This document shows, in pieces, positions 1 through 61,257 of a stretch of 61,257 nucleotides of DNA. Where the stretch lies: NCBI GenBank assembly GCA_900316255.1, contig ONCI01000005.1:1-61257 (forward strand). The letters are read 5' to 3'. The position numbers and the translations under genes are program-made. The DNA is from an uncultured Eubacteriales bacterium (lineage in GTDB: Bacteria; Bacillota; Clostridia; Oscillospirales; Oscillospiraceae). Under the pieces are notes generated by a model. The model was not told the DNA's origin. It did not search any database and was given only the letters and a program-made list of their open reading frames with translations. Positions within the stretch are counted from its first letter, which is position 1. The number at the start of each line of letters is the position of its first letter.

Positions 1-107
1 CTTTCGGTTTTGTCTGAGCAACTCAACCTTAATACAGGCCACTCCTATTCGCTATCCTTTTTTTCACTTAACTGTCACACATCATTGTAAACCCTACAGG
101 TTTTCTC
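1..107 (+). other. cas9 upstream region, edge of window
   Basis: This stretch holds no gene. In type II-A loci a tracrRNA usually lies just upstream of cas9, but no segment here is complementary to the CRISPR repeat. A T-run at about 57-63 could be the 3' end of an RNA transcribed from the left, possibly a tracrRNA, but no paired stem precedes it, so this is a guess. No strong promoter for cas9 is obvious. Confidence 0.3.
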
Positions 108-3100
108 ATGAAGCAAAACGGAAACGACAAGAAGACAGGCGAATACTATCTCGGTTTGGACGTTGGCACCAACTCGGTAGGCTGGGCCGTTACAGACCCG
201 GAGTATCGGGTATTGAAGTTCCACGGGAATGCCATGTGGGGCGCCCGGCTGTTTGATGAAGCGCAGGATGCCTCCGGCAGACGGAGCAGCCGCGTGGCGC
301 GGCGCCGCCTGGCCAGAAGGAACCAGCGGCTTCGGATCCTTGAACTGCTCTTCGCGGAAGAGATCGCCAAGGTCGACCCCCTGTTCCTGCGCCGCATGGA
401 AGAGAGCGCCCTGTGGCTGGACGACAAGACGGACCGCAGCTGCAGGTTTTCCCTGTTTAACGATCCCGCCTTTACAGACAAGGACTACCATCGCAGATAC
501 CCCACGATCTATCATCTCCGGCAGGAGCTGATGCAGTCTGATGAGCCGCACGATATCCGGCTGGTCTATCTTGCGCTGCACCACATTCTGAAGAGTCGGG
601 GACACTTTCTTTACGCCAATGCAGGCGACGATGGTGAGATCGTGCCTGTTGAAAAGGAGCTGGAGGAGCTGCGCCGGATCCTGGAGGAAGCATATGCCGT
701 TTCCTTCACTCTGGAGGACGAAGAAGGCTTCGTGTCCGCGCTGGCGAGAAACGACGTGGGGATCGGGGAGAAGCAAAAGCTTCTGAAAGCCGCCTGGAAC
801 GGGAAGGACGCGGAGGACGCGCCGGTCAGCTTGTCTTCCATGATCGACCTGTTGGCGGGAAAGAGCGGCGTGAAGCTATCGTCTCTGTTTGCCGATGAGA
901 GCCTTGATCACGCGGAAATCAGCAAGATTTCCCTGAAAGCCGATCTTGAGGAGCAGTTCGACCTTTTGAGTGCGGCGCTGGGTGACCGGGTGGATCTGAT
1001 CCTGCAGATGAAGGACGTCTTTGACGCGGCCAGACTCACCCAGATGCTGAGAGGCCACGCCACGCTGAGCGAGGCAAAGATTGCCCTTTACGAAAAGAAT
1101 CGGAAGGATCTGCGTCTCTTCAAAGCCTGGGTACGCAGAACGATCCCGAAACGATACAAAGAGATCTTTTCCCTGAAAAAGGAGAGGCTCAACAACTACG
1201 CCGCCTACAGCGGATATCAGAGCAAAAGCGGCAGCTATTCCTGCACCCAGGAGGCTTTCTGCAAGTATCTGAACTCCCTGATCCCCTCACAGGAGCAGGG
1301 CAAGGGAGAAATGGCGCGTATCTTCCGGGAGATTCGGGAGGGCAGCTTTCTCCAGAAGCTGAAGGGATCGGAAAACGGCGTGATCCCCTTCCAGCTTCAA
1401 CGACAGGAACTGAACGGGATCCTGGACCGGTGCGGACGCTATCTGCCCTTCCTGAACACGAAGGATGAGGACGGCTTTACCGTTTCCGACAAGATCCGGA
1501 TGACCTTTGCGTTCCGAATCCCCTACTACGTCGGCCCGCTCAACAGCAAAGCCGGGGCCTATTGGGCCGTTCGTTTTCCCGGCAAGGAGCATGCGGCGAT
1601 CACCCCCTGGAACTTCCGGAGTGTGATCGACACGGAAGCGTCCGCACGGGCGTTTATGTTCAACCTTGTCGGACGCTGCAGCTATACCGGTGAGCGGGTG
1701 CTTCCCCGAGACTCCCTGCTTTATTCCGAGTTCATGCTGCTGAACGAGCTGAATCCGCTGCGCGTCAACGGGAATCCCATCCCGCCGGAGGTCAAGCAGC
1801 GTCTGGTCCGGGACCTGTTCATGGCTTCCCGCAAGCCGGTGACCAAAAAGCAGATCCGGAACTATCTGCTGAGCGAGGGTCTGATCGGTCCCGAGGACGA
1901 GATCAGCGGTATAGACGATCGGATCAAATCCACGCTGAGATCCTATCATGATTTCCGCCCGATCCTGGAAAAGACAGGAGACGCCGAGCTTGTGGAGCAG
2001 ATCATTGAGCATGTGCTGATCTTCGGAGAAGACCGGCGGATGCTCAGAAGCTGGCTGAAAAAGATCGCGCCCATGCTGGAGGACGAGGAGCTTTCCCGGA
2101 TCTGCCGCCTGAAATACCGGGAATGGGGGCGGCTGTCCAAGGTGTTCCTGACCGGTCTGTATGACGCGGCCCCGGAGACCGGGGAAGCCCGCAGCATCAT
2201 GGACCTGCTGCGCAGCACAAACGAGAACCTGATGCAGCTTCTCTCCACCCGTTATAGCTTTGCGGATCAGGCGGAAGAGCACCGGAAAGAGCTTTTCGGA
2301 TGCGGAGAGAGCCTGGACGCACGGATGGAGAGCCTGTATCTTGCGCCTGCGGTACGCCGCAGCGTGCGCCAGACACTTCGCATCGTTGACGAGATCGTGG
2401 ATATTCGTAAAAGCGTGCCCAGGAAGATCTTCGTGGAGATGGCGCGGGACAGCGCCAAGGACATGAAGGGGAAACGCACCGAATCCCGGAAGGCCAAGCT
2501 GCTTGCCCTTTACGCTTCCTGTCGGGAGGAGAGCGCGGCCCTGCTCCCCCGGCTCCAGGAGGAGGACGAAGGACGGCTGCGCAGCGACAAGTTATATCTC
2601 TATTATTCTCAGTTCGGCAAATGCATGTATTCCGGAGAGCCCATCGATCTTGACGCGTTGATGGACGGCAGGCTCTTCGACATCGACCATATTTTCCCGC
2701 AATCGCGCATCAAGGACAACAGCCTTGACAACCGGGTGGTCGTGAAGAACACGCTGAACCGGGAGAAAACGAACGTCTATCCCATCAAGGCGGAGATCCG
2801 CACACAGATGCGCCCGTTCTGGGAGATGCTGCGCCAGAACGGCATGATCAGCCAGAAAAAGTATGACCGGCTGATCCGGCAGACGCCGCTCACAGAACAG
2901 GAACTGTCCTCCTTTGTGGCCCGGCAGCTTGTGGAGACCCAGCAATCCACCAAGGCCCTGACGCTGCTGCTGCAGGAGCGCTATGGGGACGCCACCCGCA
3001 TCGTCTTCTCCAAGGCGGGGAATGTCAGCGATTTCCGGCACGATTTTGATCTGCTCAAGTGCAGGGAGGTCAACGACCTGCACCACGCCAAGGACGCTTA

Positions 3101-4112
3101 CCTCAACATCGTGGTGGGAAATGTGTACTGCACCCGTTTTACAGACCGCTTCTTTGCCAACATCGGGAACGAGAATTACAGCCTGAACCGGGTGTTTGAA
3201 TACGACGTGCCCGGAGCCTGGGACCGAAAAGAAACCATCAAGACCGTGAAGCATTTCATGGCGAAGAACAATCCCATCGTGACGCGCATGCCGCGGGAAG
3301 TGAAGGGACAGCTCTTCGATCTGCAGCCAGTTTCAAAAGTGGAAGCTAAAATCCCCAGAAAGCAAAGCCTTCCTGCTGAGAAATATGGAGGGTATACAGG
3401 CCGTTACGCATCTTTCTTTATACTTGTGGAACATCAAAAAGGGAAAAAACGTATTCGTACTATTGAACCCGTATATCTTTATGCAAAGAGGCTATTTGAA
3501 TGCGATCCTCGAGAGTACTGCAGAAAAGAATTATCCTTACTTAATCCTGACATTATTGTCCCTATGATCCGAGTCGACTCGTTGCTTGAGCTTGACGGAA
3601 CGAGGCTTTTCATTACAGGAGGGAGTGATAGCCAAGGAGATGGGCGAGATGTCTATGACTTGTCGTCGCAGCTGATTATCGATTATGACAGGCAGAAACT
3701 GATTAGGGCCATCTTCAAGTTCATAGATCGCGCCGAGGGAAGGAAAGAAGAGATGACTCCTACTGCCTGGGATGGGATCGATGAAGAAGACCTGATAGAG
3801 CTCTACGATTGGTTCACACTTAAACTAGATGCTCCGATATATCGTGAACTCTTCGTTCAAGAGAGGGAAATGCTTGAGCAAAACCGCGAAAAATTCGAAG
3901 CTCTCTCTCCTGCTGCGAAATGTCGTATCGTTAAGCAGATTGTCTTGATGCTGCAGTGCAATGCCGTTATTCCGAATTTCACAGAGCTGTGTGGGAAAAA
4001 AGTTGGCAAACGCATTAGGAAGAATTGCAAACTGTCAGGGCTGTCATCAGCCTATCTCATCCATCAATCCGTGACCGGCCTCTATGAGCGCCGGGAAGCT
4101 CTTCTGAAATGA
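108..4112 (+). CDS. cas9: Type II-A-like CRISPR endonuclease Cas9
   Basis: This is an RNA-guided DNA endonuclease of 1334 residues, a full length for the SpCas9-like group. RuvC-I is seen in YYLGLDVGTNSVGWAV (catalytic D18), RuvC-II in IFVEMARD (E777) and RuvC-III in HHAKDAY (H992, H993, D996). The HNH domain has DIDHIFPQS (D860, catalytic H861). The C-terminus ends in the conserved LIHQSVTGLYE motif, so the PAM-interacting domain is present. The ATG at 108 gives the full RuvC-I motif; its ribosome-binding site is weak. Up to about base 3325 the gene is GC-rich (45 of 60 G+C in 2521-2580). Beyond that it drops sharply (20 of 60 in 3421-3480), and the switch falls near the RuvC-III/PAM-interacting junction. 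The CRISPR array follows after 44 bp; no adaptation genes are in the window. Confidence 0.97.
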   Translation: MKQNGNDKKTGEYYLGLDVGTNSVGWAVTDPEYRVLKFHGNAMWGARLFDEAQDASGRRSSRVARRRLARRNQRLRILELLFAEEIAKVDPLFLRRMEESALWLDDKTDRSCRFSLFNDPAFTDKDYHRRYPTIYHLRQELMQSDEPHDIRLVYLALHHILKSRGHFLYANAGDDGEIVPVEKELEELRRILEEAYAVSFTLEDEEGFVSALARNDVGIGEKQKLLKAAWNGKDAEDAPVSLSSMIDLLAGKSGVKLSSLFADESLDHAEISKISLKADLEEQFDLLSAALGDRVDLILQMKDVFDAARLTQMLRGHATLSEAKIALYEKNRKDLRLFKAWVRRTIPKRYKEIFSLKKERLNNYAAYSGYQSKSGSYSCTQEAFCKYLNSLIPSQEQGKGEMARIFREIREGSFLQKLKGSENGVIPFQLQRQELNGILDRCGRYLPFLNTKDEDGFTVSDKIRMTFAFRIPYYVGPLNSKAGAYWAVRFPGKEHAAITPWNFRSVIDTEASARAFMFNLVGRCSYTGERVLPRDSLLYSEFMLLNELNPLRVNGNPIPPEVKQRLVRDLFMASRKPVTKKQIRNYLLSEGLIGPEDEISGIDDRIKSTLRSYHDFRPILEKTGDAELVEQIIEHVLIFGEDRRMLRSWLKKIAPMLEDEELSRICRLKYREWGRLSKVFLTGLYDAAPETGEARSIMDLLRSTNENLMQLLSTRYSFADQAEEHRKELFGCGESLDARMESLYLAPAVRRSVRQTLRIVDEIVDIRKSVPRKIFVEMARDSAKDMKGKRTESRKAKLLALYASCREESAALLPRLQEEDEGRLRSDKLYLYYSQFGKCMYSGEPIDLDALMDGRLFDIDHIFPQSRIKDNSLDNRVVVKNTLNREKTNVYPIKAEIRTQMRPFWEMLRQNGMISQKKYDRLIRQTPLTEQELSSFVARQLVETQQSTKALTLLLQERYGDATRIVFSKAGNVSDFRHDFDLLKCREVNDLHHAKDAYLNIVVGNVYCTRFTDRFFANIGNENYSLNRVFEYDVPGAWDRKETIKTVKHFMAKNNPIVTRMPREVKGQLFDLQPVSKVEAKIPRKQSLPAEKYGGYTGRYASFFILVEHQKGKKRIRTIEPVYLYAKRLFECDPREYCRKELSLLNPDIIVPMIRVDSLLELDGTRLFITGGSDSQGDGRDVYDLSSQLIIDYDRQKLIRAIFKFIDRAEGRKEEMTPTAWDGIDEEDLIELYDWFTLKLDAPIYRELFVQEREMLEQNREKFEALSPAAKCRIVKQIVLMLQCNAVIPNFTELCGKKVGKRIRKNCKLSGLSSAYLIHQSVTGLYERREALLK

Positions 4113-4156
4113 GCTGGCGCATCGTCTCTATCTCCAGCATGTGCAAGCTGGATTAC

Positions 4157-4985
4157 AAAATGGATTAGTGTAATTTCAAGTGGTAGTAAAACCGTTCCAG
4201 ATGGCCGGGTCCGCGATCCCGCGTTTGAGAGTAGTGTAATTTCAAGTGGTAGTAAAACTCCGCACCTCCTGTCCGCGGTTCGCGTCCGGTTTGAGAGTAG
4301 TGTTATTTCAGGTGGTAGTAAAACCGGGTTGCCGCCGCTGCGGACCATGAACAAGTTTGAAAGTAGTGTAATTTCAAGTGGTAGTAAAACCGAGATCGCC
4401 CAGGCGATCATCAACGGCGAGTTTGAGAGTAGTGTAATTTCAAGTGGTAGTAAAACATTGTGCTGTGTAGCCCATCAGCCAAACCTCGTTTGAGAGTAGT
4501 GTTATTTCAAGTGGTAGTAAAACGACCACATGGCCGTCCAGCCCCAACACGTAGTTTGAGAGTAGTGTAATTTCAAGTGGTAGTAAAACTCAAACCACGC
4601 GCAACTGTTCAGCCGCAGAGTTTGAGAGTAGTGTAGTTTCAAGTGGTAGTAAAACACTCGTTTCGCTCTTTCAGGCGGCGGTTTTGTTTGAGAGTAGTGT
4701 AATTTCAAGTGGTAGTAAAACCTGGATCAGCGCGTCCTGGGTGTCGTCCTTGTTTGAGAGTAGTGTAATTTCAAGTGGTAGTAAAACCTGGCCTCATCCG
4801 TGGGCGGGTGGAAGTAGGTTTGAGAGTAGTGTAATTTCAAGTGGTAGTAAAACGCTTGACGCTGGCATCCTGCTCCGCAATTTGTTTGAGAGTAGTGTAA
4901 TTTCAAGTGGTAGTAAAACTGCGCCCAAGGTGTGATAATGATAGACTCGGTTTGAGAGTAGTGTAATTTCAAGTGACAAGAAAAC
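4157..4985 (+). CRISPR. Type II-A CRISPR array, 13 repeats, 12 spacers
   Basis: Thirteen 36-bp repeats begin GTTTGAGAGTAGTGTAATTT and end in TAAAAC, and resemble the Filifactor-type II-A repeat. Starts are 4157, 4223, 4289, 4355, 4421, 4488, 4554, 4620, 4686, 4752, 4818, 4884 and 4950. Spacers are 30 nt except the fifth (31 nt). The first repeat has lost its first ten bases. The last is altered near its 3' end (GTGACAAG replaces GTGGTAGT), as expected for a leader-distal terminal repeat. Interior repeats vary by single bases at 4289, 4355, 4488 and 4620. Repeat orientation, the degenerate last repeat and the following terminator all indicate rightward transcription. Only 44 bp separate cas9 from the first repeat, so no normal leader is visible. 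Spacer 1 (4193-4222) matches the resident terL gene. Confidence 0.98.
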
Positions 4986-5020
4986 CAGGAGAAAGCCAAA
5001 CGGCGATCTCCTGGTTTTTT
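4981..5020 (+). terminator. Intrinsic terminator of the CRISPR array
   Basis: A 12-bp perfect stem pairs 4981-4992 with 5007-5018 (core CCAGGAGA / TCTCCTGG) and runs into six T residues at 5015-5020. Its left arm uses the last five bases of the terminal repeat. It ends rightward transcription of the array. Confidence 0.85.
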
Positions 5021-5084
5021 ATGGGGAGAGTTCATCAATCATCTGTCTTGCGCCGGGGGCGAGATCCTTCGCTGGCGCGAAGCC

Positions 5085-5460
5085 ATGACAGGAACGGGAG
5101 GGGCAAGCCCCTCCCCTACGGGGAGACGGGGACCTCATCCACCGCAAGCGGTCCCCCTTCCCCGTGCGCGGGGAAGGCTTAGGGCCGCCGAGGGCATCTC
5201 GACGCGCGAGAAACGCGCGACGTTCCACGCTCTGCTCGGCCCCTACAACAAGACAGGCAGCGGGAGAGGACACCTCATCCGCCCCAGTGTGCGCACTGGG
5301 GCACCTTCCCCTCCAGGGGAAGGCGTTGCGGGACGTCGAGGGCGCCGTCCCCTACAGAGTTAGGCGAGCAGCGGGGCTCATTTCCCCTCTCAGTCAACCG
5401 GCGGGCGGACACGCCGGTTGACAGCTCCCCCCGAGGGGGGAGCCAAGTGGCGTGCGCTCC
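5085..5460. repeat. Non-coding cluster of palindromic intergenic repeats
   Basis: No gene is supported here. The DNA consists of G/C-rich hairpins such as GGGAGGGGCAAGCCCCTCCC (about 5097-5116). There are at least two copies of a composite repeat (about 5116-5167 and 5266-5327). Each has the box CCTCATCC, then a self-complementary arm of variable sequence, then a CTTCCCC..GGGGAAGG hairpin. Related copies recur throughout the window. ORFs across it are low-complexity artefacts. Confidence 0.7.
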
Positions 5461-5503
5461 ATTTTGGCAAGGGGGCCATTGCGGGGGACGGGCGGTCCTT
5501 TTG

Positions 5504-5682
5504 GTTTACATAATTTCTATTTCGGTTTACATATTCTGGTTTACGTAATTATATAATTTGTTTACATAATATATATGCGAAGCTCGTCGATATCGCGTTG
5601 AATATCGACGGGCTTTTCGTTTATGCATTTCGTTATTAGTTTACATAATACAAAGACATTCATCTATTTCAGTTTACATAAT
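5504..5682 (+). repeat. Six direct GTTTACATAAT repeats plus a hairpin
   Basis: Six same-strand copies of GTTTACATAAT, or one-base variants, start at 5504, 5525, 5539, 5560, 5639 and 5672. The surrounding DNA is AT-rich and unlike its GC-rich neighbours. Between the fourth and fifth copies lies a 12-bp hairpin (GCTCGTCGATAT at 5582-5593 with ATATCGACGGGC at 5602-5613, one G-T pair) followed by TTTT. Spacing of 21, 14 and 21 bp suggests repeated binding of one protein, as at transposon ends or replication and partition sites. No transposase gene remains nearby, so the role is unknown. Confidence 0.75.
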
Positions 5683-5692
5683 TTCTGTTTTT

Positions 5693-7171
5693 TTACACAC
5701 CCGCGTTGTCCGTCCGGCGGAGATGGTCCAGCTTGCGGAGCTCGCCGCGGCCGACGAGGAGGGCGATGAGAAAGGCGGCAAGGTCGGAGGCGGCCTGGAC
5801 CAGTTCGATGCCAAGCAGCGGCGCCAAGCCCAGCAGCCGCATGAGGCCCGGGAGCAGCAGCACCAGGGGTATGAAGGCCAGGCCCTGACGGGCCAGGGCC
5901 AGCAGGGTCGCCTTGCCGGTGACGCCGATGTTCTGCAGCATCATATTCAGCATCACCACCCAGGCGGTGAGGGGAAAGACCACAAGCTGGGCCCGGAAGG
6001 TGAAGGCCGCGATGTCCAGGGCCTCCGGGCTGGCGCCGGCCACCAGGTTGGTGATGGGCCGGGCGAAGACGAAGAACAGCGCTGCGATGCCCACCAGCAC
6101 CACCGAAGCCACCCGAACGCAGTACCGGAAGGAGCGGAGCACCCGGTCATAGCGCCGGGCGCCGTAGTTGAAGCCGCAGACCGGCTGGAAGCCCTGGCCG
6201 AAGCCGATGAGGGCCGAAGAGAGGAACATCATGATGCGGTTGACGCCGGTCATGGCCGCCTGGGCCGCGTCGATGAGCAGCGGGTCCACGAGATAGAGGC
6301 CGATGGCGTGGTTCAGGCTGGCGGTGGCGATGCTGGCCATGCCCTGGCGGGCCAGGGAGGGCAGGCCGCCCTTGAAGATGCCCTTGAAATAGTACATCGT
6401 GGGGGTGAAATTGCGCAGGCGGATCTTCACATTGTCGCTGCGGCCCATGCCCACGGCCAGGATGCAGAAGCTGAAGACCTGGCTGATCCCGGTGGCCAGG
6501 GCAGCGCCGGCCACGCCCATGCCCGCGCCGAAGCCCATGCGCACATTGCCGACGCCGATGGCGTCCCCGGCCTTGAAGATCAGCACCGGGTCCAGGAAGA
6601 GGTTCAGCACCGCGCCGCTGGCCAGGCCCAGCATGGAGAAGAAGGCGTTGCCCTGCATGCGCAGCTGATTGTTCATGACGATGCTGCCCATCATGAAGGG
6701 CGTGGCCAGGAGGATAAAGCGCATATAGGCCACGGTATGGCCCAGGGTGGCCGGGGTCTTGGCGCCCAGGGCGCGGGCGAAGGGCACCCGGAACAGGAGG
6801 CCCAGCACCGAGAGCACAAGGCCCAGCAGCACCGCCGAGAAGAAGCCGGTGGCGGCCATCTTCTCCGCCTCCCCAAACTCCTTGCGGCCGAAGGCCCGGG
6901 AGATGAAGTTGCCGGAGCCGTGGCCGTGGTAAAAGCCGATGGCCTGGATGATGTTCATCAGCGGCAGCACCACGCCCACCGCCGCCACCATGCTGTCCTG
7001 CTCCAGGTGGCGGACGAAGAATGTGTCCGCCAGGTTATAGAAGGAGGTCACCAGCATGCTGATGATGGTGGGGACTGCCAGGCGGTTGATCAGCTTCTCC
7101 ACCGGCTGGGTGGTCATGCGGAGATATTTTTCTTCCTTGGCGCTGTCCGGATTGCGGATCTGCTCGCTCAT
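5693..7171 (-). CDS. MATE family multidrug/cation efflux protein
   Basis: The 492-residue protein has the two-times-six transmembrane pattern of the multidrug and toxic compound extrusion family. Typical features include the N-terminal PTIISMLVTSFYNLADTFFV helix and the FGQGFQPVCGFNYGARRYDR segment in the second half. Such proteins export drugs or metabolites using Na+ or H+ gradients; the substrate cannot be predicted. The ATG at 7171 is preceded by a GGGGAG ribosome-binding site, and a TATAAT box lies upstream on the minus strand near 7205. It is divergent from the acetyltransferase gene at 7307, and the two may share the intergenic control region. Length is slightly above the usual 440-460 residues because of an N-terminal hydrophilic extension. 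Confidence 0.92.
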   Translation of the reverse strand: MSEQIRNPDSAKEEKYLRMTTQPVEKLINRLAVPTIISMLVTSFYNLADTFFVRHLEQDSMVAAVGVVLPLMNIIQAIGFYHGHGSGNFISRAFGRKEFGEAEKMAATGFFSAVLLGLVLSVLGLLFRVPFARALGAKTPATLGHTVAYMRFILLATPFMMGSIVMNNQLRMQGNAFFSMLGLASGAVLNLFLDPVLIFKAGDAIGVGNVRMGFGAGMGVAGAALATGISQVFSFCILAVGMGRSDNVKIRLRNFTPTMYYFKGIFKGGLPSLARQGMASIATASLNHAIGLYLVDPLLIDAAQAAMTGVNRIMMFLSSALIGFGQGFQPVCGFNYGARRYDRVLRSFRYCVRVASVVLVGIAALFFVFARPITNLVAGASPEALDIAAFTFRAQLVVFPLTAWVVMLNMMLQNIGVTGKATLLALARQGLAFIPLVLLLPGLMRLLGLAPLLGIELVQAASDLAAFLIALLVGRGELRKLDHLRRTDNAGV

Positions 7172-7250
7172 GGGCTGACTCTCCCCTGCTTCGTCGTTTT
7201 TTTCATTATACGACAGGAGGCGGGAAATTGCCAGCCCCGGGGCGGGAATC

Positions 7251-7279
7251 TTGCCGGGAAGGGGGAAATATGCTACAAT
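7251..7279 (+). promoter_or_regulatory. Probable sigma-70/A promoter for the acetyltransferase
   Basis: TTGCCG at 7251-7256 and TACAAT at 7274-7279 are separated by 17 bp and lie 28 bp before the downstream ATG. Confidence 0.55.
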
Positions 7280-7306
7280 ACGGGCGAAGAAAGGGGGTGC
7301 CGCACC

Positions 7307-7927
7307 ATGTCACAGGAGAAAGCCAAGGCCATCCTGGCCGCCGCGTCCCAGGCGCTGCAGCACAGCGGGCTGGAGACGGAGCGGCTGCGGCTGCGCCTGT
7401 TCCGGGAGGAGGACTTTCCCGATTTTTGCGCCTACATCCTGCAGAAGGAGCAGCAGCGCCTCAGCGGGAACGAGGAGATCGACACCGCGGAGGAGGCCCG
7501 GGAGCTCTTCGACTGGCTGCTGCACCCGCAGCATCCGCCCCTCCACTTTGCCATCGTGCTGAAGGAGGAGAACCGGGTGGTGGGCAACTTCTCCCTGGGC
7601 TACTCCCCTTTTCTGGACGCCGATCCCAGGCTTGCCGCGCGGAGAGGGCTCGCGCTGTCCTTTGTGCTGAATGAGGACTACTGGCGACGCGGGCTCATGA
7701 CCGAGCTGCTCCGCGCCGCGCTGGACTGGGTCTTCCGGGAGACGGACCTGGACTTTGTGAACACCGGGTACTTCGTCTTCAACGAGGGCTCCCGCCGGGT
7801 CCAGGACAAGGCGGGGATGCCCCCCTTCGGCAGCTTTGTCTTTGAGCGGGACGGCAAGCGGATCCCCACGGAGGAGCGGGTGCTCTTCCGGGAGGATTGG
7901 GAAGCGAAGAACGAAAACCGCACGTAA
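7307..7927 (+). CDS. GNAT family N-acetyltransferase
   Basis: This 206-residue protein resembles the RimJ/RimL-type branch of GNAT acetyltransferases. It has the opening LETERLRLRLFREEDFPDF strand-helix, a central ALSFVLNEDYWRRGLMTELL acetyl-CoA binding region, and a C-terminal NEGSRRVQDKAGM segment typical of ribosomal-protein or small-molecule N-acetyltransferases. It would transfer an acetyl group from acetyl-CoA to an amine; the substrate is unknown. The start is the ATG at 7307, with an AAGGGGG ribosome-binding site about 10 bp upstream. It is transcribed alone, away from the MATE gene. The very long ORF running through both genes on this strand is an antisense artefact of high GC content. 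Confidence 0.88.
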   Translation: MSQEKAKAILAAASQALQHSGLETERLRLRLFREEDFPDFCAYILQKEQQRLSGNEEIDTAEEARELFDWLLHPQHPPLHFAIVLKEENRVVGNFSLGYSPFLDADPRLAARRGLALSFVLNEDYWRRGLMTELLRAALDWVFRETDLDFVNTGYFVFNEGSRRVQDKAGMPPFGSFVFERDGKRIPTEERVLFREDWEAKNENRT

Positions 7928-8200
7928 GCCGCCCGCTGCGCGGGGAAGGTTGAGGCGGACGAGCGATGGTCGTCCCTGCGGCGGGAGGGCAGTGCTTCCC
8001 CCAGCGGGGGAAGCTCCCTCCAGTGCGCACACTGGAGGGTGATGAGGGAGAAGCCTCTACGATTTCCATCCGCCGGTTTTGATCCTGCCTTCTCCCTCAT
8101 CCGACATCCGCCTCGCGGGAGATCGGCGGATGCCACCTTCCCCCGCTGGGGGAAGGACAACTGGGCAAGCCCTCCCCTACGAGGGGACAGAGAAAACACA
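7928..8200. repeat. Intergenic palindromic repeats
   Basis: No gene is supported here. The stretch contains two facing copies of the composite repeat: about 7990-8060 with GCTTCCCCCAGCGGGGGAAG, and about 8090-8160 with CCTTCCCCCGCTGGGGGAAG. Each is joined to a variable self-complementary arm and a TGATGAGGGAG or CTCCCTCATCC box. Confidence 0.65.
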
Positions 8201-8201
8201 T

Positions 8202-8237
8202 AAAAAGATCCGCGGAAGTGATTCCGTGGATCTTTTT
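8202..8237. terminator. Bidirectional terminator between convergent genes
   Basis: AAAAAGATCCGCGGAA at 8202-8217 pairs with TTCCGTGGATCTTTTT at 8222-8237 around a 4-nt loop. The A-rich and T-rich flanks let it act in both directions. It sits between the rightward acetyltransferase and the leftward lpd gene. Confidence 0.85.
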
Positions 8238-8270
8238 CCTATTCGGCAGCTGATTTGCCAGGCCCTCCGC

Positions 8271-9659
8271 TTACTGCTTTTCCAGCTTCGCGGCCAGGTC
8301 CTCCAGGGCTTCGGTGAGAGCTTCCTCGAAGGAGGGATGGGGGCGCATGGCGAGAAGGAGCTGCCGGGGCGTCATGCCGTTGGCGATGGCCTGGCTGATC
8401 TGGGAGATCATGTCCGGCGCGTTGAGGCACATGAGCTGGGCGCCCAGGATTTTACCTGTCTCGGCGTGGGCCAGGACCTTCATGAAGCTGCGGCCCGGGT
8501 CCTCGATCAGGGTGCGGGCGTTGCCGCCCAGGACGCACTTGCCGGTCTTCACCGGGATGCTCCGGGCCTTGGCCTCGGCGTCGGTGAGGCCCACCACGGC
8601 GATCTCCGGCCGGCAGTAGACGCAGCTGGGGACCACCCGCATGTCCACCCGGCTTTCCTGGCCGCAGAAAAGCTCGGCAAAGGCCTGGCCCTGGGCGGAG
8701 GCCACATGGGCCAGCTGGGTGTTGGAAGCCACGTCCCCGATGGCGTAGACGCCGGGGATGCTGGTCTCATAGCGTTCGTTTACCTTGAGGATGCGGCCCT
8801 CCAGCTCCGGGGTGAGCCCCTCGGCAAAGAGGCCCTCCCAGGCGGCCCGGCGGCCTACGGCGCAGAGCACCGCTTCGCCCTCAGCAAAGTCCGGCTTGCC
8901 CTTCATGGTGAAGTGCACCCGGATACCAGTCTCGGTCTGCTCCGCCCGCTCCACCAGAGCGCCGGTGCAGACCCGGACATTTTTCTTTTTGAGGATCAGG
9001 GCCAGGTTCTGGCCCAGCTCCCGGTCCAGCATGGGAAGGAGCCGGTCCAGACCCTCCAGCACGGTGACATCGACCCCCAGGTCAGAGAAGAAGCAGGCGA
9101 ATTCGATGCCGATGACCCCGCCGCCGATGATGACCAGGGACCGGTAGAGATGGTCCGGGCCCTGGAGCAGCTCCTCGCTGGTGAGGACATTGGGCAGGTC
9201 CATGCCGGGCAGAGGCAGGCGGATGGGCTCGGCCCCGGTGGCGATGAGGATGGCCTCCGCCGTGACTTCTATCTCCCCTTCCGGGCCGGTGACGCGCACC
9301 CGGTGAGGCTCCAGGATCTTAGCCCGGCCGCGCAGCAGGGGGATCTTCGCGCTCTTGAACATGGTCTCCACGCCGGCACTGAGAGTCTGGGCCACCCGGA
9401 GCTTATTCTGGAAGATCTCGCCCAGGTCCGCCCGCAGGCCCTCGGCGTGAACGCCCACGGCGACCCCCTCCCGGGCGGAGCGGTAGAGCTCGGAGCTGTG
9501 CAGCAGGGTCTTGGTGGAGACGCAGCCCCGGTTCACGCAGGTGCCGCCGGGCTCCCGGGCCTCCACAACGGCGACTCTTTTGCCCAACTTCGCCGCCCGC
9601 AGGGCCGCGGTCTGGCCCCCCGGCCCGGCGCCGATCACAAGAAGATCATAGTCGAACAT
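8271..9659 (-). CDS. lpdA: Dihydrolipoyl dehydrogenase (glycine cleavage L-protein)
   Basis: This FAD-dependent oxidoreductase reoxidises the dihydrolipoyl arm of GcvH with NAD+. The 462-residue protein starts with the FAD-binding VIGAGPGGQTAALRAA motif, followed by the redox pair GGTCVNRGC (C41 and C46). The NAD-binding IIGGGVIGIEFACFFSDLG motif follows, then the second FAD motif YAIGDVASNTQLAH and the active-site RPHPSFEEALTEA near the C-terminus. No N-terminal lipoyl domain is present. The ATG at 9659 was chosen over an upstream in-frame start because it places the FAD motif at the usual distance. It is the last gene of the glycine-cleavage operon, about 30 bp after the small membrane protein gene, and ends before the 8202-8237 terminator. 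Confidence 0.95.
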   Translation of the reverse strand: MFDYDLLVIGAGPGGQTAALRAAKLGKRVAVVEAREPGGTCVNRGCVSTKTLLHSSELYRSAREGVAVGVHAEGLRADLGEIFQNKLRVAQTLSAGVETMFKSAKIPLLRGRAKILEPHRVRVTGPEGEIEVTAEAILIATGAEPIRLPLPGMDLPNVLTSEELLQGPDHLYRSLVIIGGGVIGIEFACFFSDLGVDVTVLEGLDRLLPMLDRELGQNLALILKKKNVRVCTGALVERAEQTETGIRVHFTMKGKPDFAEGEAVLCAVGRRAAWEGLFAEGLTPELEGRILKVNERYETSIPGVYAIGDVASNTQLAHVASAQGQAFAELFCGQESRVDMRVVPSCVYCRPEIAVVGLTDAEAKARSIPVKTGKCVLGGNARTLIEDPGRSFMKVLAHAETGKILGAQLMCLNAPDMISQISQAIANGMTPRQLLLAMRPHPSFEEALTEALEDLAAKLEKQ

Positions 9660-9690
9660 GGCTGATTTCCTCCCAAATACCGCTTTGGAT

Positions 9691-10011
9691 CTATCGCTTC
9701 CCGGATAGTTCAAGAATGAGGATGGAGAGAATGGGGAACGCGAGCCAAAGATACGAGTTCAGGGCAAAGATATTCATCTTTTCCTGCCCTTTTACGAATC
9801 TTGGGAATCGGTTTCTCAACCCGACGCCGAAAATGTCCGCTTCCTTGTCAAAACGGTCGTACTGAACAGACCAAACAATTGTGCAGATGATGGCAAAGAA
9901 GAAGCAGGTGCCCATCACATAGGGGAACAAATCCTCTCCGGCATCGATTTCCGCCCAGATCATCAAAGCGATAACGGCAAGACTGATAATCAGATCCTTT
10001 TTTCGGAACAT
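9691..10011 (-). CDS. Small membrane protein within the gcv operon
   Basis: This 106-residue protein is of unknown function. It has two adjacent hydrophobic segments near the N-terminus (IISLAVIALMIWAEI and YVMGTCFFFAIICTIVWSV) and a third at the C-terminus (YLWLAFPILSILILEL), so it is probably an integral membrane protein. A charged region (YDRFDKEADIFGVGLRNRF) lies between them. It sits between gcvPB and lpd on the same strand with short gaps and is likely co-transcribed, although glycine cleavage enzymes are cytosolic. Its codon use is visibly more AT-rich than its neighbours, which suggests later insertion into the operon. I do not recognise a family. Confidence 0.75.
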   Translation of the reverse strand: MFRKKDLIISLAVIALMIWAEIDAGEDLFPYVMGTCFFFAIICTIVWSVQYDRFDKEADIFGVGLRNRFPRFVKGQEKMNIFALNSYLWLAFPILSILILELSGKR

Positions 10012-10045
10012 CTGCTTCTCCCTTTCTGTCGATACGAATCAGCTT

Positions 10046-11449
10046 TCAGCCCTTCTGCCTGCGGAGCACCGGCTGGCGGGCGGCCCGGACCTCGTCGGGC
10101 CGGGCGATCTGGGCCTGGTGGGGCGCGTTGTGCATGAAGTCCGGGTCTTTTTTGCCCAGCTCATAGAGTTCCCGGAAGATCTGGGCAGCCCAGTCCAGGG
10201 TCTCCTTGCTCTCGGTCTCGGTGGGCTCCAGCATCAGGGCCTCGTGGACGATCATGGGGAAGTACATCGTGGGCGGGTGCATGCCGTAGTCGATGAGGCT
10301 CTTCGCCACGTCCAGGGCGCTGACGCCGGTCTCCTTCTTGTATTCCGAGAGGTCCAGCACGAATTCATGCATGCAGATCCGGTCAAAGGCGGGCTCAAAG
10401 CTGCCCTGGATCTGCCGCATGAGGTAGTTTGCGTTCAAGACGGCGTTCTTTGCCGCCTCGGGGATGCCCTCCCTGCCCAGGGTAAGCAGGTAGGCCAGGG
10501 CGCGGACCACCACAAGGAAGTTCCCCGCGAAGGCGCGGACCTGGAGATGGCCCGGCTCGTCCATCAGGGCGGAATGGGGCAGGAACTCCTTCAAAAAGGC
10601 CTTGCAGCCCACGGCGCAGGCGCCGGGACCGCCGCCGCCGTGAGGCGTGGCAAAGGTCTTGTGCAGGTTCATGTGGATGCAGTCAAAGCCCATGTCGCCG
10701 GGGCGCACCACGCCCATGACGGCGTTGAGATTGGCCCCGTCATAGTAGCACAGGCCGCCGGCCTCGTGGACCAGGCGGGTGATCTCCAGGATGTTCTCGT
10801 CGAAGAGGCCCACGGTGTTGGGGTTTGTGAGCATGAGGCCCGCGGTGTCCTCCCCCAGGACCGCCTTCAGGGCCTCCAGGTCCACGCAGCCGTCCGGGGC
10901 GGAGGGGATGTTCACCACCTCGTAGCCGCACATGGCGGCGGTGGCGGGGTTGGTGCCATGGGCGGAATCGGGCACGATGATCTTGCGGCGCTTCGTATCG
11001 CCCCGGCTGGCGTGATACTGCTTGATGAGCAGCACGCCGGTAAACTCCCCGTGGGCGCCGGCGGCGGGCTGGAAGGTCATGCCCTCCATGCCGGTGATCT
11101 CGCAGAGATATTTCGCCGCGGTGTCCAGCACCTCACGACAGCCCCGGGTGTGCTTCTCCCCGGCCAGGGGATGGACGCCGGTGAAGCCCGGCAGGGCAGC
11201 CATATCCTCGTCGATGCGGGGATTGTACTTCATGGTGCAGGAGCCCAGGGGGTAGAAGCCGCAGTTCACGCCGTGAACCCGGTGGTTGAGCTCGGTATAG
11301 TGCCGGGCCAGGTCCACCTCGCTGAGCTCCGGAAGGGCCGGCGCGGTCTCCCGGCGGAAGGCCTCGGGAAGCTCCGTCTTTTCCACGTCGCAGTTCGGCA
11401 GCAGGTCGCAGTGCCGGCCGGGAACGCTCTTTTCAAAAATCAGCTTCAT
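10046..11449 (-). CDS. gcvPB: Glycine dehydrogenase (decarboxylating) subunit 2
   Basis: This is the PLP-binding subunit of the split P-protein. With GcvPA it decarboxylates glycine and loads the aminomethyl group onto lipoyl-GcvH. The 467-residue protein carries the conserved GFYPLGSCTMKYNP motif, PDSAHGTNPATAAMCGY, and the Schiff-base lysine K264 in NLHKTFATPHGGGGPG. The start ATG at 11449 overlaps the gcvPA stop (ATGA), indicating translational coupling. Length and motifs are normal for Firmicute GcvPB. Confidence 0.96.
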   Translation of the reverse strand: MKLIFEKSVPGRHCDLLPNCDVEKTELPEAFRRETAPALPELSEVDLARHYTELNHRVHGVNCGFYPLGSCTMKYNPRIDEDMAALPGFTGVHPLAGEKHTRGCREVLDTAAKYLCEITGMEGMTFQPAAGAHGEFTGVLLIKQYHASRGDTKRRKIIVPDSAHGTNPATAAMCGYEVVNIPSAPDGCVDLEALKAVLGEDTAGLMLTNPNTVGLFDENILEITRLVHEAGGLCYYDGANLNAVMGVVRPGDMGFDCIHMNLHKTFATPHGGGGPGACAVGCKAFLKEFLPHSALMDEPGHLQVRAFAGNFLVVVRALAYLLTLGREGIPEAAKNAVLNANYLMRQIQGSFEPAFDRICMHEFVLDLSEYKKETGVSALDVAKSLIDYGMHPPTMYFPMIVHEALMLEPTETESKETLDWAAQIFRELYELGKKDPDFMHNAPHQAQIARPDEVRAARQPVLRRQKG

Positions 11450-12759
11450 TTTGCCAGCACCTCCTTTACCAGGGCGATGGCCTTGTCCAGTTCCGCTTTG
11501 CTCTGCTTCTCGGTGGCGCACCAGAGGACGCCGCCCTCCACGGGCAGGCCGCCCAGGATGCCGTTCTGCTCCAGGGCAGCCAGTACCTCCACCTGCCGGG
11601 GCAGGCTGGTGACGAACTCATGGAAGAAGGGGCCGGGGTAACGCAGCTCCACCCCCGGAAGGGCGGTGAGGCCCCGCATCAGGTAATGGGCCTTGGCCAT
11701 GCACTGCTCGGCGGCCTCCCGGAGCCCCTCCGGACCCATGACGGCCAGATACACCGAGGCGGTGAGGGCGCAGAGGGCCTCGTTGGAGCAGATGTTGCTG
11801 CTGGCCTTCTCCCGGCGGATGTGCTGCTCCCGGGCCTGAAGGCTCAGGACATAGCAGCGCTCCCCTTTTGCGTCCACGGTCTCGCCCACGATGCGGCCGG
11901 GAAGCTTTCGCATGTGCTTCTGGGTTGTGGCCATGAAGCCCAGATAGGGCCCGCCGTAGCCCAGGGGCAGGCCCAGAGGCTGGCCCTCGCCCACGGCCAC
12001 GTCAGCGCCGCAGTCCCGGGGCGTTTTCAGCAGGCCCAGGGAAATGGGGTTGCAGCCCATGACGAAGAGGGCGCCGGCGGCGTGGGTCATCTGCCCCAGG
12101 GCATCCGCGTCCTCCAGCTGGCCGAAGAAGTTGGGCTGCTGGACATAGAAGGATGCGATCTCCGGGGTGAGCATCTCCTTTAGGGCGTCCATATCCGTCT
12201 TGCCGTCCTTCACGGGGACCACGCGCAGCTCGTCCCCGGTGCCGTAGCAGTAGGTCCGCACGGTGTTGATCACGTCCGGGTGGGCCGCGCCGGAAATGAG
12301 GGTGACGCGGCGCTTCCGGTCCCGGCACATGGCGGCGGCCTCGGCGGCGGCGGTGGCGCCGTCATAGACGGAAGCGTTGGACACGTCCATGCCGGTGAGC
12401 TCGCAGATCATGGTCTGATACTCAAAGATGGACTGGAGCACGCCCTGGCTCATTTCGGCCTGATAGGGCGTGTATGCGGTAAGGAACTCCTCCTTGGCGG
12501 GGATGGACTTCACCAGAGCCGGGATATAGTGGTCATAGGCCCCGGCGCCCCGGAGGATGGTGGAGAAGCGGGTGTTCTTCTCCGCCATCTCGGTGAGGGT
12601 CCGGCCCACCTCCAGCTCGCTCATGCGGTCGGGCAGGTCCAGCTCTCCCTCCAGGAGCATGTCCGCAGGCACGTCCCGGTAGAGCTCCCGCCAGGAGCTC
12701 AGCCCCACGGCCCGCAGCATCTCCTGCCGCTGGGCCGGGGTGGAAGGCACATAGCTCAT
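11446..12759 (-). CDS. gcvPA: Glycine dehydrogenase (decarboxylating) subunit 1
   Basis: This is the partner subunit of the split P-protein of the glycine cleavage complex. It has 437 residues beginning MSYVPSTPAQRQEMLRAVGL. Recognisable segments include FLTAYTPYQAEMSQGVLQSIFEYQ, LTGMDVSNASVYDGATAAAEA and the glycine-rich LPLGYGGPYLGFMATTQKHMRKLPGR. GcvPA lacks the PLP lysine, which is supplied by GcvPB, and this is normal for the split form. It follows gcvH after 25 bp and overlaps gcvPB by 4 bp. Confidence 0.96.
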   Translation of the reverse strand: MSYVPSTPAQRQEMLRAVGLSSWRELYRDVPADMLLEGELDLPDRMSELEVGRTLTEMAEKNTRFSTILRGAGAYDHYIPALVKSIPAKEEFLTAYTPYQAEMSQGVLQSIFEYQTMICELTGMDVSNASVYDGATAAAEAAAMCRDRKRRVTLISGAAHPDVINTVRTYCYGTGDELRVVPVKDGKTDMDALKEMLTPEIASFYVQQPNFFGQLEDADALGQMTHAAGALFVMGCNPISLGLLKTPRDCGADVAVGEGQPLGLPLGYGGPYLGFMATTQKHMRKLPGRIVGETVDAKGERCYVLSLQAREQHIRREKASSNICSNEALCALTASVYLAVMGPEGLREAAEQCMAKAHYLMRGLTALPGVELRYPGPFFHEFVTSLPRQVEVLAALEQNGILGGLPVEGGVLWCATEKQSKAELDKAIALVKEVLAK

Positions 12760-12784
12760 GTTGTTTCCTCCCTGTGCAGGCTTC

Positions 12785-13156
12785 TCAGTGGGTGCACTCG
12801 GCCTCGTACTGCTCGGCGCTGAGCAGGTCCTCGGTATCGGTGACGTTCTCCACCTTGATGATCCAGGTGCCGTAGGGGTCCTCGTTCAGCTTCTCGGGAG
12901 CGTCCAGCAGCTCCTCGTTCACGGCGCAGACGGTGCCGGTGACGGGGCTGACCAGGTCGCTGACGGCCTTGACGGATTCCACATCGCCGAAGGGCTCGCC
13001 GGCGGTGGCCTCGTCCCCCACCTCGGGCAGGTTCACGAACACCACGTCGCCCAGCTCGCTCTGGGCAAAGTCGGAAATACCGATGACGGCGATGCCGTCA
13101 TCCATGCGGAGCCATTCGTGATCGCGGGAGTACTGCAGTTCTGCGGGATAATTCAT
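12785..13156 (-). CDS. gcvH: Glycine cleavage system H protein
   Basis: This lipoyl carrier protein shuttles the aminomethyl intermediate between P, T and L proteins. It has 123 residues with the usual [19 protein letters not shown] opening and the lipoylation site at K63 in [18 protein letters not shown]. The C-terminal [11 protein letters not shown] motif is also typical. The start is the ATG at 13156, with GGAGG placed about 8 bp upstream; the longer in-frame start would consume that ribosome-binding site. About 120 bp containing a palindromic repeat separates it from the upstream gcvT-SHMT fusion. Confidence 0.96.
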
Positions 13157-13175
13157 GATGATAACCTCCATTTTA

Positions 13176-13265
13176 TGATTCGTAGGGGAGGGGCTTGCCC
13201 CTCCCGATTGTACAGGTCGGGGAAACGGATTGCCACGCCAGTGTGCGCACTGGCTCGCAATGACA
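13176..13265. repeat. Palindromic repeats between gcvT-SHMT and gcvH
   Basis: A GGGGAGGGGCTTGCCCCTCC palindrome near 13184 is followed by CCAGTGTGCGCACTGG near 13239. Both hairpin types recur elsewhere in the window (5.1 kb, 5.3 kb, 51.6 kb). They lie inside the operon, so they are transcribed and could affect mRNA processing or relative expression. Confidence 0.6.
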
Positions 13266-13276
13266 GATGTTGGGAA

Positions 13277-15925
13277 TCAGAATCCGATCTTTCCTGCGAA
13301 GGCCTCCAGGGCGTCCTCGAAGTCCTTGTCGTCAAAGCAATAGCGCATGGCGGTGTAATCGGCGCGGAGGCGGCTCACATCCTCGGACACGTCCTCGCCG
13401 CGGAGGATGCAGGCAGCCATGAGCTGGGCAAGCTGGTCGAATTCCTTTTCTCCGAAGCCGAAGCGGGTCATTTCGCTGACGCCCATGCGCAATGCGCCGG
13501 AGGCGGTGAAGCCCTCCTCGTCCGGGGTGGCCTGGTAGTTCACGATGATGTTGTTCCGCTCCAGACGCTTTGCGATCTCGGCGCCCTCGCCGTAGCCCAC
13601 GGAGACCAGGACCTGGTGGGTCTCGGTATAGCCGATGGCGGGATCGCCGCAGACCCGCAGCCCCGCGGCCTTCAGGGAGCGGGCAAAGCTCTTGGCGTTG
13701 CGGATGACGGCGGACTGGTAGGCGTCCTTGAAGGCGTTCATCTCGTAGGCCGCCATGAGAAGGCCCAGCTGGGTGCCCAGGTGATGGTTGGAGACGCTGC
13801 CGGGGAAGGCCCGGTTCTCGATGCTCTCCCAGAGGCCGTATTTCAGTTCGTCCTCCCTGTAATTCACGGCGATGACGCCCCGCTGGGGACCGAAGAAGGT
13901 CTTGTGGGTGGAGCCGGTGACGATCTCGGCGCCCTCCCGGAAGGGATTCTGGAAGTAATCCCCCGCGATGCCCAGGACGTGGGCCATGTCGTACATGATG
14001 GTGGTGGGGAGCTTCTGCTCGTCCACGTATTTGCGGATCTCGGCCACAGGCTCCTTGTGGATCACCATGCTCTTGCCGAAGATGATGAGCTCTGGCCGGT
14101 ACTGGTCGATGACCTTCTTGGTCTCCTCCACGTCGATCTTGAAGATGTTGTCTTTGCAGACGGGGAAATTCACCACGGCGCTGCGCTCGGTGACCGGATC
14201 GATGGCGATATAGTCATGCAGAGCGCCCATGGGCTGGGCAGAGAGGTGGCCGCCCTTGATGATGTGGTTATTGAGCACATAGCCCAGGCGCTGGGGGGTG
14301 TGCTTGCGGTCCAGCCGGTTCTTCCAGTCCATCAGGGCGGAGAAGGTGCAGGTATTGGCCATCTGGCCGCTGGTGACGCGGGTCTCCACCTCGGTGCAGC
14401 CGAAGTATTTGCGCAGCTCCCGCACCGCCAGCTGCTCCACCTCGTCGATGAAGCCGGTGCCCTGGTAGTAAAAAATGTCCTTGTCGTAGAAGGATTTGAT
14501 CTTCTTGTGCTCGGCGTAGCGGCAGCTTGGGTCGGAGGCGGAAAGCATCTGCACGGCGCGGCTGGGGGTATTCTCCGAGGGGATCAGGTTCACGCAGCGC
14601 TTCTGCCGCCAGAGGTGGTTTTCCTCCGCACGCCGCAGCAGGTTCAGGGCCTTCAGCTCCGGAGTCTCGCCGCTCTCGGGGAGCTGGGAGAGCTCCTTGC
14701 CGTAGAGGATGGGGCGGGCAAAGGGGGGCGCCATGTTGTCCAGGTGCTTCTCCGGGATCACGGCCTTCACCCGCTTGCCGCGGATGTCCACGGTGACGAT
14801 ATCGTCCTCCAGCACCGAGCTCTCGATATAGCAGGTGCCGATGGCCCGCTTTTCCACCGTGTCGGTGATCACGGTCTCCAGCCCCTCGCCCTCGGCCTTG
14901 TAATAGGGCACCATGGTGCCGCTGGTGACCCAGCCGATCTGGGTGTCCCCCCGGTAGACGGGCATGCCGGCGCGCATGACGCCCCGTTCCAGCAGGGTGA
15001 TGGGCCGGATGGTCTTCGGCAGCGCGGCGCAGTCCGAGAAGTCCCGGTTCTGGATGCGCTTGAAGGCCTCATACTGCTTTTCCAGGGCCTTGCGGCCGAT
15101 GTAGTCGCCCTTGCGCTCGGAGAAGCTCACGGCGAACTTGGCGAGAGGCACCGCGTAGATGGGCATGGGCTTACCCTCCGGGTCCAGCCCCATCTCATGG
15201 CCGTAGAGGGGCATGCCCGCCTCCAGGCGCAGGGTGTCCCGGGCGCCCAGGCCCGCGGGACGGGCTCCCAGCTCGCAGAGCCGGTTCCAGAGCCAGGCCG
15301 CGTCCTCGCTTTTCACATAGACCTCGTAGCCCAGGGGCTCGCCGGTGTAGCCGGTCTTGGCGACGCGGGCGAAATGGCCCTCCAGCATCAGGCTGTTCAG
15401 GGCGTTCTTCATGGGCTCGGTGACCGCCTCGCCGCCGGAGAGGATGGTCATGAGCTCCTTGCTTTTGGGGCCCTGGACCGCGATGGAGGCCCAGTCGGCG
15501 GTGATGTCAGTCACGGTGACGTCGTAGTTCTCTGCGATGGGCAGCAGGTGTTGGAGGTCCTTTTCCGTGTTGGCGGCGTTTACCACCAGAAGGAGCCGGC
15601 CTTCCTCAAAGCGGTAGAGGTAGGCGTCGTCGATGGCGGAGCCGTCCTCGTCCGGGAGGATGCAGTACTGGGCCTTGTACAGGTCCAGGCCCTCCACGTT
15701 GCTGGAGAGGACGTGCTGCAGGAATCGGACCCGCTCCGGTCCCTCCACCAGGAGGCGGCCCATATGGGAAACGTCGAAGAGGGAGCAGAAATGCCGGGTA
15801 TAGAGATGCTCGGCCACGATGCCGCCGGGATACTGCACAGGCATGTCCCAGCCGCCGAAGTCCACCATGGTGGCCCCTGCCGCCAGGTGGGTCTCATAGA
15901 GTTGGGTGCGTTTCAGTTCGCTCAT
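13277..15925 (-). CDS. gcvT: GcvT aminomethyltransferase fused to an SHMT-like domain
   Basis: A single 882-residue ORF joins two enzymes that are normally separate. Residues 1 to about 410 are aminomethyltransferase (T-protein): METHYL-carrier folate motifs are represented by DFGGWDMPVQYPGG, SAIDDAYLYR, KTGYTGEPLGYEVY and MPLYGHEMG. Residues of about 425-882 resemble PLP-dependent serine hydroxymethyltransferase, with CVNLIPSENTPS, YYQGTGFIDEVEQLA, VTSGQMANTCTFSAL and the PLP lysine K675 in TGSTHKTFFGPQRG. The T domain releases methylene-tetrahydrofolate and SHMT uses it to make serine from glycine, so fusion could channel the folate. The SHMT half is divergent: the usual GGHLTHG motif reads GGHLSAQ, so its activity is uncertain. 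It is the first gene of the riboswitch-controlled operon; the ATG at 15925 has a GGAGGAAG ribosome-binding site. Confidence 0.93.
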   Translation of the reverse strand: MSELKRTQLYETHLAAGATMVDFGGWDMPVQYPGGIVAEHLYTRHFCSLFDVSHMGRLLVEGPERVRFLQHVLSSNVEGLDLYKAQYCILPDEDGSAIDDAYLYRFEEGRLLLVVNAANTEKDLQHLLPIAENYDVTVTDITADWASIAVQGPKSKELMTILSGGEAVTEPMKNALNSLMLEGHFARVAKTGYTGEPLGYEVYVKSEDAAWLWNRLCELGARPAGLGARDTLRLEAGMPLYGHEMGLDPEGKPMPIYAVPLAKFAVSFSERKGDYIGRKALEKQYEAFKRIQNRDFSDCAALPKTIRPITLLERGVMRAGMPVYRGDTQIGWVTSGTMVPYYKAEGEGLETVITDTVEKRAIGTCYIESSVLEDDIVTVDIRGKRVKAVIPEKHLDNMAPPFARPILYGKELSQLPESGETPELKALNLLRRAEENHLWRQKRCVNLIPSENTPSRAVQMLSASDPSCRYAEHKKIKSFYDKDIFYYQGTGFIDEVEQLAVRELRKYFGCTEVETRVTSGQMANTCTFSALMDWKNRLDRKHTPQRLGYVLNNHIIKGGHLSAQPMGALHDYIAIDPVTERSAVVNFPVCKDNIFKIDVEETKKVIDQYRPELIIFGKSMVIHKEPVAEIRKYVDEQKLPTTIMYDMAHVLGIAGDYFQNPFREGAEIVTGSTHKTFFGPQRGVIAVNYREDELKYGLWESIENRAFPGSVSNHHLGTQLGLLMAAYEMNAFKDAYQSAVIRNAKSFARSLKAAGLRVCGDPAIGYTETHQVLVSVGYGEGAEIAKRLERNNIIVNYQATPDEEGFTASGALRMGVSEMTRFGFGEKEFDQLAQLMAACILRGEDVSEDVSRLRADYTAMRYCFDDKDFEDALEAFAGKIGF

Positions 15926-15947
15926 GTTCTTCCTCCGTTGGTTAGCG

Positions 15948-15975
15948 TTTTGAGTTTTGAGATTTGAGTTTTGAG
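15948..15975. repeat. Four tandem TTTTGAG heptamers upstream of gcvT
   Basis: Four consecutive 7-bp units at 15948-15954, 15955-15961, 15962-15968 (ATTTGAG) and 15969-15975 lie 22-50 bp upstream of the gcvT-SHMT start codon. They read CTCAAAA on the transcribed strand. A similar three-unit run occurs at 22523-22543. Confidence 0.8.
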
Positions 15976-15996
15976 GAGTGGCGAGGCAACGTTTCT

Positions 15997-16145
15997 GTGC
16001 TTCCCCCAGCGGGGGAAGCTGGCGCGGCGCGATCCCCCGCGAGCGCCGTGACTGATGAGGGAGAGGCTCGGACGATCGCCAGCCTGGGACTAAGTTTCTC
16101 CCTCATCACCCGCTTCGCGGGAGCTTCCCCCGCTGGGGGAAGCAC
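15997..16145. repeat. 149-bp imperfect palindrome in the gcv leader
   Basis: The ends GTGCTTCCCCCAGCGGGGG and its complement (15997-16020 against 16132-16145) face each other, and inner GAGGGAGA / TCTCCCTC boxes also pair. This is two composite intergenic repeats in head-to-head arrangement. It lies in the transcribed leader between the glycine riboswitch and gcvT. Confidence 0.75.
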
Positions 16146-16170
16146 AACGCGCTGTTTTTGCGCAAAAAGA

Positions 16171-16203
16171 GAGGCAGAAAGACCCCTTTGGTCTTTCTGC
16201 CTC
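16171..16203 (-). terminator. Strong intrinsic terminator downstream of the riboswitch
   Basis: A perfect 14-bp stem (16171-16184 with 16190-16203, arm GAGGCAGAAAGACC) is followed on the minus strand by TCTTTTTG at about 16163-16170. It lies between the glycine riboswitch and gcvT-SHMT, so transcripts reaching the operon must pass it. It may be part of an extended expression platform or may trim the operon's output. Confidence 0.75.
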
Positions 16204-16365
16204 CGTCTTAGGCGTTTCTTCCATAAAACCATTCCTTCTTTGCCGGGAACAATTGCGCCATGCTGCGTTATCGCCCTTGGAAATACACAAAGTATTCCCT
16301 GCGGGCGCTGCCTTGCCTGACACAATTCTTCCTCGAAAAAAAATGGAAGCGCCTTATGGAAGAAG

Positions 16366-16530
16366 CGCCCGAACCTGAGAGATTCCCGGTCTTGCACCGG
16401 TTGCCCCTTTGGTGTGCATCTTCTTTGGCGTGCACTTTCCGAAGTCCCGTCCTGATCCGATCCTTTTGCCTGAGAGTTTTTGCCTTCCCCTTCGGCTCCG
16501 CAAGGCGCGGCCTCTCTCGGGTCATTCATC
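16366..16530 (-). ncRNA. Tandem glycine riboswitch
   Basis: On the minus strand the first aptamer shows the hallmark CGAGAGAGGC, GCCGAAGGGG, GCAAAAACTCTCAGGCAAAA string. The second aptamer shows CACCAAAGGGGCAA and GGGAATCTCTCAGG. A short linker joins them in the usual two-aptamer arrangement. It lies in the leader of the glycine-cleavage operon, where glycine binding normally turns expression on. A GGCGCTTC..GGCGC region followed by eight U residues (minus strand, around 16336-16368) directly follows aptamer II and may be its terminator arm. Confidence 0.93.
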
Positions 16531-16613
16531 CGGGCCATATTCACTTTTTTCGCCCGTTTTTGTACAGGCGGCACAAGAAACCGCCGGGCAAGCCGACCGC
16601 TTTTTGTGTACTT

Positions 16614-16642
16614 AGTGTAGCCCCTCCCCTGTTTGCTGTCAA
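16614..16642 (-). promoter_or_regulatory. Promoter of the glycine-cleavage operon
   Basis: On the minus strand a consensus TTGACA (16637-16642) and TACACT (16614-16619) are separated by 17 bp. They lie about 85 bp upstream of the first glycine aptamer. Confidence 0.8.
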
Positions 16643-16679
16643 GTGTTTTTTCACAGCAGAAAACAATTTGCGGCGGCGC

Positions 16680-16752
16680 CGGAAGGCTTTGCCTCCCCTG
16701 CAAGGGGAGGTGGCTGAGCCGCCTGCGGCGAAGCCGAAGGGGTCTGCCCTCC
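16680..16752. repeat. Composite intergenic repeat
   Basis: A GCCTCCCCTGCAAGGGGAGG hairpin is followed by a variable GGCTGAGCCGCC..GCGGCG arm. It lies just past the 3' end of the hypothetical gene and upstream of the gcv promoter. Confidence 0.6.
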
Positions 16753-16753
16753 G

Positions 16754-17380
16754 TCAAGGCAGATCCCTTGCATACTGGGCAAACAGGCGGCGGTAGATGG
16801 TTCCAGTGTCCTTCATCAGATCCGCGTCTCTGACCTCCTCCAGCACCGCCAGCGTCCGGGGATTCAGGACCTCCCAAGTCCTGGCGCTGGTGTGGTTGAA
16901 GATTGCACCCTCCGTCAGCACGGTAAATCGGTTGTCAAAGGGCGTTTTTCGCTCTTCAAGCTGCTTCCCGGTGTCCACCTCATAGAGTACAATAGACGTT
17001 CTGGATTTGGCGCAGCAGAGAGTCTCCTCCCCCACAAACAGGCAGGAGATCTCCGCCCGGGTGGGCAAACGCCAGAGTTCCTCCCCGGTCCTCAGGTCAT
17101 AGCAGATCATGCCGCCGGACCGGTTATCCTGTTGGGCAAAGAGCCGATAGCCCATGGGAGTGAGGGAGATCCCGTACATCTGGTGTCCGACAAAATACAT
17201 CCTTTTGGCAGACCAGCGAAACCTCTCTCCGTTTTGCTCCAGGACCTCAACATGGCATATTTCATCTTCCGTCAAGGTGATCTCCACGGACTTATGGATG
17301 CCATAGCTGTAAAAGGCCTTCACCAGGCGCGGTGCTTCTTCGATTTGAATGTAGGTGTTGCAGGTAGATAATCTGCGCAT
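16754..17380 (-). CDS. Hypothetical protein with beta-propeller-like repeats
   Basis: This 208-residue protein has no signal peptide or membrane segment. The sequence alternates short beta-strand-like stretches with turns, for example GGMICYDLRTGEELWRLPTRAEISCLFVGEETL and TSIVLYEVDTGKQLEERKTPFDNRFTVLTEGAIF. This resembles PQQ/WD-type propeller blades (strand, DxxTGKxL turn, strand), but only three or so blades are visible, fewer than a full propeller. The ATG at 17380 is the only good start. It is a single gene between the gcv leader and the ThrE pair. Codon use is less GC-biased than its neighbours. Function unknown. Confidence 0.7.
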   Translation of the reverse strand: MRRLSTCNTYIQIEEAPRLVKAFYSYGIHKSVEITLTEDEICHVEVLEQNGERFRWSAKRMYFVGHQMYGISLTPMGYRLFAQQDNRSGGMICYDLRTGEELWRLPTRAEISCLFVGEETLCCAKSRTSIVLYEVDTGKQLEERKTPFDNRFTVLTEGAIFNHTSARTWEVLNPRTLAVLEEVRDADLMKDTGTIYRRLFAQYARDLP

Positions 17381-17601
17381 GGATCTCGCCCTCCTGATTC
17401 ACTGTCAGCTTCTCCGTTTTATACGAAATACCGTGAAAAGAAGAATAAAGATCATTTCAAAAAAACACAACCAGAAACCATGCTGTATCAGTATAGGATA
17501 GCAAAATTCCTATCCCCAAAGAAGAACATGAATATACTGCTCTCATTTATTCCTGGATCCGTTTTCATGCGATCGATAAATATCCCAGGCAGTGAGCTTT
17601 C
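17381..17601. other. Intergenic region with a stop-proximal hairpin
   Basis: No gene is supported. The AT-rich stretch includes a 9-bp hairpin (GGCAGTGAG at 17588-17596 with CTCACTGCC at 17601-17609) that overlaps the stop codon of the adjacent ThrE gene and is followed on the plus strand by TTTTTG. No other structure stands out. Confidence 0.5.
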
Positions 17602-18033
17602 TCACTGCCTTTTTGTTCTGAGTTCACGTATCGCAAGCACGATGCTGATGCCGGCGGCGATGGCCAGGGCGCTCTCCGCAGTACGCACACCGAAGAGCCG
17701 GGCGTTTTCGATGTCCCGATGGACGGCGTAGCTCATGGTGTAGAAGAGGCTGCCGCCGGGAACCAGGGGGATGATGGCCGGGATCACGAAGAGGGTGGCC
17801 GGGGTCTTCAGGGCCTTGGCCATCATTTCGCTGTAGGTCAGGGCGAATGCCGCCGCCGCCAGAGAGGGCAGGAACACGTCTCCGACCAGCACATCCACCA
17901 GCATGTAAACGCCCCAGCCCAGCAGGGCGCCCAGGGAGGCGGCGAAGAGATAGCGCTTGCGCATGCCGAAAATCAGGGCAAAGCCCAGGGCGCCCACGAA
18001 TGCGCTGAGCAGCTGGGAAACAATTTCGATCAT
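17602..18033 (-). CDS. ThrE-type threonine/serine exporter, C-terminal subunit
   Basis: This 143-residue integral membrane protein with about four to five hydrophobic helices matches the ThrE_2 (DUF3815) half of split threonine/serine exporters. Characteristic features are the helix-rich N-terminus (IEIVSQLLSAFVGALGFALI) and the VIPAIIPLVPGGSLFYTM segment. It would pair with the ThrE_1 protein encoded just upstream to export threonine and serine using the proton motive force. The gap between the two genes is 12 bp. Because the partner gene is broken, the complex may be inactive. A hairpin overlaps its stop codon. Confidence 0.85.
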   Translation of the reverse strand: MIEIVSQLLSAFVGALGFALIFGMRKRYLFAASLGALLGWGVYMLVDVLVGDVFLPSLAAAAFALTYSEMMAKALKTPATLFVIPAIIPLVPGGSLFYTMSYAVHRDIENARLFGVRTAESALAIAAGISIVLAIRELRTKRQ

Positions 18034-18045
18034 ATCGCCGCCCCC

Positions 18046-18745
18046 TTAAAAGATTTTTTCCACGACGGCCAGCGCCACCATGAAGCCCCCGGCCAGGGAA
18101 GCCGCCCAGATGAGGCTTTCCGCAAGGCGCATGGTGCCGGAGATGGTGTTGCCCACCAGCATGTTGCGCAGGGCGTTGGTCATGGCAAGGCCCGGGATCA
18201 TCAGCATGATATCGCCGATCATGATCTTGTCCATATGCAGCGAGCTTGGTCCTGCCCAGCTCATACTGCAGCAGGCAGATGCCCGCGCCGAAGACAGCCG
18301 CCGCCAGCCCGTCCCAAAGGCTACCGCCGAAAAACACGGCAAAGCCGCCGCCGCCCAGGATGCTGCCCAGGAGCACCGTCAAAAAGGGCTTGTGGCCCGC
18401 CGCCACGCGGTCCAGCCTCCCCCGCAGCTCCTCCAGCTCCAGAGGCTCCCGGCAGCACTCCCGGCTCAGGGAGTTGAGCTTTTCCAGGCGGTAAAAGTCC
18501 GTGCCGCCGGTGGAGCTGATGCGCCGGGTCTCGGTGACGGGGATGGTCACCGGGAAATTCAGGGTGATGGAGATGAGGGAGGGGATTACGAAGACGTCCA
18601 CCCGATTTGCGCCGTAAGCCTTGCCCATCCGCTCCAGGGTGTCCTCCACCCGGCTGATCTCGGCGCCGCAGTCCAGCAGCAGCTCGCCCATCTCCAGCAT
18701 ACAATCCAGCAGCAGGTGCTGGTCATAGATCGATGATTTATCCAT
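18046..18745 (-). pseudogene. ThrE-type exporter N-terminal subunit, frameshifted
   Basis: The reading frame starting at 18745 encodes a good ThrE_1 (DUF1212) N-terminus (LLLDCMLEMGELLLDCGAEISRVEDTLERM and VIPSLISITLNFPV) and membrane helices up to about LLQYELGR. It then loses similarity near 18245. The family sequence resumes in another frame as MDKIMIGDIMLMIPGLAMTNALRNMLVGN and ends at 18046. About one transmembrane helix expected between these parts is also missing, so the lesion looks like a small deletion that shifted the frame. A single-base sequencing error would not explain the missing helix. Its partner gene downstream is intact. Confidence 0.75.
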
Positions 18746-18793
18746 CTCTCTGTCCTCTTATCCAGTGAATCGGTTGAGAACCCTGTTCACGCA

Positions 18794-19552
18794 TCACTGA
18801 TATTGCGGCTTGGGAAGCTTCTGCCCCAGCAGCACCTTGCCGAAGTAGACGCAGTTGCGCCCGCTCTCCCGGGAAATGGTGATGTTGGCGTCTTCCCGCC
18901 TGGGGTTTGCGGAGAGCAGGTAGATGGCGCCGCCGTAACCGGGGCAGAACTGCTTGCAGAACACATCACCGTCCACGAAGAAGATGCCCGGCTCAAACTC
19001 CTTCAGCGGAGCGCCCCGCTTCACGTAGACCCGCTGGCCGTTTTGGATATAGGGCTCCATGCTGTCGCCCTGGATCTCGATGCAGAAATCCGCGTCCGCC
19101 GGCGCGTCGGGAGGCAGGGGGATCTCCTCGTACTCCTCCCCCTCGATGGGGGAAGCGTAACCCGCCGCGGCGGGAACCAGATAATGGCGGATATAGGTGA
19201 TCCGGGGCTGGGCGTCCTCCGCCTGATAGTCCGCAAGGCCGGTGAGGTAGCGGCCATAGCGGCAGAGTTCCTTTTGCCCTGAGTCGTTCAGCGCGTCATA
19301 GATGAGGTCGATGTCCCGGGGCAGAGGCGCGGGCGGAAGCCGCAGCTCTTCCTCATCCAGGCACAAAAGCCAGCTTTCCGTGACGTTGAGGGCCTTGGCA
19401 ATGGCTGTGAGCGTCTCCCGTTTCAGGTTGACCACCCGTCCGCTCTCGTACTTGTGCACGGCGGAGAATTTCACGCCGATCTTCTCGGCCAGCTCTGTCT
19501 GGGTCAGACCCGCGGCCAGTCTTGCCTGCTTGATCCTTTCACCGGTATTCAT
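18794..19552 (-). CDS. CI/LexA-like phage repressor with S24 peptidase domain
   Basis: This 252-residue transcriptional repressor has an N-terminal Cro/CI helix-turn-helix (residues about 5-60: RIKQARLAAGLTQTELAEKIGV..VHKYESGR). A C-terminal S24 autoprotease domain follows. The self-cleavage bond is A130-G131 in PAAAGYAS, the nucleophile S164 lies in GDSMEPYI, and the general base K200 in VFCKQF. RecA-stimulated cleavage after DNA damage would therefore induce the prophage. The ATG at 19552 is preferred because AAGGGGAG lies 6 bp upstream; the next upstream ATG is too close to it. The gene is divergent from the early operon, with operator-like palindromes between them. Confidence 0.93.
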   Translation of the reverse strand: MNTGERIKQARLAAGLTQTELAEKIGVKFSAVHKYESGRVVNLKRETLTAIAKALNVTESWLLCLDEEELRLPPAPLPRDIDLIYDALNDSGQKELCRYGRYLTGLADYQAEDAQPRITYIRHYLVPAAAGYASPIEGEEYEEIPLPPDAPADADFCIEIQGDSMEPYIQNGQRVYVKRGAPLKEFEPGIFFVDGDVFCKQFCPGYGGAIYLLSANPRREDANITISRESGRNCVYFGKVLLGQKLPKPQYQ

Positions 19553-19654
19553 GTTCATCTCCCCTTGTCCTTCCGTGGATGCGACGGTCCGATCGCTTCC
19601 ATCTTTCTTGTCTTTATCATACCACAGCATTTCCAAAAGGCAAGAAGAATTTTC

Positions 19655-19705
19655 TTGACAAGACAAATCTTTTGTGCTATATTCTGTTTGTCTTTAAAAG
19701 ACAAA
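19655..19705 (+). promoter_or_regulatory. Early prophage promoter with repressor operator
   Basis: TTGACA (19655-19660) and TATATT (19678-19683) with a 17-bp spacer form a consensus rightward promoter. A perfect 19-bp palindrome, TTTGTCTTT-A-AAAGACAAA, follows at 19687-19705. Further AGACAA half-sites occur in the spacer (19661) and near 19759. On the minus strand a TTGCCT..TATGAT pair near 19617-19645 may drive the repressor. The arrangement fits control of both promoters by the CI-like protein. Confidence 0.8.
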
Positions 19706-19803
19706 TTGTTGAAAAGGGGTCCGCCCCTCTTTTCTTCGCTCCAACATTATCTTTTTAAGACAATTCAGAGATAAGGTCCCGGGCGGACCGGAAAGGAAGG
19801 ATC

Positions 19804-19854
19804 ATGCGTCAAAGAATACAGCATCTGCGTCGGGAGGCGGCGCCATGCCTATGA
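19804..19854 (+). CDS. 16-codon leader ORF of the early operon
   Basis: An ATG at 19804, six bases after AAGGAAGG, opens a 16-codon frame (MRQRIQHLRREAAPCL). It ends at 19854, overlapping the start of the next gene at 19845. It is the first ORF of the early transcript and could couple translation to the following gene. No homology can be judged at this size. Confidence 0.4.
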   Translation: MRQRIQHLRREAAPCL

Positions 19855-20096
19855 GCATTCAGGCAAGCGCAGCCCTCCCCTGCGTCTTCTCCCGCTTCAG
19901 CCGCCGGCTGGGCCGGGCGATTCCCCTGCGTCCCGCGGTGGACTGCGACGGCGTTTGCGACGGCTGCCCCTGGAGCAAGGAAGAAAAGGCGCGCCGCAGG
20001 CAGGAAGGCCGGTGGCTTCGGGGAAAGGACGGCCTGCTTCGCCTGCATTTCAAGCCCTTGCGGAGGGATGTCGAGAGCAAGGAGGAGAGCATATGA
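19845..20096 (+). CDS. Small cysteine-containing phage early protein
   Basis: This 83-residue basic protein contains a compact cysteine cluster (VDCDGVCDGCPWSKEEKARRRQEGRW), possibly a metal-binding knuckle, followed by a lysine/arginine-rich tail. It is preceded by GGGAGG and ends with a 4-bp ATGA overlap with the nuclease gene, so the two are translationally coupled. The family is unknown to me; small Cys-rich proteins are common in phage early operons. Confidence 0.6.
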   Translation: MPMSIQASAALPCVFSRFSRRLGRAIPLRPAVDCDGVCDGCPWSKEEKARRRQEGRWLRGKDGLLRLHFKPLRRDVESKEESI

Positions 20097-20752
20097 CGAA
20101 GAAACAGGCGGCCGTCCCTGTCAAGGTTCGCCGCCGCTACCGCCTGGAGGACGGGACCGTGGTGCCCGGCGTCACCACCGTGACGGGGCTGCTTTCCAAG
20201 CCCTCCCTGGTGCGCTGGGCCAACAAGCTCGGCCTGGAGGGGATCGACGCTTCCTGCGTCACAGAGCAGAGCGCCCGCATCGGCACCCTGGCCCACGCCA
20301 TGATCCGCGCCTCCCTGCTGGGGGAGCCCTTTGACATGGAAAACGCCGACCCTGCGGAGCTCAGCCAGGCGGAGGAGGCCTTCCGCTGCTTTCTCCGCTG
20401 GCGGGAGAGGCACAGTCTGCGCCCGGTGCACTGCGAGCGATCCTCTGTGTCCGAGGTCCTGCGCTACGGCGGCACGCCGGACTGCTACTGTATCCTGGAC
20501 GGGGAGCCGGTGCTGCTGGACTTCAAAACCGGCAAGCGCATCTATGACGAGTACTTCGTCCAGCTGGCGGCCTATGCCAGGCTTCTCCGGGAGCAGGGCT
20601 ACCCGGTGCGGGAGCTGCGGGTGCTGCGCCTGGGAAGGGCGGAGGAGGACTGCGAAGAGCGCGGCGTCACCGAACAGGAAGGCTGGTTCCGGCTCTTTGA
20701 AAACCTGCTGAACATCTATTATCTGCGAAAGGATCTTGGCTGGAGATCCTGA
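20093..20752 (+). CDS. PD-(D/E)XK (RecB/Cas4-like) phage nuclease
   Basis: This 219-residue protein shows the C-terminal nuclease core of RecB-family exonucleases. GTPDCYCILDGEPVLLDFKTG supplies the two metal-binding aspartates and the catalytic DxK (DFKTG), followed by YDEYFVQLAAYARLLREQ, the QhxxY motif. The N-terminal part (VPGVTTVTGLLSKPSLVRWANKLG) is the helical cap typical of phage members that act in recombination or DNA processing. It lacks the four-cysteine iron-sulfur cluster of Cas4. The start at 20093 follows AAGGAGGAG and overlaps the previous stop. It is the only DNA-metabolism gene in this prophage. Confidence 0.85.
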   Translation: MTKKQAAVPVKVRRRYRLEDGTVVPGVTTVTGLLSKPSLVRWANKLGLEGIDASCVTEQSARIGTLAHAMIRASLLGEPFDMENADPAELSQAEEAFRCFLRWRERHSLRPVHCERSSVSEVLRYGGTPDCYCILDGEPVLLDFKTGKRIYDEYFVQLAAYARLLREQGYPVRELRVLRLGRAEEDCEERGVTEQEGWFRLFENLLNIYYLRKDLGWRS

Positions 20753-20774
20753 GCGCTGCGGAAAGGAGAGCATC

Positions 20775-21143
20775 ATGCCGCAATACATCGACCGCTGCCA
20801 GCTTCTCAACAAGCTGGCCGTCATCCGTTTTTACCGCAAGCACAGCAGCCCCGCCCGCCCCTTCACGGTGGAGGACTGCCTGCACATCGTCCGCCAGTTC
20901 CCGGCGGTGCCGGTGTGGATCCCGGTGGAGGAGCGCCTGCCCCAGCCGGAGACGGAAGTCCTCTGCGCCTTTGACAGCGGAGAGGTCTGCTCCCTCTGGC
21001 AGGACTGGTCCCTCTCCCGGGACGAGGACCCCTTTCTCTACGGGGATCTGGCAGACTTCAGCGCTGTCAAGCGGGCCACCCATTGGATGCCGCTGCCGCC
21101 TTCTCCCCGGAAAGGAGGCGCGGCATGCCCCACAACTATGTGA
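20775..21143 (+). CDS. DUF551-containing phage protein
   Basis: This is a 122-residue protein. The second half matches the DUF551 pattern common in phages: VWIPVEERLPQPETEVLCAF near the start of the domain and the closing THWMPLP. Function of the family is unknown. The start ATG at 20775 is preceded by GGAAAGGAG; the longer upstream in-frame ATG lacks a ribosome-binding site. Its end overlaps the next gene by 19 bp. Confidence 0.8.
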   Translation: MPQYIDRCQLLNKLAVIRFYRKHSSPARPFTVEDCLHIVRQFPAVPVWIPVEERLPQPETEVLCAFDSGEVCSLWQDWSLSRDEDPFLYGDLADFSAVKRATHWMPLPPSPRKGGAACPTTM

Positions 21144-21346
21144 GTCCCCACGCGCTCTGTCCCTTTTACTGCGAGGAGCAACCCCGGGTCATCTTCTGCG
21201 AGGGTCCCCTCCCCCGCAGCAGCCTGCGCCTGGCCTTTCGGGGCAGCGCCGGTCCCCACAAGGAGGCCTATTGCCGCGGCAAATGGCAGAGCTGCCCCAT
21301 CGCCCGCATGCTCTGGGACCAGGCGGACGCCGGTCCCATGATCTGA
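21125..21346 (+). CDS. Small Cys-rich (zinc-finger-like) phage protein
   Basis: This 73-residue protein has the spacing HALCPFYCEEQPRVIFCEG followed by YCRGKWQSCPIARML, giving five or six cysteines that could bind zinc. Proteins with this layout are frequent in Firmicute phages near regulatory genes. A transcriptional or nucleic-acid-binding role is plausible but inferred. The start at 21125 follows AAGGAGG and lies inside the end of the DUF551 gene. Confidence 0.7.
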   Translation: MPHNYVSPHALCPFYCEEQPRVIFCEGPLPRSSLRLAFRGSAGPHKEAYCRGKWQSCPIARMLWDQADAGPMI

Positions 21347-21377
21347 GATAAGCAAACGATTTTGAAAGGAGAACACA

Positions 21378-22259
21378 ATGGCAGAATCCGTACGAAACGA
21401 TCCCCAGGAGGAGGAAAAGAAGCGCAAAGAGGAGGCGGGCTTTCCCGACTCCGCCCCGGTCTACCGGGACGAGGCGCGGCATAAGCAGAGCGCCCTCTAT
21501 GAGCAGATCGCCGCCCACGGCCCCTTCCAATACGATCCGGGCGCCGACCCGCTCTACGGTATCACACGGGACCGCTATGTCCAGCAGGGCCGCATGGCCA
21601 TGAAGGACAGCATGGGCCAGGCCGCCGCCCTCACCGGCGGCTACGGCTCCAGCTACGGTCAGGCGGTGGGCCAGCAGCAGTATGACGCCGCCCTCCAGGG
21701 CCTGGCCGAGTTGGTCCCGGAGCTGTATCAGACCGCCTACGAGCGCTATCAGGACCAAGGGGACGCTCTGCAGAGGCAGTATGAGCTGCTGGGCCGGCAG
21801 GCAGACCGGGAGTATGACCGCTACCGGGACGAACTGGACGATTGGCAGCAGGAGCGCGCCTGGCAGCAAGACCGGGAGGACACGGCCTATGACCGGGCAG
21901 CCGACGCCTATTCCCGGCTCTACGCCCTCATCGCCGCCACCGGCTATGTGCCCACGGAGGAGGAGCTCAGCGGTGCGGGCATGAGCCAGGAGGCGGCGGA
22001 GGCCCTGCGCTATGAATACCTCCGCCAGACCGGCCAGCTTCCCCCGACCTCCGGCGGAGACAGCGGAGGCTACTATCCTCACAGCAGCGCCAAAAAGCTC
22101 AAGCTCAGCGACGTGGAGAAGGCCATGGACGGCGTCAAGCATTCCAACCGGCAAAAGGAGCTCTTTGAAAGCTACCGGGACGCCATCGAAAACGGCAAGG
22201 CGGGCTTCACGCTCCAGGAGCTCAACCAGCTCTTCCGGGATCACCACTGGCACAGCTGA
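21378..22259 (+). CDS. Phage coiled-coil protein, possible virion or ejection protein
   Basis: This 293-residue, highly charged protein has a conserved block (DPLYGITRDRYVQQGRMAMKD and then GQAAALTGGYGSSYGQAVGQQ). A long tyrosine- and glutamine-rich coiled-coil region follows (YERYQDQGDALQRQYELLGR through DRAADAYSRLYALI). A short C-terminal domain ends the protein. Similar proteins occur in clostridial prophages with N4-gp56-type capsids. Without other tape-measure candidates, it could be an internal or ejection protein, but this is inference. It is the last gene of the rightward operon and converges with the holin gene. Confidence 0.7.
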   Translation: MAESVRNDPQEEEKKRKEEAGFPDSAPVYRDEARHKQSALYEQIAAHGPFQYDPGADPLYGITRDRYVQQGRMAMKDSMGQAAALTGGYGSSYGQAVGQQQYDAALQGLAELVPELYQTAYERYQDQGDALQRQYELLGRQADREYDRYRDELDDWQQERAWQQDREDTAYDRAADAYSRLYALIAATGYVPTEEELSGAGMSQEAAEALRYEYLRQTGQLPPTSGGDSGGYYPHSSAKKLKLSDVEKAMDGVKHSNRQKELFESYRDAIENGKAGFTLQELNQLFRDHHWHS

Positions 22260-22267
22260 ATCAGAAA

Positions 22268-22296
22268 AACGGGGATGTGATGCTCACATCCCCGTT
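22268..22296. terminator. Hairpin terminator at convergent junction, copy 1
   Basis: AACGGGGATGTGA (22268-22280) pairs perfectly with TCACATCCCCGTT (22284-22296), 13 bp with a 3-nt loop, just after the rightward operon. A near-identical hairpin stands at 22491-22519. Confidence 0.7.
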
Positions 22297-22302
22297 CCAG
22301 AC

Positions 22303-22484
22303 TGTCGACAAAGCCTAAGGGCTTTGCCGACAGGAGAGGCTTCAGCCTGCTGCGCGCACTCGCTTGCGGGAGACGCTCGCACACTTGCAGGCTGCACCCC
22401 CGGAAAACACGGATTGAACTTTATTTTTCGCCTTCCGAGGCGAAAAACTCGGTGAGACCTTTTCTTTTCTTGACTTTGTCTACA
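22303..22484. repeat. MITE-like insertion between duplicated hairpins
   Basis: This 182-bp non-coding stretch has near-inverted ends TGTCGACAAAGCC (22303) and GACTTTGTCTACA (22472-22484). Internal hairpins are present (AAAGCC-taa-GGGCTTT; CAGCCTGC..GCAGGCTG). It is flanked by two copies of the same terminator hairpin, as if inserted with duplication of that site. No ORF is supported. Confidence 0.55.
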
Positions 22485-22490
22485 CCTTGA

Positions 22491-22519
22491 AACGGGGATG
22501 TGATATTCACATCCCCGTT
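22491..22519. terminator. Hairpin terminator at convergent junction, copy 2
   Basis: This is the same 13-bp stem as 22268-22296 with loop TAT instead of TGC, followed by CTGTTTTG. It terminates either rightward early or leftward late transcripts. Three tandem TTTTGAG heptamers (22523-22543) follow. Confidence 0.65.
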
Positions 22520-22562
22520 CTGTTTTGAGTTTTGAGTTTTGAGTCTTCTTCTGATTCTCTCC

Positions 22563-23033
22563 TCAAAACTTATCTTCCTTTCCGCCATCGGTCTTTTTCT
22601 GCAGCAGGGCGATCCCCTTTCTGAGCCACTGGGGTATGGGCGCCCCCAATTCCCCGGCGTTTTCCACGATGCTGCCCAGCTCCGTGAAAATGTACCACAC
22701 GCAGACCAGCAGCGTCATGTAATTGCCGTATTCCCAGCCCAGGAGCAAATCGGCCGCGGCGCTGTTCAAGATCACCCGCACCGCGATGTCACAGAGGGCT
22801 GCCACCAGCAGGGCCGCGATCTCCCCCAGCTTGTGCCGCAGGCCCTCCCGCGCCGCTGCGCTGGACCACTCGCCCTTTGCGCTGGCCGCCCAGGAGCCGG
22901 TGATCCAGTCCAGAGCCATGGAGGCGATCAGGACGATCACCGCCCAGCCCAGCCAGCCCCAGAGGGCGGTGAAAAAGGCCAGCACAGCGGTGAGAAGGGC
23001 CTTGATCTCTCTCGCTTTTTCTTCGGAAGTCAT
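22563..23033 (-). CDS. Phage holin (phage_holin_4_1 / Cph1 type)
   Basis: This 156-residue membrane protein would permeabilise the cytoplasmic membrane to release or activate the endolysin. It has hydrophobic segments at LLTAVLAFFTALWGWLGWAVIVLIASMALDW, AALLVAALCDIAVRVIL and YGNYMTLLVCVWYIFTEL. The family signature ALDWITGSWAASAKGEWSS..GLRHKLGE is present. It lies 16 bp downstream of the endolysin gene, forming the lysis cassette at the end of the late operon. Confidence 0.9.
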   Translation of the reverse strand: MTSEEKAREIKALLTAVLAFFTALWGWLGWAVIVLIASMALDWITGSWAASAKGEWSSAAAREGLRHKLGEIAALLVAALCDIAVRVILNSAAADLLLGWEYGNYMTLLVCVWYIFTELGSIVENAGELGAPIPQWLRKGIALLQKKTDGGKEDKF

Positions 23034-23049
23034 GCTCGTTCCTCCTATG

Positions 23050-23877
23050 TTATGTTAACTTGATCAGCGCAGCCCAGGTCTCGCGCCCGATGATGCCGTC
23101 CTGCGTCAGTCCCCGGGCACGTTGGAACTTGCCCACGGCGCTCTGCGTCTTGTCGCCGAATTCCCCGTCGCAGCCCATCCAGCCGCAGCGGAAGCCCCGC
23201 AGCTCCAGCAGGGACTGGGCGGCCCGCACGGCCTCGCCCTCGTCTCCCACCATCAGCTCCGGCAGCCCCACCATGCAGCAGCCTTCCCCTGGAGGGGAAG
23301 GTGACGCGTCAGCGTCGGATGAGGTGTCTTCGTCCGGAATGATCACCACGCCGGGAGGCTCTTCGATGCCGTCGGCAAGGCTGGCGTAGTCCGGCAGCCC
23401 GTAGCCGCGGATGTAACGGCTGTTGATTTTGCGGGCCGTGTACTGCACCATGTTCCCGCAGTTGCCCTCGATGATGTTGATCACATTCCCGTCCACGCTG
23501 GCCACCAGGCCCACGTGGTCGCTGGCGCCGGTATTGTCCCCATATCCGGAGTCCTGCCAGTCGTAGAAGATCACGTCGCCGGGTTTGGGAACGTAGGCAT
23601 CATCTTCCATCCAGCGCCCAGCATTTTTGTAAAGGTCGATCATCGGCGCACAGCCGCATTCGGGGAAGACGATCTTCGTCAGGCCCCAGACCTGGGCGCA
23701 AGCGGAAACGAATGTGGCACACCACGGATCGGAATAGGTCATCCGATACCCGCGAGGCAGCGGGGAAATGCTGTTGTAGACGTCGATGATCACCCGGTGG
23801 GTGCCGTCACTTTCCTTCCGGCCTACCCAGCTTTTTGCCTGGTTTACGATCTCTGCGCGGAGCTGTTTTTCTGTCAC
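23050..23877 (-). CDS. Endolysin: CHAP amidase plus peptidoglycan-binding domain
   Basis: This 275-residue lytic enzyme has a CHAP cysteine amidohydrolase domain (residues about 1-165) with C53 in DPWCATFVSACA and H121 in GASDHVGLVASVDG. The C-terminal peptidoglycan-binding domain spans about 206-272 (MVGDEGEAVRAAQSLLELRG..FGDKTQSAVGKFQRARGLTQDGIIG). The linker at about residues 184-199 is encoded by an intact copy of the host's palindromic intergenic repeat (23281-23328), 48 bp inserted in frame. The likely start is the GTG at 23877, eight bases after GGAGG; an ATG at 23898 is possible but precedes the ribosome-binding site. It lies upstream of the holin gene. Confidence 0.92.
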   Translation of the reverse strand: MTEKQLRAEIVNQAKSWVGRKESDGTHRVIIDVYNSISPLPRGYRMTYSDPWCATFVSACAQVWGLTKIVFPECGCAPMIDLYKNAGRWMEDDAYVPKPGDVIFYDWQDSGYGDNTGASDHVGLVASVDGNVINIIEGNCGNMVQYTARKINSRYIRGYGLPDYASLADGIEEPPGVVIIPDEDTSSDADASPSPPGEGCCMVGLPELMVGDEGEAVRAAQSLLELRGFRCGWMGCDGEFGDKTQSAVGKFQRARGLTQDGIIGRETWAALIKLT

Positions 23878-23961
23878 GCTCCTCACCTCCAAATCCATGT
23901 TTGATCCCGTACAGGAGCAAATACAGGATCTGCTCCATGTACGTCACTTTCCGGTAGGGCA

Positions 23962-24360
23962 TTACGCCAGCTCCCAGCCATATACGTCAGGAGCCCAGGT
24001 GTTCGCGTCCACGATGCTGACGTACACAGGCCCGTCTGCGTCGGGGTAGTGCACTTTGTCGCCCTTGTTATAGGCGTCCTGCGCTCCCGTCGGCTGTCTC
24101 CACACGGGGATCTCACCGGGCTTTGCCACTTCCGTCCACAGGGCCGGAGTCTTGCCCGGCTCCCAGCCCTCCTGGCTGGTGTGGGCCTGGACGCAACGAT
24201 AGAGCTTGCCGCCGTAGCGGAGCCTTTCATCAACCTTGCAAAGCCTTTCAATTTCCCACGCCGGGAACAGCTCCACGCCGTCCAGCGCGTCCTCGTCCGG
24301 TAGACTCGCGGCAGCTTTCTCGATCAGCGCACGGAGCGCCAGCAGTTTGGACCGTTTCAT
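23962..24360 (-). CDS. Phage protein with chitin-binding-like module
   Basis: This 132-residue protein has an N-terminal helix followed by the segment LRYGGKLYRCVQAHTSQEGWEPGKTPALWTEV. This matches the aromatic-rich carbohydrate-binding module pattern (type 5/12) seen in many Firmicute tail or receptor-binding proteins. A second similar half (YNKGDKVHYPDADGPVYVSIVDANTWAPDVYGWEL) follows. It probably binds cell-wall glycans. The start at 24360 overlaps the 3' end of the next upstream gene by 4 bp. Confidence 0.75.
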   Translation of the reverse strand: MKRSKLLALRALIEKAAASLPDEDALDGVELFPAWEIERLCKVDERLRYGGKLYRCVQAHTSQEGWEPGKTPALWTEVAKPGEIPVWRQPTGAQDAYNKGDKVHYPDADGPVYVSIVDANTWAPDVYGWELA

Positions 24361-24617
24361 TCCGCACCTCCCAGCAGGATTTCCATCGCCTCGTCGGCTG
24401 TCAGATCCGGGTCTTCGGGCGGCAGCTCCACCAGCACCCACTCGCGGGGATCGTCCTGAATCATGTAGGCATAGCCCTCCGGGGCGGTCGGGCGGTCGGC
24501 AATCATATCTGCCAGCGCGTTGTACTCGGTTTCCGTGATCCCGGTCACTTCATCGCTGCCGTTGGTTCCGAAACCCGTTACAAATCCATCCTCAACTATT
24601 TTGTAGAATGCTGTCAT
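24357..24617 (-). CDS. Small phage tail-associated protein
   Basis: This 86-residue acidic protein begins MTAFYKIVEDGFVTGFGTNG and has the ITETEYNALADMIADRP segment often found in short proteins encoded next to phage tail fibre genes. Its role is unknown. The start ATG at 24617 has GGGGAGGCGG upstream and overlaps the previous gene by 4 bp, so it is translationally coupled to both neighbours. Confidence 0.7.
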   Translation of the reverse strand: MTAFYKIVEDGFVTGFGTNGSDEVTGITETEYNALADMIADRPTAPEGYAYMIQDDPREWVLVELPPEDPDLTADEAMEILLGGAE

Positions 24618-25144
24618 GTTGCCGCCTCCCCATAGATATACCAGTGCCAAGTTCCAGCGCAGTGAGTCCATCCTCCTCCTGGTCTGCTGCTTGACATTGT
24701 TGTGGCTGTTAATTTCGGAATAATAGTAGACACCACGGTTGTCTTAAGTGCTCCGCTGGCGGTCAAGCCCTTCGCCATCCACAAACCACCAACAGGGATA
24801 ACACTTTCCGCGTCAGACTCTTCGAAGCTTATCCATCGCCCGAACAAAACCGACTGTTCGGTGGCTGCCTTCGGTGTTGTATTTACTGCATAAAACAGTT
24901 TAGGCGTCCCCGTGTATGTCACCGGAATCGAAATGCTTGCCGTGTCGCTGGTCTTGGTGTAAGTGCCGCTGCCAAGAAGTGTCAGGCCACTCGCACCGCC
25001 GCTGGGGATGTTTTCAATCGCGCTGACGAATCCCGCCGGGAAAGCAAGCTGTGCGCTGGTGCCGCCCTTCGTGCGGATGGCGTTGGCGACGGAAGTCAGG
25101 TCGGTGTCGAGCTGGCTGCTGTCCACAAGTTTGTCAAGAGCCAT
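24614..25144 (-). CDS. Phage tail fibre-like protein
   Basis: This is a 176-residue protein. The N-terminal block LDTDLTSVANAIRTKGGTSAQLAFPAGFVSAIENIP is a widespread repeat unit of clostridial phage tail and fibre proteins (A-N-A-I-R-x-K-G-G ... F-P-x-G-F). The remainder is serine/threonine-rich beta structure ending WTHCAGTWHWYIYGEA. It likely forms part of the host-recognition apparatus. It is coupled by small overlaps to genes on both sides. Confidence 0.7.
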   Translation of the reverse strand: MALDKLVDSSQLDTDLTSVANAIRTKGGTSAQLAFPAGFVSAIENIPSGGASGLTLLGSGTYTKTSDTASISIPVTYTGTPKLFYAVNTTPKAATEQSVLFGRWISFEESDAESVIPVGGLWMAKGLTASGALKTTVVSTIIPKLTATTMSSSRPGGGWTHCAGTWHWYIYGEAAT

Positions 25145-26430
25145 CAGTAGTTACCTCCCTGCCATGTGGCAAGCGTCTGCGCCACCCATGCCGTGCCGTT
25201 CCACACCAGGAACGCGCCGGTCGCTGGGGAAGACGGCGCCGCGATCGCGCCGATGTCAGAGGCTGCGGCCGGGATCGTCCGTGTGCCGATACTGTTCCAG
25301 TAGCTGCCGGAAACCCAGGTCACCCGCATGCTGGTCTGGTTCGCGCTGGCGAACAGCCAAGCGGAACCGGACGGCCCGATGGCAGCTTTGTTGACAAGGT
25401 AGAAAATCTCGTCGCTGATCTTGCACAGGACGGTCTTCCCCGCCGTGACAGCAGCTGTGATCTCCGCTTCCGTGGTCGTGTTGTAAGTGGCCCAGAGAAT
25501 CTCTTCCGATCCGCCGCCCCCCAGCGCTTCCTTGCCGATGGTCCAGGTGGTTCTGCCGTTGTTCTGGATGCCTTTGACCCATACGTGCCAGGGCCCACTT
25601 CCGTCTCGGTTCTCAAAGGTCCCCTCGAATAATGCAAGCTTTGCACCGCTGGTATTATACTGTGAATACATCAGGTCCAGATGCGTGGTGGTGAAACTCA
25701 CCGTATCGCGATAGAGCCATCCTCTATCATGCAAGATGAGAACCGGGAGCAGACCGGCGCCGTCGCTGTAGGTCTCCGCGAGTTCGAGCGGCGTTGGCAT
25801 GTCTTGCGGCAGGCTCGTTGTCCCATCGGAGAAGACGGTTGCATGGTAGTAGGCAATGCTCTCACCGGGATCGCCCTTCTCTCCGTCCATGACGTCAAAC
25901 ACGTGGGTGCCGTCCGCGTCGGTGATCGTCACCCGGTGCCCGTTTGTGATGTCCGTCACGCTGATGCTCGGAGAAACGCCGTCCGCCCCGTCGAACTCGC
26001 CGGCGTCCGCGTCGTTCCGGACGCTCTGCGCGAGCTCTTCCGCGTTCTCCGCCGCCTCCAGGATCTGCTGCACCAGGCTCTGGGTGGCCGGTGTCGGCTC
26101 GATCTCGGACGGCTCCACGCCCGGCAGGATCCGCCCGGCGTCCGCCCAGATGGTGGGCGTCACCCGCTGCCCCTGCTCCCCGGTGCCGTATACGCCGATC
26201 TTCAGGTGGCCCAGTGCCCGCTGCAGCACCTCGTGCGGAACCACACAGCTCTCCTGCCCCACCAGCGCCACGTCGATGATCTGCATACTCCCCTGGAAGA
26301 TCGCCACTTTTCCCAGGCCGTCCCAGTCCTCGGAAAAGCGGAAGCTGCACTCCAGGCCCACGCTGCCGTTGGTGATCGGCTCCGTGGCCTGGGCTGTCGC
26401 GTCCCTCTCCCGCACGATTACATGGATCAT
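25144..26430 (-). CDS. Phage receptor-binding or baseplate upper protein
   Basis: The 428-residue protein has an N-terminal domain similar to baseplate/tail proteins (MIHVIVRERDATAQATEPITNGSVGLECSFRFSEDWDGLGKVAIF) with a PGVEPSEIEPTP linker. A helical stalk follows (QSLVQQILEAAENAEELAQSVRNDA), then a short collagen-like stub (GEKGDPGES) and a beta-rich C-terminal domain. This is typical of trimeric fibres. The ATG at 26430 lies just before the domain; the longer ORF extends into a palindromic repeat and is rejected. Confidence 0.75.
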   Translation of the reverse strand: MIHVIVRERDATAQATEPITNGSVGLECSFRFSEDWDGLGKVAIFQGSMQIIDVALVGQESCVVPHEVLQRALGHLKIGVYGTGEQGQRVTPTIWADAGRILPGVEPSEIEPTPATQSLVQQILEAAENAEELAQSVRNDADAGEFDGADGVSPSISVTDITNGHRVTITDADGTHVFDVMDGEKGDPGESIAYYHATVFSDGTTSLPQDMPTPLELAETYSDGAGLLPVLILHDRGWLYRDTVSFTTTHLDLMYSQYNTSGAKLALFEGTFENRDGSGPWHVWVKGIQNNGRTTWTIGKEALGGGGSEEILWATYNTTTEAEITAAVTAGKTVLCKISDEIFYLVNKAAIGPSGSAWLFASANQTSMRVTWVSGSYWNSIGTRTIPAAASDIGAIAAPSSPATGAFLVWNGTAWVAQTLATWQGGNY

Positions 26431-26446
26431 TTCAATCCTCCTTCCT

Positions 26447-26518
26447 CTTTGCCTCCCCTGAATAAGGGGAGGTGGCATCCGCCGATCCCCCGCGAGGCGG
26501 ATGGCGGAGGGATCTCCC
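26447..26518. repeat. Composite intergenic repeat inside the phage late operon
   Basis: It contains a CCTCCCCTGAATAAGGGGAGG hairpin-like unit (about 26453-26473). A self-complementary GGCATCCGCC..GGCGGATGGC arm and a GGAGGGA box follow. It is the host-type repeat seen outside the prophage. Confidence 0.65.
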
Positions 26519-26520
26519 TT

Positions 26521-27987
26521 TTATTCGCTCACCACGATCGTGCTGCCGATGCGGATCACCCAGCCCGACGGCAGCTCGATGCAGTTGTCATGCTCCGGCG
26601 CCTTCCCGAAGCCTACGCCCATCCCGCCGGGCCGGAACTTCATGGCCCAGTGCTGGGTCGCCAGGGCCACCGTCACGCTGGCTGTCTTCCCCAGCGCGTC
26701 CGTCACGGTCAGCCGCACCTGATAGCTGCTGTCCGCGGAGATGGTGCCGATCACCATGGCGGTATCGTTCTGCAGCGTGACCTCCGTCCCGAAGGCCGCG
26801 TCCTCCGTCCTCTTGTGGGCCACGGTCAGCGTCATACTGTTCTGTCCGCTGAGGGAGGAGTAAAGCCCCTTCCCTTTGGCGCTGTAGTATTGGCCGTCGT
26901 CCGCCGGGTCTCCCATGCTGTCGCAGCGGAACACCGTCACCTCCGTGAGGCGCGGCTCCGCGTAGGGCTGCACCGTGATCTGCAGGCTCTCGCTGGCCTC
27001 CTGTCCCCGGCTGTCCGTCACCGTGCACAGGATCTCGGCATTGCCCGTCAGCACCCCGGTCCGGTAGGGCGCTGCGTTCACGGTCACGCCGTTGCAGCGG
27101 ATCCGGAAGCCTGCCACGCTGGCGCCGTTCCTGCAGCTGATCTTCGAGCTGTCAAAGCTCACCTCCGCCTTGCTGATGCCCTGGACGTATACGGTGATCC
27201 CGGCCGCAGGGGTCCCGGTGTTGTATACCGCCGCTGCCGCCCAGCCCGCCGCAAGCGTCGGCGGCAGGCTCCCCTGGGCAAAGCGGACGGTGATCGTCGC
27301 CGTGGTGCTCCCCACGCTGTTGCCGTTGAAGAAGGTCTCGCAGGTGAAGACCGCCTGGGCGCTGCCGGCGTTTGGCAGCAGCGCCGCGTAGGTCGTGAGA
27401 TCCGGCGTCCAGACGCAGCTGGTGGCCGTGCTGCGGCTCAGCAGCGTCTCCGTCCGCCCCGCGCAGCTCACCCGCAGGTCGTGGACCGCGCCTTCCGTGG
27501 AAACGGAAAGGCTCACCGGGATCTGGCTCCCGAAGGTTCCGTCGCTGGCCGTAATGGTGCTGGCCGTACCGTAGACGCCGTCCACCGTCACGGTGATGGT
27601 CCCCGGTGCCATGCGGTGGTAGGCGTCCACCCTGGGCCAGATCCAGAGATAATAGTCCCGGTCCGGCATCAGCTCGATGCTGACGCTGCCGGTCAGGGAA
27701 TCCCCCACATGCGCCGTCAGGATGCCTTTATCGTCTCCCCACTCGCTTTCGTACCCGGTGGATTCCGACGTCACCAGGAAGCGGTAGCCGAAGTCGTAAG
27801 GGGTATACTCCCCTTCGTAGATGTTATATTGTGTGGAGGCAAAGCTCACGCTGGTCGCTCCGGTGGACGGTGTGTGGAACTTGAAGCGCCCCACCAGCGG
27901 CGCGTAGTCGAAGCCCAGGCTCCCCGGCATGGGATATTTTGCGCCGACGCGGTACCACCGGTCCTCCGTTGTCAAAGCCGTGCTCAT
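26521..27987 (-). CDS. DUF859-like phage minor structural protein
   Basis: This 488-residue, beta-rich protein has several Ig-like repeats and a C-terminus (HWAMKFRPGGMGVGFGKAPEHDNCIELPSGW) that is the recognisable end of DUF859-type minor structural proteins in Firmicute phages. It probably forms part of the tail tip or fibre. It is one of a run of late genes with minimal gaps. Confidence 0.75.
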   Translation of the reverse strand: MSTALTTEDRWYRVGAKYPMPGSLGFDYAPLVGRFKFHTPSTGATSVSFASTQYNIYEGEYTPYDFGYRFLVTSESTGYESEWGDDKGILTAHVGDSLTGSVSIELMPDRDYYLWIWPRVDAYHRMAPGTITVTVDGVYGTASTITASDGTFGSQIPVSLSVSTEGAVHDLRVSCAGRTETLLSRSTATSCVWTPDLTTYAALLPNAGSAQAVFTCETFFNGNSVGSTTATITVRFAQGSLPPTLAAGWAAAAVYNTGTPAAGITVYVQGISKAEVSFDSSKISCRNGASVAGFRIRCNGVTVNAAPYRTGVLTGNAEILCTVTDSRGQEASESLQITVQPYAEPRLTEVTVFRCDSMGDPADDGQYYSAKGKGLYSSLSGQNSMTLTVAHKRTEDAAFGTEVTLQNDTAMVIGTISADSSYQVRLTVTDALGKTASVTVALATQHWAMKFRPGGMGVGFGKAPEHDNCIELPSGWVIRIGSTIVVSE

Positions 27988-27988
27988 C

Positions 27989-28807
27989 TCAACCGCCTCC
28001 CATGTACTTCAGTCCAAAGCCTCCCACTGCGCTCATCCGCCAGTCGCCCATGCGGATCTCCTGCTCCACCACCTGACTCACGGTGTGCAGCATGCCGTCG
28101 GCGGAGTCGAACCAGCCCACCTTCCGGCCGTTGACCCAGAACTGCCAGCCGGTGGAGGTGTAGAGGCCCAGGGTCTGGCCCGGGCTCAGCTCGTAGTAGA
28201 CCCAGCCTCCGTCCGTCAGCTCCTGCCCCGTGAATTGCAGCTGCTGGCTGATGGCGATGCCCAGCACCGTCTGGTGGGTATCCGGGTCTTCCAGAAAGCC
28301 CCGGCGGATCTGCCCGCTGATCTCCAGCTCATAGGCGGCGAGGGCTTCGCCCATCTCCCCAAGCTCCGCCCGGGCAGCCCGGATCTGCTCCAGAAGGCCG
28401 TAGCTCTCCACGATCTGCCGGGCGGTGGCGTCGATGAGCAGCAGGATCTCCTGCTGGTATTCCCCGAACTCGCTTCTGGCCAGATACTGCTGGCGCATCT
28501 CATAGCCCAGATCCCCGATGCTGCTCAAAAGCACGCTGTCCCGCTCACGGCTCTCCTCCGCGCTTTTCACGATCAGGGCGCGGAGCCTTGCCTCCCGCTG
28601 CAGCACATCGGAGGACTGGTTTTCCCCCGCGGGGAGAGCCGCGGGTCCGCCCGTTCTCCCCGCCTGTTTCAAAATGCCGGAAGCATGGGCCGTGACCGTC
28701 TCCAGGGTCTCGCTCTCGCTTCCCCGGGCCGCGCGTACCAGATAGTCCCGCAGAGAAGCGATCTGCTGCAGCGCATCCCCGGACAGGACCGGCGGCAGTT
28801 CTCTCAC
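27989..28807 (-). CDS. Phage structural protein, helical with beta tail domain
   Basis: This 272-residue protein has a largely helical first half (SLRDYLVRAARGSESETLETV through SYGLLEQIRAARAELGEMGEAL). A beta-rich domain follows (GWVYYELSPGQTLGLYTSTGWQFWVNGRKVGWFDS). Similar two-part proteins occur upstream of DUF859 genes in clostridial prophages. A role in tail or adsorption apparatus is inferred. It overlaps the upstream gene by 4 bp. Confidence 0.65.
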   Translation of the reverse strand: MRELPPVLSGDALQQIASLRDYLVRAARGSESETLETVTAHASGILKQAGRTGGPAALPAGENQSSDVLQREARLRALIVKSAEESRERDSVLLSSIGDLGYEMRQQYLARSEFGEYQQEILLLIDATARQIVESYGLLEQIRAARAELGEMGEALAAYELEISGQIRRGFLEDPDTHQTVLGIAISQQLQFTGQELTDGGWVYYELSPGQTLGLYTSTGWQFWVNGRKVGWFDSADGMLHTVSQVVEQEIRMGDWRMSAVGGFGLKYMGGG

Positions 28808-30558
28808 GGCAGATCACTCCCTTTCCGCAGGGTCCTGGTGATCGAGAAGAGGCGCAGCTCCCCTTCGCCCTCCAGGCGCAGGCGCAGATGGTCGCAGCGG
28901 CGGGGCCGCACCGGCAGCAGTACCGTCTCCAGTCCCCGTCCCTCGATCTCCCCGGCGGGGAGCCAGTCCTCGCCGCTGTCGTAATTCAGCCAGACCCGCA
29001 TGCTTCCGCCCCGGGCCAGCTGCAGCTTGACGTCAAAGCGGGAGAGGTATTTTCGATCCGCCGTCTCATAACTCTGCACCCCGGTCTCGGCCAGCCAGGA
29101 GAAGCGCGCTTCTCGCTCCCCTGCCGCTCCCTGCAGATCCCAGAGTGCTCCCGTCTCCGCGTCGATGCAGTACAGGCTGTCGCCGCAGCGGGCAAAGCAG
29201 AGCGCGTGGAGTCCGTCCTCCCGATACCAGAGCCCCTTTCCCAGGTCATAGACGTACAGGCTCCAGGCCCCCGCGGCATTGCGCATGGAGATGTAGTATT
29301 TCTCCCCGATGCTGCCGGCGGCGGCCTCGTAACAGCTCTCCTCTCCCAGCGCACCGCTCACGCTCTGGGGAAAGCCTCCCTGCCAGGCGCAGACGTCTGT
29401 CCGGCTCTTGTACAGCAGAGTCTCCCCCACCACGCAGAGGCTCTTGTGACTGCCCCGCTGCACGCCCCGGCACACGGTCTCCTCCAGCCGGTGGGCGCCG
29501 GCTGCGCTGACGGAGACCCGGTGGATCCGGCTCTCTTTGAAAAGGCAGGGTGTGCCCAGATAGTTCACCGCCCCGGTCCAGGGACCGTCGGAGCCCACGC
29601 TGGCCGTCCAGGAATCCGTGCTCAGGCCCAGGTACTGCCGGAAGTTTTTGAAGTCTCCCAGGGCGCTGCAGTAGATCTCGTTCAGGTTTTTCTCCCCGTC
29701 ACTGCCGTAAAAGCAGCCCCAAAGCCGGTTCTGACACTCACAGACATAGTCCATGGGAGGAAGTCTTCGCTCCAGCTTCAGCTGCCTTTCCTCGTCGGTA
29801 TTAGCCTCCCGCAGCAGCCCCGTGACCACTACATAGTCGTCGGTATTCTCGTCCCCGCCAAGCGCGTAAAGGATCTTCTCCCCGTTGAGTTCTTCCTTCT
29901 GGCTGCCGGAGACGCTGACCCCGTCGTACTGCCGGAACAGCCGCGGGATCTCGCCCCGGCTGGTAAAGCCGATCCGCGTGTACACGGTCTCGATCTCCAC
30001 CCAGAGGAGGCTCACCTGGCTCCACTGGCGGTAGACCGTGCCGCCGTCAGCGGTGTCGATCCAGATCTCCCCGTTTTCCGGGGCGGTGGGCTCCCGTGCC
30101 CCGGTGCTGGTGATGGTGTAGGGCTTCCCGTCCACGTCGCAGGGGGTATAGGTCACCGTGCCAAGCGTCGTGTAGCTCGCCTCCATGCTGCCGAAGTCCG
30201 TGGGGTCCGCGGTGTTGTAATAGACCTTGTCCGGGAAAACGAGCACATTGGCCCCCATGCTGACCAGCTGCTTTTCTCCGGGGGATAGTCCCGTCAGGGC
30301 GGTGGCATACCCGTTTACATAGAGCGTCCCGTCGGCCACCCAGCAGGGCGCGTCTTTTTCCAGCAGGCCGCCCGGATCCTCCAGATTTGCCACAAGGCCC
30401 CTGGGCCTCCTGCTGGAGAGCAGGGGGTACTGATCCCCGCACAGGTTTTCGGTGTTGAAAAAAGCCCCGTCGGGAATGCGCAGACGGTGTTCATAGCCGC
30501 GAAAGCGGTCCGTGGTGACGCGTCGGCTTCTCAGGGGCTTCAGTTTCGGATAATACAT
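28804..30558 (-). CDS. Large phage structural protein, possible tail hub
   Basis: This 584-residue protein is mostly beta structure. Repeated segments (ALTGLSPGEKQLVSMGANVLVF, GAWSLYVYDLGKGLWYREDGLHALCF, GDSLYCIDAETGALWDL) resemble propeller blades. Podoviral hub or DNA-stabilisation proteins (P22 gp10-like) have this architecture and genome position downstream of the capsid genes. I cannot confirm the family from motifs alone. The N-terminus KLKPLRSRRVTTDRFRGYEHR is basic. Confidence 0.65.
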   Translation of the reverse strand: MYYPKLKPLRSRRVTTDRFRGYEHRLRIPDGAFFNTENLCGDQYPLLSSRRPRGLVANLEDPGGLLEKDAPCWVADGTLYVNGYATALTGLSPGEKQLVSMGANVLVFPDKVYYNTADPTDFGSMEASYTTLGTVTYTPCDVDGKPYTITSTGAREPTAPENGEIWIDTADGGTVYRQWSQVSLLWVEIETVYTRIGFTSRGEIPRLFRQYDGVSVSGSQKEELNGEKILYALGGDENTDDYVVVTGLLREANTDEERQLKLERRLPPMDYVCECQNRLWGCFYGSDGEKNLNEIYCSALGDFKNFRQYLGLSTDSWTASVGSDGPWTGAVNYLGTPCLFKESRIHRVSVSAAGAHRLEETVCRGVQRGSHKSLCVVGETLLYKSRTDVCAWQGGFPQSVSGALGEESCYEAAAGSIGEKYYISMRNAAGAWSLYVYDLGKGLWYREDGLHALCFARCGDSLYCIDAETGALWDLQGAAGEREARFSWLAETGVQSYETADRKYLSRFDVKLQLARGGSMRVWLNYDSGEDWLPAGEIEGRGLETVLLPVRPRRCDHLRLRLEGEGELRLFSITRTLRKGSDLP

Positions 30559-30570
30559 GGCGCCGCCTCC

Positions 30571-30936
30571 TCAGCAATAGCGCTTTTCTCTCGTTTTGGG
30601 CCGGTGCTCCCGGTTGTAGGCGTTCCGGAAGCGGGCAAACACCGCCTCGAACAGGGCGTTCGCCGCGTTGAAGCTCTCCAGCTCCTGTTCAAAAAGCGCC
30701 ATCTGGGCGCAGAGCCAGTGGACGTACATCTCGTCATAGGGCGCCTCCACAAAGAGCCTGCGGTCCGGCTCCTCCGGGTCGGCCTCCTGCGCCGCGGCGG
30801 TCTCCGGCTCATAATGAAAGAGGATCTCCTCCCGGATGCGCGCTTCCAGGCGCGCAAGCCAGCGGAGCTTCTCCTCCGTGGGGTAGCTGTTGGGCCTCAG
30901 CCGGTCCGCCTCCCGGATCGCGTCCATTGCGGTCAT
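30571..30936 (-). CDS. Phage head-tail connector-like protein
   Basis: This 121-residue, mainly helical protein (TAMDAIREADRLRPNSYPTEEKLRWLARLEARI..FNAANALFEAVFARFRNAYNREH) has the length and position, directly after capsid genes, of head-tail adaptor proteins. The IREADRLRPNxxxxExKxxWLxxLExxI pattern is common in such proteins of clostridial phages. The start at 30936 was chosen for its GGGAGGAG ribosome-binding site. Confidence 0.7.
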   Translation of the reverse strand: MTAMDAIREADRLRPNSYPTEEKLRWLARLEARIREEILFHYEPETAAAQEADPEEPDRRLFVEAPYDEMYVHWLCAQMALFEQELESFNAANALFEAVFARFRNAYNREHRPKTREKRYC

Positions 30937-30967
30937 TTTTGATTCTCCTCCCATACAGGTTCCTCTA

Positions 30968-31045
30968 TCAAGCCTTCCCCCTCAGGGGGAAGGGGGACCG
31001 CTTGCGGTGGATGAGGTCCCCGCGAAGCGGATCACATTTCACTCT
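30968..31045. repeat. Composite intergenic repeat inside the phage late operon
   Basis: A GCCTTCCCCCTCAGGGGGAAGG hairpin-type unit is joined to ACCGCTTGCGGT, a GGATGAGG box and CCCGCGAAGCGG. It is another host-type repeat in the late operon. Confidence 0.65.
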
Positions 31046-31088
31046 CTCACACCGGGGAGCGCTTCCGCGCTCCCCGTCCTCCCCGTTC

Positions 31089-31328
31089 TCAGCTTCTGCT
31101 CTCGTGGGCCGCCTGGTACTGCAGGCTCTCGGCGGTGGCCTGATCCGCGTGCTCCAGCACCTCCACCACACAGGCGGGCACCTTCACGGTCTCGCCCCGC
31201 TTGATGAGCCAGGTGCGGTGGTTCACCCGCACGAACACGTCGTTCTGCAGTTCCTTGGTCAGCGGCAGGCGGATGCTGATCAGCTTCTCCCGATCGGGAG
31301 CCTGCTCTTGATTCTTGCTCTCTGCCAT
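31089..31328 (-). CDS. Small phage protein downstream of the capsid gene
   Basis: This 79-residue protein has the core ISIRLPLTKELQNDVFVRVNHRTWLIKRGETVKVPACVVEVLEHA, a short conserved protein that follows N4-gp56 capsid genes in many Firmicute phages. It may be a minor head protein. Its SD (AAAGGAGAAA) and position 73 bp after the capsid gene support expression with it. Confidence 0.75.
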   Translation of the reverse strand: MAESKNQEQAPDREKLISIRLPLTKELQNDVFVRVNHRTWLIKRGETVKVPACVVEVLEHADQATAESLQYQAAHESRS

Positions 31329-31401
31329 GGTATTTCTCCTTTCGTTTCAGACTGTAGGGGCCGCCGCCCTCGGCGGCCCGCTGCAGTCCTTTGTTTTATG
31401 C

Positions 31402-32448
31402 TTAGTTGGCGGTGGCGTTTGCGCTGTACCGGCGGCACATGTGCTCCACGCGGATCAGGTAGCTGGGCAGCAGGATCTCCGCGGTCTTCAGGGCCTTCCA
31501 GCCCACGCTGGAGCGCTGGTCCAGGGGATCGGCGGTGCCGGCGGAGCCCTTCTGCTTCACGATGGTCTGCAGACCGCCGCCCTCCACCTCGGTGGTGCCG
31601 TAGGCGCCGTCGCCGAAGAAGAGAGAGGCGAACACCGCATAATAGGCGGGGTTTGCGCCGCTCTGGGCGGGGCAGGTGCTGTCGCGCCAGATCTTGGCCT
31701 CGGTGCTCTGCACGAAGCGCACGCCGCCGATCTTGCCGATCTCCCCCTCATAGAGGTTGGTGGTGTCGGCGTACTTGTGGGGATCACGCCAGTCGGGATC
31801 CCGCATCAGATCATAGGCGGTGTAGGGGTGGATGATGCCGATGTAGTCGCCGTCGATGGTGGGGGCGTTCTGGGCACGGAGCTCGGCCACCACCTGCTCC
31901 ACCAGGTTCACGGTGAGCACGCAGGTATTGTCCAGGCCTGCCCGGGAGGTCACCGGGGTCTCCGCCCCGGTGGAGGCGTTGATCTTGGGGGCGTACATCA
32001 CGTTGGTCCCGCCCACCATCACATTGCGGGTGACGGTGTCCAGGGTGACGCCGGCCTGACGGCCCAGCAGCTTGGTGGCCTCCAGGATCGTGTTGTCCAC
32101 GGCGGTGAGCTCCAGCACGTCGGACTGGACGATGAAGTCGCCGTACTGGCTGACGGTGGCGGTGATGGTCTTCACGTCCAGCTGGTTGCCGCTGGGGGTC
32201 ACGCCCTCGGTGAGGGGCGTGGTGGCCTTGGCCAGCGGGCTGAAGGAGCGGAACTCGATGGTCTTGCCGCCGTTTTTGGGGATGGGGCGCTTCTGGCCGA
32301 ACTGGTCGTGCACCAGGTTTGCCTGGGCATAGTCCAGCAGGCGCAGGTCGTAATAGGTTTTCATCTCCGGGGACAGGTCGTTCCCGGTGCTGTTCAGCAG
32401 CGTGGTCTGGGTGGCAAACAGCTGGATGAAATCAGGGGTCTTGTTCAT
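31402..32448 (-). CDS. Major capsid protein, N4-gp56 family
   Basis: This 348-residue HK97-fold type capsid protein is of the N4-gp56 class. Recognisable stretches are KTYYDLRLLDYAQANLVHDQFGQKRPIPKNGGKTIEFR, PLTEGVTPSGNQLDVKTITATVSQYGDF and IIHPYTAYDLMRDPDWRD. The N-terminus MNKTPDFIQLFATQ contains IQLFA (ending at A12), resembling the cleavage motif of Prp proteases, and a Prp-like protease is encoded two genes upstream in the operon. It is encoded downstream of the scaffold gene, separated by a structured repeat and a 47-bp tandem repeat. Confidence 0.92.
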   Translation of the reverse strand: MNKTPDFIQLFATQTTLLNSTGNDLSPEMKTYYDLRLLDYAQANLVHDQFGQKRPIPKNGGKTIEFRSFSPLAKATTPLTEGVTPSGNQLDVKTITATVSQYGDFIVQSDVLELTAVDNTILEATKLLGRQAGVTLDTVTRNVMVGGTNVMYAPKINASTGAETPVTSRAGLDNTCVLTVNLVEQVVAELRAQNAPTIDGDYIGIIHPYTAYDLMRDPDWRDPHKYADTTNLYEGEIGKIGGVRFVQSTEAKIWRDSTCPAQSGANPAYYAVFASLFFGDGAYGTTEVEGGGLQTIVKQKGSAGTADPLDQRSSVGWKALKTAEILLPSYLIRVEHMCRRYSANATAN

Positions 32449-32514
32449 GTGCTTATCTCCTCTCCATACGCTTTTGTCGGGCGAGCCTCGCGGTCACCCG
32501 CATTTTTCTGGAGG

Positions 32515-32638
32515 AATTTCGGCTTCGCGCTGCCGGTGGCAGATCAAGCGAAGCCGGAATTTCCGCAGCGGTCGGAAACTGCAAGGATCAGCGTAAGCCC
32601 GCAGCAGTTTCCGGGCACCGCAAGGCGGGAAGTGGCCG
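32515..32638. repeat. Structured repeat element, copy A
   Basis: This element of about 120 bp has two stems. Stem 1 pairs AATTTCGGCTTCGC (from 32515) with GCGAAGCCGGAATT around a fixed GCTGCCGGTGGCAG loop. Stem 2 pairs GGAAACTGC with GCAGTTTCC around AAGGATCAGC. Conserved flanks are TTTCCGCAGCGGTC and GGGCACCGCAAGG. A second copy at 39849-39970 keeps the loops and flanks while the stem bases differ in compensating fashion. It lies between the scaffold and capsid genes. Confidence 0.85.
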
Positions 32639-32748
32639 AAGGCCGATAGGGGTTCTCTTGCTTCCCCCTCCGGGGGAAGTGGCCGAAGGCCGATAGGGGT
32701 TCTCTTGCTTCCCCCTCCGGGGGAAGTGGCCGAAGGCCGATAGGGGTT
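32632..32748. repeat. 47-bp tandem repeat, two and a half copies
   Basis: Units start at 32632, 32679 and 32726 with exact 47-bp spacing. Each begins GTGGCCGAAGGCCGATAGGG and contains a CTTCCCCCTCCGGGGGAAG hairpin. The last partial unit runs into the scaffold stop codon region. Confidence 0.9.
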
Positions 32749-32750
32749 TC

Positions 32751-33587
32751 TTAAAACCGGATCTTCTCTCCCCTTGCCACGCGGCGGTCGATCTCGTCCC
32801 GCTCGGCCCTGGTCAGGCACTTCACGTCCCGCTTGCTCAGCACCGGGCTCTGGCCGCCCATGGCCCCCTCGGCGGGGCGGAGCTGCCCGGCGATGACGCT
32901 GTCCGCCATGCGCTCCTCCGCACGTCTCGCGGAATAGGCCATAGCCGCGGGCAGGATCTCCTGCTGGTGCAGCACCTCAAAGGCGGTCTGCAGGGGCACG
33001 CCGCTGCGCAGAAGGCTGCGGAAGCGGGGGTCTCTGGCCTCCTGCTGCAGGTCGAAGCTGGGGTAGCGGGACTTCGTCACTTCCGCCTGGCGCAGCCAGT
33101 CGGAAAGCTGGCGTCTGGCCCGCTCCTGCCGCAGGGCCTCGGTCTGCTCCGGGGCTTTGCTCTCCTCCTCGTCGCCGGAAGCCGGAGCATCCTCCTGAAT
33201 GGCCCGGCGCAGCGCCTCGGGGTCAGCGGCGTCCACGCCGTAGCGCCGGCCCAGCAGCTCCAGGGCAGGGCCCAGTTCCCTGTATTTCTGCACGATGCCG
33301 GCGCTGCCCTTCAGCCGCTTCTGGATGGTGTCCTGTACCCGTTTATCATAGAGATCCTTGTATTCGCCTTTGATCAGGGACTCGAATCGGGCTGCCCGGT
33401 CGGCTGCCGCGTCTCTGTGCTCCCCGGCGTCGGGAGTGCCGCCCTCCTGCCCCGCTGGGGAAGAAGAGCGCTCTGCGCCCGTCTGCGGCCGGGCGAGAGC
33501 CGCCGTTTCCTGCCCGCCTGTCCCCGCTGCCCCGTCCTCCGCAAAAAGCTGAAGATCAAACAGCGGGCTCAGAGAAAATCTGCTCAT
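32751..33587 (-). CDS. Phage scaffold / minor head protein
   Basis: This 278-residue, charged, largely helical protein encoded directly upstream of the capsid gene has the usual size and position of a capsid scaffold. Helices such as RAARFESLIKGEYKDLYDKRVQDTIQKRL and ALRQERARRQLSDWLRQAEV dominate. The N-terminus MSRFSLSPLFDLQLFAEDG carries LQLFA (A16-E17), closely resembling the LNLQFFA site that Prp removes from Firmicute ribosomal protein L27. A proline/glycine-rich linker follows. It is probably processed by the adjacent Prp-like protease during head maturation. Confidence 0.82.
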   Translation of the reverse strand: MSRFSLSPLFDLQLFAEDGAAGTGGQETAALARPQTGAERSSSPAGQEGGTPDAGEHRDAAADRAARFESLIKGEYKDLYDKRVQDTIQKRLKGSAGIVQKYRELGPALELLGRRYGVDAADPEALRRAIQEDAPASGDEEESKAPEQTEALRQERARRQLSDWLRQAEVTKSRYPSFDLQQEARDPRFRSLLRSGVPLQTAFEVLHQQEILPAAMAYSARRAEERMADSVIAGQLRPAEGAMGGQSPVLSKRDVKCLTRAERDEIDRRVARGEKIRF

Positions 33588-33637
33588 GCGATCGTCCTTT
33601 CTGCCTGTAAGTAGGCGACACTGAATGAAGGAAGGAA

Positions 33638-33715
33638 GAATCGTGAATCGTTATGGTGTCCGCTTCGCGGACAAATTGGAATCCATCACACCGCAGGTGT
33701 GATACCGTAATTCTT
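33638..33715. repeat. Double-hairpin intergenic repeat
   Basis: Two hairpins, GTCCGCTTCGCGGAC and ATCACACCGCAGGTGTGAT, are enclosed by partly complementary ends (GAATCGTTATGGT / ACCGTAATTC). It lies between the scaffold and Prp genes and has no coding content. Confidence 0.65.
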
Positions 33716-33721
33716 CACTTT

Positions 33722-34060
33722 TCACTCTTCCCTCTTCACTTTTATATATCCGGGATAGGCTTCGCTCAGGAGCCTGAGCCCCGTCTCGGCCGCCCAGAAG
33801 AGAAGCCGTGCCTCATCAAAGGCCTCCTTTCGGGGCTTTGCCGTCACCAGCACCCTTCCGCCTCGGATCAGGATGTGGGCCTTCTTTTGCAGGCGCCCGG
33901 CCTCCTCCATGCTCTTCACGCACTGGGCCGCCGTCATGGCCAGGACGCTGGCCCCGGCGCAGACCGGGTCCTTCCCCAGCGCCGCAAAGCCCGCGTGTCC
34001 CCGGAGCTCCATGCTGAGAACGCCCCGCTCCCGGTTCTGTTCAAAACGGACCTGGATCAT
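33722..34060 (-). CDS. Phage-encoded Prp-family cysteine protease
   Basis: This 112-residue protein of the ribosomal-processing cysteine protease family has the two catalytic residues at the canonical positions, H22 and C34, in RGHAGFAALGKDPVCAGASVLA. Host Prp removes the N-terminal extension of L27, while phage Prp homologues process capsid and scaffold proteins. Its location between portal and scaffold genes, and the [L/I]QLFA motifs at the N-termini of both scaffold and capsid proteins, point to a prohead protease role. The start ATG at 34060 follows GGGGGA. The C-terminus YPGYIKVKREE is short and charged. Confidence 0.85.
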   Translation of the reverse strand: MIQVRFEQNRERGVLSMELRGHAGFAALGKDPVCAGASVLAMTAAQCVKSMEEAGRLQKKAHILIRGGRVLVTAKPRKEAFDEARLLFWAAETGLRLLSEAYPGYIKVKREE

Positions 34061-34082
34061 GCTGTCGATCCCCCATTTCGCA

Positions 34083-35831
34083 TCATCTGGGTTTTCCTGC
34101 CTCCGCCGTCCGAAGCCGCGCCTGCAGCACCCCCGGCGCTTCTCCGCCCCGGAGACTTCCCGCCGGGTCCTGCGTTTGAACCGGTGCCGCCTCCGCCAGT
34201 TCCCGGGCGTTGGCCTGAATGGCCTTGAGCACAAAGTCCTTGCCCTCAAAGTCCATCATGTCCAGGCAGGTCAGGGCAGCCCGGGCGTTCTGGGGCGCGA
34301 AGAAGCCCGCGCCGTAGAGCTGCAGGGCCAGCTCGTTCTGGGCCATGCGGCTGTAGGGGCTCTGCTTCTCCGCCTCCACCCGGATATCGAAGAGGGGCAG
34401 CCGGTAGGCGTCCGGCTCCTCTCCGCTCTGCAGACGCAGCGAGCGGTTGGAGTAGCGGATGAAATCCTCCCTGCCCTGGTTGCCCAGGATGCGAAAGCAG
34501 CGGGGCACGTCGTAAAACTGGCGGATCAGCTCGATGCAGAGCAGGATCAGCTTCCGGAAGGCCCGGTAGGAGCCCATGTTGCAGTCCCGGGTGAGCTTGG
34601 AGCCCGCTTCCTGCATGGCGGCGATGGCGCTGGCCGCGGTAGCGCCGCCGGTGGTGCCGCCGGTGGACACGTCCCGGTTGCCGGTGGTCTCCTTCAGCTC
34701 CTGGATCTTGTCCCGGAGGATGGTGACATAGATGTCCTTCAGGGGATTGGGCTGGATGGGCAGGATGCTGTCCGTGCCCAGGTTTCCGTCCACATGGACA
34801 AAGTCCCGGGCGGCGTCGGCAAACTCCTCCTCGTTCACCGCCCCGTCGGCGCGGATGAAGTGGCGGGGCCGGGCGTTGAAGAGCATGTTCTGCAAAATGG
34901 CCTGGTCGCCCCGGTCGATGTATTCCTGGGCCTTTTTGCCGATATCCAGGAAACCGAAGCCCGCGGGCGAGCCCTTGCAGCGCAGCAGCGGGTCCAGCAC
35001 AAAGGGGTAGAGGCCGTGGTCGTACCAGCCCCTCTCGGCATAGGCGGGCTCATTCTCGCTGGCAAAGAGGGGCTCGTGGATCCCCGCCACGAACTTGCAC
35101 AGGTGCAGCACGCTCCGCCCGCCCACACGCTTTTTGTAGTACCAGTCCACCACGGCGCTCTTGCCGGAGGTGTCCACCGCGTCGTCATAGAGATAGCGGT
35201 TCATATCCAGGCCCGGGGCCTGCAGCCGCTCCTTCAGCCGGGGATATTCCTCCTCCAGCAGATCGTTATCCCGCAGCGTCACATAGAAGAGGTTCCGGCT
35301 GTCCTGAATGTCGGTGACGCCGCTTTCCCAAAAGAGGTCGATGAGATCCGCCGCGCAGATGCGGATGTCGCCCAGTCCTCCCAGGCGCGCCGGGTCCCAG
35401 AACACGCCGAAGACCCCGGTGCCGCTCTCCAGCTTGTCGTCCATGGCCCGGGAGTAGACCTCCTCAAAGTCGCAGGCGTCCAGCACCACCGGCAGGATGC
35501 CCGAGAGGATCCGGGCCTCCTCCCGGTCCCCCTCCTCCCGGGGCAGGATGCTGGCGTGGGGGTAACTGTCCATGGCGTCGGCGTGCTTGTTGGCGATGGC
35601 GTTTAAGAGCCAGGCCGAGGCGGGCTCCACCTCGCTCTGTCCCCGGCGCATGCACTCCCACTGGCGCAGCCGGTACCACTGCTGGTTTTCCACCAGGCGC
35701 TTTTCCAGGTTGGCCTTGCCCGCCCGGTAGCGCAGCAGGGTCTGGTAGGCCTCCTCCACCTGCTTTTCCCCGATGGGCGGGGAGTCCTCCTTCCCGGCGG
35801 CTTCGGGAAGCTTTTCCTTATCCTTTTCCAT
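34083..35831 (-). CDS. Phage portal protein
   Basis: This 582-residue protein sits between terL and the head genes, as portals do. It would form the dodecameric ring through which DNA is packaged. Recognisable features are the N-terminal KRLVENQQWYRLRQWE segment, SYPHASILPREEGDREEARILSGILPVVLDACDFE, and a central DWYYKKRVGGRSVLHLCKFVAG domain. A GATAASAIAAMQEAGSKLTRDCNMGSYRAFRKLILLCIE helical stem lies in the C-terminal half. Length and lack of an SPP1-type signature suggest the podovirus-like class. It overlaps the terL 3' end by 14 bp. Confidence 0.85.
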   Translation of the reverse strand: MEKDKEKLPEAAGKEDSPPIGEKQVEEAYQTLLRYRAGKANLEKRLVENQQWYRLRQWECMRRGQSEVEPASAWLLNAIANKHADAMDSYPHASILPREEGDREEARILSGILPVVLDACDFEEVYSRAMDDKLESGTGVFGVFWDPARLGGLGDIRICAADLIDLFWESGVTDIQDSRNLFYVTLRDNDLLEEEYPRLKERLQAPGLDMNRYLYDDAVDTSGKSAVVDWYYKKRVGGRSVLHLCKFVAGIHEPLFASENEPAYAERGWYDHGLYPFVLDPLLRCKGSPAGFGFLDIGKKAQEYIDRGDQAILQNMLFNARPRHFIRADGAVNEEEFADAARDFVHVDGNLGTDSILPIQPNPLKDIYVTILRDKIQELKETTGNRDVSTGGTTGGATAASAIAAMQEAGSKLTRDCNMGSYRAFRKLILLCIELIRQFYDVPRCFRILGNQGREDFIRYSNRSLRLQSGEEPDAYRLPLFDIRVEAEKQSPYSRMAQNELALQLYGAGFFAPQNARAALTCLDMMDFEGKDFVLKAIQANARELAEAAPVQTQDPAGSLRGGEAPGVLQARLRTAEAGKPR

Positions 35832-37362
35832 TGTTTTCTCCTTCCTTCTCCTCGTCCGTCACCCGCTCCAGCCTGGGCCGGGAGACGGGAGGCGGGAGCT
35901 TCGCCTCCTCGATGTCCAGAAACAGGTGAAGCGGCCCCGGGTTGGATTTGTCGGGCCGGACCGTGCTTCTGGGCTGGATGGGCCGGGACATGAGGAAGTA
36001 GCGGGTCTCGTCGGCCACATGATCCTCCCCCGCGGTGTCCAGATCCTCCGGACGGTTGGGATCGGTGCGCAGGGCGGGAACGGTGCGGAGGAAGGCCTTG
36101 CAGGTGTTGAACACATACATGCCGGGAAAGCCGTTTTCATCGAAGGAAAGCCGGTAGTGCAGCTGCATCCAGCCGGGGATGCGCTGGTGGTCCCCCTTCT
36201 CGAACCAGACGCCGCAGCGCCCCGCGGTCTCCGCGATGGAGACTCCGGTCTCCGCGTTCCAGATGGCCGGGTCCGCCACGCCGCCGATGCGCCGCCCCTT
36301 CAGCCAGGGGTGCTCCCGCTCCGCCCGGGCGATCTCCCGGAAGACCTTCTCCGGCACCCACTTGACCCCCTGGTTGGGGGTCTCGGTGCAGCCGTACATC
36401 TCCAGGATGCGGTAGACCACTCCGTCCGGGTCCACCGCCCACCAGCCCAGGGAGAAGGGCCGGTTGTAGCCCCAGTCGAAGCTGCGGTAAAGCTTCCAGG
36501 CCTCCGGGATGGGAAAGGGCTCGATCACATGGCACCAGCGCCGCTGCTGCCGGAGGGTCTCCCGGGGCAGGTCCACCCCGGCGGCGTTGGCCGCGCGCAT
36601 GTCCGGCTCCATGCGGAAGTCCTCAAAGAACTGGCCCTCGTAGCTGTCCCAGTCTCCGTAGAGCAGGGCCTTGCGCTCCCGCTCGGGGAGGCTTGCAAGC
36701 CTTGCCAGATAGCGGGGATCGTTTTGCAGCAGGATGCGGTTGTCGAAGACGGTGCTGGGAACGAAGGCCCGGCTCAGCCGCTGCTTTTCGCTGTGCCCGT
36801 CCGGGTACACCACCACCGCCTCCTCCCAAAGGGTCTCCAGGGGCTCCCCCGCGGTGATGAAGCGCTCCTTTACCCAGGCGTGGCCCAGGCCGCCGGGGTT
36901 GGCGGTGCTGCGCATGTAGACCCGGGTGCCCGGCCCGTTGGGACGGTTGCGGCTTTTCAGGTAGATGTACTCCTCAAAGCTGAACTGGGTCAGCTCGTCG
37001 AAGGCGATGAAGTCGAAGGCCTTGCCCTGGTAGTTGAACTTGTCCCGCTCGTGCTGCAGGGAACCGAAGACCACCTTGGCGCCGCTGGGGAAGGTCCAGG
37101 TGTGCCTCTGCTCGTTGTACCGGGCGCCGGGGAAGGCCGCCGGGTAATAGCGGCGGCTCTTTTCGATGAGCTCCGTGAGCTGGGGATAGGTCTTGCGCAG
37201 GATCAGCCCCTTGTAATAGGGAATGTCCACCTGCCGCGTGGCCTCGATGACCAGAGCGTCGCTCTTGCCGCCGCCGGCGGCACCGCCATAGAGCACCTCG
37301 TCCTCGCCCCGCTGCATAAAGACCGCCTGTCTCTCCTGCGGCCGCCAGATCACATCGCTCAT
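35818..37362 (-). CDS. terL: Phage terminase large subunit
   Basis: This 514-residue DNA-packaging ATPase-nuclease has Walker A at YGGAAGGGKSDAL (about residues 25-37) and Walker B at FDFIAFDELTQF. The coupling motif is in STANPGG. The C-terminal RNase-H-like nuclease has metal ligands in RSFDWGYNRPF, GVADPAIW and GEDHVADETRYFL. All catalytic motifs are present, so it is probably functional. Bases 36255-36284, encoding the GVADPAIWN segment, match CRISPR spacer 1 of this window at 27 of 30 positions. Confidence 0.93.
   Translation of the reverse strand: MSDVIWRPQERQAVFMQRGEDEVLYGGAAGGGKSDALVIEATRQVDIPYYKGLILRKTYPQLTELIEKSRRYYPAAFPGARYNEQRHTWTFPSGAKVVFGSLQHERDKFNYQGKAFDFIAFDELTQFSFEEYIYLKSRNRPNGPGTRVYMRSTANPGGLGHAWVKERFITAGEPLETLWEEAVVVYPDGHSEKQRLSRAFVPSTVFDNRILLQNDPRYLARLASLPERERKALLYGDWDSYEGQFFEDFRMEPDMRAANAAGVDLPRETLRQQRRWCHVIEPFPIPEAWKLYRSFDWGYNRPFSLGWWAVDPDGVVYRILEMYGCTETPNQGVKWVPEKVFREIARAEREHPWLKGRRIGGVADPAIWNAETGVSIAETAGRCGVWFEKGDHQRIPGWMQLHYRLSFDENGFPGMYVFNTCKAFLRTVPALRTDPNRPEDLDTAGEDHVADETRYFLMSRPIQPRSTVRPDKSNPGPLHLFLDIEEAKLPPPVSRPRLERVTDEEKEGENNGKG
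36255..36284 (+). other. Imperfect protospacer of CRISPR spacer 1 in terL
   Basis: Aligned to spacer 4193-4222, positions 1-22 are identical (CGTTCCAGATGGCCGGGTCC then GC). Positions 23, 25 and 26 differ and 24 and 27-30 agree, giving 27 of 30. In type II systems the PAM lies 3' of the protospacer, so the mismatches are in the PAM-proximal seed. The 3' flank reads CGATGC. Confidence 0.85.
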
Positions 37363-37443
37363 CTCTTCCCTCCCTTCCCGCTTCCGATTCTGTCTTTTTG
37401 AGACAATCCATGTGCAAAAAAAGAAGCGCCCTCCCCGGCCGGC

Positions 37444-37968
37444 TCAGCTGGTCACTCCATCCTCCACGTCCCGGATCTCCGGCAGGATCAGCACCCCGGC
37501 AGGGGCCTCTTCCTCCTCCGTTTTCCGGATCTCGCTGCGCATTTTTTCGATGCGCGCCTGCTGCTCCTCCAGGTCCAGGGCGTCCTTGCGTAGGCCCAGC
37601 AGCTCCCGCAGGTCCTTCAGGGTCCTGGCCAGGCTTGCCAGGGCCGGGGTGTTTTCCGGCTCCAGCTGGTCCAGGGCCAGCCGCAGCTTCTCCAGCAGGT
37701 CGTCCGCGGTGTTCAGCAGCAGCGCCCGCCGGTTTTCCCGCAGCTCCAGGAGCTGCCCGCCCGTGGACGCCCCGGCCCGCTCCTCCTCCCGCCTCAGGCT
37801 GAGGAGCCGCTCCTGCCAGCGCCCCTCCGCCGCCCGTTTTTTCACCGTGCTGAGGCTGAGGCCGTGTTTTTCCGCCAGGGCCCGGTAGCTCAGGCCGGTG
37901 GCCAGGAAATCCTCTTCGATCCGCTCCCAGTCTGTTTTGGGTCCGGTCCCCTTTCTCATGCGTTCCAT
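37444..37968 (-). CDS. Phage terminase small subunit
   Basis: This 174-residue protein has an N-terminal helix-turn-helix (DWERIEEDFLATGLSYRALAEKHGLSLSTVKKRAAEGRWQER) that would recognise the packaging site. A long coiled coil for oligomerisation follows (LRENRRALLLNTADDLLEKLRLAL through EEQQARIEKMRSEIRKTEEE). It lies immediately upstream of terL and is the first gene of the leftward late operon. The ATG at 37968 follows GGGAGGGGA. Confidence 0.85.
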   Translation of the reverse strand: MERMRKGTGPKTDWERIEEDFLATGLSYRALAEKHGLSLSTVKKRAAEGRWQERLLSLRREEERAGASTGGQLLELRENRRALLLNTADDLLEKLRLALDQLEPENTPALASLARTLKDLRELLGLRKDALDLEEQQARIEKMRSEIRKTEEEEAPAGVLILPEIRDVEDGVTS

Positions 37969-38027
37969 CTTCTCCCCTCCCGTCCGAAATCATTATCCCA
38001 CGGCTGTTAATCCCCCGCGGCGCGCTC

Positions 38028-38056
38028 TTGACAGGGGGCTCTCTTTGATTTATGCT
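38028..38056 (+). promoter_or_regulatory. Promoter of the second MATE gene
   Basis: A perfect TTGACA (38028-38033) and TATGCT (38051-38056) are separated by 17 bp and lie 37 bp upstream of the ATG. Confidence 0.7.
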
Positions 38057-38092
38057 TTGATGGAAATCTGCAGGAAAGGAGCCGACATTTTC

Positions 38093-39457
38093 ATGAAACT
38101 TCACCCCCACAGCACCGCCCGAGACATGACCGAGGGCTCCATCCTGCGGCAGATGGTTCTTTTCGCCCTGCCGCTGATGCTGGGCAATGTGTTCCAGATG
38201 CTCTACAACACGGTGGACTCCGTCATCGTCGGCAACTTCGTCAGCAAGCAGGCCCTGGCGGCCATCGGCTCCACCACCGTGATCGTCAATATGATGGTCT
38301 TTTTCTTCAACGGCTTTTCCATCGGTGCGGGTGTTGTCATCGGCCAGTACTTCGGCGCCCGGGACATGGAAAAGCTCCACCGCGCCATCGAGACCACCAT
38401 GGCCGCCACTTTTGTACTGAGCCTGCTCTTCTCCCTGCTGGGCGTAGCCCTGGTGCGGCCCCTGCTGCACTTCATGAGCACGCCGGAGGACGTGATGCCG
38501 GAGGCCACGGTCTATCTGCGCATCTACCTGGGCGGGATCTCAGGCCTTCTCATCTACAATATGGGCAGCGGCATCCTCCGCGCCGTGGGCGACTCCACCC
38601 GGCCGCTGTATTTTCTCATCCTCACCAGCCTTCTCAACATCGCGCTGGACCTGTTCTTCGTCCTGGTGCTGAAGATGGGCGTGGCCGGCGCCGCCGTGGC
38701 CACCATCCTGTCCCAGTTCGTCTCCGGCGCGCTGATCCTGCTCCTGCTCACCCGCACAAAGGACATCTACCGCCTCGTCTGGCGGGAGCTGAAGATCGAG
38801 CTCTTCCTGCTGAAAAAGATCTTTGCCGTGGGCCTGCCCATGGCCATCCAGCAGGTACTCACCGCCTTCTCCAACATCTTCGTCCAGGGCTATGTCAACG
38901 TCTTCGGCTCGGACGTGATGGCCGGCTGGAGCAGCTACAACAAGCTGGACCAGTTCATCATGTTGCCCATGCAGAGCATGGCCATGGCCTCCACCACCTT
39001 CGTAAGCCAGAACATCGGCGCCGGGAAGGAGCGCCGGGCGGACCAGGGCACCGGCGTCGCGCTGCTGCTCAGCACCTCGGTCACGCTGGTCATCGCCGTG
39101 GCCCTCTTCGTCTTCGCGTCCCCCGCCGTCCGCCTCTTCTCGCCGGACAGCGATGTGATCCGCTACGGCGTGCTCTTCATCCGCAGCAACGTCTTCTTCC
39201 TGCTCTTCAACTGCGTCAACCACGTGCTGGCCGGCGCCCTCCGGGGCCGGGGCGATTCCGCCGGTCCCATGATCATCATGCTCTCCTGCTTCGTGGGCGT
39301 GCGGCAGATCTATCTCTATCTCATCACTCACCTGGTGGCCAACACCCCGCGGCTGGTGGGCCTGGGCTATCCCGTGGGCTGGACCCTCTGCTGCATCGTG
39401 GAACTGAGTTACTACTTCATCCGCCGCCGGCAGTACCGGACCCGCTCCGCGGTCTGA
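38093..39457 (+). CDS. MATE family efflux transporter
   Basis: This is a 454-residue twelve-helix exporter of the MATE family, a normal length. Typical segments are MTEGSILRQMVLFALPLMLGNVFQMLYNTVDSVIVGNFVS at the N-terminus and GLPMAIQQVLTAFSNIFVQGYVNVFGSDVMAGWSSYNKLDQF in the second half. It would expel cationic drugs or metabolites in exchange for H+ or Na+. It is more similar in layout to the DinF/NorM-like group than the MATE protein at 5.7 kb. It has its own consensus promoter and is transcribed alone, just right of the prophage terminase gene. Confidence 0.92.
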   Translation: MKLHPHSTARDMTEGSILRQMVLFALPLMLGNVFQMLYNTVDSVIVGNFVSKQALAAIGSTTVIVNMMVFFFNGFSIGAGVVIGQYFGARDMEKLHRAIETTMAATFVLSLLFSLLGVALVRPLLHFMSTPEDVMPEATVYLRIYLGGISGLLIYNMGSGILRAVGDSTRPLYFLILTSLLNIALDLFFVLVLKMGVAGAAVATILSQFVSGALILLLLTRTKDIYRLVWRELKIELFLLKKIFAVGLPMAIQQVLTAFSNIFVQGYVNVFGSDVMAGWSSYNKLDQFIMLPMQSMAMASTTFVSQNIGAGKERRADQGTGVALLLSTSVTLVIAVALFVFASPAVRLFSPDSDVIRYGVLFIRSNVFFLLFNCVNHVLAGALRGRGDSAGPMIIMLSCFVGVRQIYLYLITHLVANTPRLVGLGYPVGWTLCCIVELSYYFIRRRQYRTRSAV

Positions 39458-39464
39458 GCGGGCT

Positions 39465-39602
39465 CTCCCCTCCCCGCCTCCATGCGGCGTGACGGATGCG
39501 GTGTCGCCCCCATGCCTTCTCCTTGAGGAGAAGGTGGCGCGGCGCGTCCTTCGCAAGCGCCGTGACGGATGAGGTGTCGCCCCCAAGGCCTACTCCCTCA
39601 TC
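39465..39602. repeat. Composite intergenic repeats
   Basis: A CCTTCTCCTTGAGGAGAAGG hairpin (about 39513-39532) is joined to a GGCGCGGCGCG..GCGCC variable arm and a GGATGAGGTGTC box. Partial copies (GACGGATGCGGTGTCGCCCC) stand on either side. It is non-coding. Confidence 0.65.
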
Positions 39603-39634
39603 TCCCGAAATTCTCTTGCGAATCCAGTTTTTCC

Positions 39635-39663
39635 TTGACAAGCCCCCTCCACTGTGCTACTAT
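39635..39663 (+). promoter_or_regulatory. Promoter of tRNA-Ser
   Basis: TTGACA at 39635-39640 and TACTAT at 39658-39663 are separated by 17 bp and lie 14 bp before the tRNA. Confidence 0.85.
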
Positions 39664-39676
39664 GTTCGAGCGGCAT

Positions 39677-39770
39677 GCAGAAGTACCCAAGAGGCCGAAG
39701 GGGCTCCCCTGCTAAGGGAGTAGGCCGGTTTAGACCCGGCGCGAGGGTTCAAATCCCTCCTTCTGCGCCA
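39677..39770 (+). tRNA. tRNA-Ser (anticodon GCT)
   Basis: This is a 94-nt class II tRNA. The acceptor stem GCAGAAG pairs with CTTCTGC, followed by discriminator G and an encoded CCA. The anticodon stem CTCCC/GGGAG holds loop CTGCTAA with anticodon GCT. The long variable arm (GGCCGG..CCGGC) is typical of tRNA-Ser, and the T-loop is GTTCAAATC. Its 3' eight bases plus terminator sequence are duplicated at 48307-48336. Confidence 0.97.
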
Positions 39771-39806
39771 AAAAAGAAGATCACCCATCGGGTGGTCTTC
39801 TTTTTT
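39771..39806 (+). terminator. Terminator of tRNA-Ser
   Basis: AAAAAGAAGA-T-CACCC pairs with GGGTG-G-TCTTCTTTTT around loop ATC, directly after the CCA end. Confidence 0.9.
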
Positions 39807-39848
39807 GCCATGCAGGAGGGATTTGAATCATGTCCGCACACGCCGGCG

Positions 39849-39970
39849 GAATTGCGAGCTTACGCTGCCGGTGGCAGAAAAAGTAAGCTCGCAATTTCCG
39901 CAGCGGTCGGAGAATGCAAGGATCAGCATAAGCCCGCAGCATTCTCCGGGCACCGCAAGGTGGACTGTGC
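39849..39970. repeat. Structured repeat element, copy B
   Basis: This is the same architecture as 32515-32638. Stem 1 is AATTGCGAGCTTAC with GTAAGCTCGCAATT around GCTGCCGGTGGCAG. Stem 2 is GGAGAATGC with GCATTCTCC around AAGGATCAGC. The TTTCCGCAGCGGTC and GGGCACCGCAAGG boxes are identical to copy A. Six bases in stem 1 and two in stem 2 differ from copy A and each change is compensated in the opposite arm. Confidence 0.85.
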
Positions 39971-40112
39971 ATGAAACGGCGGCCCAGGCCGGCCTCTCTT
40001 GCCGCTTTGCGGCAATTCAGCTTCCGCGCCATCAAACATTCGGATTTCGTTACGGTGCTGTTCCTATGCAGGCCCCGGAACGCGCGGCCCTTCCGCTTGC
40101 GCGGCACGGATC

Positions 40113-40865
40113 CTACCTGTCCATTTCTTTGCGGATCTCTTGCGCCAGGATCTCCGGCTCTTTTCCCAAGCGTTCACAATGGCGGGAATCCGGAATGATC
40201 AAAACCTTGCTCCAGGGATACAGGCGCTTTGCGAGAGGCTCTCCTTCGATCCGGTTTACTTCCTTCTCCCCCCATTCAAAGCTCAGGCTGCCGCACACGG
40301 CCGAATCCACGGGCACCCCGCAGCCATCCTGGCAGATCTTCAGGATTCGCACCACATTCTCGGCACGCAGGCGCCCCAGTTGTTTTGCCATGCTCATTCC
40401 CAAGTCCTCTCCGTAAACGGGTGACAGGGTCTTGGCAAGAAACGCCGGGTCCCTGGCGGCTTTTTTTCGCGCGGCAAGATAGCCGAAGTTCGAGAGCAGT
40501 CCCTTTATCCCCTTGCTTTTTCCCAGGGGGATCCCGTCAAGGTAAACTGTTTTATAATACAGCTCTCCCAGGCTCAAAAGCGGCATCGCGGTCGTGCCGC
40601 CCATGGACGCGGCATACAGCAGCTCTACTTCCCCGATCCCCCGGTCCTGCAAAAACCGCTTTAATTCCTGAGCATCCTGCCGGGGCGTGAAAGCGGACGC
40701 GTCCTCACCATGTCCCGCCTGATCCGCAGCGACGAAATAATAGTTCCCCGGAAGCTTTTTCCCAAAGTGTTCCACCATCTGCTCTCCGTTGAGCAGCATG
40801 GGATGGATCAGCAAGACAACAGGATCTTTGGGATCGCCATAGGTGTGGATCTTCATCGTCTGCAC
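40113..40865 (-). CDS. Alpha/beta hydrolase
   Basis: This 250-residue serine hydrolase has the alpha/beta fold: strand and oxyanion region VVLLIHPMLLNGEQM, nucleophile elbow AASMGGT (serine in Y-A-A-S-M-G-G), and a C-terminal VLIIPDSRHCERLGKEPE segment with the likely catalytic histidine. The acid is probably in the LSFEWGEKE region. The substrate is unknown; its place at the end of the peptidase/transporter operon suggests hydrolysis of an imported ester or amide. It starts 9 bp after the upstream transporter gene. Confidence 0.8.
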   Translation of the reverse strand: MQTMKIHTYGDPKDPVVLLIHPMLLNGEQMVEHFGKKLPGNYYFVAADQAGHGEDASAFTPRQDAQELKRFLQDRGIGEVELLYAASMGGTTAMPLLSLGELYYKTVYLDGIPLGKSKGIKGLLSNFGYLAARKKAARDPAFLAKTLSPVYGEDLGMSMAKQLGRLRAENVVRILKICQDGCGVPVDSAVCGSLSFEWGEKEVNRIEGEPLAKRLYPWSKVLIIPDSRHCERLGKEPEILAQEIRKEMDR

Positions 40866-40874
40866 CTCATACCC

Positions 40875-42242
40875 TTAAACTTTTGATTTGATTTTTCCAT
40901 CCACATCCCGAATGGGATACAGCCACATGCCTACAAGGGAACAGATATCTGAAATCACGAATGGAACAGACATCAGGAGGATCAACATGCTTAATGCCTT
41001 GGGGCTTTGCTCCGCATTCGCAACATATCCGGCACTGTTCAGCATCGCCGTTGATACGATATTGCCCAAGGTCGATCCTGTTTTATCTGCAAATGTCATA
41101 AAGCTTGTGATCAGACCGGCCGCGGCAAATCCGGTCAGCTTATAACCATAATCCACGCAGTCAGGAAGCATCATCGCCATCAGGATCGCGCAAGCCAGAC
41201 CGCCGGTCCGCGCAATTGAAATGGCAATCAAGGCGACTGTACCATTGTAAGCGTTGTTGCCGATCAACAGCAGAACAGCTCCTGCCATCTCAATGATCGT
41301 AGCAATGATAAACAGATTTCTTTTCGATATTTTTTTGGTGAGCAAATTGGAAAGAATGAAAGTCGGAATCGTAATGGCGCCGATCACAAGAGCCGCCCTT
41401 GAAACAAATCCAAGATCCTGAAGAACATATTTGGAGTAAAAAGACTGATTGGCGCTCATAAAACTGTTGGCACAGATATTCGTGCCGTAAGCAAGGATCA
41501 GACAGTAAAGCGCTTTGTTTCCTTTGAGCGCTCTGAAGACTTTTCCGAGGCTGATACGTTCTCCGTTTTCTGCTTTGGTCGCCTTTTCTGCTTCTTCTTT
41601 TGTGTCAAAGCGTTTTACGCCCAGAAAACACAACAGCATCGCCAAGGCCATATTGGCACTGGCAATCAGGACAAGCAGAAACCAGCCCTTTGCTTCATTC
41701 TCCCCTCCCAGCGCAGCCACAATATTATGCGCGAAAAGAGCTATCACGACAGCGGGAATCTGGGCAAGGTGGGCCCACAGCACAATGCGGTTTCTCATGG
41801 CTCTGTCTGAAGACATGATGACAGGCAATGCATTATAAGGGACCAGAACCAGTGTTGATCCGAGCTTAAACAAGCAAAATGCGAAGATATAATACAGTAC
41901 TTTTGCACCCCCGGCAAACGGTACCGTCGTGAAAGAGATCAACGCGCCAAGGGCCAGAATCAAGCATCCGCAAAGAATATACGGACGATAACGACCCATT
42001 TTTGTCACGGTCTTATCACAGATCGCGCCAAGAAGCACATCCGTGACGGCATCAAAAAAGAGCGCCACGCCGGACACGATGCCGGCTACAGCCACATTCA
42101 ATCCTGCGACATCCGTCATAAAATAGACAGCAAAGCTCGCGAATAAACTGCTGACAATATTGACGCCGAACCCGCCGTATGCATATCTGGAGATTTCCGA
42201 CCTCATGACAGGTTTCTGTGTAGCATTATATTCTTCCGACAT
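40875..42242 (-). CDS. GPH-type (MelB-like) MFS transporter
   Basis: This 455-residue, twelve-helix secondary transporter has the GPH family pattern: SEISRYAYGGFGVNIVSSLFASFAVYFMTDVAGL, then ALFFDAVTDVLLGAICDKTVTKMGRYRPYILCGC with the conserved DAxxDxxxGxxxDxTxTxxGRxRPY loop. MMLPDCVDYGYKLTG lies in the second half. Family members co-transport glycosides or related solutes with Na+ or H+. Codon use is distinctly AT-richer than that of the prophage genes. It is flanked closely by two hydrolase genes, suggesting that substrates are cleaved after import. Confidence 0.88.
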   Translation of the reverse strand: MSEEYNATQKPVMRSEISRYAYGGFGVNIVSSLFASFAVYFMTDVAGLNVAVAGIVSGVALFFDAVTDVLLGAICDKTVTKMGRYRPYILCGCLILALGALISFTTVPFAGGAKVLYYIFAFCLFKLGSTLVLVPYNALPVIMSSDRAMRNRIVLWAHLAQIPAVVIALFAHNIVAALGGENEAKGWFLLVLIASANMALAMLLCFLGVKRFDTKEEAEKATKAENGERISLGKVFRALKGNKALYCLILAYGTNICANSFMSANQSFYSKYVLQDLGFVSRAALVIGAITIPTFILSNLLTKKISKRNLFIIATIIEMAGAVLLLIGNNAYNGTVALIAISIARTGGLACAILMAMMLPDCVDYGYKLTGFAAAGLITSFMTFADKTGSTLGNIVSTAMLNSAGYVANAEQSPKALSMLILLMSVPFVISDICSLVGMWLYPIRDVDGKIKSKV

Positions 42243-42279
42243 GGTATTCTTCCTTTCTGTGTTTCAAATGCTCTTTCCC

Positions 42280-43227
42280 TCACAGCCGATTTGCAAGTTC
42301 CCGGATCTCCCCGGCGATCTTCTCAAATTCAAAATCGTGGACGTAGTGGCCGCAGTCCAGCTGAACAAGCCTGCCGTCCACCGAAGCCTCCGCATAATCC
42401 TGATGCGCCTTCCGCCATTTTTCCGCCCAGGCGACACCGGGATCTCTTTGCGATATGAAATGGACGCAGGGCTGCTCCGGCAGCGGAGACCGGCTGATCT
42501 CTTCGCAGGCCTTCGGAACATCCCGAATCTCGCTGACGACATCATAATTGCAGGTGTTCCGCACGCACAGTTCCCGGAGAATGCGCTTTTCTTCCTCCGT
42601 GAGGTGCGGCAGGCATGCAGGTTTGCCGAGACGGGAGAGTCCGGTCAGATTCAGCAGTCTGCCGCGGATAACGCGCCGCAGGTTCAGCTCTTCCGATCTG
42701 AGCTCATCCGCAAATTCGGCCGGGGTCGTGTCCAGGCCCATGATCGCTTCCACTTCGTGCGGATACTTCTGCGCCCAGAGCATGGCCTCCAGTCCGGAGA
42801 GCGAGTGCGGACAGAGGATATACGGCCCTTCGATCCCGAGCGATGCCAGTGCCCGCCGGTACAGTTCCACGTTCGCTGAGAAGCTGCGTTCCGTCCTGAC
42901 GATATCGCTGAAGCCGTATCCGAACTTCTCCGGAACAACGATCCGGAATTCATCCTCGAGCAGCGCGTACAGCGCTTTGAAATCCAGGACGGGCGAAGTC
43001 GTTCCCCATCCCGAAAGGAACACCAGCGTATGCTTTCCCCCGCCTTTGACCAGCACGTTCATCTCATGCCCGTCGAGGCGGACGAACCGGCCGATCGGCT
43101 TTTTGAGAAGGGGCCTGTTTTTTATCCAGATGCAGGTGTTCCCTACCGCAGAGGCGGCAAAGGCCGCCGCCGGAGCGAGCAGGAACCCGAGCACGGCCTT
43201 CCCTGCTGTTTTGCGTTTCCGTTCCAT
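42280..43227 (-). CDS. Membrane-anchored alpha/beta hydrolase
   Basis: This 315-residue protein has an N-terminal hydrophobic segment (GFLLAPAAAFAASAVG) that could be a signal anchor. An alpha/beta hydrolase domain follows: TLVFLSGWGTTSPVLDF (oxyanion region), VPEKFGYGFSD, the nucleophile elbow CPHSLSGLEAM, and the catalytic histidine in LDCGHYVHDFE. It is likely an esterase or amidase acting on a small substrate. The ATG at 43227 was preferred to an upstream in-frame start because it directly precedes the basic-hydrophobic leader. Confidence 0.82.
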   Translation of the reverse strand: MERKRKTAGKAVLGFLLAPAAAFAASAVGNTCIWIKNRPLLKKPIGRFVRLDGHEMNVLVKGGGKHTLVFLSGWGTTSPVLDFKALYALLEDEFRIVVPEKFGYGFSDIVRTERSFSANVELYRRALASLGIEGPYILCPHSLSGLEAMLWAQKYPHEVEAIMGLDTTPAEFADELRSEELNLRRVIRGRLLNLTGLSRLGKPACLPHLTEEEKRILRELCVRNTCNYDVVSEIRDVPKACEEISRSPLPEQPCVHFISQRDPGVAWAEKWRKAHQDYAEASVDGRLVQLDCGHYVHDFEFEKIAGEIRELANRL

Positions 43228-43295
43228 CGTGTGCCTCCCATCTCCGAAACAGACAGGATATTTCTGCACTGCCGTTCCGGTTTTCGTTTTGAGGA

Positions 43296-44636
43296 TCAGA
43301 GTGCCTGCAGAACGTTGCGGAACACGTCCACGCCGGGAACAAGGGTGCTGAGGTCTATGTTTTCATCCACGCCATGGATGGTCCCCATCTGCTGTTTCGT
43401 GATCAGGAAGGGGTTGAGACCAAGGCACTGTTTGCAGTAACGCGAATAGGCGCTGGAATCCGAGGCGGTGTTGGAGATGTATGGTACCACATCATTAACC
43501 TGCGGATAGGCCTGCATCACGGCTTTTTTCAGGATCTGAAACGCCTCGCCGCGATAGTCCGCCACATGGCCGCCGCGATCACGGAGACGGCATTCAACTT
43601 CGACGTCATACCTGGCGGCAATTTTGCGGAGGATATCCAGGCATTCCTGCGGCGTCTGATGCGGGGCTACACGCATGTTGCCGACCACCCAGGCCTCGGT
43701 CGGGATCACATTCCCTGCCGGAGAGCCGCTCGCCATGGTGAAGACGATGGTGGTCTTGATCAGCGCGCCCGCCGAGGGAGAAGCCGCCGGCAGGACCTTT
43801 TTCAGCAGCGGCGTGAACAGCTTCGGGTGCTTCGCCACAAAGCCGAATTTGCGCATATAGGGTCCGAAGCAGCGCAGCATCTGGGCGGTGGTGTCGGAGA
43901 TAACGGGCGGAAACGGATCGTGCTCCTCGATGTCGGCGATCATTTTGCCCAGTCTGGCCAGAGGCGTGTTCCTGCCGGCCATGGCGGCGTGCCCGCCGGC
44001 GGACCGGGCGATGAACTTGACCCCGAGCCCGATCTTTTCACCGACCGCGACCGCTGCGAAAGTGCCGTCCGCGACGCCGATGGGATCATAGAGGATGAAG
44101 CCGCCCTCGTCGAAGGTCATGTCGAGCTCGATTCCGCGCTCATGCAGGGCGGCGGAGATGGCGTCCGCGCCGAGGCCGGAGCTCTCTTCGTTCCGGGTCG
44201 AAACGAAATACAGGTCCCGGTCGGGGACAAAGCCCTCCGCGGCCAGCTCATCCGCGGCCTGGAGCACGCCCCAGAGGCCGCACTTTGTGTCAAGAGAGCC
44301 CCGCGCCCAGAGCTTCCCGTCCGCGATCTCGGCGCCGAAAGGCGCGTGGGACCACCGGGCCGGATCGGAGGGGACAACGTCGTGGTGGTACATGAACAGG
44401 GCGGGCTTTTTCCCGGACTCACGGCCCTTCCACTTCAGCAGCATCGAGCCGTCGAAGTCCTCGTGTTCGCAGCGCGGGATGATGTGGGGAAAGACCTCGC
44501 CCAGCAGCGCCTGAAAGCGGTAAAAGCGCTCCAGCTCCCGGGAATCCGGTGGGACGGTGGTCGTATCCGCCCGGAGCAGCCGGGAAAAGTTTTCGATATA
44601 GGTCTGGAGTCTGGCGTCAGTAACGCTCTGCTCCAT
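43296..44636 (-). CDS. M20 family metallopeptidase
   Basis: This 446-residue zinc peptidase is similar to carboxypeptidase/dipeptidase members. Metal and catalytic motifs are MYHHDVVPSD, WARGSLDTKCG (bridging aspartate), and STRNEESSGLGA with the catalytic and metal-binding glutamates. The later FIARSAGGHAAMAGRNTPL dimerisation/active-site histidine segment is also present. It would hydrolyse peptides or N-acyl amino acids. A GGAGG site precedes both a GTG at 44645 and the ATG at 44636; I chose the ATG. It overlaps the region of the upstream transporter stop, so translation is probably coupled. Confidence 0.9.
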   Translation of the reverse strand: MEQSVTDARLQTYIENFSRLLRADTTTVPPDSRELERFYRFQALLGEVFPHIIPRCEHEDFDGSMLLKWKGRESGKKPALFMYHHDVVPSDPARWSHAPFGAEIADGKLWARGSLDTKCGLWGVLQAADELAAEGFVPDRDLYFVSTRNEESSGLGADAISAALHERGIELDMTFDEGGFILYDPIGVADGTFAAVAVGEKIGLGVKFIARSAGGHAAMAGRNTPLARLGKMIADIEEHDPFPPVISDTTAQMLRCFGPYMRKFGFVAKHPKLFTPLLKKVLPAASPSAGALIKTTIVFTMASGSPAGNVIPTEAWVVGNMRVAPHQTPQECLDILRKIAARYDVEVECRLRDRGGHVADYRGEAFQILKKAVMQAYPQVNDVVPYISNTASDSSAYSRYCKQCLGLNPFLITKQQMGTIHGVDENIDLSTLVPGVDVFRNVLQAL

Positions 44637-44637
44637 A

Positions 44638-45999
44638 TCATTCACCCTCCGTTCCAGCAGCTGGCCCGGCGATCTTCGCGGGTTCCTCCTTGGGCGCGGC
44701 CAGGATCAGACCGACGCAGCAGATGATGACCATCCAGCCCATGATGAAGATGATGCCCTTGATGGCCGAATCGGGCTGTACAGCGAGAGAGCCGTCGTAG
44801 TGCGTAAACTCAAGGATCCAGCCGAACAGGAGCGTGACGAGGGAAGAGCCGCACTTGACGGCCAGACCGTTCACGTTGCTGACCATGCTGTCGACCCGGC
44901 GGCCTTCCGCTTCTTCCACCTCGTCGGCGATGCGGGCGCGGTTGAGCGAGAGGGCCACGTTGATGAGCGAGGTAGAGACGCCGCAGGCGACCATCACAGT
45001 AAGACCGCCGATCAGGGTCTTCGGCATGATAACGAACACGATTTGAGCAGCCAGCTGGATGATGGCGGAAAGGATCAGTGACTTCCGGATGCCGAGCCTG
45101 CGGATGATCCCGCTGACAAAGGGCAGGAAGATCAGGCTGGAAAACAGATATACTGCACTCAGCAGCGTGAGCATAGCCGGTTTTCCGAGGACATAAGTGA
45201 CATAATACATGCCGTAACCCATGGTGCCCGCGATCATGACATTGCGCAGGAAGTCCAGGATCACGTTGCGCCGGAACCTGGCTTTTTTGAACAGGATCCT
45301 GATCGCCTGGAGGATGGGGGTCTTTTCCTCGTTCTGCGGGCGCACTCTTTCCCTGGTGGTGAAGTAGTGGAACATCGACAGGGCGATAACCATCAGCGCA
45401 ACGATCAACGCACCGATGAAAAAACCTTTGTCGGGATCCGCGACGTTGCCGGCAGCGTCCACGCCGCCCACAAGACGCACCAGCGGCCACATGACCACCG
45501 ATCCGATCGCAACGCCGATGGCGGTGCCGATGAAGTGGTGTTTGCTGACAGCGAGGCGGTCTTCCTCCTCCGGGGAGACCAGGATCATCATCGCAAAGAA
45601 CGGGAGCCGGTGGAACGTGGTAAAAACAGAATAGATCAGAAACAGCGCGAAAACAAAGACCGTGCTTGCGGCGGGACTCTGAAAGATGTGCGAGAATAAC
45701 AGGATCAGAATGATGCCAAGCGGGATGGACGCAAACAGATACTGCCGCGTGCGCTCGCCTTTGCGGTTCGGGTGGTTGTCGGCGTAGGAAGCGATCATCG
45801 GGTCGTTGATCGCGTCCCAGACGGTGCAGATGCTCATGAGCGTCGCGATGATGCCGGGCCGGCAGCCCAGGACGTTGGTGAAGAAGAACAGCATGAACGT
45901 ACTCTGGTAATACGACCTGAGGTTATCCGCTATGCTGATGGCACCAAAGCCGAGCCGTTCTGCCAGACCAAGGGTCGTTCTTTTGGCTTTTTCTTTCAT
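44638..45999 (-). CDS. GPH-type MFS transporter
   Basis: This 453-residue secondary transporter is of the glycoside-pentoside-hexuronide type: AERLGFGAISIADNLRSYYQSTFMLFFFTNVLG, VWDAINDPMIASYADNHPNRKGERTRQYLF and EEAEGRRVDSMVSNVNGLAVKCGSSLV. It is the second such transporter in the operon and lies between two metallopeptidase genes, which suggests uptake of the same substrate class. The NHPNRKG loop replaces the usual RWG segment, so specificity may differ from sugar porters. Confidence 0.88.
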   Translation of the reverse strand: MKEKAKRTTLGLAERLGFGAISIADNLRSYYQSTFMLFFFTNVLGCRPGIIATLMSICTVWDAINDPMIASYADNHPNRKGERTRQYLFASIPLGIILILLFSHIFQSPAASTVFVFALFLIYSVFTTFHRLPFFAMMILVSPEEEDRLAVSKHHFIGTAIGVAIGSVVMWPLVRLVGGVDAAGNVADPDKGFFIGALIVALMVIALSMFHYFTTRERVRPQNEEKTPILQAIRILFKKARFRRNVILDFLRNVMIAGTMGYGMYYVTYVLGKPAMLTLLSAVYLFSSLIFLPFVSGIIRRLGIRKSLILSAIIQLAAQIVFVIMPKTLIGGLTVMVACGVSTSLINVALSLNRARIADEVEEAEGRRVDSMVSNVNGLAVKCGSSLVTLLFGWILEFTHYDGSLAVQPDSAIKGIIFIMGWMVIICCVGLILAAPKEEPAKIAGPAAGTEGE

Positions 46000-46019
46000 G
46001 ACGTTTTTCCTCCTCTTTA

Positions 46020-47096
46020 TTAGAATGCAGCAAGGATATCCGGGGTGAGTTCTCTTACGAGGATCGAGACCAGTTCTGCTGTATGATCGAAATCCTCATA
46101 GGACGTGATGCACGACATGGCATGGGTGTAGCGGACGGGTACGCCGGCAACCACCACCGGGACGCCGCCGTTGGAAAGATTGATGACAGCGCCGTCGTTT
46201 CCGCCGCCCTCCCGCACAGAGGCCTGGGCCGGGATGCCGTGCTTTTCCGCGGTCGCCAGCACCCAGCGCTGGAATCGGGGAGAGCAGATAACGGAAACGT
46301 CCATGTATCGGAACATGGGGCCCCGTTTCAGCGCGGTCTGGATGGCATAGGCTTCCGTAAAGGTGTCATCTGCCGGACAGCCCTCGTAGCAGATCGCGAT
46401 ATCCGGCTTTACCCTGCTGACGGCGGCTCTGATGCCTCTGTCGCCGATTTCCTCCTGGGAGGAGATCAGGCCGACCACGTCGAAGGGAAGATCCAGCCCG
46501 TCCAGCCTGCGCAGCGTCGAGATCAGGGCGGCGACGCCGATGCGGCAGTCAAAGGCCTTGCCGAAGAACAGCCCGTGCCGCTCGTCAAAGTGACAGGCAG
46601 TCGCGGGAACGACCGGCTCGCCGATCCCGATCCGGAAATCTTCCACCGCCTCTTCCGCGCTCCTCGCTCCGACGTCGATATAGAAATCATGGAGATCCAG
46701 CGAAAGCTTTGGATCCCCGCCCGAAAAGTGAGGCGGTCTGAGCCCGACGATGCCGCGGATATAGCTGCCGTCCACCGTCCGCACCAGCACCTCGGAGGCT
46801 GCCAGTCCCCGGGGATCCATGCGGCCCAGCTCCACAAAACGCAGCGTCCCGTTGGGTTTGATCGAGTGGATCATAAAGCCGACTTCGTCCCCGTGGGCCT
46901 CCAGCATCAGCACAGGCTTCTCGCCGCTGTGATTCCTCCTGTACAGATAAAGGTTGCGGAGCTTGTCCTCCTCAAAACTGCAGATTCCTTCCAGGGCATT
47001 TCTGACGATCTTCAGGACCTCATCCTCAAAGCCGGAGGCCCCCGGCGCATCCGATAGGGCCTTGATGAGACTGACGTTCTCTGCCGAAATAATCAT
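46020..47096 (-). CDS. M42 family metallopeptidase (glutamyl aminopeptidase-like)
   Basis: This 358-residue protein is of the M42 clan MH family. MLEAHGDEVGFMI holds the first metal-binding histidine, GKAFDCRIGVAALI the bridging aspartate, ISSQEEIGDRGIRAA the catalytic and metal glutamates, and the final YTHAMSCITSYEDFDHTAEL the last histidine. These enzymes form large aminopeptidase complexes that trim peptides. The start at 47096 was chosen for its GGAGG ribosome-binding site; the longer frame has none. It is the first gene of the leftward operon, divergent from the LysR gene. Confidence 0.9.
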   Translation of the reverse strand: MIISAENVSLIKALSDAPGASGFEDEVLKIVRNALEGICSFEEDKLRNLYLYRRNHSGEKPVLMLEAHGDEVGFMIHSIKPNGTLRFVELGRMDPRGLAASEVLVRTVDGSYIRGIVGLRPPHFSGGDPKLSLDLHDFYIDVGARSAEEAVEDFRIGIGEPVVPATACHFDERHGLFFGKAFDCRIGVAALISTLRRLDGLDLPFDVVGLISSQEEIGDRGIRAAVSRVKPDIAICYEGCPADDTFTEAYAIQTALKRGPMFRYMDVSVICSPRFQRWVLATAEKHGIPAQASVREGGGNDGAVINLSNGGVPVVVAGVPVRYTHAMSCITSYEDFDHTAELVSILVRELTPDILAAF

Positions 47097-47255
47097 CGTC
47101 CACCTCCGTTTTTCCTGCGCAGCATGCGTAAAATGATCCACCATTATTTTACTTTCTCGATTTAATGAACGCAAGAAAAGGCTGCGTCAAGGCATATACG
47201 AATAATGGTTGGCGGTATCGAAAAAAGCGATGGCAAAAGATTTCGTGAAAAAGAT

Positions 47256-47284
47256 TTCCCATAGCAGACGATATCGTGTATAAT
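47256..47284 (+). promoter_or_regulatory. Promoter of the LysR-type regulator
   Basis: TTCCCA at 47256-47261 and TATAAT at 47279-47284 are separated by 17 bp and lie upstream of the ATG at 47327. The 230-bp divergent region also contains the leftward operon's control sequences (TTGACG on the minus strand near 47188). Confidence 0.6.
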
Positions 47285-47326
47285 CATGCTGTACGGTTCA
47301 CCGGACACGGAAACGGAGGGAAAAAG

Positions 47327-48217
47327 ATGACCATTGATCAGTTGAAGGGCGTTGTCGCGATCGACGAGGAGGGCTCTGTCTCCCGGGCGGCAAAAAGGCT
47401 TTTCATCTCACAGTCGACGCTGTCGAGTGCTGTGGCCAGCCTGGAGCGGGAGGTGGGCTTCCTGGTTTTTGAGCGGAACAATCGCGGCATGGCGGTCACG
47501 CCTCAGGGACGCGAACTGCTCTCCTATGCCAGAAGCATCGTAAATTTTTCGGAGGACATCCTGTCCATTTCCGACAGCGGCAAGAAAAAGTGCCGTTTCC
47601 GCCTTGTCTCCAACCGGGAGGAGCATCTGAACAAGGTGTTCGCGGCCTTCTGCTTTGCGCACAAAGACGATGTGAGTATCGATATCTCCTTCGCCTCCGC
47701 TTCCGTCGAGCATACCATTGAGATGATCTACCGGGATCTGGCGGATTACGGGATCATCTGCATCGACAAGCCAAAGCTGAAGCAAATCGAGGATCTCTGC
47801 AAAAGCCGCGGCGTGGTCCTCAGTCCGCTGACGGAAATAACGCTGGAAGTGATTTGCGCTGCAGACCACCCGCTGATGCATGAGAAAGATCTGATCCGTG
47901 CGCTGCCGAACTATCCGTGCATCGCCCCGCCTGATTATGCCAGTCATCTGTTTATTGAGGAGGTGGAGCGAAAAGCCGGTTTCCCGCTGAAAGACGATTA
48001 CCGCAGGATCATTGTTGCGGATCGTGAAACGCGGCTGGATCTGTTGTCAAAAGGCGTCGGATTTATGCTCGGCATTCTGGACAGGAACGCTGCGGAAAGA
48101 TGGAATCTCGCATCAAGGAAGCTTGATGCGAGATACGGCATCTATTCTCTGGTCAGCAGAGATAAGATAAACGACTCTCTTATCCGGGAATTTGAAAAGC
48201 TTCTCCGGGACGAGTAA
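47327..48217 (+). CDS. LysR family transcriptional regulator
   Basis: This 296-residue regulator has a canonical N-terminal winged helix (DQLKGVVAIDEEGSVSRAAKRLFISQSTLSSAVASLEREVGFLVFERNNRGM). A C-terminal effector-binding domain (residues about 90-290) shows ADHPLMHEKDLIRALPNYPCI and GVGFMLGI. LysR proteins usually sense a pathway metabolite and control a divergent operon. Here that is the peptidase-transporter operon starting at 47096. The ATG at 47327 follows GGAGGGAAAAAG. Confidence 0.93.
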   Translation: MTIDQLKGVVAIDEEGSVSRAAKRLFISQSTLSSAVASLEREVGFLVFERNNRGMAVTPQGRELLSYARSIVNFSEDILSISDSGKKKCRFRLVSNREEHLNKVFAAFCFAHKDDVSIDISFASASVEHTIEMIYRDLADYGIICIDKPKLKQIEDLCKSRGVVLSPLTEITLEVICAADHPLMHEKDLIRALPNYPCIAPPDYASHLFIEEVERKAGFPLKDDYRRIIVADRETRLDLLSKGVGFMLGILDRNAAERWNLASRKLDARYGIYSLVSRDKINDSLIREFEKLLRDE

Positions 48218-48252
48218 CGCGGCCTGCCGCTCGAAAGGCACCGTGTTCCCGG

Positions 48253-48289
48253 AAAAATGCACCCAAGTTTTTTCCTTGGGTGCATTTTT
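48253..48289 (+). terminator. Terminator of the LysR gene
   Basis: AAAAATGCACCCAAG (48253-48267) pairs perfectly with CTTGGGTGCATTTTT (48275-48289) around a T-rich loop. The T-run follows the stem. Confidence 0.88.
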
Positions 48290-48392
48290 CTGTCATATGA
48301 TGGGCACTGCGCCAAAAAAGAAGATCACCCATCGGGGCACACTTCGTATGGAAGTTGCTTTGAGGCAGCTATTACCGGCTAAAAAGGACATG

Positions 48393-48425
48393 AAACGGGC
48401 GTGACCGCTATGGTCACGCCCGTTT
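48393..48425. terminator. Hairpin, probable bidirectional terminator
   Basis: AAACGGGCGTGACC (48393-48406) pairs with GGTCACGCCCGTTT (48412-48425). It lies between the right repeat of the tRNA-Ser island and the leftward GNAT gene. Confidence 0.75.
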
Positions 48426-48580
48426 TGTCGCCATGCTCCGGATTTTGGGGGCAAAATCCGATGCTCGTTTTACATATGGGCAAGGATGCATCTCCACCTC
48501 GTCCGACCTTGCTTTGCTCCGCCGCCGTCCACTCAAGGGGACGGCTTTTTCTGCCCTGCAGTATACCCGCAAGCGGGGAT

Positions 48581-49069
48581 TTAATAGTCAAAAGCTTCTT
48601 TTTCGACATGAATGGTTGTGGTAAGCTTTTCACCTTCATAAGGTTTTCTGATTTCGATCATATTCAGAACAGTGTATCCCTTCGAGCGGAGAAATCGGAT
48701 CATTTTTTCATTGTTCGGATGAACAAAGTTGTATACTGTATCTTCACCCATTGAAGCTGCTATCTCTTCAGCTTTATTAAAAAGCATAGAAGCGATGCCT
48801 TTTCTTCGGTGATCTTCCCGAACAAAAATATGTTCCACCCAAAGGCAGGGCTCATCGATTCTGCATACAATATAACCCACCAATGCTTCATTGTCCTCAA
48901 CAGCAAAAACAGGGAAATCAGAATTCAGAAATTCAAGGATTTCTTCTTTTCCGGATTCAGTATTAAGCTGCGACTTGATTCCTTTGTAGGCCTTCAACTG
49001 AATCCGGAACGCGGCTACCAAAGGAGCAATCCTGTCTGCATCTTCCATACATACCTTGATTAATTTCAT
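48581..49069 (-). CDS. GNAT family N-acetyltransferase
   Basis: This 162-residue single-domain acetyltransferase has acetyl-CoA binding motif A, WVEHIFVREDHRRKGIASMLFNKAEEIA, with the R-x-x-G-x-A signature. FVHPNNEKMIRFLRSKGYTVLNMIEIRK (motif B) follows. The substrate is unknown. The DNA is AT-rich compared with surrounding housekeeping genes, so it may have arrived with or next to the adjacent island, although it lies outside the right repeat. It is a single-gene unit. Confidence 0.88.
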   Translation of the reverse strand: MKLIKVCMEDADRIAPLVAAFRIQLKAYKGIKSQLNTESGKEEILEFLNSDFPVFAVEDNEALVGYIVCRIDEPCLWVEHIFVREDHRRKGIASMLFNKAEEIAASMGEDTVYNFVHPNNEKMIRFLRSKGYTVLNMIEIRKPYEGEKLTTTIHVEKEAFDY

Positions 49070-49259
49070 GCCCGCCTCCGCAAATTTCGAGTGTTGTGAT
49101 GATTACGCCATCCATATACGACGTGTTAAATTATATCATACTATACAACCGATACCATTGTATTTCTTTCAAAAAGGCGGAAGGAGGCGCTTCCTTACGA
49201 AGCCCCTTCCTCCGGGTGATCTTCTTTTTATTCGGTCATGAACGGGACAGCATTCGTTT

Positions 49260-50183
49260 TCAGTGCTTCAGCAGTCTGTCCCTGCGCTTTTGCAGGCGCT
49301 CCAGCTCCCGGTCGATCTCCTGCTTCAGGGCCCGTGTTTCCTCGTCGGCGCGGTTCGGGTCATAGAGGCGGTCGATCAGTTCCTCCTGCCGCCGGATGAC
49401 GCCGTTTTTCACCGAGGCGATGGGCTCCAGCTCATAGGCAAGCTGTTCCTTCACTTCGCCCACCCGCTCCTCGGCCTCCCTGCGCAGACGCTCGCTCTCC
49501 GCCCGTACCGCTTCCATTCTGGCGGCGATGCGCTCCGTCTTATAGATGACCTCCGGATAGGCCTCGGCAAAGCGGCGATGGAACACGGAGCGGTCCCGCA
49601 GCAGCAGCCGGATCTCCCGGCTGATCTCTTCGGTATTATCCGCTTCGCTGCGCTCCACCCCGGTCTTCACCAGTTTCAACACGAAATGGGACATGATGTA
49701 GTCCGCCAGGAAGACGGTTCCCAACGCCCCGGTCAGGATCTGCCGCCGCAGCAGGGACAGGGAGCCGATAAGCCTCAGAAACAGCGGGTCCAGGACCTCG
49801 ATGATCAGCACCCCGCCCAGGCCGAAGAGGATAAGATTGCCGATCCAGACCCGGCCGTGGAGGTTCATGGGCTTTTGGCTGTAATCCCACCAGCGGGCGT
49901 GAAAGCGCTTTTCCATCACATAGCTGGTCCCGTACTCCACCGTTCCGCAGAGCACAAAGGACAAGGCAAAGGTAGTGCCCACGGAGGATTCCAGCGGCGC
50001 CAGACCGTTCACCGCCAGGGTGATGAGCACCGCGCCGCTGCCGTAGATGGGAAGCCAGGGGCCGGTCAGAAAGCCCCGGTTGATAAAACGGTGAAACTGA
50101 AAGTATTTCAGCGTTACCTCGATACACCAGCCCAGAAAGGAGTAGGCAAAAAACAGCAATACCAGATCAACTGCGTATTCCAT
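49260..50183 (-). CDS. Membrane protein of the CmpB-like (DUF1113) family
   Basis: This 307-residue protein has five or six transmembrane helices in its first 170 residues. The family-typical segments are FFAYSFLGWCIEVTLKYFQFHRFINRGFLTGPWLPIYGSG, GTVEYGTSYVMEKRFHARWWDYSQKPMNLHGRVW and LTGALGTVFLADY. It is often annotated as putative ABC-transporter type IV, without proof. The C-terminal 130 residues form a long charged coiled coil (RLRREAEERVGEVKEQLAYEL through LKQEIDRELERLQKRRDRLLKH), probably cytoplasmic. It is encoded 3 bp after mnmE. Function is unknown. Confidence 0.82.
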   Translation of the reverse strand: MEYAVDLVLLFFAYSFLGWCIEVTLKYFQFHRFINRGFLTGPWLPIYGSGAVLITLAVNGLAPLESSVGTTFALSFVLCGTVEYGTSYVMEKRFHARWWDYSQKPMNLHGRVWIGNLILFGLGGVLIIEVLDPLFLRLIGSLSLLRRQILTGALGTVFLADYIMSHFVLKLVKTGVERSEADNTEEISREIRLLLRDRSVFHRRFAEAYPEVIYKTERIAARMEAVRAESERLRREAEERVGEVKEQLAYELEPIASVKNGVIRRQEELIDRLYDPNRADEETRALKQEIDRELERLQKRRDRLLKH

Positions 50184-50186
50184 GGC

Positions 50187-51545
50187 TTATTTCCCCACAC
50201 AAAAACGCTGGAAGATCCGGTCGGTCACGTCCTGGCGGACGCTGCGCCCGGTAAGCTCGCCCAGCGCGCTCATGGCGGTCTCGGACTCGGTGAGCACCAG
50301 GTCCGGAGTCAGGCCCTGATCCAGGGCCTCCAGCGCCGCCCGGAGGGACTCCGCGGCTCTCCCCACGGCCTCCGCCTGCCGGGCGTTGGTCAGGATCTCC
50401 CCCGCCGGGGTCTGGGGCAGGGGGAAGAGGGCAGCGATGGCCGCCTCCAGCCGATCCAGCCCCTCGCCGGTGACGCTGCTCAGGGGGATCACCGGCAGGC
50501 TTGTTTCCACATGCTCCACAGCTGCGCTCAGATCCTGCTTGGACAGCACCACCAGGCCGTGCCTGGCCCGCTCCGCCGCCCGGAGAATCTCCCGGTCCTC
50601 CCCGGTGTAGTCCCGGCTGCCGTCCACCACCGCGATCACCAGCTCCGCCCCCTCCAGGGCGGCGCGGCTCCGCTGGACGCCCAGGCGCTCCACCTCGTCC
50701 TCCGTCTCCCGGATGCCGGCGGTGTCCGTAAGGCGCAGGCAAAGCCCGCCCAGATGCAGCCGTTCCTCGATGGTGTCCCGGGTGGTGCCGGGCACAGCGG
50801 TGACGATGGCCCGCTCATAGCCCAGCAGGGCGTTCAGCAGGGAACTTTTGCCCGCGTTTGGCCGTCCCACGATCGCGGTGGGAATACCGGCGTTCATGAG
50901 CTTTCCCCGCTGAAAGCTCTTCATCAAACGTTCCAGCTCCTCCAGAGACTTTCGCAGCACCTCCTCGTAGGCGCGAAGCTGAAAGTCCACGATGTCCTCA
51001 TCCGGATAGTCCAGCACCGCGTGGTAGTGGGCGCTGATGTCGGAGAGGGCGGAATAGATCTCCTCCGCCTTCCGGTGGATGGCGCCGGAAAGCTGCCCCG
51101 CGGCGTTGCGCAGGGCCTCGTCGCTTTCGGCGTCGATGAGATCCGCCACCGCCTCCGCCTCGGAAAGGCCCAGCCTTCCGTTGAGGAAGGCCCGCTTGGT
51201 AAACTCCCCCGGCCCCGCCTGACGGGCGCCCAGGGCAAAGAGTTCCTCCAGCAGCGTGCGCAGCAGCAGGGGCGAGCCGTGGCACTGAAACTCCACGGTG
51301 TCCTCCCCGGTATAGCTGTTGGGGGCCCGGCTCACAGTGGCAAGACACAGGTCCAGCAAAGACCCGTCCCGCCGGCAGAGCCGTCCGTAGCAGAGCTTCC
51401 GGTCCGGCTGCTGAGAAAGGCCGGGTCCCCGCTCCGGGGTGAAAAGCTGCTGGGCCATTTCGATCACGCCCTCTCCCGAGAGGCGGACGATGCCGATGGC
51501 GCAGACCTGGTTTCCGGTCGCAATGGCAGCAATGGCGTCTGACAT
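50187..51545 (-). CDS. mnmE: tRNA modification GTPase MnmE
   Basis: MnmE, with MnmG, adds the carboxymethylaminomethyl group to wobble uridine 34 of certain tRNAs. The 452-residue protein has the N-terminal folate-binding domain (IAAIATGNQVCAIGIVRLSG). A helical domain with the inserted G domain follows: P-loop GRPNAGKSSLLNALLG, DTAGIRET and the base-recognition SKQD in place of NKxD. The C-terminal CxGK motif appears as FCVGK. All functional signatures are present. The neighbouring downstream gene is a membrane protein; upstream lies rex. Confidence 0.97.
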   Translation of the reverse strand: MSDAIAAIATGNQVCAIGIVRLSGEGVIEMAQQLFTPERGPGLSQQPDRKLCYGRLCRRDGSLLDLCLATVSRAPNSYTGEDTVEFQCHGSPLLLRTLLEELFALGARQAGPGEFTKRAFLNGRLGLSEAEAVADLIDAESDEALRNAAGQLSGAIHRKAEEIYSALSDISAHYHAVLDYPDEDIVDFQLRAYEEVLRKSLEELERLMKSFQRGKLMNAGIPTAIVGRPNAGKSSLLNALLGYERAIVTAVPGTTRDTIEERLHLGGLCLRLTDTAGIRETEDEVERLGVQRSRAALEGAELVIAVVDGSRDYTGEDREILRAAERARHGLVVLSKQDLSAAVEHVETSLPVIPLSSVTGEGLDRLEAAIAALFPLPQTPAGEILTNARQAEAVGRAAESLRAALEALDQGLTPDLVLTESETAMSALGELTGRSVRQDVTDRIFQRFCVGK

Positions 51546-51565
51546 GAAAAAACCTCCGAAAATGA

Positions 51566-51597
51566 AACGGGAGGGGCAAGCCCCTCCCCTACAGAGT
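51566..51597. repeat. Palindromic GGGGAGGGG repeat upstream of mnmE
   Basis: GGGAGGGGCAAGCCCCTCCC is the same palindrome seen at about 5097 and 13184. It lies between rex and mnmE and is flanked by CTACAGAGTA. Confidence 0.7.
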
Positions 51598-51605
51598 ATT
51601 CTAAC

Positions 51606-52280
51606 TTACCCCTTACGGGCTTCCCGGGCGGCGCGGGCATTGCGCTCGTCGATCCGCTCGGATACGTAGTAGCTCAGAGACAGCAGACTGTCGGAAAAAT
51701 GCACGTTTTCCACGATGGTGCCGCTGTTGGGCTCTGTAAGCTCCACATTGGTGAAGTTCCAGATCGCCTCCACCCCATGGTCGGTCAGGATCTGGGTCAC
51801 GGGCACGGCGGCGTCCTTCGGCACGGTGAGCACCGCAATGTCCACTTGATGCTCGTCCAGATACCGGGGCAGCTCCTCCATGGACATCACGGGGACCTTG
51901 TTGAAGGTGGTGCCGATGATCTCCGGCTTCACGTCAAAGGCGGCGGAAAGCTGGAAGCCCCAGTCGCTGAAGCAGAAGTTGTCGATCAGGGCGTGACCGA
52001 TGTTGCCCACGCCGATGAGGATGGCGCAGTAGTGCCGGTCCATGCCCAGGATGGAAGCGACCTGTTCCCTCAGCGCGGGCACATGATAGCCATAGCCCTG
52101 CTGGCCGAATTCACCGAAGCAGCTGAAATCCTGGCGGATCTGGGAAGGCGTCAGCCCAAGCTGCTGTCCCAGCTCCGAGGAGGAGACCCGGGTGATCCCC
52201 TGGGCAGTCAGCTCGTCCAGCTTCCGCAGATAGCGGGGCAGGCGGCGAATGACGTTGTTGGAAACTTTCAGTCGTTTCAA
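51606..52280 (-). CDS. rex: Redox-sensing transcriptional repressor Rex
   Basis: This 224-residue NADH/NAD+-sensing repressor controls fermentation and respiration genes in Firmicutes. The N-terminal winged helix includes VIRRLPRYLRKLDELTAQGITRVSSSELGQQLGLTPSQIRQDFSCFGEFG, the classical Rex DNA-binding region. The Rossmann domain has LIGVGNIGHALIDN, and the C-terminal swapped helix ends YYVSERI. The start ATG at 52280 is preceded by AGGAGAG. It is divergent from the C11 peptidase gene. Confidence 0.97.
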   Translation of the reverse strand: MKRLKVSNNVIRRLPRYLRKLDELTAQGITRVSSSELGQQLGLTPSQIRQDFSCFGEFGQQGYGYHVPALREQVASILGMDRHYCAILIGVGNIGHALIDNFCFSDWGFQLSAAFDVKPEIIGTTFNKVPVMSMEELPRYLDEHQVDIAVLTVPKDAAVPVTQILTDHGVEAIWNFTNVELTEPNSGTIVENVHFSDSLLSLSYYVSERIDERNARAAREARKG

Positions 52281-52476
52281 ATCTGATCTCTCCTTCTCAT
52301 CTCTTTCACTTTGTTTATTTTATCACATGATTATCTCCCTTGCAAGTCCCGTCCCCCCTTTTTCTTCCGAAAGTATACTCTTTTCCGCAAAAAAAGTCTT
52401 CCTGGGGACTGGCGCGGCGGAAAAGAATCTGATATACTGATTTGAAAGTATTTCTTCAGAAAGCGAGGAATGCATC

Positions 52477-55050
52477 ATGGCAGAAAACAGACCCCAAGGC
52501 CGCAAGACCAATGTGACCGGGCAGAGCACCGGCGCATACCGCCGGGGAGACGGACTGAACACCGGCCCCGTCGGCAAGACCGGCAGCAACCCCTTCAGCA
52601 CCAGCCAGAGCAGCTCCAGGCCCGGCATGAGCCGTGCCGCCAAAGCCGGCGGCGGTGGCGGCCTGATCCTGGTCTTCCTTCTGCTGTTCTTCCTTCTCCG
52701 CGGCTGCGGCGGCAGCGGGAGCATGCTCAGCAGCGACCTTACGGGCGGCGGCAGCGGAAGCAGCAGCGCTTACACGGACAGCGGCAGCTACTCCGGCAGC
52801 CCCTCCTCCGGCACCGCTTCTTCCGGCAGTTCTTCTTCCAGCGGTTCTTCTTCCAGCGGCTCTCTGGGAGGGCTGGAAGGTCTGTTCCAGGGCGGCGGCA
52901 CCACCACCGCGGCGGCTGCCAGCCCCTATGCAAACCTTCTGGGCAACATGAGCTCCCCCGGCACCGCAGCCGAGGTGAACACCGCCGCGGTGGACACTTC
53001 CGTTGCCTCCGAAGCCCGGGAGAAGTACACCGCCATCCGGGGCAAGGGCCAGGATGAGGTCACCATCATGGTGTACATGTGCGGCACGGACCTGGAGTCC
53101 CGCAGCGGCATGGCCACCAGAGACCTGGCCGAGATGGCCAAGGCCAATATTGCCTCCAATGTCCATGTGGTGGTCTACACCGGCGGCTGCAGCCGCTGGA
53201 ACAACAACATCATCAGCACCGGCAGGAACCAGATCTATGAGGTCCAGTCCGGCGGTCTCAAGCGCGTGGTGGACGATGACGGCAACCGCGCCATGACCGA
53301 TCCCGAGACGCTCAGCCGCTTCATCCGCTTCTGCGGCGAGAACTACCCCGCCAACCGGAACATGCTGATCCTGTGGGATCACGGCGGCGGCTCCGTCAGC
53401 GGCTACGGCTATGACGAGACCAAGCGCAGCAGCGGCTCCATGACCCTGGCCGGCATCAACCAGGCTCTGAAGAACGGCCGGATGCAGTTTGACGCGGTGG
53501 GCTTTGACGCCTGCCTGATGGCCACCCTGGAGACCGGCCTGATGCTGGATCCCTATGCCGACTATATGATCGCCTCCGAGGAGACCGAGCCCGGCATCGG
53601 CTGGTACTACACCAACTGGCTCACCAAGCTCTCCAACAACACCTCCATGCCCACGGTGGAGATCGGCAAGAACATCGTGGACGATTTTGTGGGCACCTGC
53701 GCCAGCCAGTGCGCCGGCCAGTCCGCCACCCTGTCCGTGGTGGATATCGCGGAACTGGCCGCCAACGCGCCGGAGGCCATGCGCAATTTCTCCCTCTCCA
53801 TGACCGATCTCATCAAGAACGACGGCTTCCAGCAGGTCTCCAACGCCCGCAACGGCGCCCGTGAGTTTGCCCGCAGCACCGCCATCGACCAGATCGACCT
53901 CTGCCACTTCGCTCTGAACCTGGGCAACCAGGAGGGCAAGGACCTGGTCAGCGCGCTGAAGGGGGCCATCAAGTACAACCGCACCTCCTCCAACATGTCC
54001 AACGCCTACGGTCTGTCCATCTACTTCCCCTACCGCAAGACCTCCAGCGTGGACAAGGCCGTCCAGACCTATGACGCCATCGGCATGGACAGCAGCTACT
54101 CCCAGTGCATCCGCGAGTTCGCCAGCATGGAAGTCAGCGGCCAGGTCGCAGCCGGCGGCAGCAACAATCCCTACGCCAGCCTCTTCGGCAGCGGCTACGA
54201 CGCCGCTCCCTCCAGCGGCTATGACATCAGCGATCTGCTGGGTGCCTTCCTGGGCGGCGGGGACTTCAGCTCCATCTCCGGGCTCTCCGGGTCCAACAGC
54301 AACTTCCTCTTCGGCCGCAGTCTGAGCAATGAGGAGACCGGCGCTTACATCGCCGCCAATCACTTTGATCCCTCCGCCCTCACCTGGCAGGAAAGCAACG
54401 GCAGCTACGTCATCCACCTGAGCGACGAGCAGTGGTCCATGGTGGAAGGCCTGGCGCTGAACGTCTTCCTGGATGACGGCCAGGGCTTCCTGGACCTGGG
54501 TCTGGACGCCGTCTTCGAGTTTGACGACAACGGCGATCTCCTGGCCCCGGCCGAGCCCAACTGGGTCGCCATCAACAACCACCCCGTGGCCTACTATCAT
54601 GAGTACGCAGTGGACGGCTATTACTACGGCTATACCCCCGCCCTTCTCAACGGCGAGCGGGTGGAGCTGCAGATCTGCTTCGATCCCGACGGCAACGGCA
54701 CTGTCACCGGCATCCGCACCGTGTATGAGGACGACGAGCTTCTGGAGCTGCCCAAGACCCAGACCGAACTGGGTGAAGCGGCCGATCTGGAGAATCCCTC
54801 CGACGCGGACGCGGAAACCACCATCCGCCTCCTCCAGCCCGGCGACGTTCTGGACTTCCTCTGCGATTGCTACCACTATGACGGGACCTACGAGAACACC
54901 TACAAGCTGGGCGCCCAGCTCGTCATCGGCAGCGACGGCGTGCGCGTGGCAAACGTTCCCTTCCTGGCCACGGAGCGGGTCGTCTTCAACTTCCGCTTTA
55001 CCGATCTTTACCAGCAGCATTATTGGAGTGAGAGCCTCAGCATCGGCTGA
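52477..55050 (+). CDS. Clostripain-family (C11) cysteine peptidase, membrane-anchored
   Basis: The protein is 857 residues long. A cytoplasmic-like basic N-terminus is followed by a single hydrophobic helix (GLILVFLLLFFLLRGCG, about residues 62-78). A Ser/Gly-rich linker follows, then the C11 caspase-like domain: EVTIMVYMCGTDLESRSG, catalytic H302 in LWDHGGGSVSGYGYDE, and catalytic C346 in VGFDACLMATLET. The C-terminal 300 residues are beta-rich and of unknown role. Clostripains cleave after arginine or lysine and usually activate by self-processing. The single anchor places the enzyme outside the membrane. It is divergent from rex and followed by an SH3 lipoprotein gene. Confidence 0.9.
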   Translation: MAENRPQGRKTNVTGQSTGAYRRGDGLNTGPVGKTGSNPFSTSQSSSRPGMSRAAKAGGGGGLILVFLLLFFLLRGCGGSGSMLSSDLTGGGSGSSSAYTDSGSYSGSPSSGTASSGSSSSSGSSSSGSLGGLEGLFQGGGTTTAAAASPYANLLGNMSSPGTAAEVNTAAVDTSVASEAREKYTAIRGKGQDEVTIMVYMCGTDLESRSGMATRDLAEMAKANIASNVHVVVYTGGCSRWNNNIISTGRNQIYEVQSGGLKRVVDDDGNRAMTDPETLSRFIRFCGENYPANRNMLILWDHGGGSVSGYGYDETKRSSGSMTLAGINQALKNGRMQFDAVGFDACLMATLETGLMLDPYADYMIASEETEPGIGWYYTNWLTKLSNNTSMPTVEIGKNIVDDFVGTCASQCAGQSATLSVVDIAELAANAPEAMRNFSLSMTDLIKNDGFQQVSNARNGAREFARSTAIDQIDLCHFALNLGNQEGKDLVSALKGAIKYNRTSSNMSNAYGLSIYFPYRKTSSVDKAVQTYDAIGMDSSYSQCIREFASMEVSGQVAAGGSNNPYASLFGSGYDAAPSSGYDISDLLGAFLGGGDFSSISGLSGSNSNFLFGRSLSNEETGAYIAANHFDPSALTWQESNGSYVIHLSDEQWSMVEGLALNVFLDDGQGFLDLGLDAVFEFDDNGDLLAPAEPNWVAINNHPVAYYHEYAVDGYYYGYTPALLNGERVELQICFDPDGNGTVTGIRTVYEDDELLELPKTQTELGEAADLENPSDADAETTIRLLQPGDVLDFLCDCYHYDGTYENTYKLGAQLVIGSDGVRVANVPFLATERVVFNFRFTDLYQQHYWSESLSIG

Positions 55051-55116
55051 TTTCTCCTGTTCCCCGAACTTTCCACAAATTTCCGAGAATTTTATGTAAA
55101 TTAAGAAAAAAGATAT

Positions 55117-55144
55117 TTGCTTTTTCAGAGAAGTGTGTTACAAT
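55117..55144 (+). promoter_or_regulatory. Promoter of the SH3 lipoprotein gene
   Basis: TTGCTT (55117-55122) and TACAAT (55139-55144) are separated by 16 bp and lie 60 bp upstream of the start codon, in the AT-rich gap after the C11 peptidase gene. Confidence 0.6.
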
Positions 55145-55204
55145 ACCGTTACAATCTCGGAACAGACTGATAAACTATGCATTTTTGAATAGGAGGTCAA
55201 TGTT

Positions 55205-55906
55205 GTGAAAAAGATTCTGACTCTGATTTTGGTCCTGGGCATGATCCTGGCCCTGGCCGCCTGCGGCGATACCAAGCAGGCCGACGTGGTAGAGAACGTG
55301 GACCCGGTGAACAACTCTGTGGTCATTGAAACGCCCCCTGCCATCGTCAGCGGTCCCGATACGCCGACCGAGACTTATCCCGCTGTGAACGCCCTGCCCA
55401 CCACCGCGCCCACCACCGCGCCCAATCCCGCCGCCACCTCCGTGCCCGCTCCCAACGCGGCTCCCGGCGAAACCGGCACCGGCACGGGTTCCGGCACCGG
55501 CACTGAGGGAACCGGCAGCGGCACCGGCACCGAGGGTACCGGCACCGGCACCGGCGCCACCCCGGAGCCCACCGAAGATCCCGGCCTGCCCTACAACGCC
55601 ACCGTGACTCAGTTTGAGCTCAATCACGGCAAGACCGGCTATGTGGTCAGAGCCGAAAACGGCGTCTTCTTCCGCGTCGGTCCCGGCAAGGAGTATGAGA
55701 TCATCTGCGGTCTGAAGATCGGCACCCCCGTCCTGATCGTGGACGAGATGGCCAGCGGCTGGTGCAAGGTCGTTTACGACGATAACGTGGGCTTCATCTA
55801 CGGCAGCTACCTGAGCTACACCGATCCCATGACCCCCGTCATCGTTACCGAGACGCCCGCGCCCACCGCCACGCCCGCGCCCACCGCCGTGATCATCGTT
55901 CCCTGA
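55205..55906 (+). CDS. Secreted lipoprotein with SH3 domain and TG-rich linker
   Basis: This 233-residue lipoprotein has signal peptide MKKILTLILVLGMILALAAC with lipobox LALAAC (lipidated C20). A Pro/Thr-rich spacer with repeated TGTGSGTGTEGTGSGTGTEG units forms an extended linker. A bacterial SH3 domain (NGVFFRVGPGKEYEIICGLKIGTPVLIVDEMASGWCKVVYDDNVGFIYGSYL) then suggests binding to peptidoglycan. A second PAPTATPAPTA tail follows. The start is the GTG at 55205 after AGGAGG. The convergent terminator at 55922-55953 ends its transcript. Confidence 0.88.
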   Translation: MKKILTLILVLGMILALAACGDTKQADVVENVDPVNNSVVIETPPAIVSGPDTPTETYPAVNALPTTAPTTAPNPAATSVPAPNAAPGETGTGTGSGTGTEGTGSGTGTEGTGTGTGATPEPTEDPGLPYNATVTQFELNHGKTGYVVRAENGVFFRVGPGKEYEIICGLKIGTPVLIVDEMASGWCKVVYDDNVGFIYGSYLSYTDPMTPVIVTETPAPTATPAPTAVIIVP

Positions 55907-55921
55907 CACGCATCAACGTTC

Positions 55922-55953
55922 AAATCCCCTTCCCAGACGGGAAGGGGATTTTT
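55922..55953. terminator. Bidirectional terminator
   Basis: AAATCCCCTTCCC pairs with GGGAAGGGGATTT around AGAC, followed by TTTC. It separates the convergent SH3 lipoprotein and degV genes. Confidence 0.88.
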
Positions 55954-55986
55954 CTTTCTGTATGCTTTTGCTGGAGTTCCGCGTTT

Positions 55987-56871
55987 TCAGTCCACCCGCT
56001 CGCTGCCCCAGAAGAACAGGGCCACCGTGCCGGGTCCGGTGTGGGCGCCGATGGTGGTGCCCACGTAATTGATCAGCACCTTGCCGTTGAGCTTGGGGAA
56101 GCGCTCCTCCACCAGCGCGGCCACGGCCTGGGCGTCCGGCAGGCAGGCGGACATGGAGATGTAGCACTTGCCGTCGTAATCGAGGCCGTCTCTGGCGCAC
56201 TCCTCCATCTTCTTTACGATCTCCCGGATGACCTTCTTTTTGGTCCGGATCTTGAAGCGGGGGATCAGGCGGCCCAGGTTGTCCATATTCAACAGCGGGC
56301 AGATCTCCAGAACACTGCCGAAGAAGGCAGCGGTTTTGGAGATGCGTCCGCCCTTGACATAAAAGCTCAGGTCCGTGGAAAAAAACCAGTGGTGCAGCTT
56401 CAGCCGGTTTTCCTCGATCCAGGCGGCCATCTCGTCCACGCTCAGGCCCTCGTCCCGCTTGGCGGCTGCGGTGTCCATCAGCAGGCCGTAGCCGGAGGAA
56501 GCGCCCAGGGAGTCGATGATATAGATCTTCCGCTCCGGGTAACGCTCCTGCAGGATGTGGGCGGCGTTGCGGGCGGAGTTGATGGTGCCGGAGATGCCGG
56601 AGGAGAGGCACACATGCACGATGTCCTGTCCCTGCTCCAGGAAGGGCGTGAAGGAGTCCACGTACTCTGCCACGCTGACCTGGGAGGTCTTGGTGTCCGC
56701 CCCGTTTGCCATCCGGGCATAAAACTCCTCAAAGGGGATGCTCTGGCCCAGATCGTCCGGGTATTCCACGCCGTCCAGAGAATAGTGGAAGCAGACATAG
56801 TTGACATGGATGGATTCGAAGTGCTCCTTGCTCAGGTCGGCGGTGGAGCAGCAGCTGAGAATGTAGCTCAT
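55987..56871 (-). CDS. DegV family fatty-acid-binding protein
   Basis: The 294-residue protein has the DegV two-domain layout. The N-terminal lobe includes YILSCCSTADLSKEHF and the conserved KTSQVSVAEYVDSF and CLSSGISGTINSARNAA motifs. The ligand-contact segments IDSLGASSGYGLLM and LSFYVKGGRISKTAAFFGSVL are followed by the C-terminal TTIGAHTGPGTVALFFWG motif. DegV proteins bind fatty acids and deliver them to fatty-acid kinase FakA in Firmicutes. No fakA gene is adjacent. The N-terminal DSTCDL-like motif reads CSTADL. Confidence 0.92.
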   Translation of the reverse strand: MSYILSCCSTADLSKEHFESIHVNYVCFHYSLDGVEYPDDLGQSIPFEEFYARMANGADTKTSQVSVAEYVDSFTPFLEQGQDIVHVCLSSGISGTINSARNAAHILQERYPERKIYIIDSLGASSGYGLLMDTAAAKRDEGLSVDEMAAWIEENRLKLHHWFFSTDLSFYVKGGRISKTAAFFGSVLEICPLLNMDNLGRLIPRFKIRTKKKVIREIVKKMEECARDGLDYDGKCYISMSACLPDAQAVAALVEERFPKLNGKVLINYVGTTIGAHTGPGTVALFFWGSERVD

Positions 56872-56968
56872 GGGTTTAAGCTCCTTTCCTTCATTTCCAG
56901 TTTATAGGATACCCGCTTCCCGGTCAAGTTACAAGAAACTCTTTCCCTTTTCCCCTCTACAATAGGGA

Positions 56969-56999
56969 GCGCCCCCGGTCTCGTCTCTACCGGGGGCGC
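56969..56999. repeat. GC-rich hairpin downstream of the HTH gene
   Basis: GCGCCCCCGGT (56969-56979) pairs with ACCGGGGGCGC (56989-56999). No T-run follows on either strand, so it may be a repeat or weak terminator for the leftward HTH gene. Confidence 0.55.
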
Positions 57000-57079
57000 C
57001 CATGATTCTCTACAATTCGTAGAATCCAGTGTTTTCAAGGCTTTGCGGTTTTGGATCATTCCGCTCTTTTCTGTCCCAC

Positions 57080-57697
57080 TCACTTCGTCTCCGCCGCTTT
57101 TTTCGGCTTTTTCTGCACATGGAAGCTGAGGAACACGATCACTTCCGCCAGCACCGCGATCATGAAGATCTGCCAAGGGTTCCTGTTCAGCAGCAGCAGG
57201 TAAACGCACACGAAGATACTCAGCACAAAGAGGGCCACCATGTATTTGAGGTGCCTTGTGCGTTTAAAGACGCACATCAGCACCATCCAGGTCAGCACCG
57301 ACACGGGAAATGCCGCCACAAAGATCTGCCAGCGGAGCTGATCCACTGCCAGCCACAGCGTCACAAAAGCCGTGAGGGCCAGGGTCCATACGCCCAGCAC
57401 CGCAATGGCGGTGATGACGCTGGTGCTGTACACCACGTCCTGCCGGGGGTCTTCCGGCGCCACAGTGGGCTCCCAGGCGTCGTGGGAGGACAGGATATAG
57501 TCCACGGACACGCCGAAGAGCTCCGCCATCTGGGTCAGCACAAAGGCGTCGGGGATGGCCTCTCCCCTCTCCCACTTGGAGATGCTCTTGTCGGAGTAGT
57601 TCAGCTTTGCGCCCAGTTCTGCCTGGGTCATGCCCGCGCCTGTCCGCAGATTGATGAGATTGCCGGCTGTCACCAGCTTCAGTTCTTCCAGCTGCAT
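57080..57697 (-). CDS. XRE-family regulator with transmembrane C-terminus
   Basis: This 205-residue protein has an N-terminal helix-turn-helix (residues about 8-68: AGNLINLRTGAGMTQAELGAKLNYSDKSISKWERGEAIPDAFVL). Four hydrophobic segments follow (VITAIAVLGVWTLALTAFVTLWL, WQIFVAAFPVSVLTWMVLMCVF, YMVALFVLSIFVCVYLLLL, WQIFMIAVLAEVIVFLSF). It is a DNA-binding protein tethered to the membrane, a type frequent in gut Firmicutes, whose signal is unknown. The ATG at 57697 follows AAGGAGAGAG; the longer upstream frame is antisense to the next gene. Confidence 0.88.
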   Translation of the reverse strand: MQLEELKLVTAGNLINLRTGAGMTQAELGAKLNYSDKSISKWERGEAIPDAFVLTQMAELFGVSVDYILSSHDAWEPTVAPEDPRQDVVYSTSVITAIAVLGVWTLALTAFVTLWLAVDQLRWQIFVAAFPVSVLTWMVLMCVFKRTRHLKYMVALFVLSIFVCVYLLLLNRNPWQIFMIAVLAEVIVFLSFHVQKKPKKAAETK

Positions 57698-57881
57698 GGT
57701 CTCTCTCCTTCTCAAAACAGGAGTATTATAGCATAAACCGTTCTCTTTTTCAACGCGGAGGACTGGACATTTTTGAATTCTTGTGCGATACTGCACAGGA
57801 CGCCGGGGCATTCGCCGCTGTTTCAAGCCCGATCTGCCCCGTTTCTCTTGTTTTGCTGCGCTTTGCGCGAAGGAGGTTCCC

Positions 57882-58592
57882 ATGCCGGAACAGGAAAGCC
57901 CTCTGAAACGCTTCGGGCGTCTGTTTCTCCGCTGTCTGCCCCTGCTGGGCATGGCCGGCGCTCTTCTCTGGCTCTGGCTCAGCGGAGAAACGCTGTCCGT
58001 TGACACGGTATTGAGCTATACGCCGGAGCTCCCGCTGCTGGCGGCATTGTTTCTGCTGCTGCTCTACGGGCTCAAAAGCCTCTCGCTGACGCTGCCGATC
58101 CTGCTGCTGGATTCGGTCTGCGGCGTTCTCTTTCCCCTGCCCGTCGCCATCCTGGTGGCGACCCTGGGCACCGCCATCACCCTCACCATCCCCTATTTCA
58201 TCGGACGCGGCGCAGGGCCCGATATGACGGAGAAGCTGCAGCAAAAGCATCCCCGTCTCCGGGAACTGCGGGAGATGCGCAGCCGCAACGAGCTCTTTCT
58301 CGCCTTTCTCATCCGCATCGTGGGCATCCTGCCCTGTGATGTGGTGAGCCTCTACCTGGGCAACACCCGCCTGCCCTTCCCCAAGTATCTGCTGGGCGGC
58401 GTGCTGGGCTTTCTGCCGGATATCCTCACCGCCACAGTGGTGGGCATGAAGGCGGACGACCGCAGCTCGCCCTGGTTCTGGGGCGCCATCGCCGTCAACC
58501 TCCTGGTGGCCGGCGGCTCCACGCTGTTTTACACGCTCTACCGCAGGCGGCACGCCGGTCCTGCCGAAGATCAGCCTGCCAAAGAGAACTAA
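57882..58592 (+). CDS. TVP38/TMEM64 (VTT-domain) membrane protein
   Basis: The 236-residue protein has four to five membrane helices and the VTT (SNARE-associated/DedA-like) signature LFLLLLYGLKSLSLTLPILLLDSVCGVLFPLPVAILVATLGTAITLTIPYFIGRGAG. FLIRIVGILPCDVVSLYLGNTRLPFPKYLLGGVLGFLPD follows. Family members are linked to lipid scrambling or membrane homeostasis. The ATG at 57882 is seven bases after AGGAGG. It is divergent from the HTH membrane protein gene. Confidence 0.88.
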   Translation: MPEQESPLKRFGRLFLRCLPLLGMAGALLWLWLSGETLSVDTVLSYTPELPLLAALFLLLLYGLKSLSLTLPILLLDSVCGVLFPLPVAILVATLGTAITLTIPYFIGRGAGPDMTEKLQQKHPRLRELREMRSRNELFLAFLIRIVGILPCDVVSLYLGNTRLPFPKYLLGGVLGFLPDILTATVVGMKADDRSSPWFWGAIAVNLLVAGGSTLFYTLYRRRHAGPAEDQPAKEN

Positions 58593-58698
58593 AGCGCCGG
58601 AGCCGGTCTCTCTCCTGCCTGCTGCCGGCCGCTTGCTCCGCTGTTCCGTCGGTCCAAATCGCAGGCATCATCTTTTTTGAAATAAGGCAAAATAATGC

Positions 58699-58727
58699 TT
58701 GACATTTGATATCGCTTCTGCTATTAT
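58699..58727 (+). promoter_or_regulatory. Promoter of tRNA-Ala
   Basis: TTGACA (58699-58704) and TATTAT (58722-58727) are separated by 17 bp and lie 36 bp before the tRNA. Confidence 0.85.
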
Positions 58728-58763
58728 ACTCCTTGCTCGCGGGGCTCCGGCCCCAAGGCATCT

Positions 58764-58839
<76 letters not shown>

Positions 58840-58945
58840 TCAACGTCGGGTACGACGCATCCGAAAGGATTTGGGACTTTTTTCTTACTTTTCGTCCCAT
58901 TTTGATTTTGGCAGAGATTCCCATTTGAAGTGCATCCAAGCGCTC

Positions 58946-58975
58946 TTCTAACACTTTTTCTAACAGTTTCTAACA
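58946..58975. promoter_or_regulatory. Three direct TTCTAACA repeats, possible integrase arm sites
   Basis: TTCTAACA occurs at 58946-58953, 58958-58965 and 58968-58975, spaced 12 and 10 bp, between the tRNA-Ala 3' end and the integrase stop codon. Arm-type integrase binding sites are usually short direct repeats in this position. Confidence 0.55.
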
Positions 58976-59003
58976 CCCATTTTGGCTTGGAAACAGGCCA
59001 CTT

Positions 59004-60167
59004 TTAGCTCACCAGCGCCTCGGCCATGGACAGCTTCCGCTTGGCGTCCAGATGCCCGTAGGTGTTTGCCGTGGTCTTGATGTCACTGTGCCCCAGCCAT
59101 TCCTGCACGTCTTTGAGCGAAAAGCCCATGTTCAGCAGATTGCTGGCGGCGCTGTGACGAAGCTCATGAAAACGGATATGCGGCATCCCGTTGGCCTTCA
59201 ACAGTTTGGAAAACTTGTCTGACACATAGTCCGGTGAGAAAGGCCTGCCATCGCTCCACCGGAACACGGAGTCGCAGTCGTGGTAGGTGTCCCCGAAGAA
59301 CTGCTTATCCTTCTCCTGCTGCGCTTTCAGGTTCAGCAGGAGTTCTTTGATCTCCGGCGTCATGGGAAACGAGCGGCGGCTGGAAGTGTTCTTGGTCTTG
59401 TCCTTGGCAACCACTGTGGTGACCTTGGAAACCGTGCGGCGAATGCTGATAGTCTCCGCTTCGAAGTTCACGCAGTCCCATCGAAGTCCAAGCGCCTCGC
59501 TGCGTCGTAGCCCGTACAGGGCGGTCAACCGAATCAGCGGATACAAAGGCTCGTCCTTGATCTTCTCCAGCAGTTCATCGATCTGAGACTTGGTGTAGAA
59601 ATGGGCCTCATACCGTTCACAGACCGGGAGCTTCACGAACTGGCAGGGATTGTTGGGAATCATCCCCTCCGACACACAGTAGAGCAGCGTCTGGTTGACG
59701 ATGTTCTTCAAAAGCCGCAGGCTTCGTGGAGCCAGACCGCCTTTCCCATCCAGTCGACCATTCTTTGCTTTCTCGTTGATATAGTCTTGGAGATTGAATT
59801 TGGTGATCTCCTTGAGCAGGGTCCCCTTCTCTTTCCAATACGGAAAGACGTGGTTCTTCATCAGTGTCTCATAGCCCTGTTTGGTTACCTCATCGATGGG
59901 ATGTTCAAAGTCCGCCGTCTTCTCGGCATACCACAGCTTGATCGCGTCCACAAAGGGAATGTTGGCCTGATCTGCCTCTTGCTGAGCACGAAGCGCCTCG
60001 GCCTCTTCATACTCCTTCAAGGTCTCCCGCAGCAACTTTTGCGCCTTGGTCTTGTTGCCCTTTACCGGAAGCTCCGTATTGATCCACTTCTGCTTCCGTT
60101 TGCCGTTTTCATAGGTGTTTAAAACGATATAATAGATATTATTTTTGGTTTGCAGGCTGCCTGTCAT
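59004..60167 (-). CDS. Tyrosine recombinase / integrase
   Basis: This 387-residue site-specific recombinase has an N-terminal arm-binding domain with a KNNIYYIVLNTYENGKRKQKWINTELPVKGNKTKAQKLL beta region. A SAM-like core-binding domain follows (VTKQGYETLMKNHVFPYWKEKG). In the C-terminal catalytic domain the catalytic residues are visible as R in ALYGLRRSEALGL, H-x-x-R in HELRHSAAS, H in WLGHSDIKTT and nucleophile Y in ANTYGHLD. Either ATG at 60167 or 60179 could serve as start; both lie just after AAAGGAG. It acts on the adjacent tRNA-Ala site. Confidence 0.95.
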   Translation of the reverse strand: MTGSLQTKNNIYYIVLNTYENGKRKQKWINTELPVKGNKTKAQKLLRETLKEYEEAEALRAQQEADQANIPFVDAIKLWYAEKTADFEHPIDEVTKQGYETLMKNHVFPYWKEKGTLLKEITKFNLQDYINEKAKNGRLDGKGGLAPRSLRLLKNIVNQTLLYCVSEGMIPNNPCQFVKLPVCERYEAHFYTKSQIDELLEKIKDEPLYPLIRLTALYGLRRSEALGLRWDCVNFEAETISIRRTVSKVTTVVAKDKTKNTSSRRSFPMTPEIKELLLNLKAQQEKDKQFFGDTYHDCDSVFRWSDGRPFSPDYVSDKFSKLLKANGMPHIRFHELRHSAASNLLNMGFSLKDVQEWLGHSDIKTTANTYGHLDAKRKLSMAEALVS

Positions 60168-60284
60168 TATTATCATTTCTCCTTTCGATGACAGGTGCAA
60201 AAATAGCCCGCTGTTGCAAGATCATTATACCTTGCTTCAGCGGGCTGTTCAAGCACATAATTCATTTGTTTGATTAACAGTTTC

Positions 60285-60434
60285 TTACTGACGCATATAG
60301 TCCAGCACATCGTTCTTCCGGATCCGGATGGCCGATCCGATCCGCCGACAAGGCAGATCATTCTCGCGGATCAGCTTGTAGATGGTGTTCTTGCATACCG
60401 AGAGTAATTCTGCGGTCTGCTGTACCGTCAGCAC
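60285..60434 (-). CDS. Xis-like excisionase / HTH_17 DNA-binding protein
   Basis: The short frame LTVQQTAELLSVCKNTIYKLIRENDLPCRRIGSAIRIRKNDVLDYM is a full HTH_17/excisionase domain, the usual partner directly upstream of a tyrosine integrase. The start is uncertain. A GTG at 60432-60434 gives 49 residues. Family members usually extend a few residues further (KDYPDV is readable upstream), but an in-frame TAG at 60459-60461 closes the frame before any ATG. A strong AAAGGAGGAA site lies just beyond it in another frame. Confidence 0.75.
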   Translation of the reverse strand: MLTVQQTAELLSVCKNTIYKLIRENDLPCRRIGSAIRIRKNDVLDYMRQ

Positions 60435-60519
60435 ATCCGGGTAATCCTTGAACTGAGTCTAAGCACTTCCTCCTTTCAGCGAAGATAAAAATATAGATAA
60501 GAGTTGAAATTATCCGTAC

Positions 60520-60577
60520 ATCCGTACATGCGTACTGCAGCACGGGCTGACCCGTACACTGGTACGCATGTACGGAT
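60520..60577. repeat. 16-bp inverted repeat with direct CCGTACAT units
   Basis: ATCCGTACATGCGTAC (60520-60535) and GTACGCATGTACGGAT (60562-60577) are perfectly complementary, with a further CCGTACA unit before the left arm and an inner ACGGGCTGACCCGT. TTTTTT follows on the plus strand. It lies between the Xis-like and primase genes and may be an origin-like or regulator-binding site. Confidence 0.6.
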
Positions 60578-60592
60578 CTTTTTTGTTCTTTT

Positions 60593-61257
60593 TCAAAAAC
60601 TGTTGGGCTTGACCAGCAGCTCGATGCCCAGGAAGCCACGGACTCTCCGGCCGTTCCCAAGATAGATCTTGTTGGTGGCCTCCAGATTGTAGCGATCCTC
60701 GTTCTCATGGAGGAACAGGCTGAAGCTTCGTTCACTCAGCGGCTTATGAGAGTTGTCTTCGCACCAGAGCTTATACACCGCGTACAGATCCTTGGTGCTG
60801 ACCTCGTAGTCCGCCTTGAAGCGGAAATAGCCCTCGGAGGCCATAAACTCGACGATGTTGTTGCCGTCGGATACAGCTTCCGTCATGTTCTCTTTCGCCT
60901 TTTCGCTGATCGTAAACTTGTAATTGTTAGCGATCAGGCGTTTCAGCCCCTCCAGCATCCAAAGAAAGATCCCTTCCTTCTCGGCAATCAGCTTCTCCGA
61001 GAGGAAGGGATCGTCTACGCGGTTCTTGTCCTTGCGCCTGGTGGTCAGGATGATCTGACGGCGGAAGAAACCGTCGCTGCGGTCATAGAGCGCTTTCAGC
61101 GAGCCGTTGCCGAAACCGAGGAAACGGCAGTGCAGTTCGCCCTGGTAGCTCTGCTGGCTCTTTTTCTCCAGGTCCATGGGCAGCTCCGCTGTTATGATGG
61201 ATTTCAGGTAGTTGGTCTGAGGGAGGCCCTCGGTCTTCATGTCGTCGTCCACCATCA
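60593..61257 (-). CDS. P4/D5-type phage-plasmid primase-helicase, C-terminal part
   Basis: The last 221 codons of a gene that continues beyond the window edge are present. The segment ELHCRFLGFGNGSLKALYDRSDGFFRRQIIL contains the SF3 helicase sensor-1 (FGNG) and arginine-finger region of P4-type primases. The DPFLSEKLIAEKEGIFLWMLEGLKRLIANN stretch is the typical following domain. A winged-helix-like C-terminus (YEVSTKDLYAVYKLWCEDNSHKPLSERSFSLFLHE) completes it. Such proteins replicate satellites and integrative plasmids. Confidence 0.85.
   Translation of the reverse strand, partial: MVDDDMKTEGLPQTNYLKSIITAELPMDLEKKSQQSYQGELHCRFLGFGNGSLKALYDRSDGFFRRQIILTTRRKDKNRVDDPFLSEKLIAEKEGIFLWMLEGLKRLIANNYKFTISEKAKENMTEAVSDGNNIVEFMASEGYFRFKADYEVSTKDLYAVYKLWCEDNSHKPLSERSFSLFLHENEDRYNLEATNKIYLGNGRRVRGFLGIELLVKPNSF

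Follow-up and report, generated by a model that had tools for sequence, protein, structure and literature searches.

The first spacer of a truncated type II-A CRISPR array most probably came from a sister lineage of the prophage that lies on the same contig. On this account the resident prophage carries the older allele of the matching terminase gene (terL), the CRISPR locus was later broken on both sides, and prophage and array coexist without conflict. The evidence comes from the window, i.e. the whole 61,257-nt stretch of DNA analysed here, and from comparison with related genomes, loci and viral contigs. It consists of the spacer match itself and its exact counterparts in related phages, a terL phylogeny, and the condition of the CRISPR locus on either side of cas9.

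Spacer 1 and its match in the resident prophage

The spacer, its counterpart and the prophage genes referred to below are:

4193-4222, + strand: spacer 1 (array reading and match searches)
36255-36284, + strand: match to spacer 1 in terL, 27/30, 3' flank CGATGCGCCG
35818-37362, - strand: terL of the resident prophage (PF03237, E 1.7e-11)
34083-35831, - strand: prophage portal protein (PF16510, E 8.4e-32)
31402-32448, - strand: N4-gp56 family major capsid protein (TIGR04387, 283 bits)
59004-60200, - strand: prophage tyrosine integrase (PHROG 1, E 2e-70)

The initial annotation, made from the sequence alone, had reported a 27/30 match between spacer 1 and terL with differences at positions 23, 25 and 26. 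Position-wise comparison confirms both statements, the two sequences being the same at positions 1-22, 24 and 27-30. The match is real and beyond chance: 300 letter shuffles of the spacer gave best matches in the window of 18-22/30, and the whole draft genome (2.7 Mb in 136 contigs) contains no site within three mismatches of spacer 1 other than the spacer and the terL site. The codon reading given earlier (G-I-A-D-P-A-I-W-N for the spacer, G-V-A-D-P-A-I-W-N for the prophage) is right, as is the CGATGC recorded 3' of the prophage site. Two codons differ between spacer and resident, one synonymously and one as isoleucine versus valine. For the other eleven spacers, described as showing no match by eye, the statement holds within the window, where their best match reaches 23 positions (spacer 4).

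Origin of spacer 1 and the flank of its target

Scanning 2.9 million IMG/VR viral contigs for the 20 PAM-proximal bases of spacer 1 returned five contigs. Three of them (L042, L043 and L044) hold the full 30/30 sequence in terL homologues whose proteins are 81-84% identical to the resident TerL, while the remaining two are unrelated sites at 23/30. In the same genus, sites at no more than three mismatches from spacer 1 occur in 5 of 102 genomes (own included); G006, G104 and G021 have three-mismatch versions, and contig C86 of G040 matches at 28/30, with mismatches at 14 and 17 and the last 13 bases perfect. Exact protospacers in viral terL genes with resident-like flanks point to a sister phage lineage as the source of the spacer, and the near-matches within the genus, that of G040 C86 among them, suggest that the source lineage, or one near it, infects this genus. 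The earlier proposal that the spacer derives from a close relative of the resident phage is thus supported by three exact terL sites and by the 28/30 site in a same-genus genome, and neither the viral contigs nor the species genomes contained an unrelated sequence that matched as well. The 20-nt core of spacer 1 also met nine sites in 84,980 species genomes, all of them unrelated and matching at just 21-25/30, and phage records gave weak matches only (best E about 2).

Downstream of the exact protospacers the 3' flanks read CGATCCGTCT, CGATGCACCG and CGATCCGCCT. At flank positions 1-8 every base of the resident is present in at least one of these three, so nothing in these sequences suggests that the flank protects the resident. 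Three exact protospacers do not define a PAM, since they come from close relatives and lie in a coding stretch. The search for further protospacers compared the 20-nt PAM-proximal ends of spacers 2, 3, 4, 6, 9, 10 and 11 with the viral contigs, where spacers 2, 3, 6, 9, 10 and 11 found nothing, and spacers 2, 3, 4, 9 and 10 with phage records by BLAST, where none matched at E 0.1; spacers 5, 7, 8 and 12 were compared with the window and the fetched related loci. A viral-contig match of spacer 4 was judged to be chance, as the similarity stops before the 5' part of the spacer. No credible second protospacer therefore came from the seven spacers compared with viral contigs or the five compared with phage records.

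Direction of change at the three terL positions

The direction of change was read from a maximum-likelihood tree of 34 TerL proteins. Its comparison set held 29 other loci from related genomes, drawn from the top-scoring portion of the 108 genomes that matched out of 199 (own genome in both counts), together with the three viral contigs and G040 C86; locus L099 was dropped as it repeats L014. In a clade of ten at 78% identity or above, the resident, G021, G104 and one G040 copy have C.CG at positions 23, 25 and 26, G006 has C.CA (two of the three resident-type bases) and G016 has T.CG, and the spacer version occurs in the second G040 copy and in all three viral contigs. The rows with the spacer allele form a single clade (support 92/94; 95% of 200 bootstrap trees), which is nested among resident-type rows and has G016 outside it. 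Such support is good, if not overwhelming, and the nesting suggests that the resident keeps the older state and that the spacer allele is derived. The spacer bases at 23, 25 and 26 are also found in G063, a distant terL outside the ten-member clade. Genome G040 holds both alleles, on contigs C46 (L099) and C86 (L098), the C86 copy with one in-frame TGA.

A search at E 1e-30 of 60 genomes sampled from the same genus did not find the cas9 of the window in any of them. These 60 include G021, G040 and G006, which carry the resident-type allele, and G104 lies outside that sample.

A CRISPR locus apparently truncated on both sides of cas9

The locus contains the following features:

1-98, - strand: IS481-family insertion sequence end (TG...CA end; shared contig ends, related transposases)
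99-107, + strand: non-IS sequence before the cas9 start codon, 9 nt only, with no usual tracrRNA or cas9 promoter
108-4112, + strand: type II cas9, 1334 aa, reading frame intact, RuvC and HNH motifs (TIGR01865, 874 bits)
4109-4168, + strand: cas1 remnant, 19 codons followed by a junction-made TAG (tblastn to G074 Cas1, E 5e-5 and 2e-5; DNA alignment)
4166-4167: deletion junction with shared TA, joining cas1 codon 20 to repeat position 10-11 (comparison with G074)
4166-4985, + strand: CRISPR array with truncated repeat 1, 12 spacers and degenerate last repeat (array reading, repeat comparison)
4986-5020, + strand: terminator-like hairpin and T run directly 3' of the last repeat (read from the sequence)

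A functional type II-A system would be expected to have a cas9 with intact catalytic domains, cas1, cas2 and csn2 beside it, and a tracrRNA with an anti-repeat. The cas9 is as expected: its product has the REC, PI, HNH_4, RuvC and bridge helix Pfam domains and the motifs DHI and HHAKDAY. At positions where all other sequences agree it shows 6 deviations, against 5 in its nearest relative, in what is a weak test of decay since it drew on sequence from nine of 17 related loci; with no excess of deviation, any inactivation would be recent or incomplete.

Beside cas9 stands a 19-codon cas1 stub alone. Its ATG overlaps the cas9 stop, its frame reads MSWRIVSISSMCKLDYKMD and 16 of its 19 residues are identical to Cas1 of G074; cas2 and csn2 gave no match in the locus, and Cas1 none in the whole draft genome. 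The window resembles the type II-A locus of G074, from the same order, in having cas9 followed by the start of cas1, in its Cas9 (62% identical), in a repeat that differs by one base and in its 30-nt spacers. It differs in that G074 has complete cas1, cas2, csn2, leader and tracrRNA, where the window has the stub, no leader and no detectable tracrRNA. Read against the intact order in G074 (cas9, cas1, cas2, csn2, leader, array), what is missing at the junction is everything in cas1 beyond the stub, followed by cas2, csn2, the leader and the first bases of repeat 1. An ancestor with the spacing of G074 would have lost about 1.9 kb, plus any leader-side spacers, and because the deletion took the leader end, spacer 1 is not necessarily the newest.

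The array is built of 36-nt repeats and spacers of about 30 nt, and 4 of its 11 internal full repeats, including the second and third, are off consensus. Among complete loci, deviating repeats number 0/17 in G074, 0/13 in G091, 0/6 in G072, 2/11 in G216, 3/17 in G421 and 17/17 in G073; complete relatives thus have them too, which makes repeat decay weak evidence. In G073 (L059 from 4060) all 17 repeats vary strongly, behind complete cas1, cas2 and csn2. The hairpin at 4986-5020 was not listed by a scan with a loop limit of 8, its loop being longer. Behind the array, a short AT-rich stretch at 5499-5690 contains five related 24-nt copies around GTTTACATAA.

Upstream of cas9, 16 of 17 related loci (the exception is G404) have tracrRNA anti-repeat motifs on the opposite strand at roughly 36-98 nt, distances that rest on extrapolated cas9 starts. 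No anti-repeat motif was found in the 107 nt that precede cas9 in the window. The pattern TTACACTACNNGTTCAAATAA, with up to three mismatches allowed, is absent from the organism's own draft assembly (96% complete) and occurs in all seven relatives searched, without mismatch in six and with three in G091. As a control, the reversed pattern hit by chance once in each of G475, G186 and G426 and nowhere in the own genome. When the window was scanned for an anti-repeat with two mismatches allowed, the single match was 14 nt long and lay far from cas9. Rfam returned no tracrRNA match in the window, a null result that is uninformative because three relatives given to it likewise went without a match. 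A simple consensus scan found no promoter-like site in positions 1-400.

The tracrRNA was likely lost by a deletion starting at the insertion sequence. It could also sit in an unassembled piece, the draft being in 136 contigs at 96% completeness and the locus starting at a contig end. In type II systems Cas9 cannot be guided without tracrRNA. The initial annotation had pictured an active Cas9 targeting the kin of the resident phage; with the adaptation genes and leader missing, and neither the tracrRNA nor the cas9 upstream region where relatives have them, that picture finds no support.

The insertion sequence and its flanks

The first 98-99 nt of the window recur unchanged at the ends of four more contigs of this genome. 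Immediately beyond them the five sequences part, which marks the shared stretch as the end of a multi-copy element. Related ends are present in 21 of 102 genus genomes (own counted). The window itself holds 98 nt only, and the family assignment draws on two related copies, whose transposases have NF033577 (IS481) as best model at E 1.2e-44 and 3.3e-42, both under the curated cut-off and each frame covering part of the model. Terminal inverted repeats are seen in the related copy L147, whose contig begins, 1.08 kb away, with a similar end in inverted orientation (87.5% over 24 nt). The transposase of the element at 1-98 would be transcribed leftwards, away from cas9.

The flanks of these elements have a feature of their own. 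In 28 of 40 distinct flanks, from the own and 18 other genus genomes, a -35/-10 pair of the sigma70 type starts 29-32 nt from the IS end, counted at 8 or more of 12 consensus bases with 17-nt spacing; shuffled flanks (1000 trials) averaged 0.86 such cases and never exceeded 5. The count leaves out duplicate flanks, two flankless copies and matches that stop short of base 86 of the IS end. As the distance was chosen after the first flanks had been read, the 14 of 18 obtained from flanks fetched later is the fairer count. Within the own genome the pair is found at all four other copies and is missing at the cas9 copy, which fits loss of the cas9 promoter by an IS-adjacent deletion and is no proof of it, 11 other flanks also being without the pair. 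TnGBS, ISLre2 and ISKra4 elements insert upstream of sigmaA promoters, at 15-17 bp for TnGBS and its related insertion sequences, according to the portion of PMC3942029 available. The window element is like them in its fixed-distance insertion upstream of promoters and differs in being closest to IS481 and in having the -35 box 29-32 bp off. That portion of PMC3942029 has no mention of IS481, and no literature title was found that ascribes a promoter-upstream habit to IS481. The promoter-upstream position may be of more general interest.

Genomic setting of the locus

Positions 5329-7262 and 8163-14767 of the window are collinear with the same-genus genome G104 at 90-93% identity, and positions 1-5328 have no counterpart in the G104 stretch compared. 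Compared with G104, the window appears to carry the CRISPR locus as a local insertion. The collinearity and a chromosomal protein 96% identical in G104 indicate that contig and bin agree. That protein, an 882-aa frame at 13277-15925 on the - strand, joins glycine cleavage T-protein and serine hydroxymethyltransferase domains (PF01571, PF00464). The frame belongs to a glycine cleavage cluster that also has a glycine riboswitch (16448-16529), and its protein is found at full length in 12 of 102 genus genomes (own included).

Weighing the explanations

Under the reading that we favour, spacer 1 would have been acquired while the type II-A system was still complete, its source being a sister lineage of the resident prophage (N4-gp56 capsid type). 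This source lineage would carry the derived terL allele and the resident the older one, differing at PAM-proximal positions 8, 6 and 5, so that the resident was probably never a good target of spacer 1 and no escape mutation is needed. A later deletion would have fused cas1, after its 19th codon, with the first repeat. The remainder of cas1 would have gone, along with cas2, csn2 and the leader, and the array would have been frozen. At the opposite end of cas9 the tracrRNA position of relatives is taken by an IS481-family element, which stops 9 nt short of the start codon. Cas9 should then be unable to use the array, and with no usable tracrRNA the prophage would need no protection. The initial annotation had instead called the resident phage a seed-escape variant, which we consider quite improbable. 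All three differences do fall in the PAM-proximal third, the flank resembles those of the exact protospacers, and exact targets exist in relatives (30/30 in L042, L043 and L044), as selection by this Cas9 would lead one to expect. Escape also calls for a derived mismatched state and for carriers that face this Cas9, but it is the spacer allele that forms the nested, derived clade (92/94), the resident allele is shared with prophages of related species, and the cas9 is present in 0/60 same-genus genomes. An older resident state in carriers without this cas9 speaks against an escape mutation, and one synonymous codon plus one valine/isoleucine exchange is an ordinary kind of drift.

It is unlikely, too, that the locus is frozen but still provides immunity. 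In that case cas9 would be expressed, e.g. from a promoter within the IS end or further out, the tracrRNA would lie in unassembled sequence, transcription of cas9 would continue into the array, and the prophage would be spared by the three seed mismatches. The intact cas9 and mostly intact repeats agree with such a state, and G466, G397, G475, G199 and G186 keep the anti-repeat despite adaptation loss, which makes interference without adaptation plausible; were the tracrRNA in unassembled sequence, one would expect the mismatches at PAM-proximal positions 5, 6 and 8 to make cutting at the resident site less efficient. Against it stand the lack of a tracrRNA anti-repeat in the draft assembly and of a promoter-like site in 1-400. 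The least probable reading is a chimeric or misbinned contig, such that cas9, array and prophage were never in one cell. The assembly is a draft and this cas9 is missing from 60/60 same-genus genomes searched, but the collinearity with G104 and the 96% identical GcvT-SHMT protein argue for an undisturbed contig, the IS end is typical of the genus (21/102), and the cas1-repeat junction shares 2 bases only, too few for an overlap join by an assembler.

Repeated loss of adaptation genes in the order

Across the order, 24 of 394 genomes (own included) had a cas9 match at E 1e-60. With G378 and G337 (incomplete at contig ends) and G376 (fragmentary cas9) left out, 21 loci could be assessed: cas1, cas2 and csn2 are full-length or nearly so in 15 and truncated or missing in the following six:

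Window: cas1 19 codons, then array
G466: about 146 cas1 codons matched, then array directly
G397: cas1 58 codons, leader-like stretch kept
G475: cas1 52 codons, leader-like stretch kept
G199: cas1 codons 227-289 only, cas2 33 codons, csn2 present
G186: none found

Differing breakpoints make the losses look independent. The tracrRNA anti-repeat is retained in G466, G397, G475, G199 and G186. Another Cas1 is encoded elsewhere in the genomes of G466, G199 and G397, and none in those of the window, G475 and G186. The five further type II-A loci with cas1 truncated or missing are L093, L094, L095, L096 and L097. A possible, still doubtful, generalization is that type II-A loci of this order repeatedly shed their adaptation genes by differing in-place deletions and keep cas9, and with it a fixed guide set; the window array would thereby have come to lie in the cas9 transcript, and resident prophages of the family that the array records may help to select against further spacer acquisition. 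No title on repeated cas1-array fusions in type II-A systems was found among the open-access papers searched.

Relation to known systems and implications

Spacers that resemble a resident prophage (PMC6990116) and degraded CRISPR loci (PMC6882279) are already known, as the accessible parts of these papers attest. The window is like the self-targeting cases in PMC6990116, as far as its accessible part describes them, in that its spacer resembles an integrated prophage, and unlike self-targeting proper in that there are mismatches in the seed and the prophage carries the older allele; the same part lists loss of cas genes as one way out of self-targeting. With the degraded type II systems of Mollicutes, as covered by the accessible part of PMC6882279, it shares type II-A loci with disrupted or missing parts, and it departs from them in an array fused into a truncated cas1 and an IS end that replaces the cas9 upstream region. 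The parts seen of PMC8482600 and PMC7316486 have no direct bearing on the question.

A near-match between a spacer and a resident prophage is often taken as the trace of an arms race, and here the target-gene tree and the state of the locus offer a plainer account. Both the tree of the target gene and the condition of the CRISPR locus should be checked before escape is claimed. If the loss of adaptation genes beside an intact cas9 holds in a wider set of finished genomes, it would become testable whether prophage-bearing bacteria gain from a fixed set of spacers.
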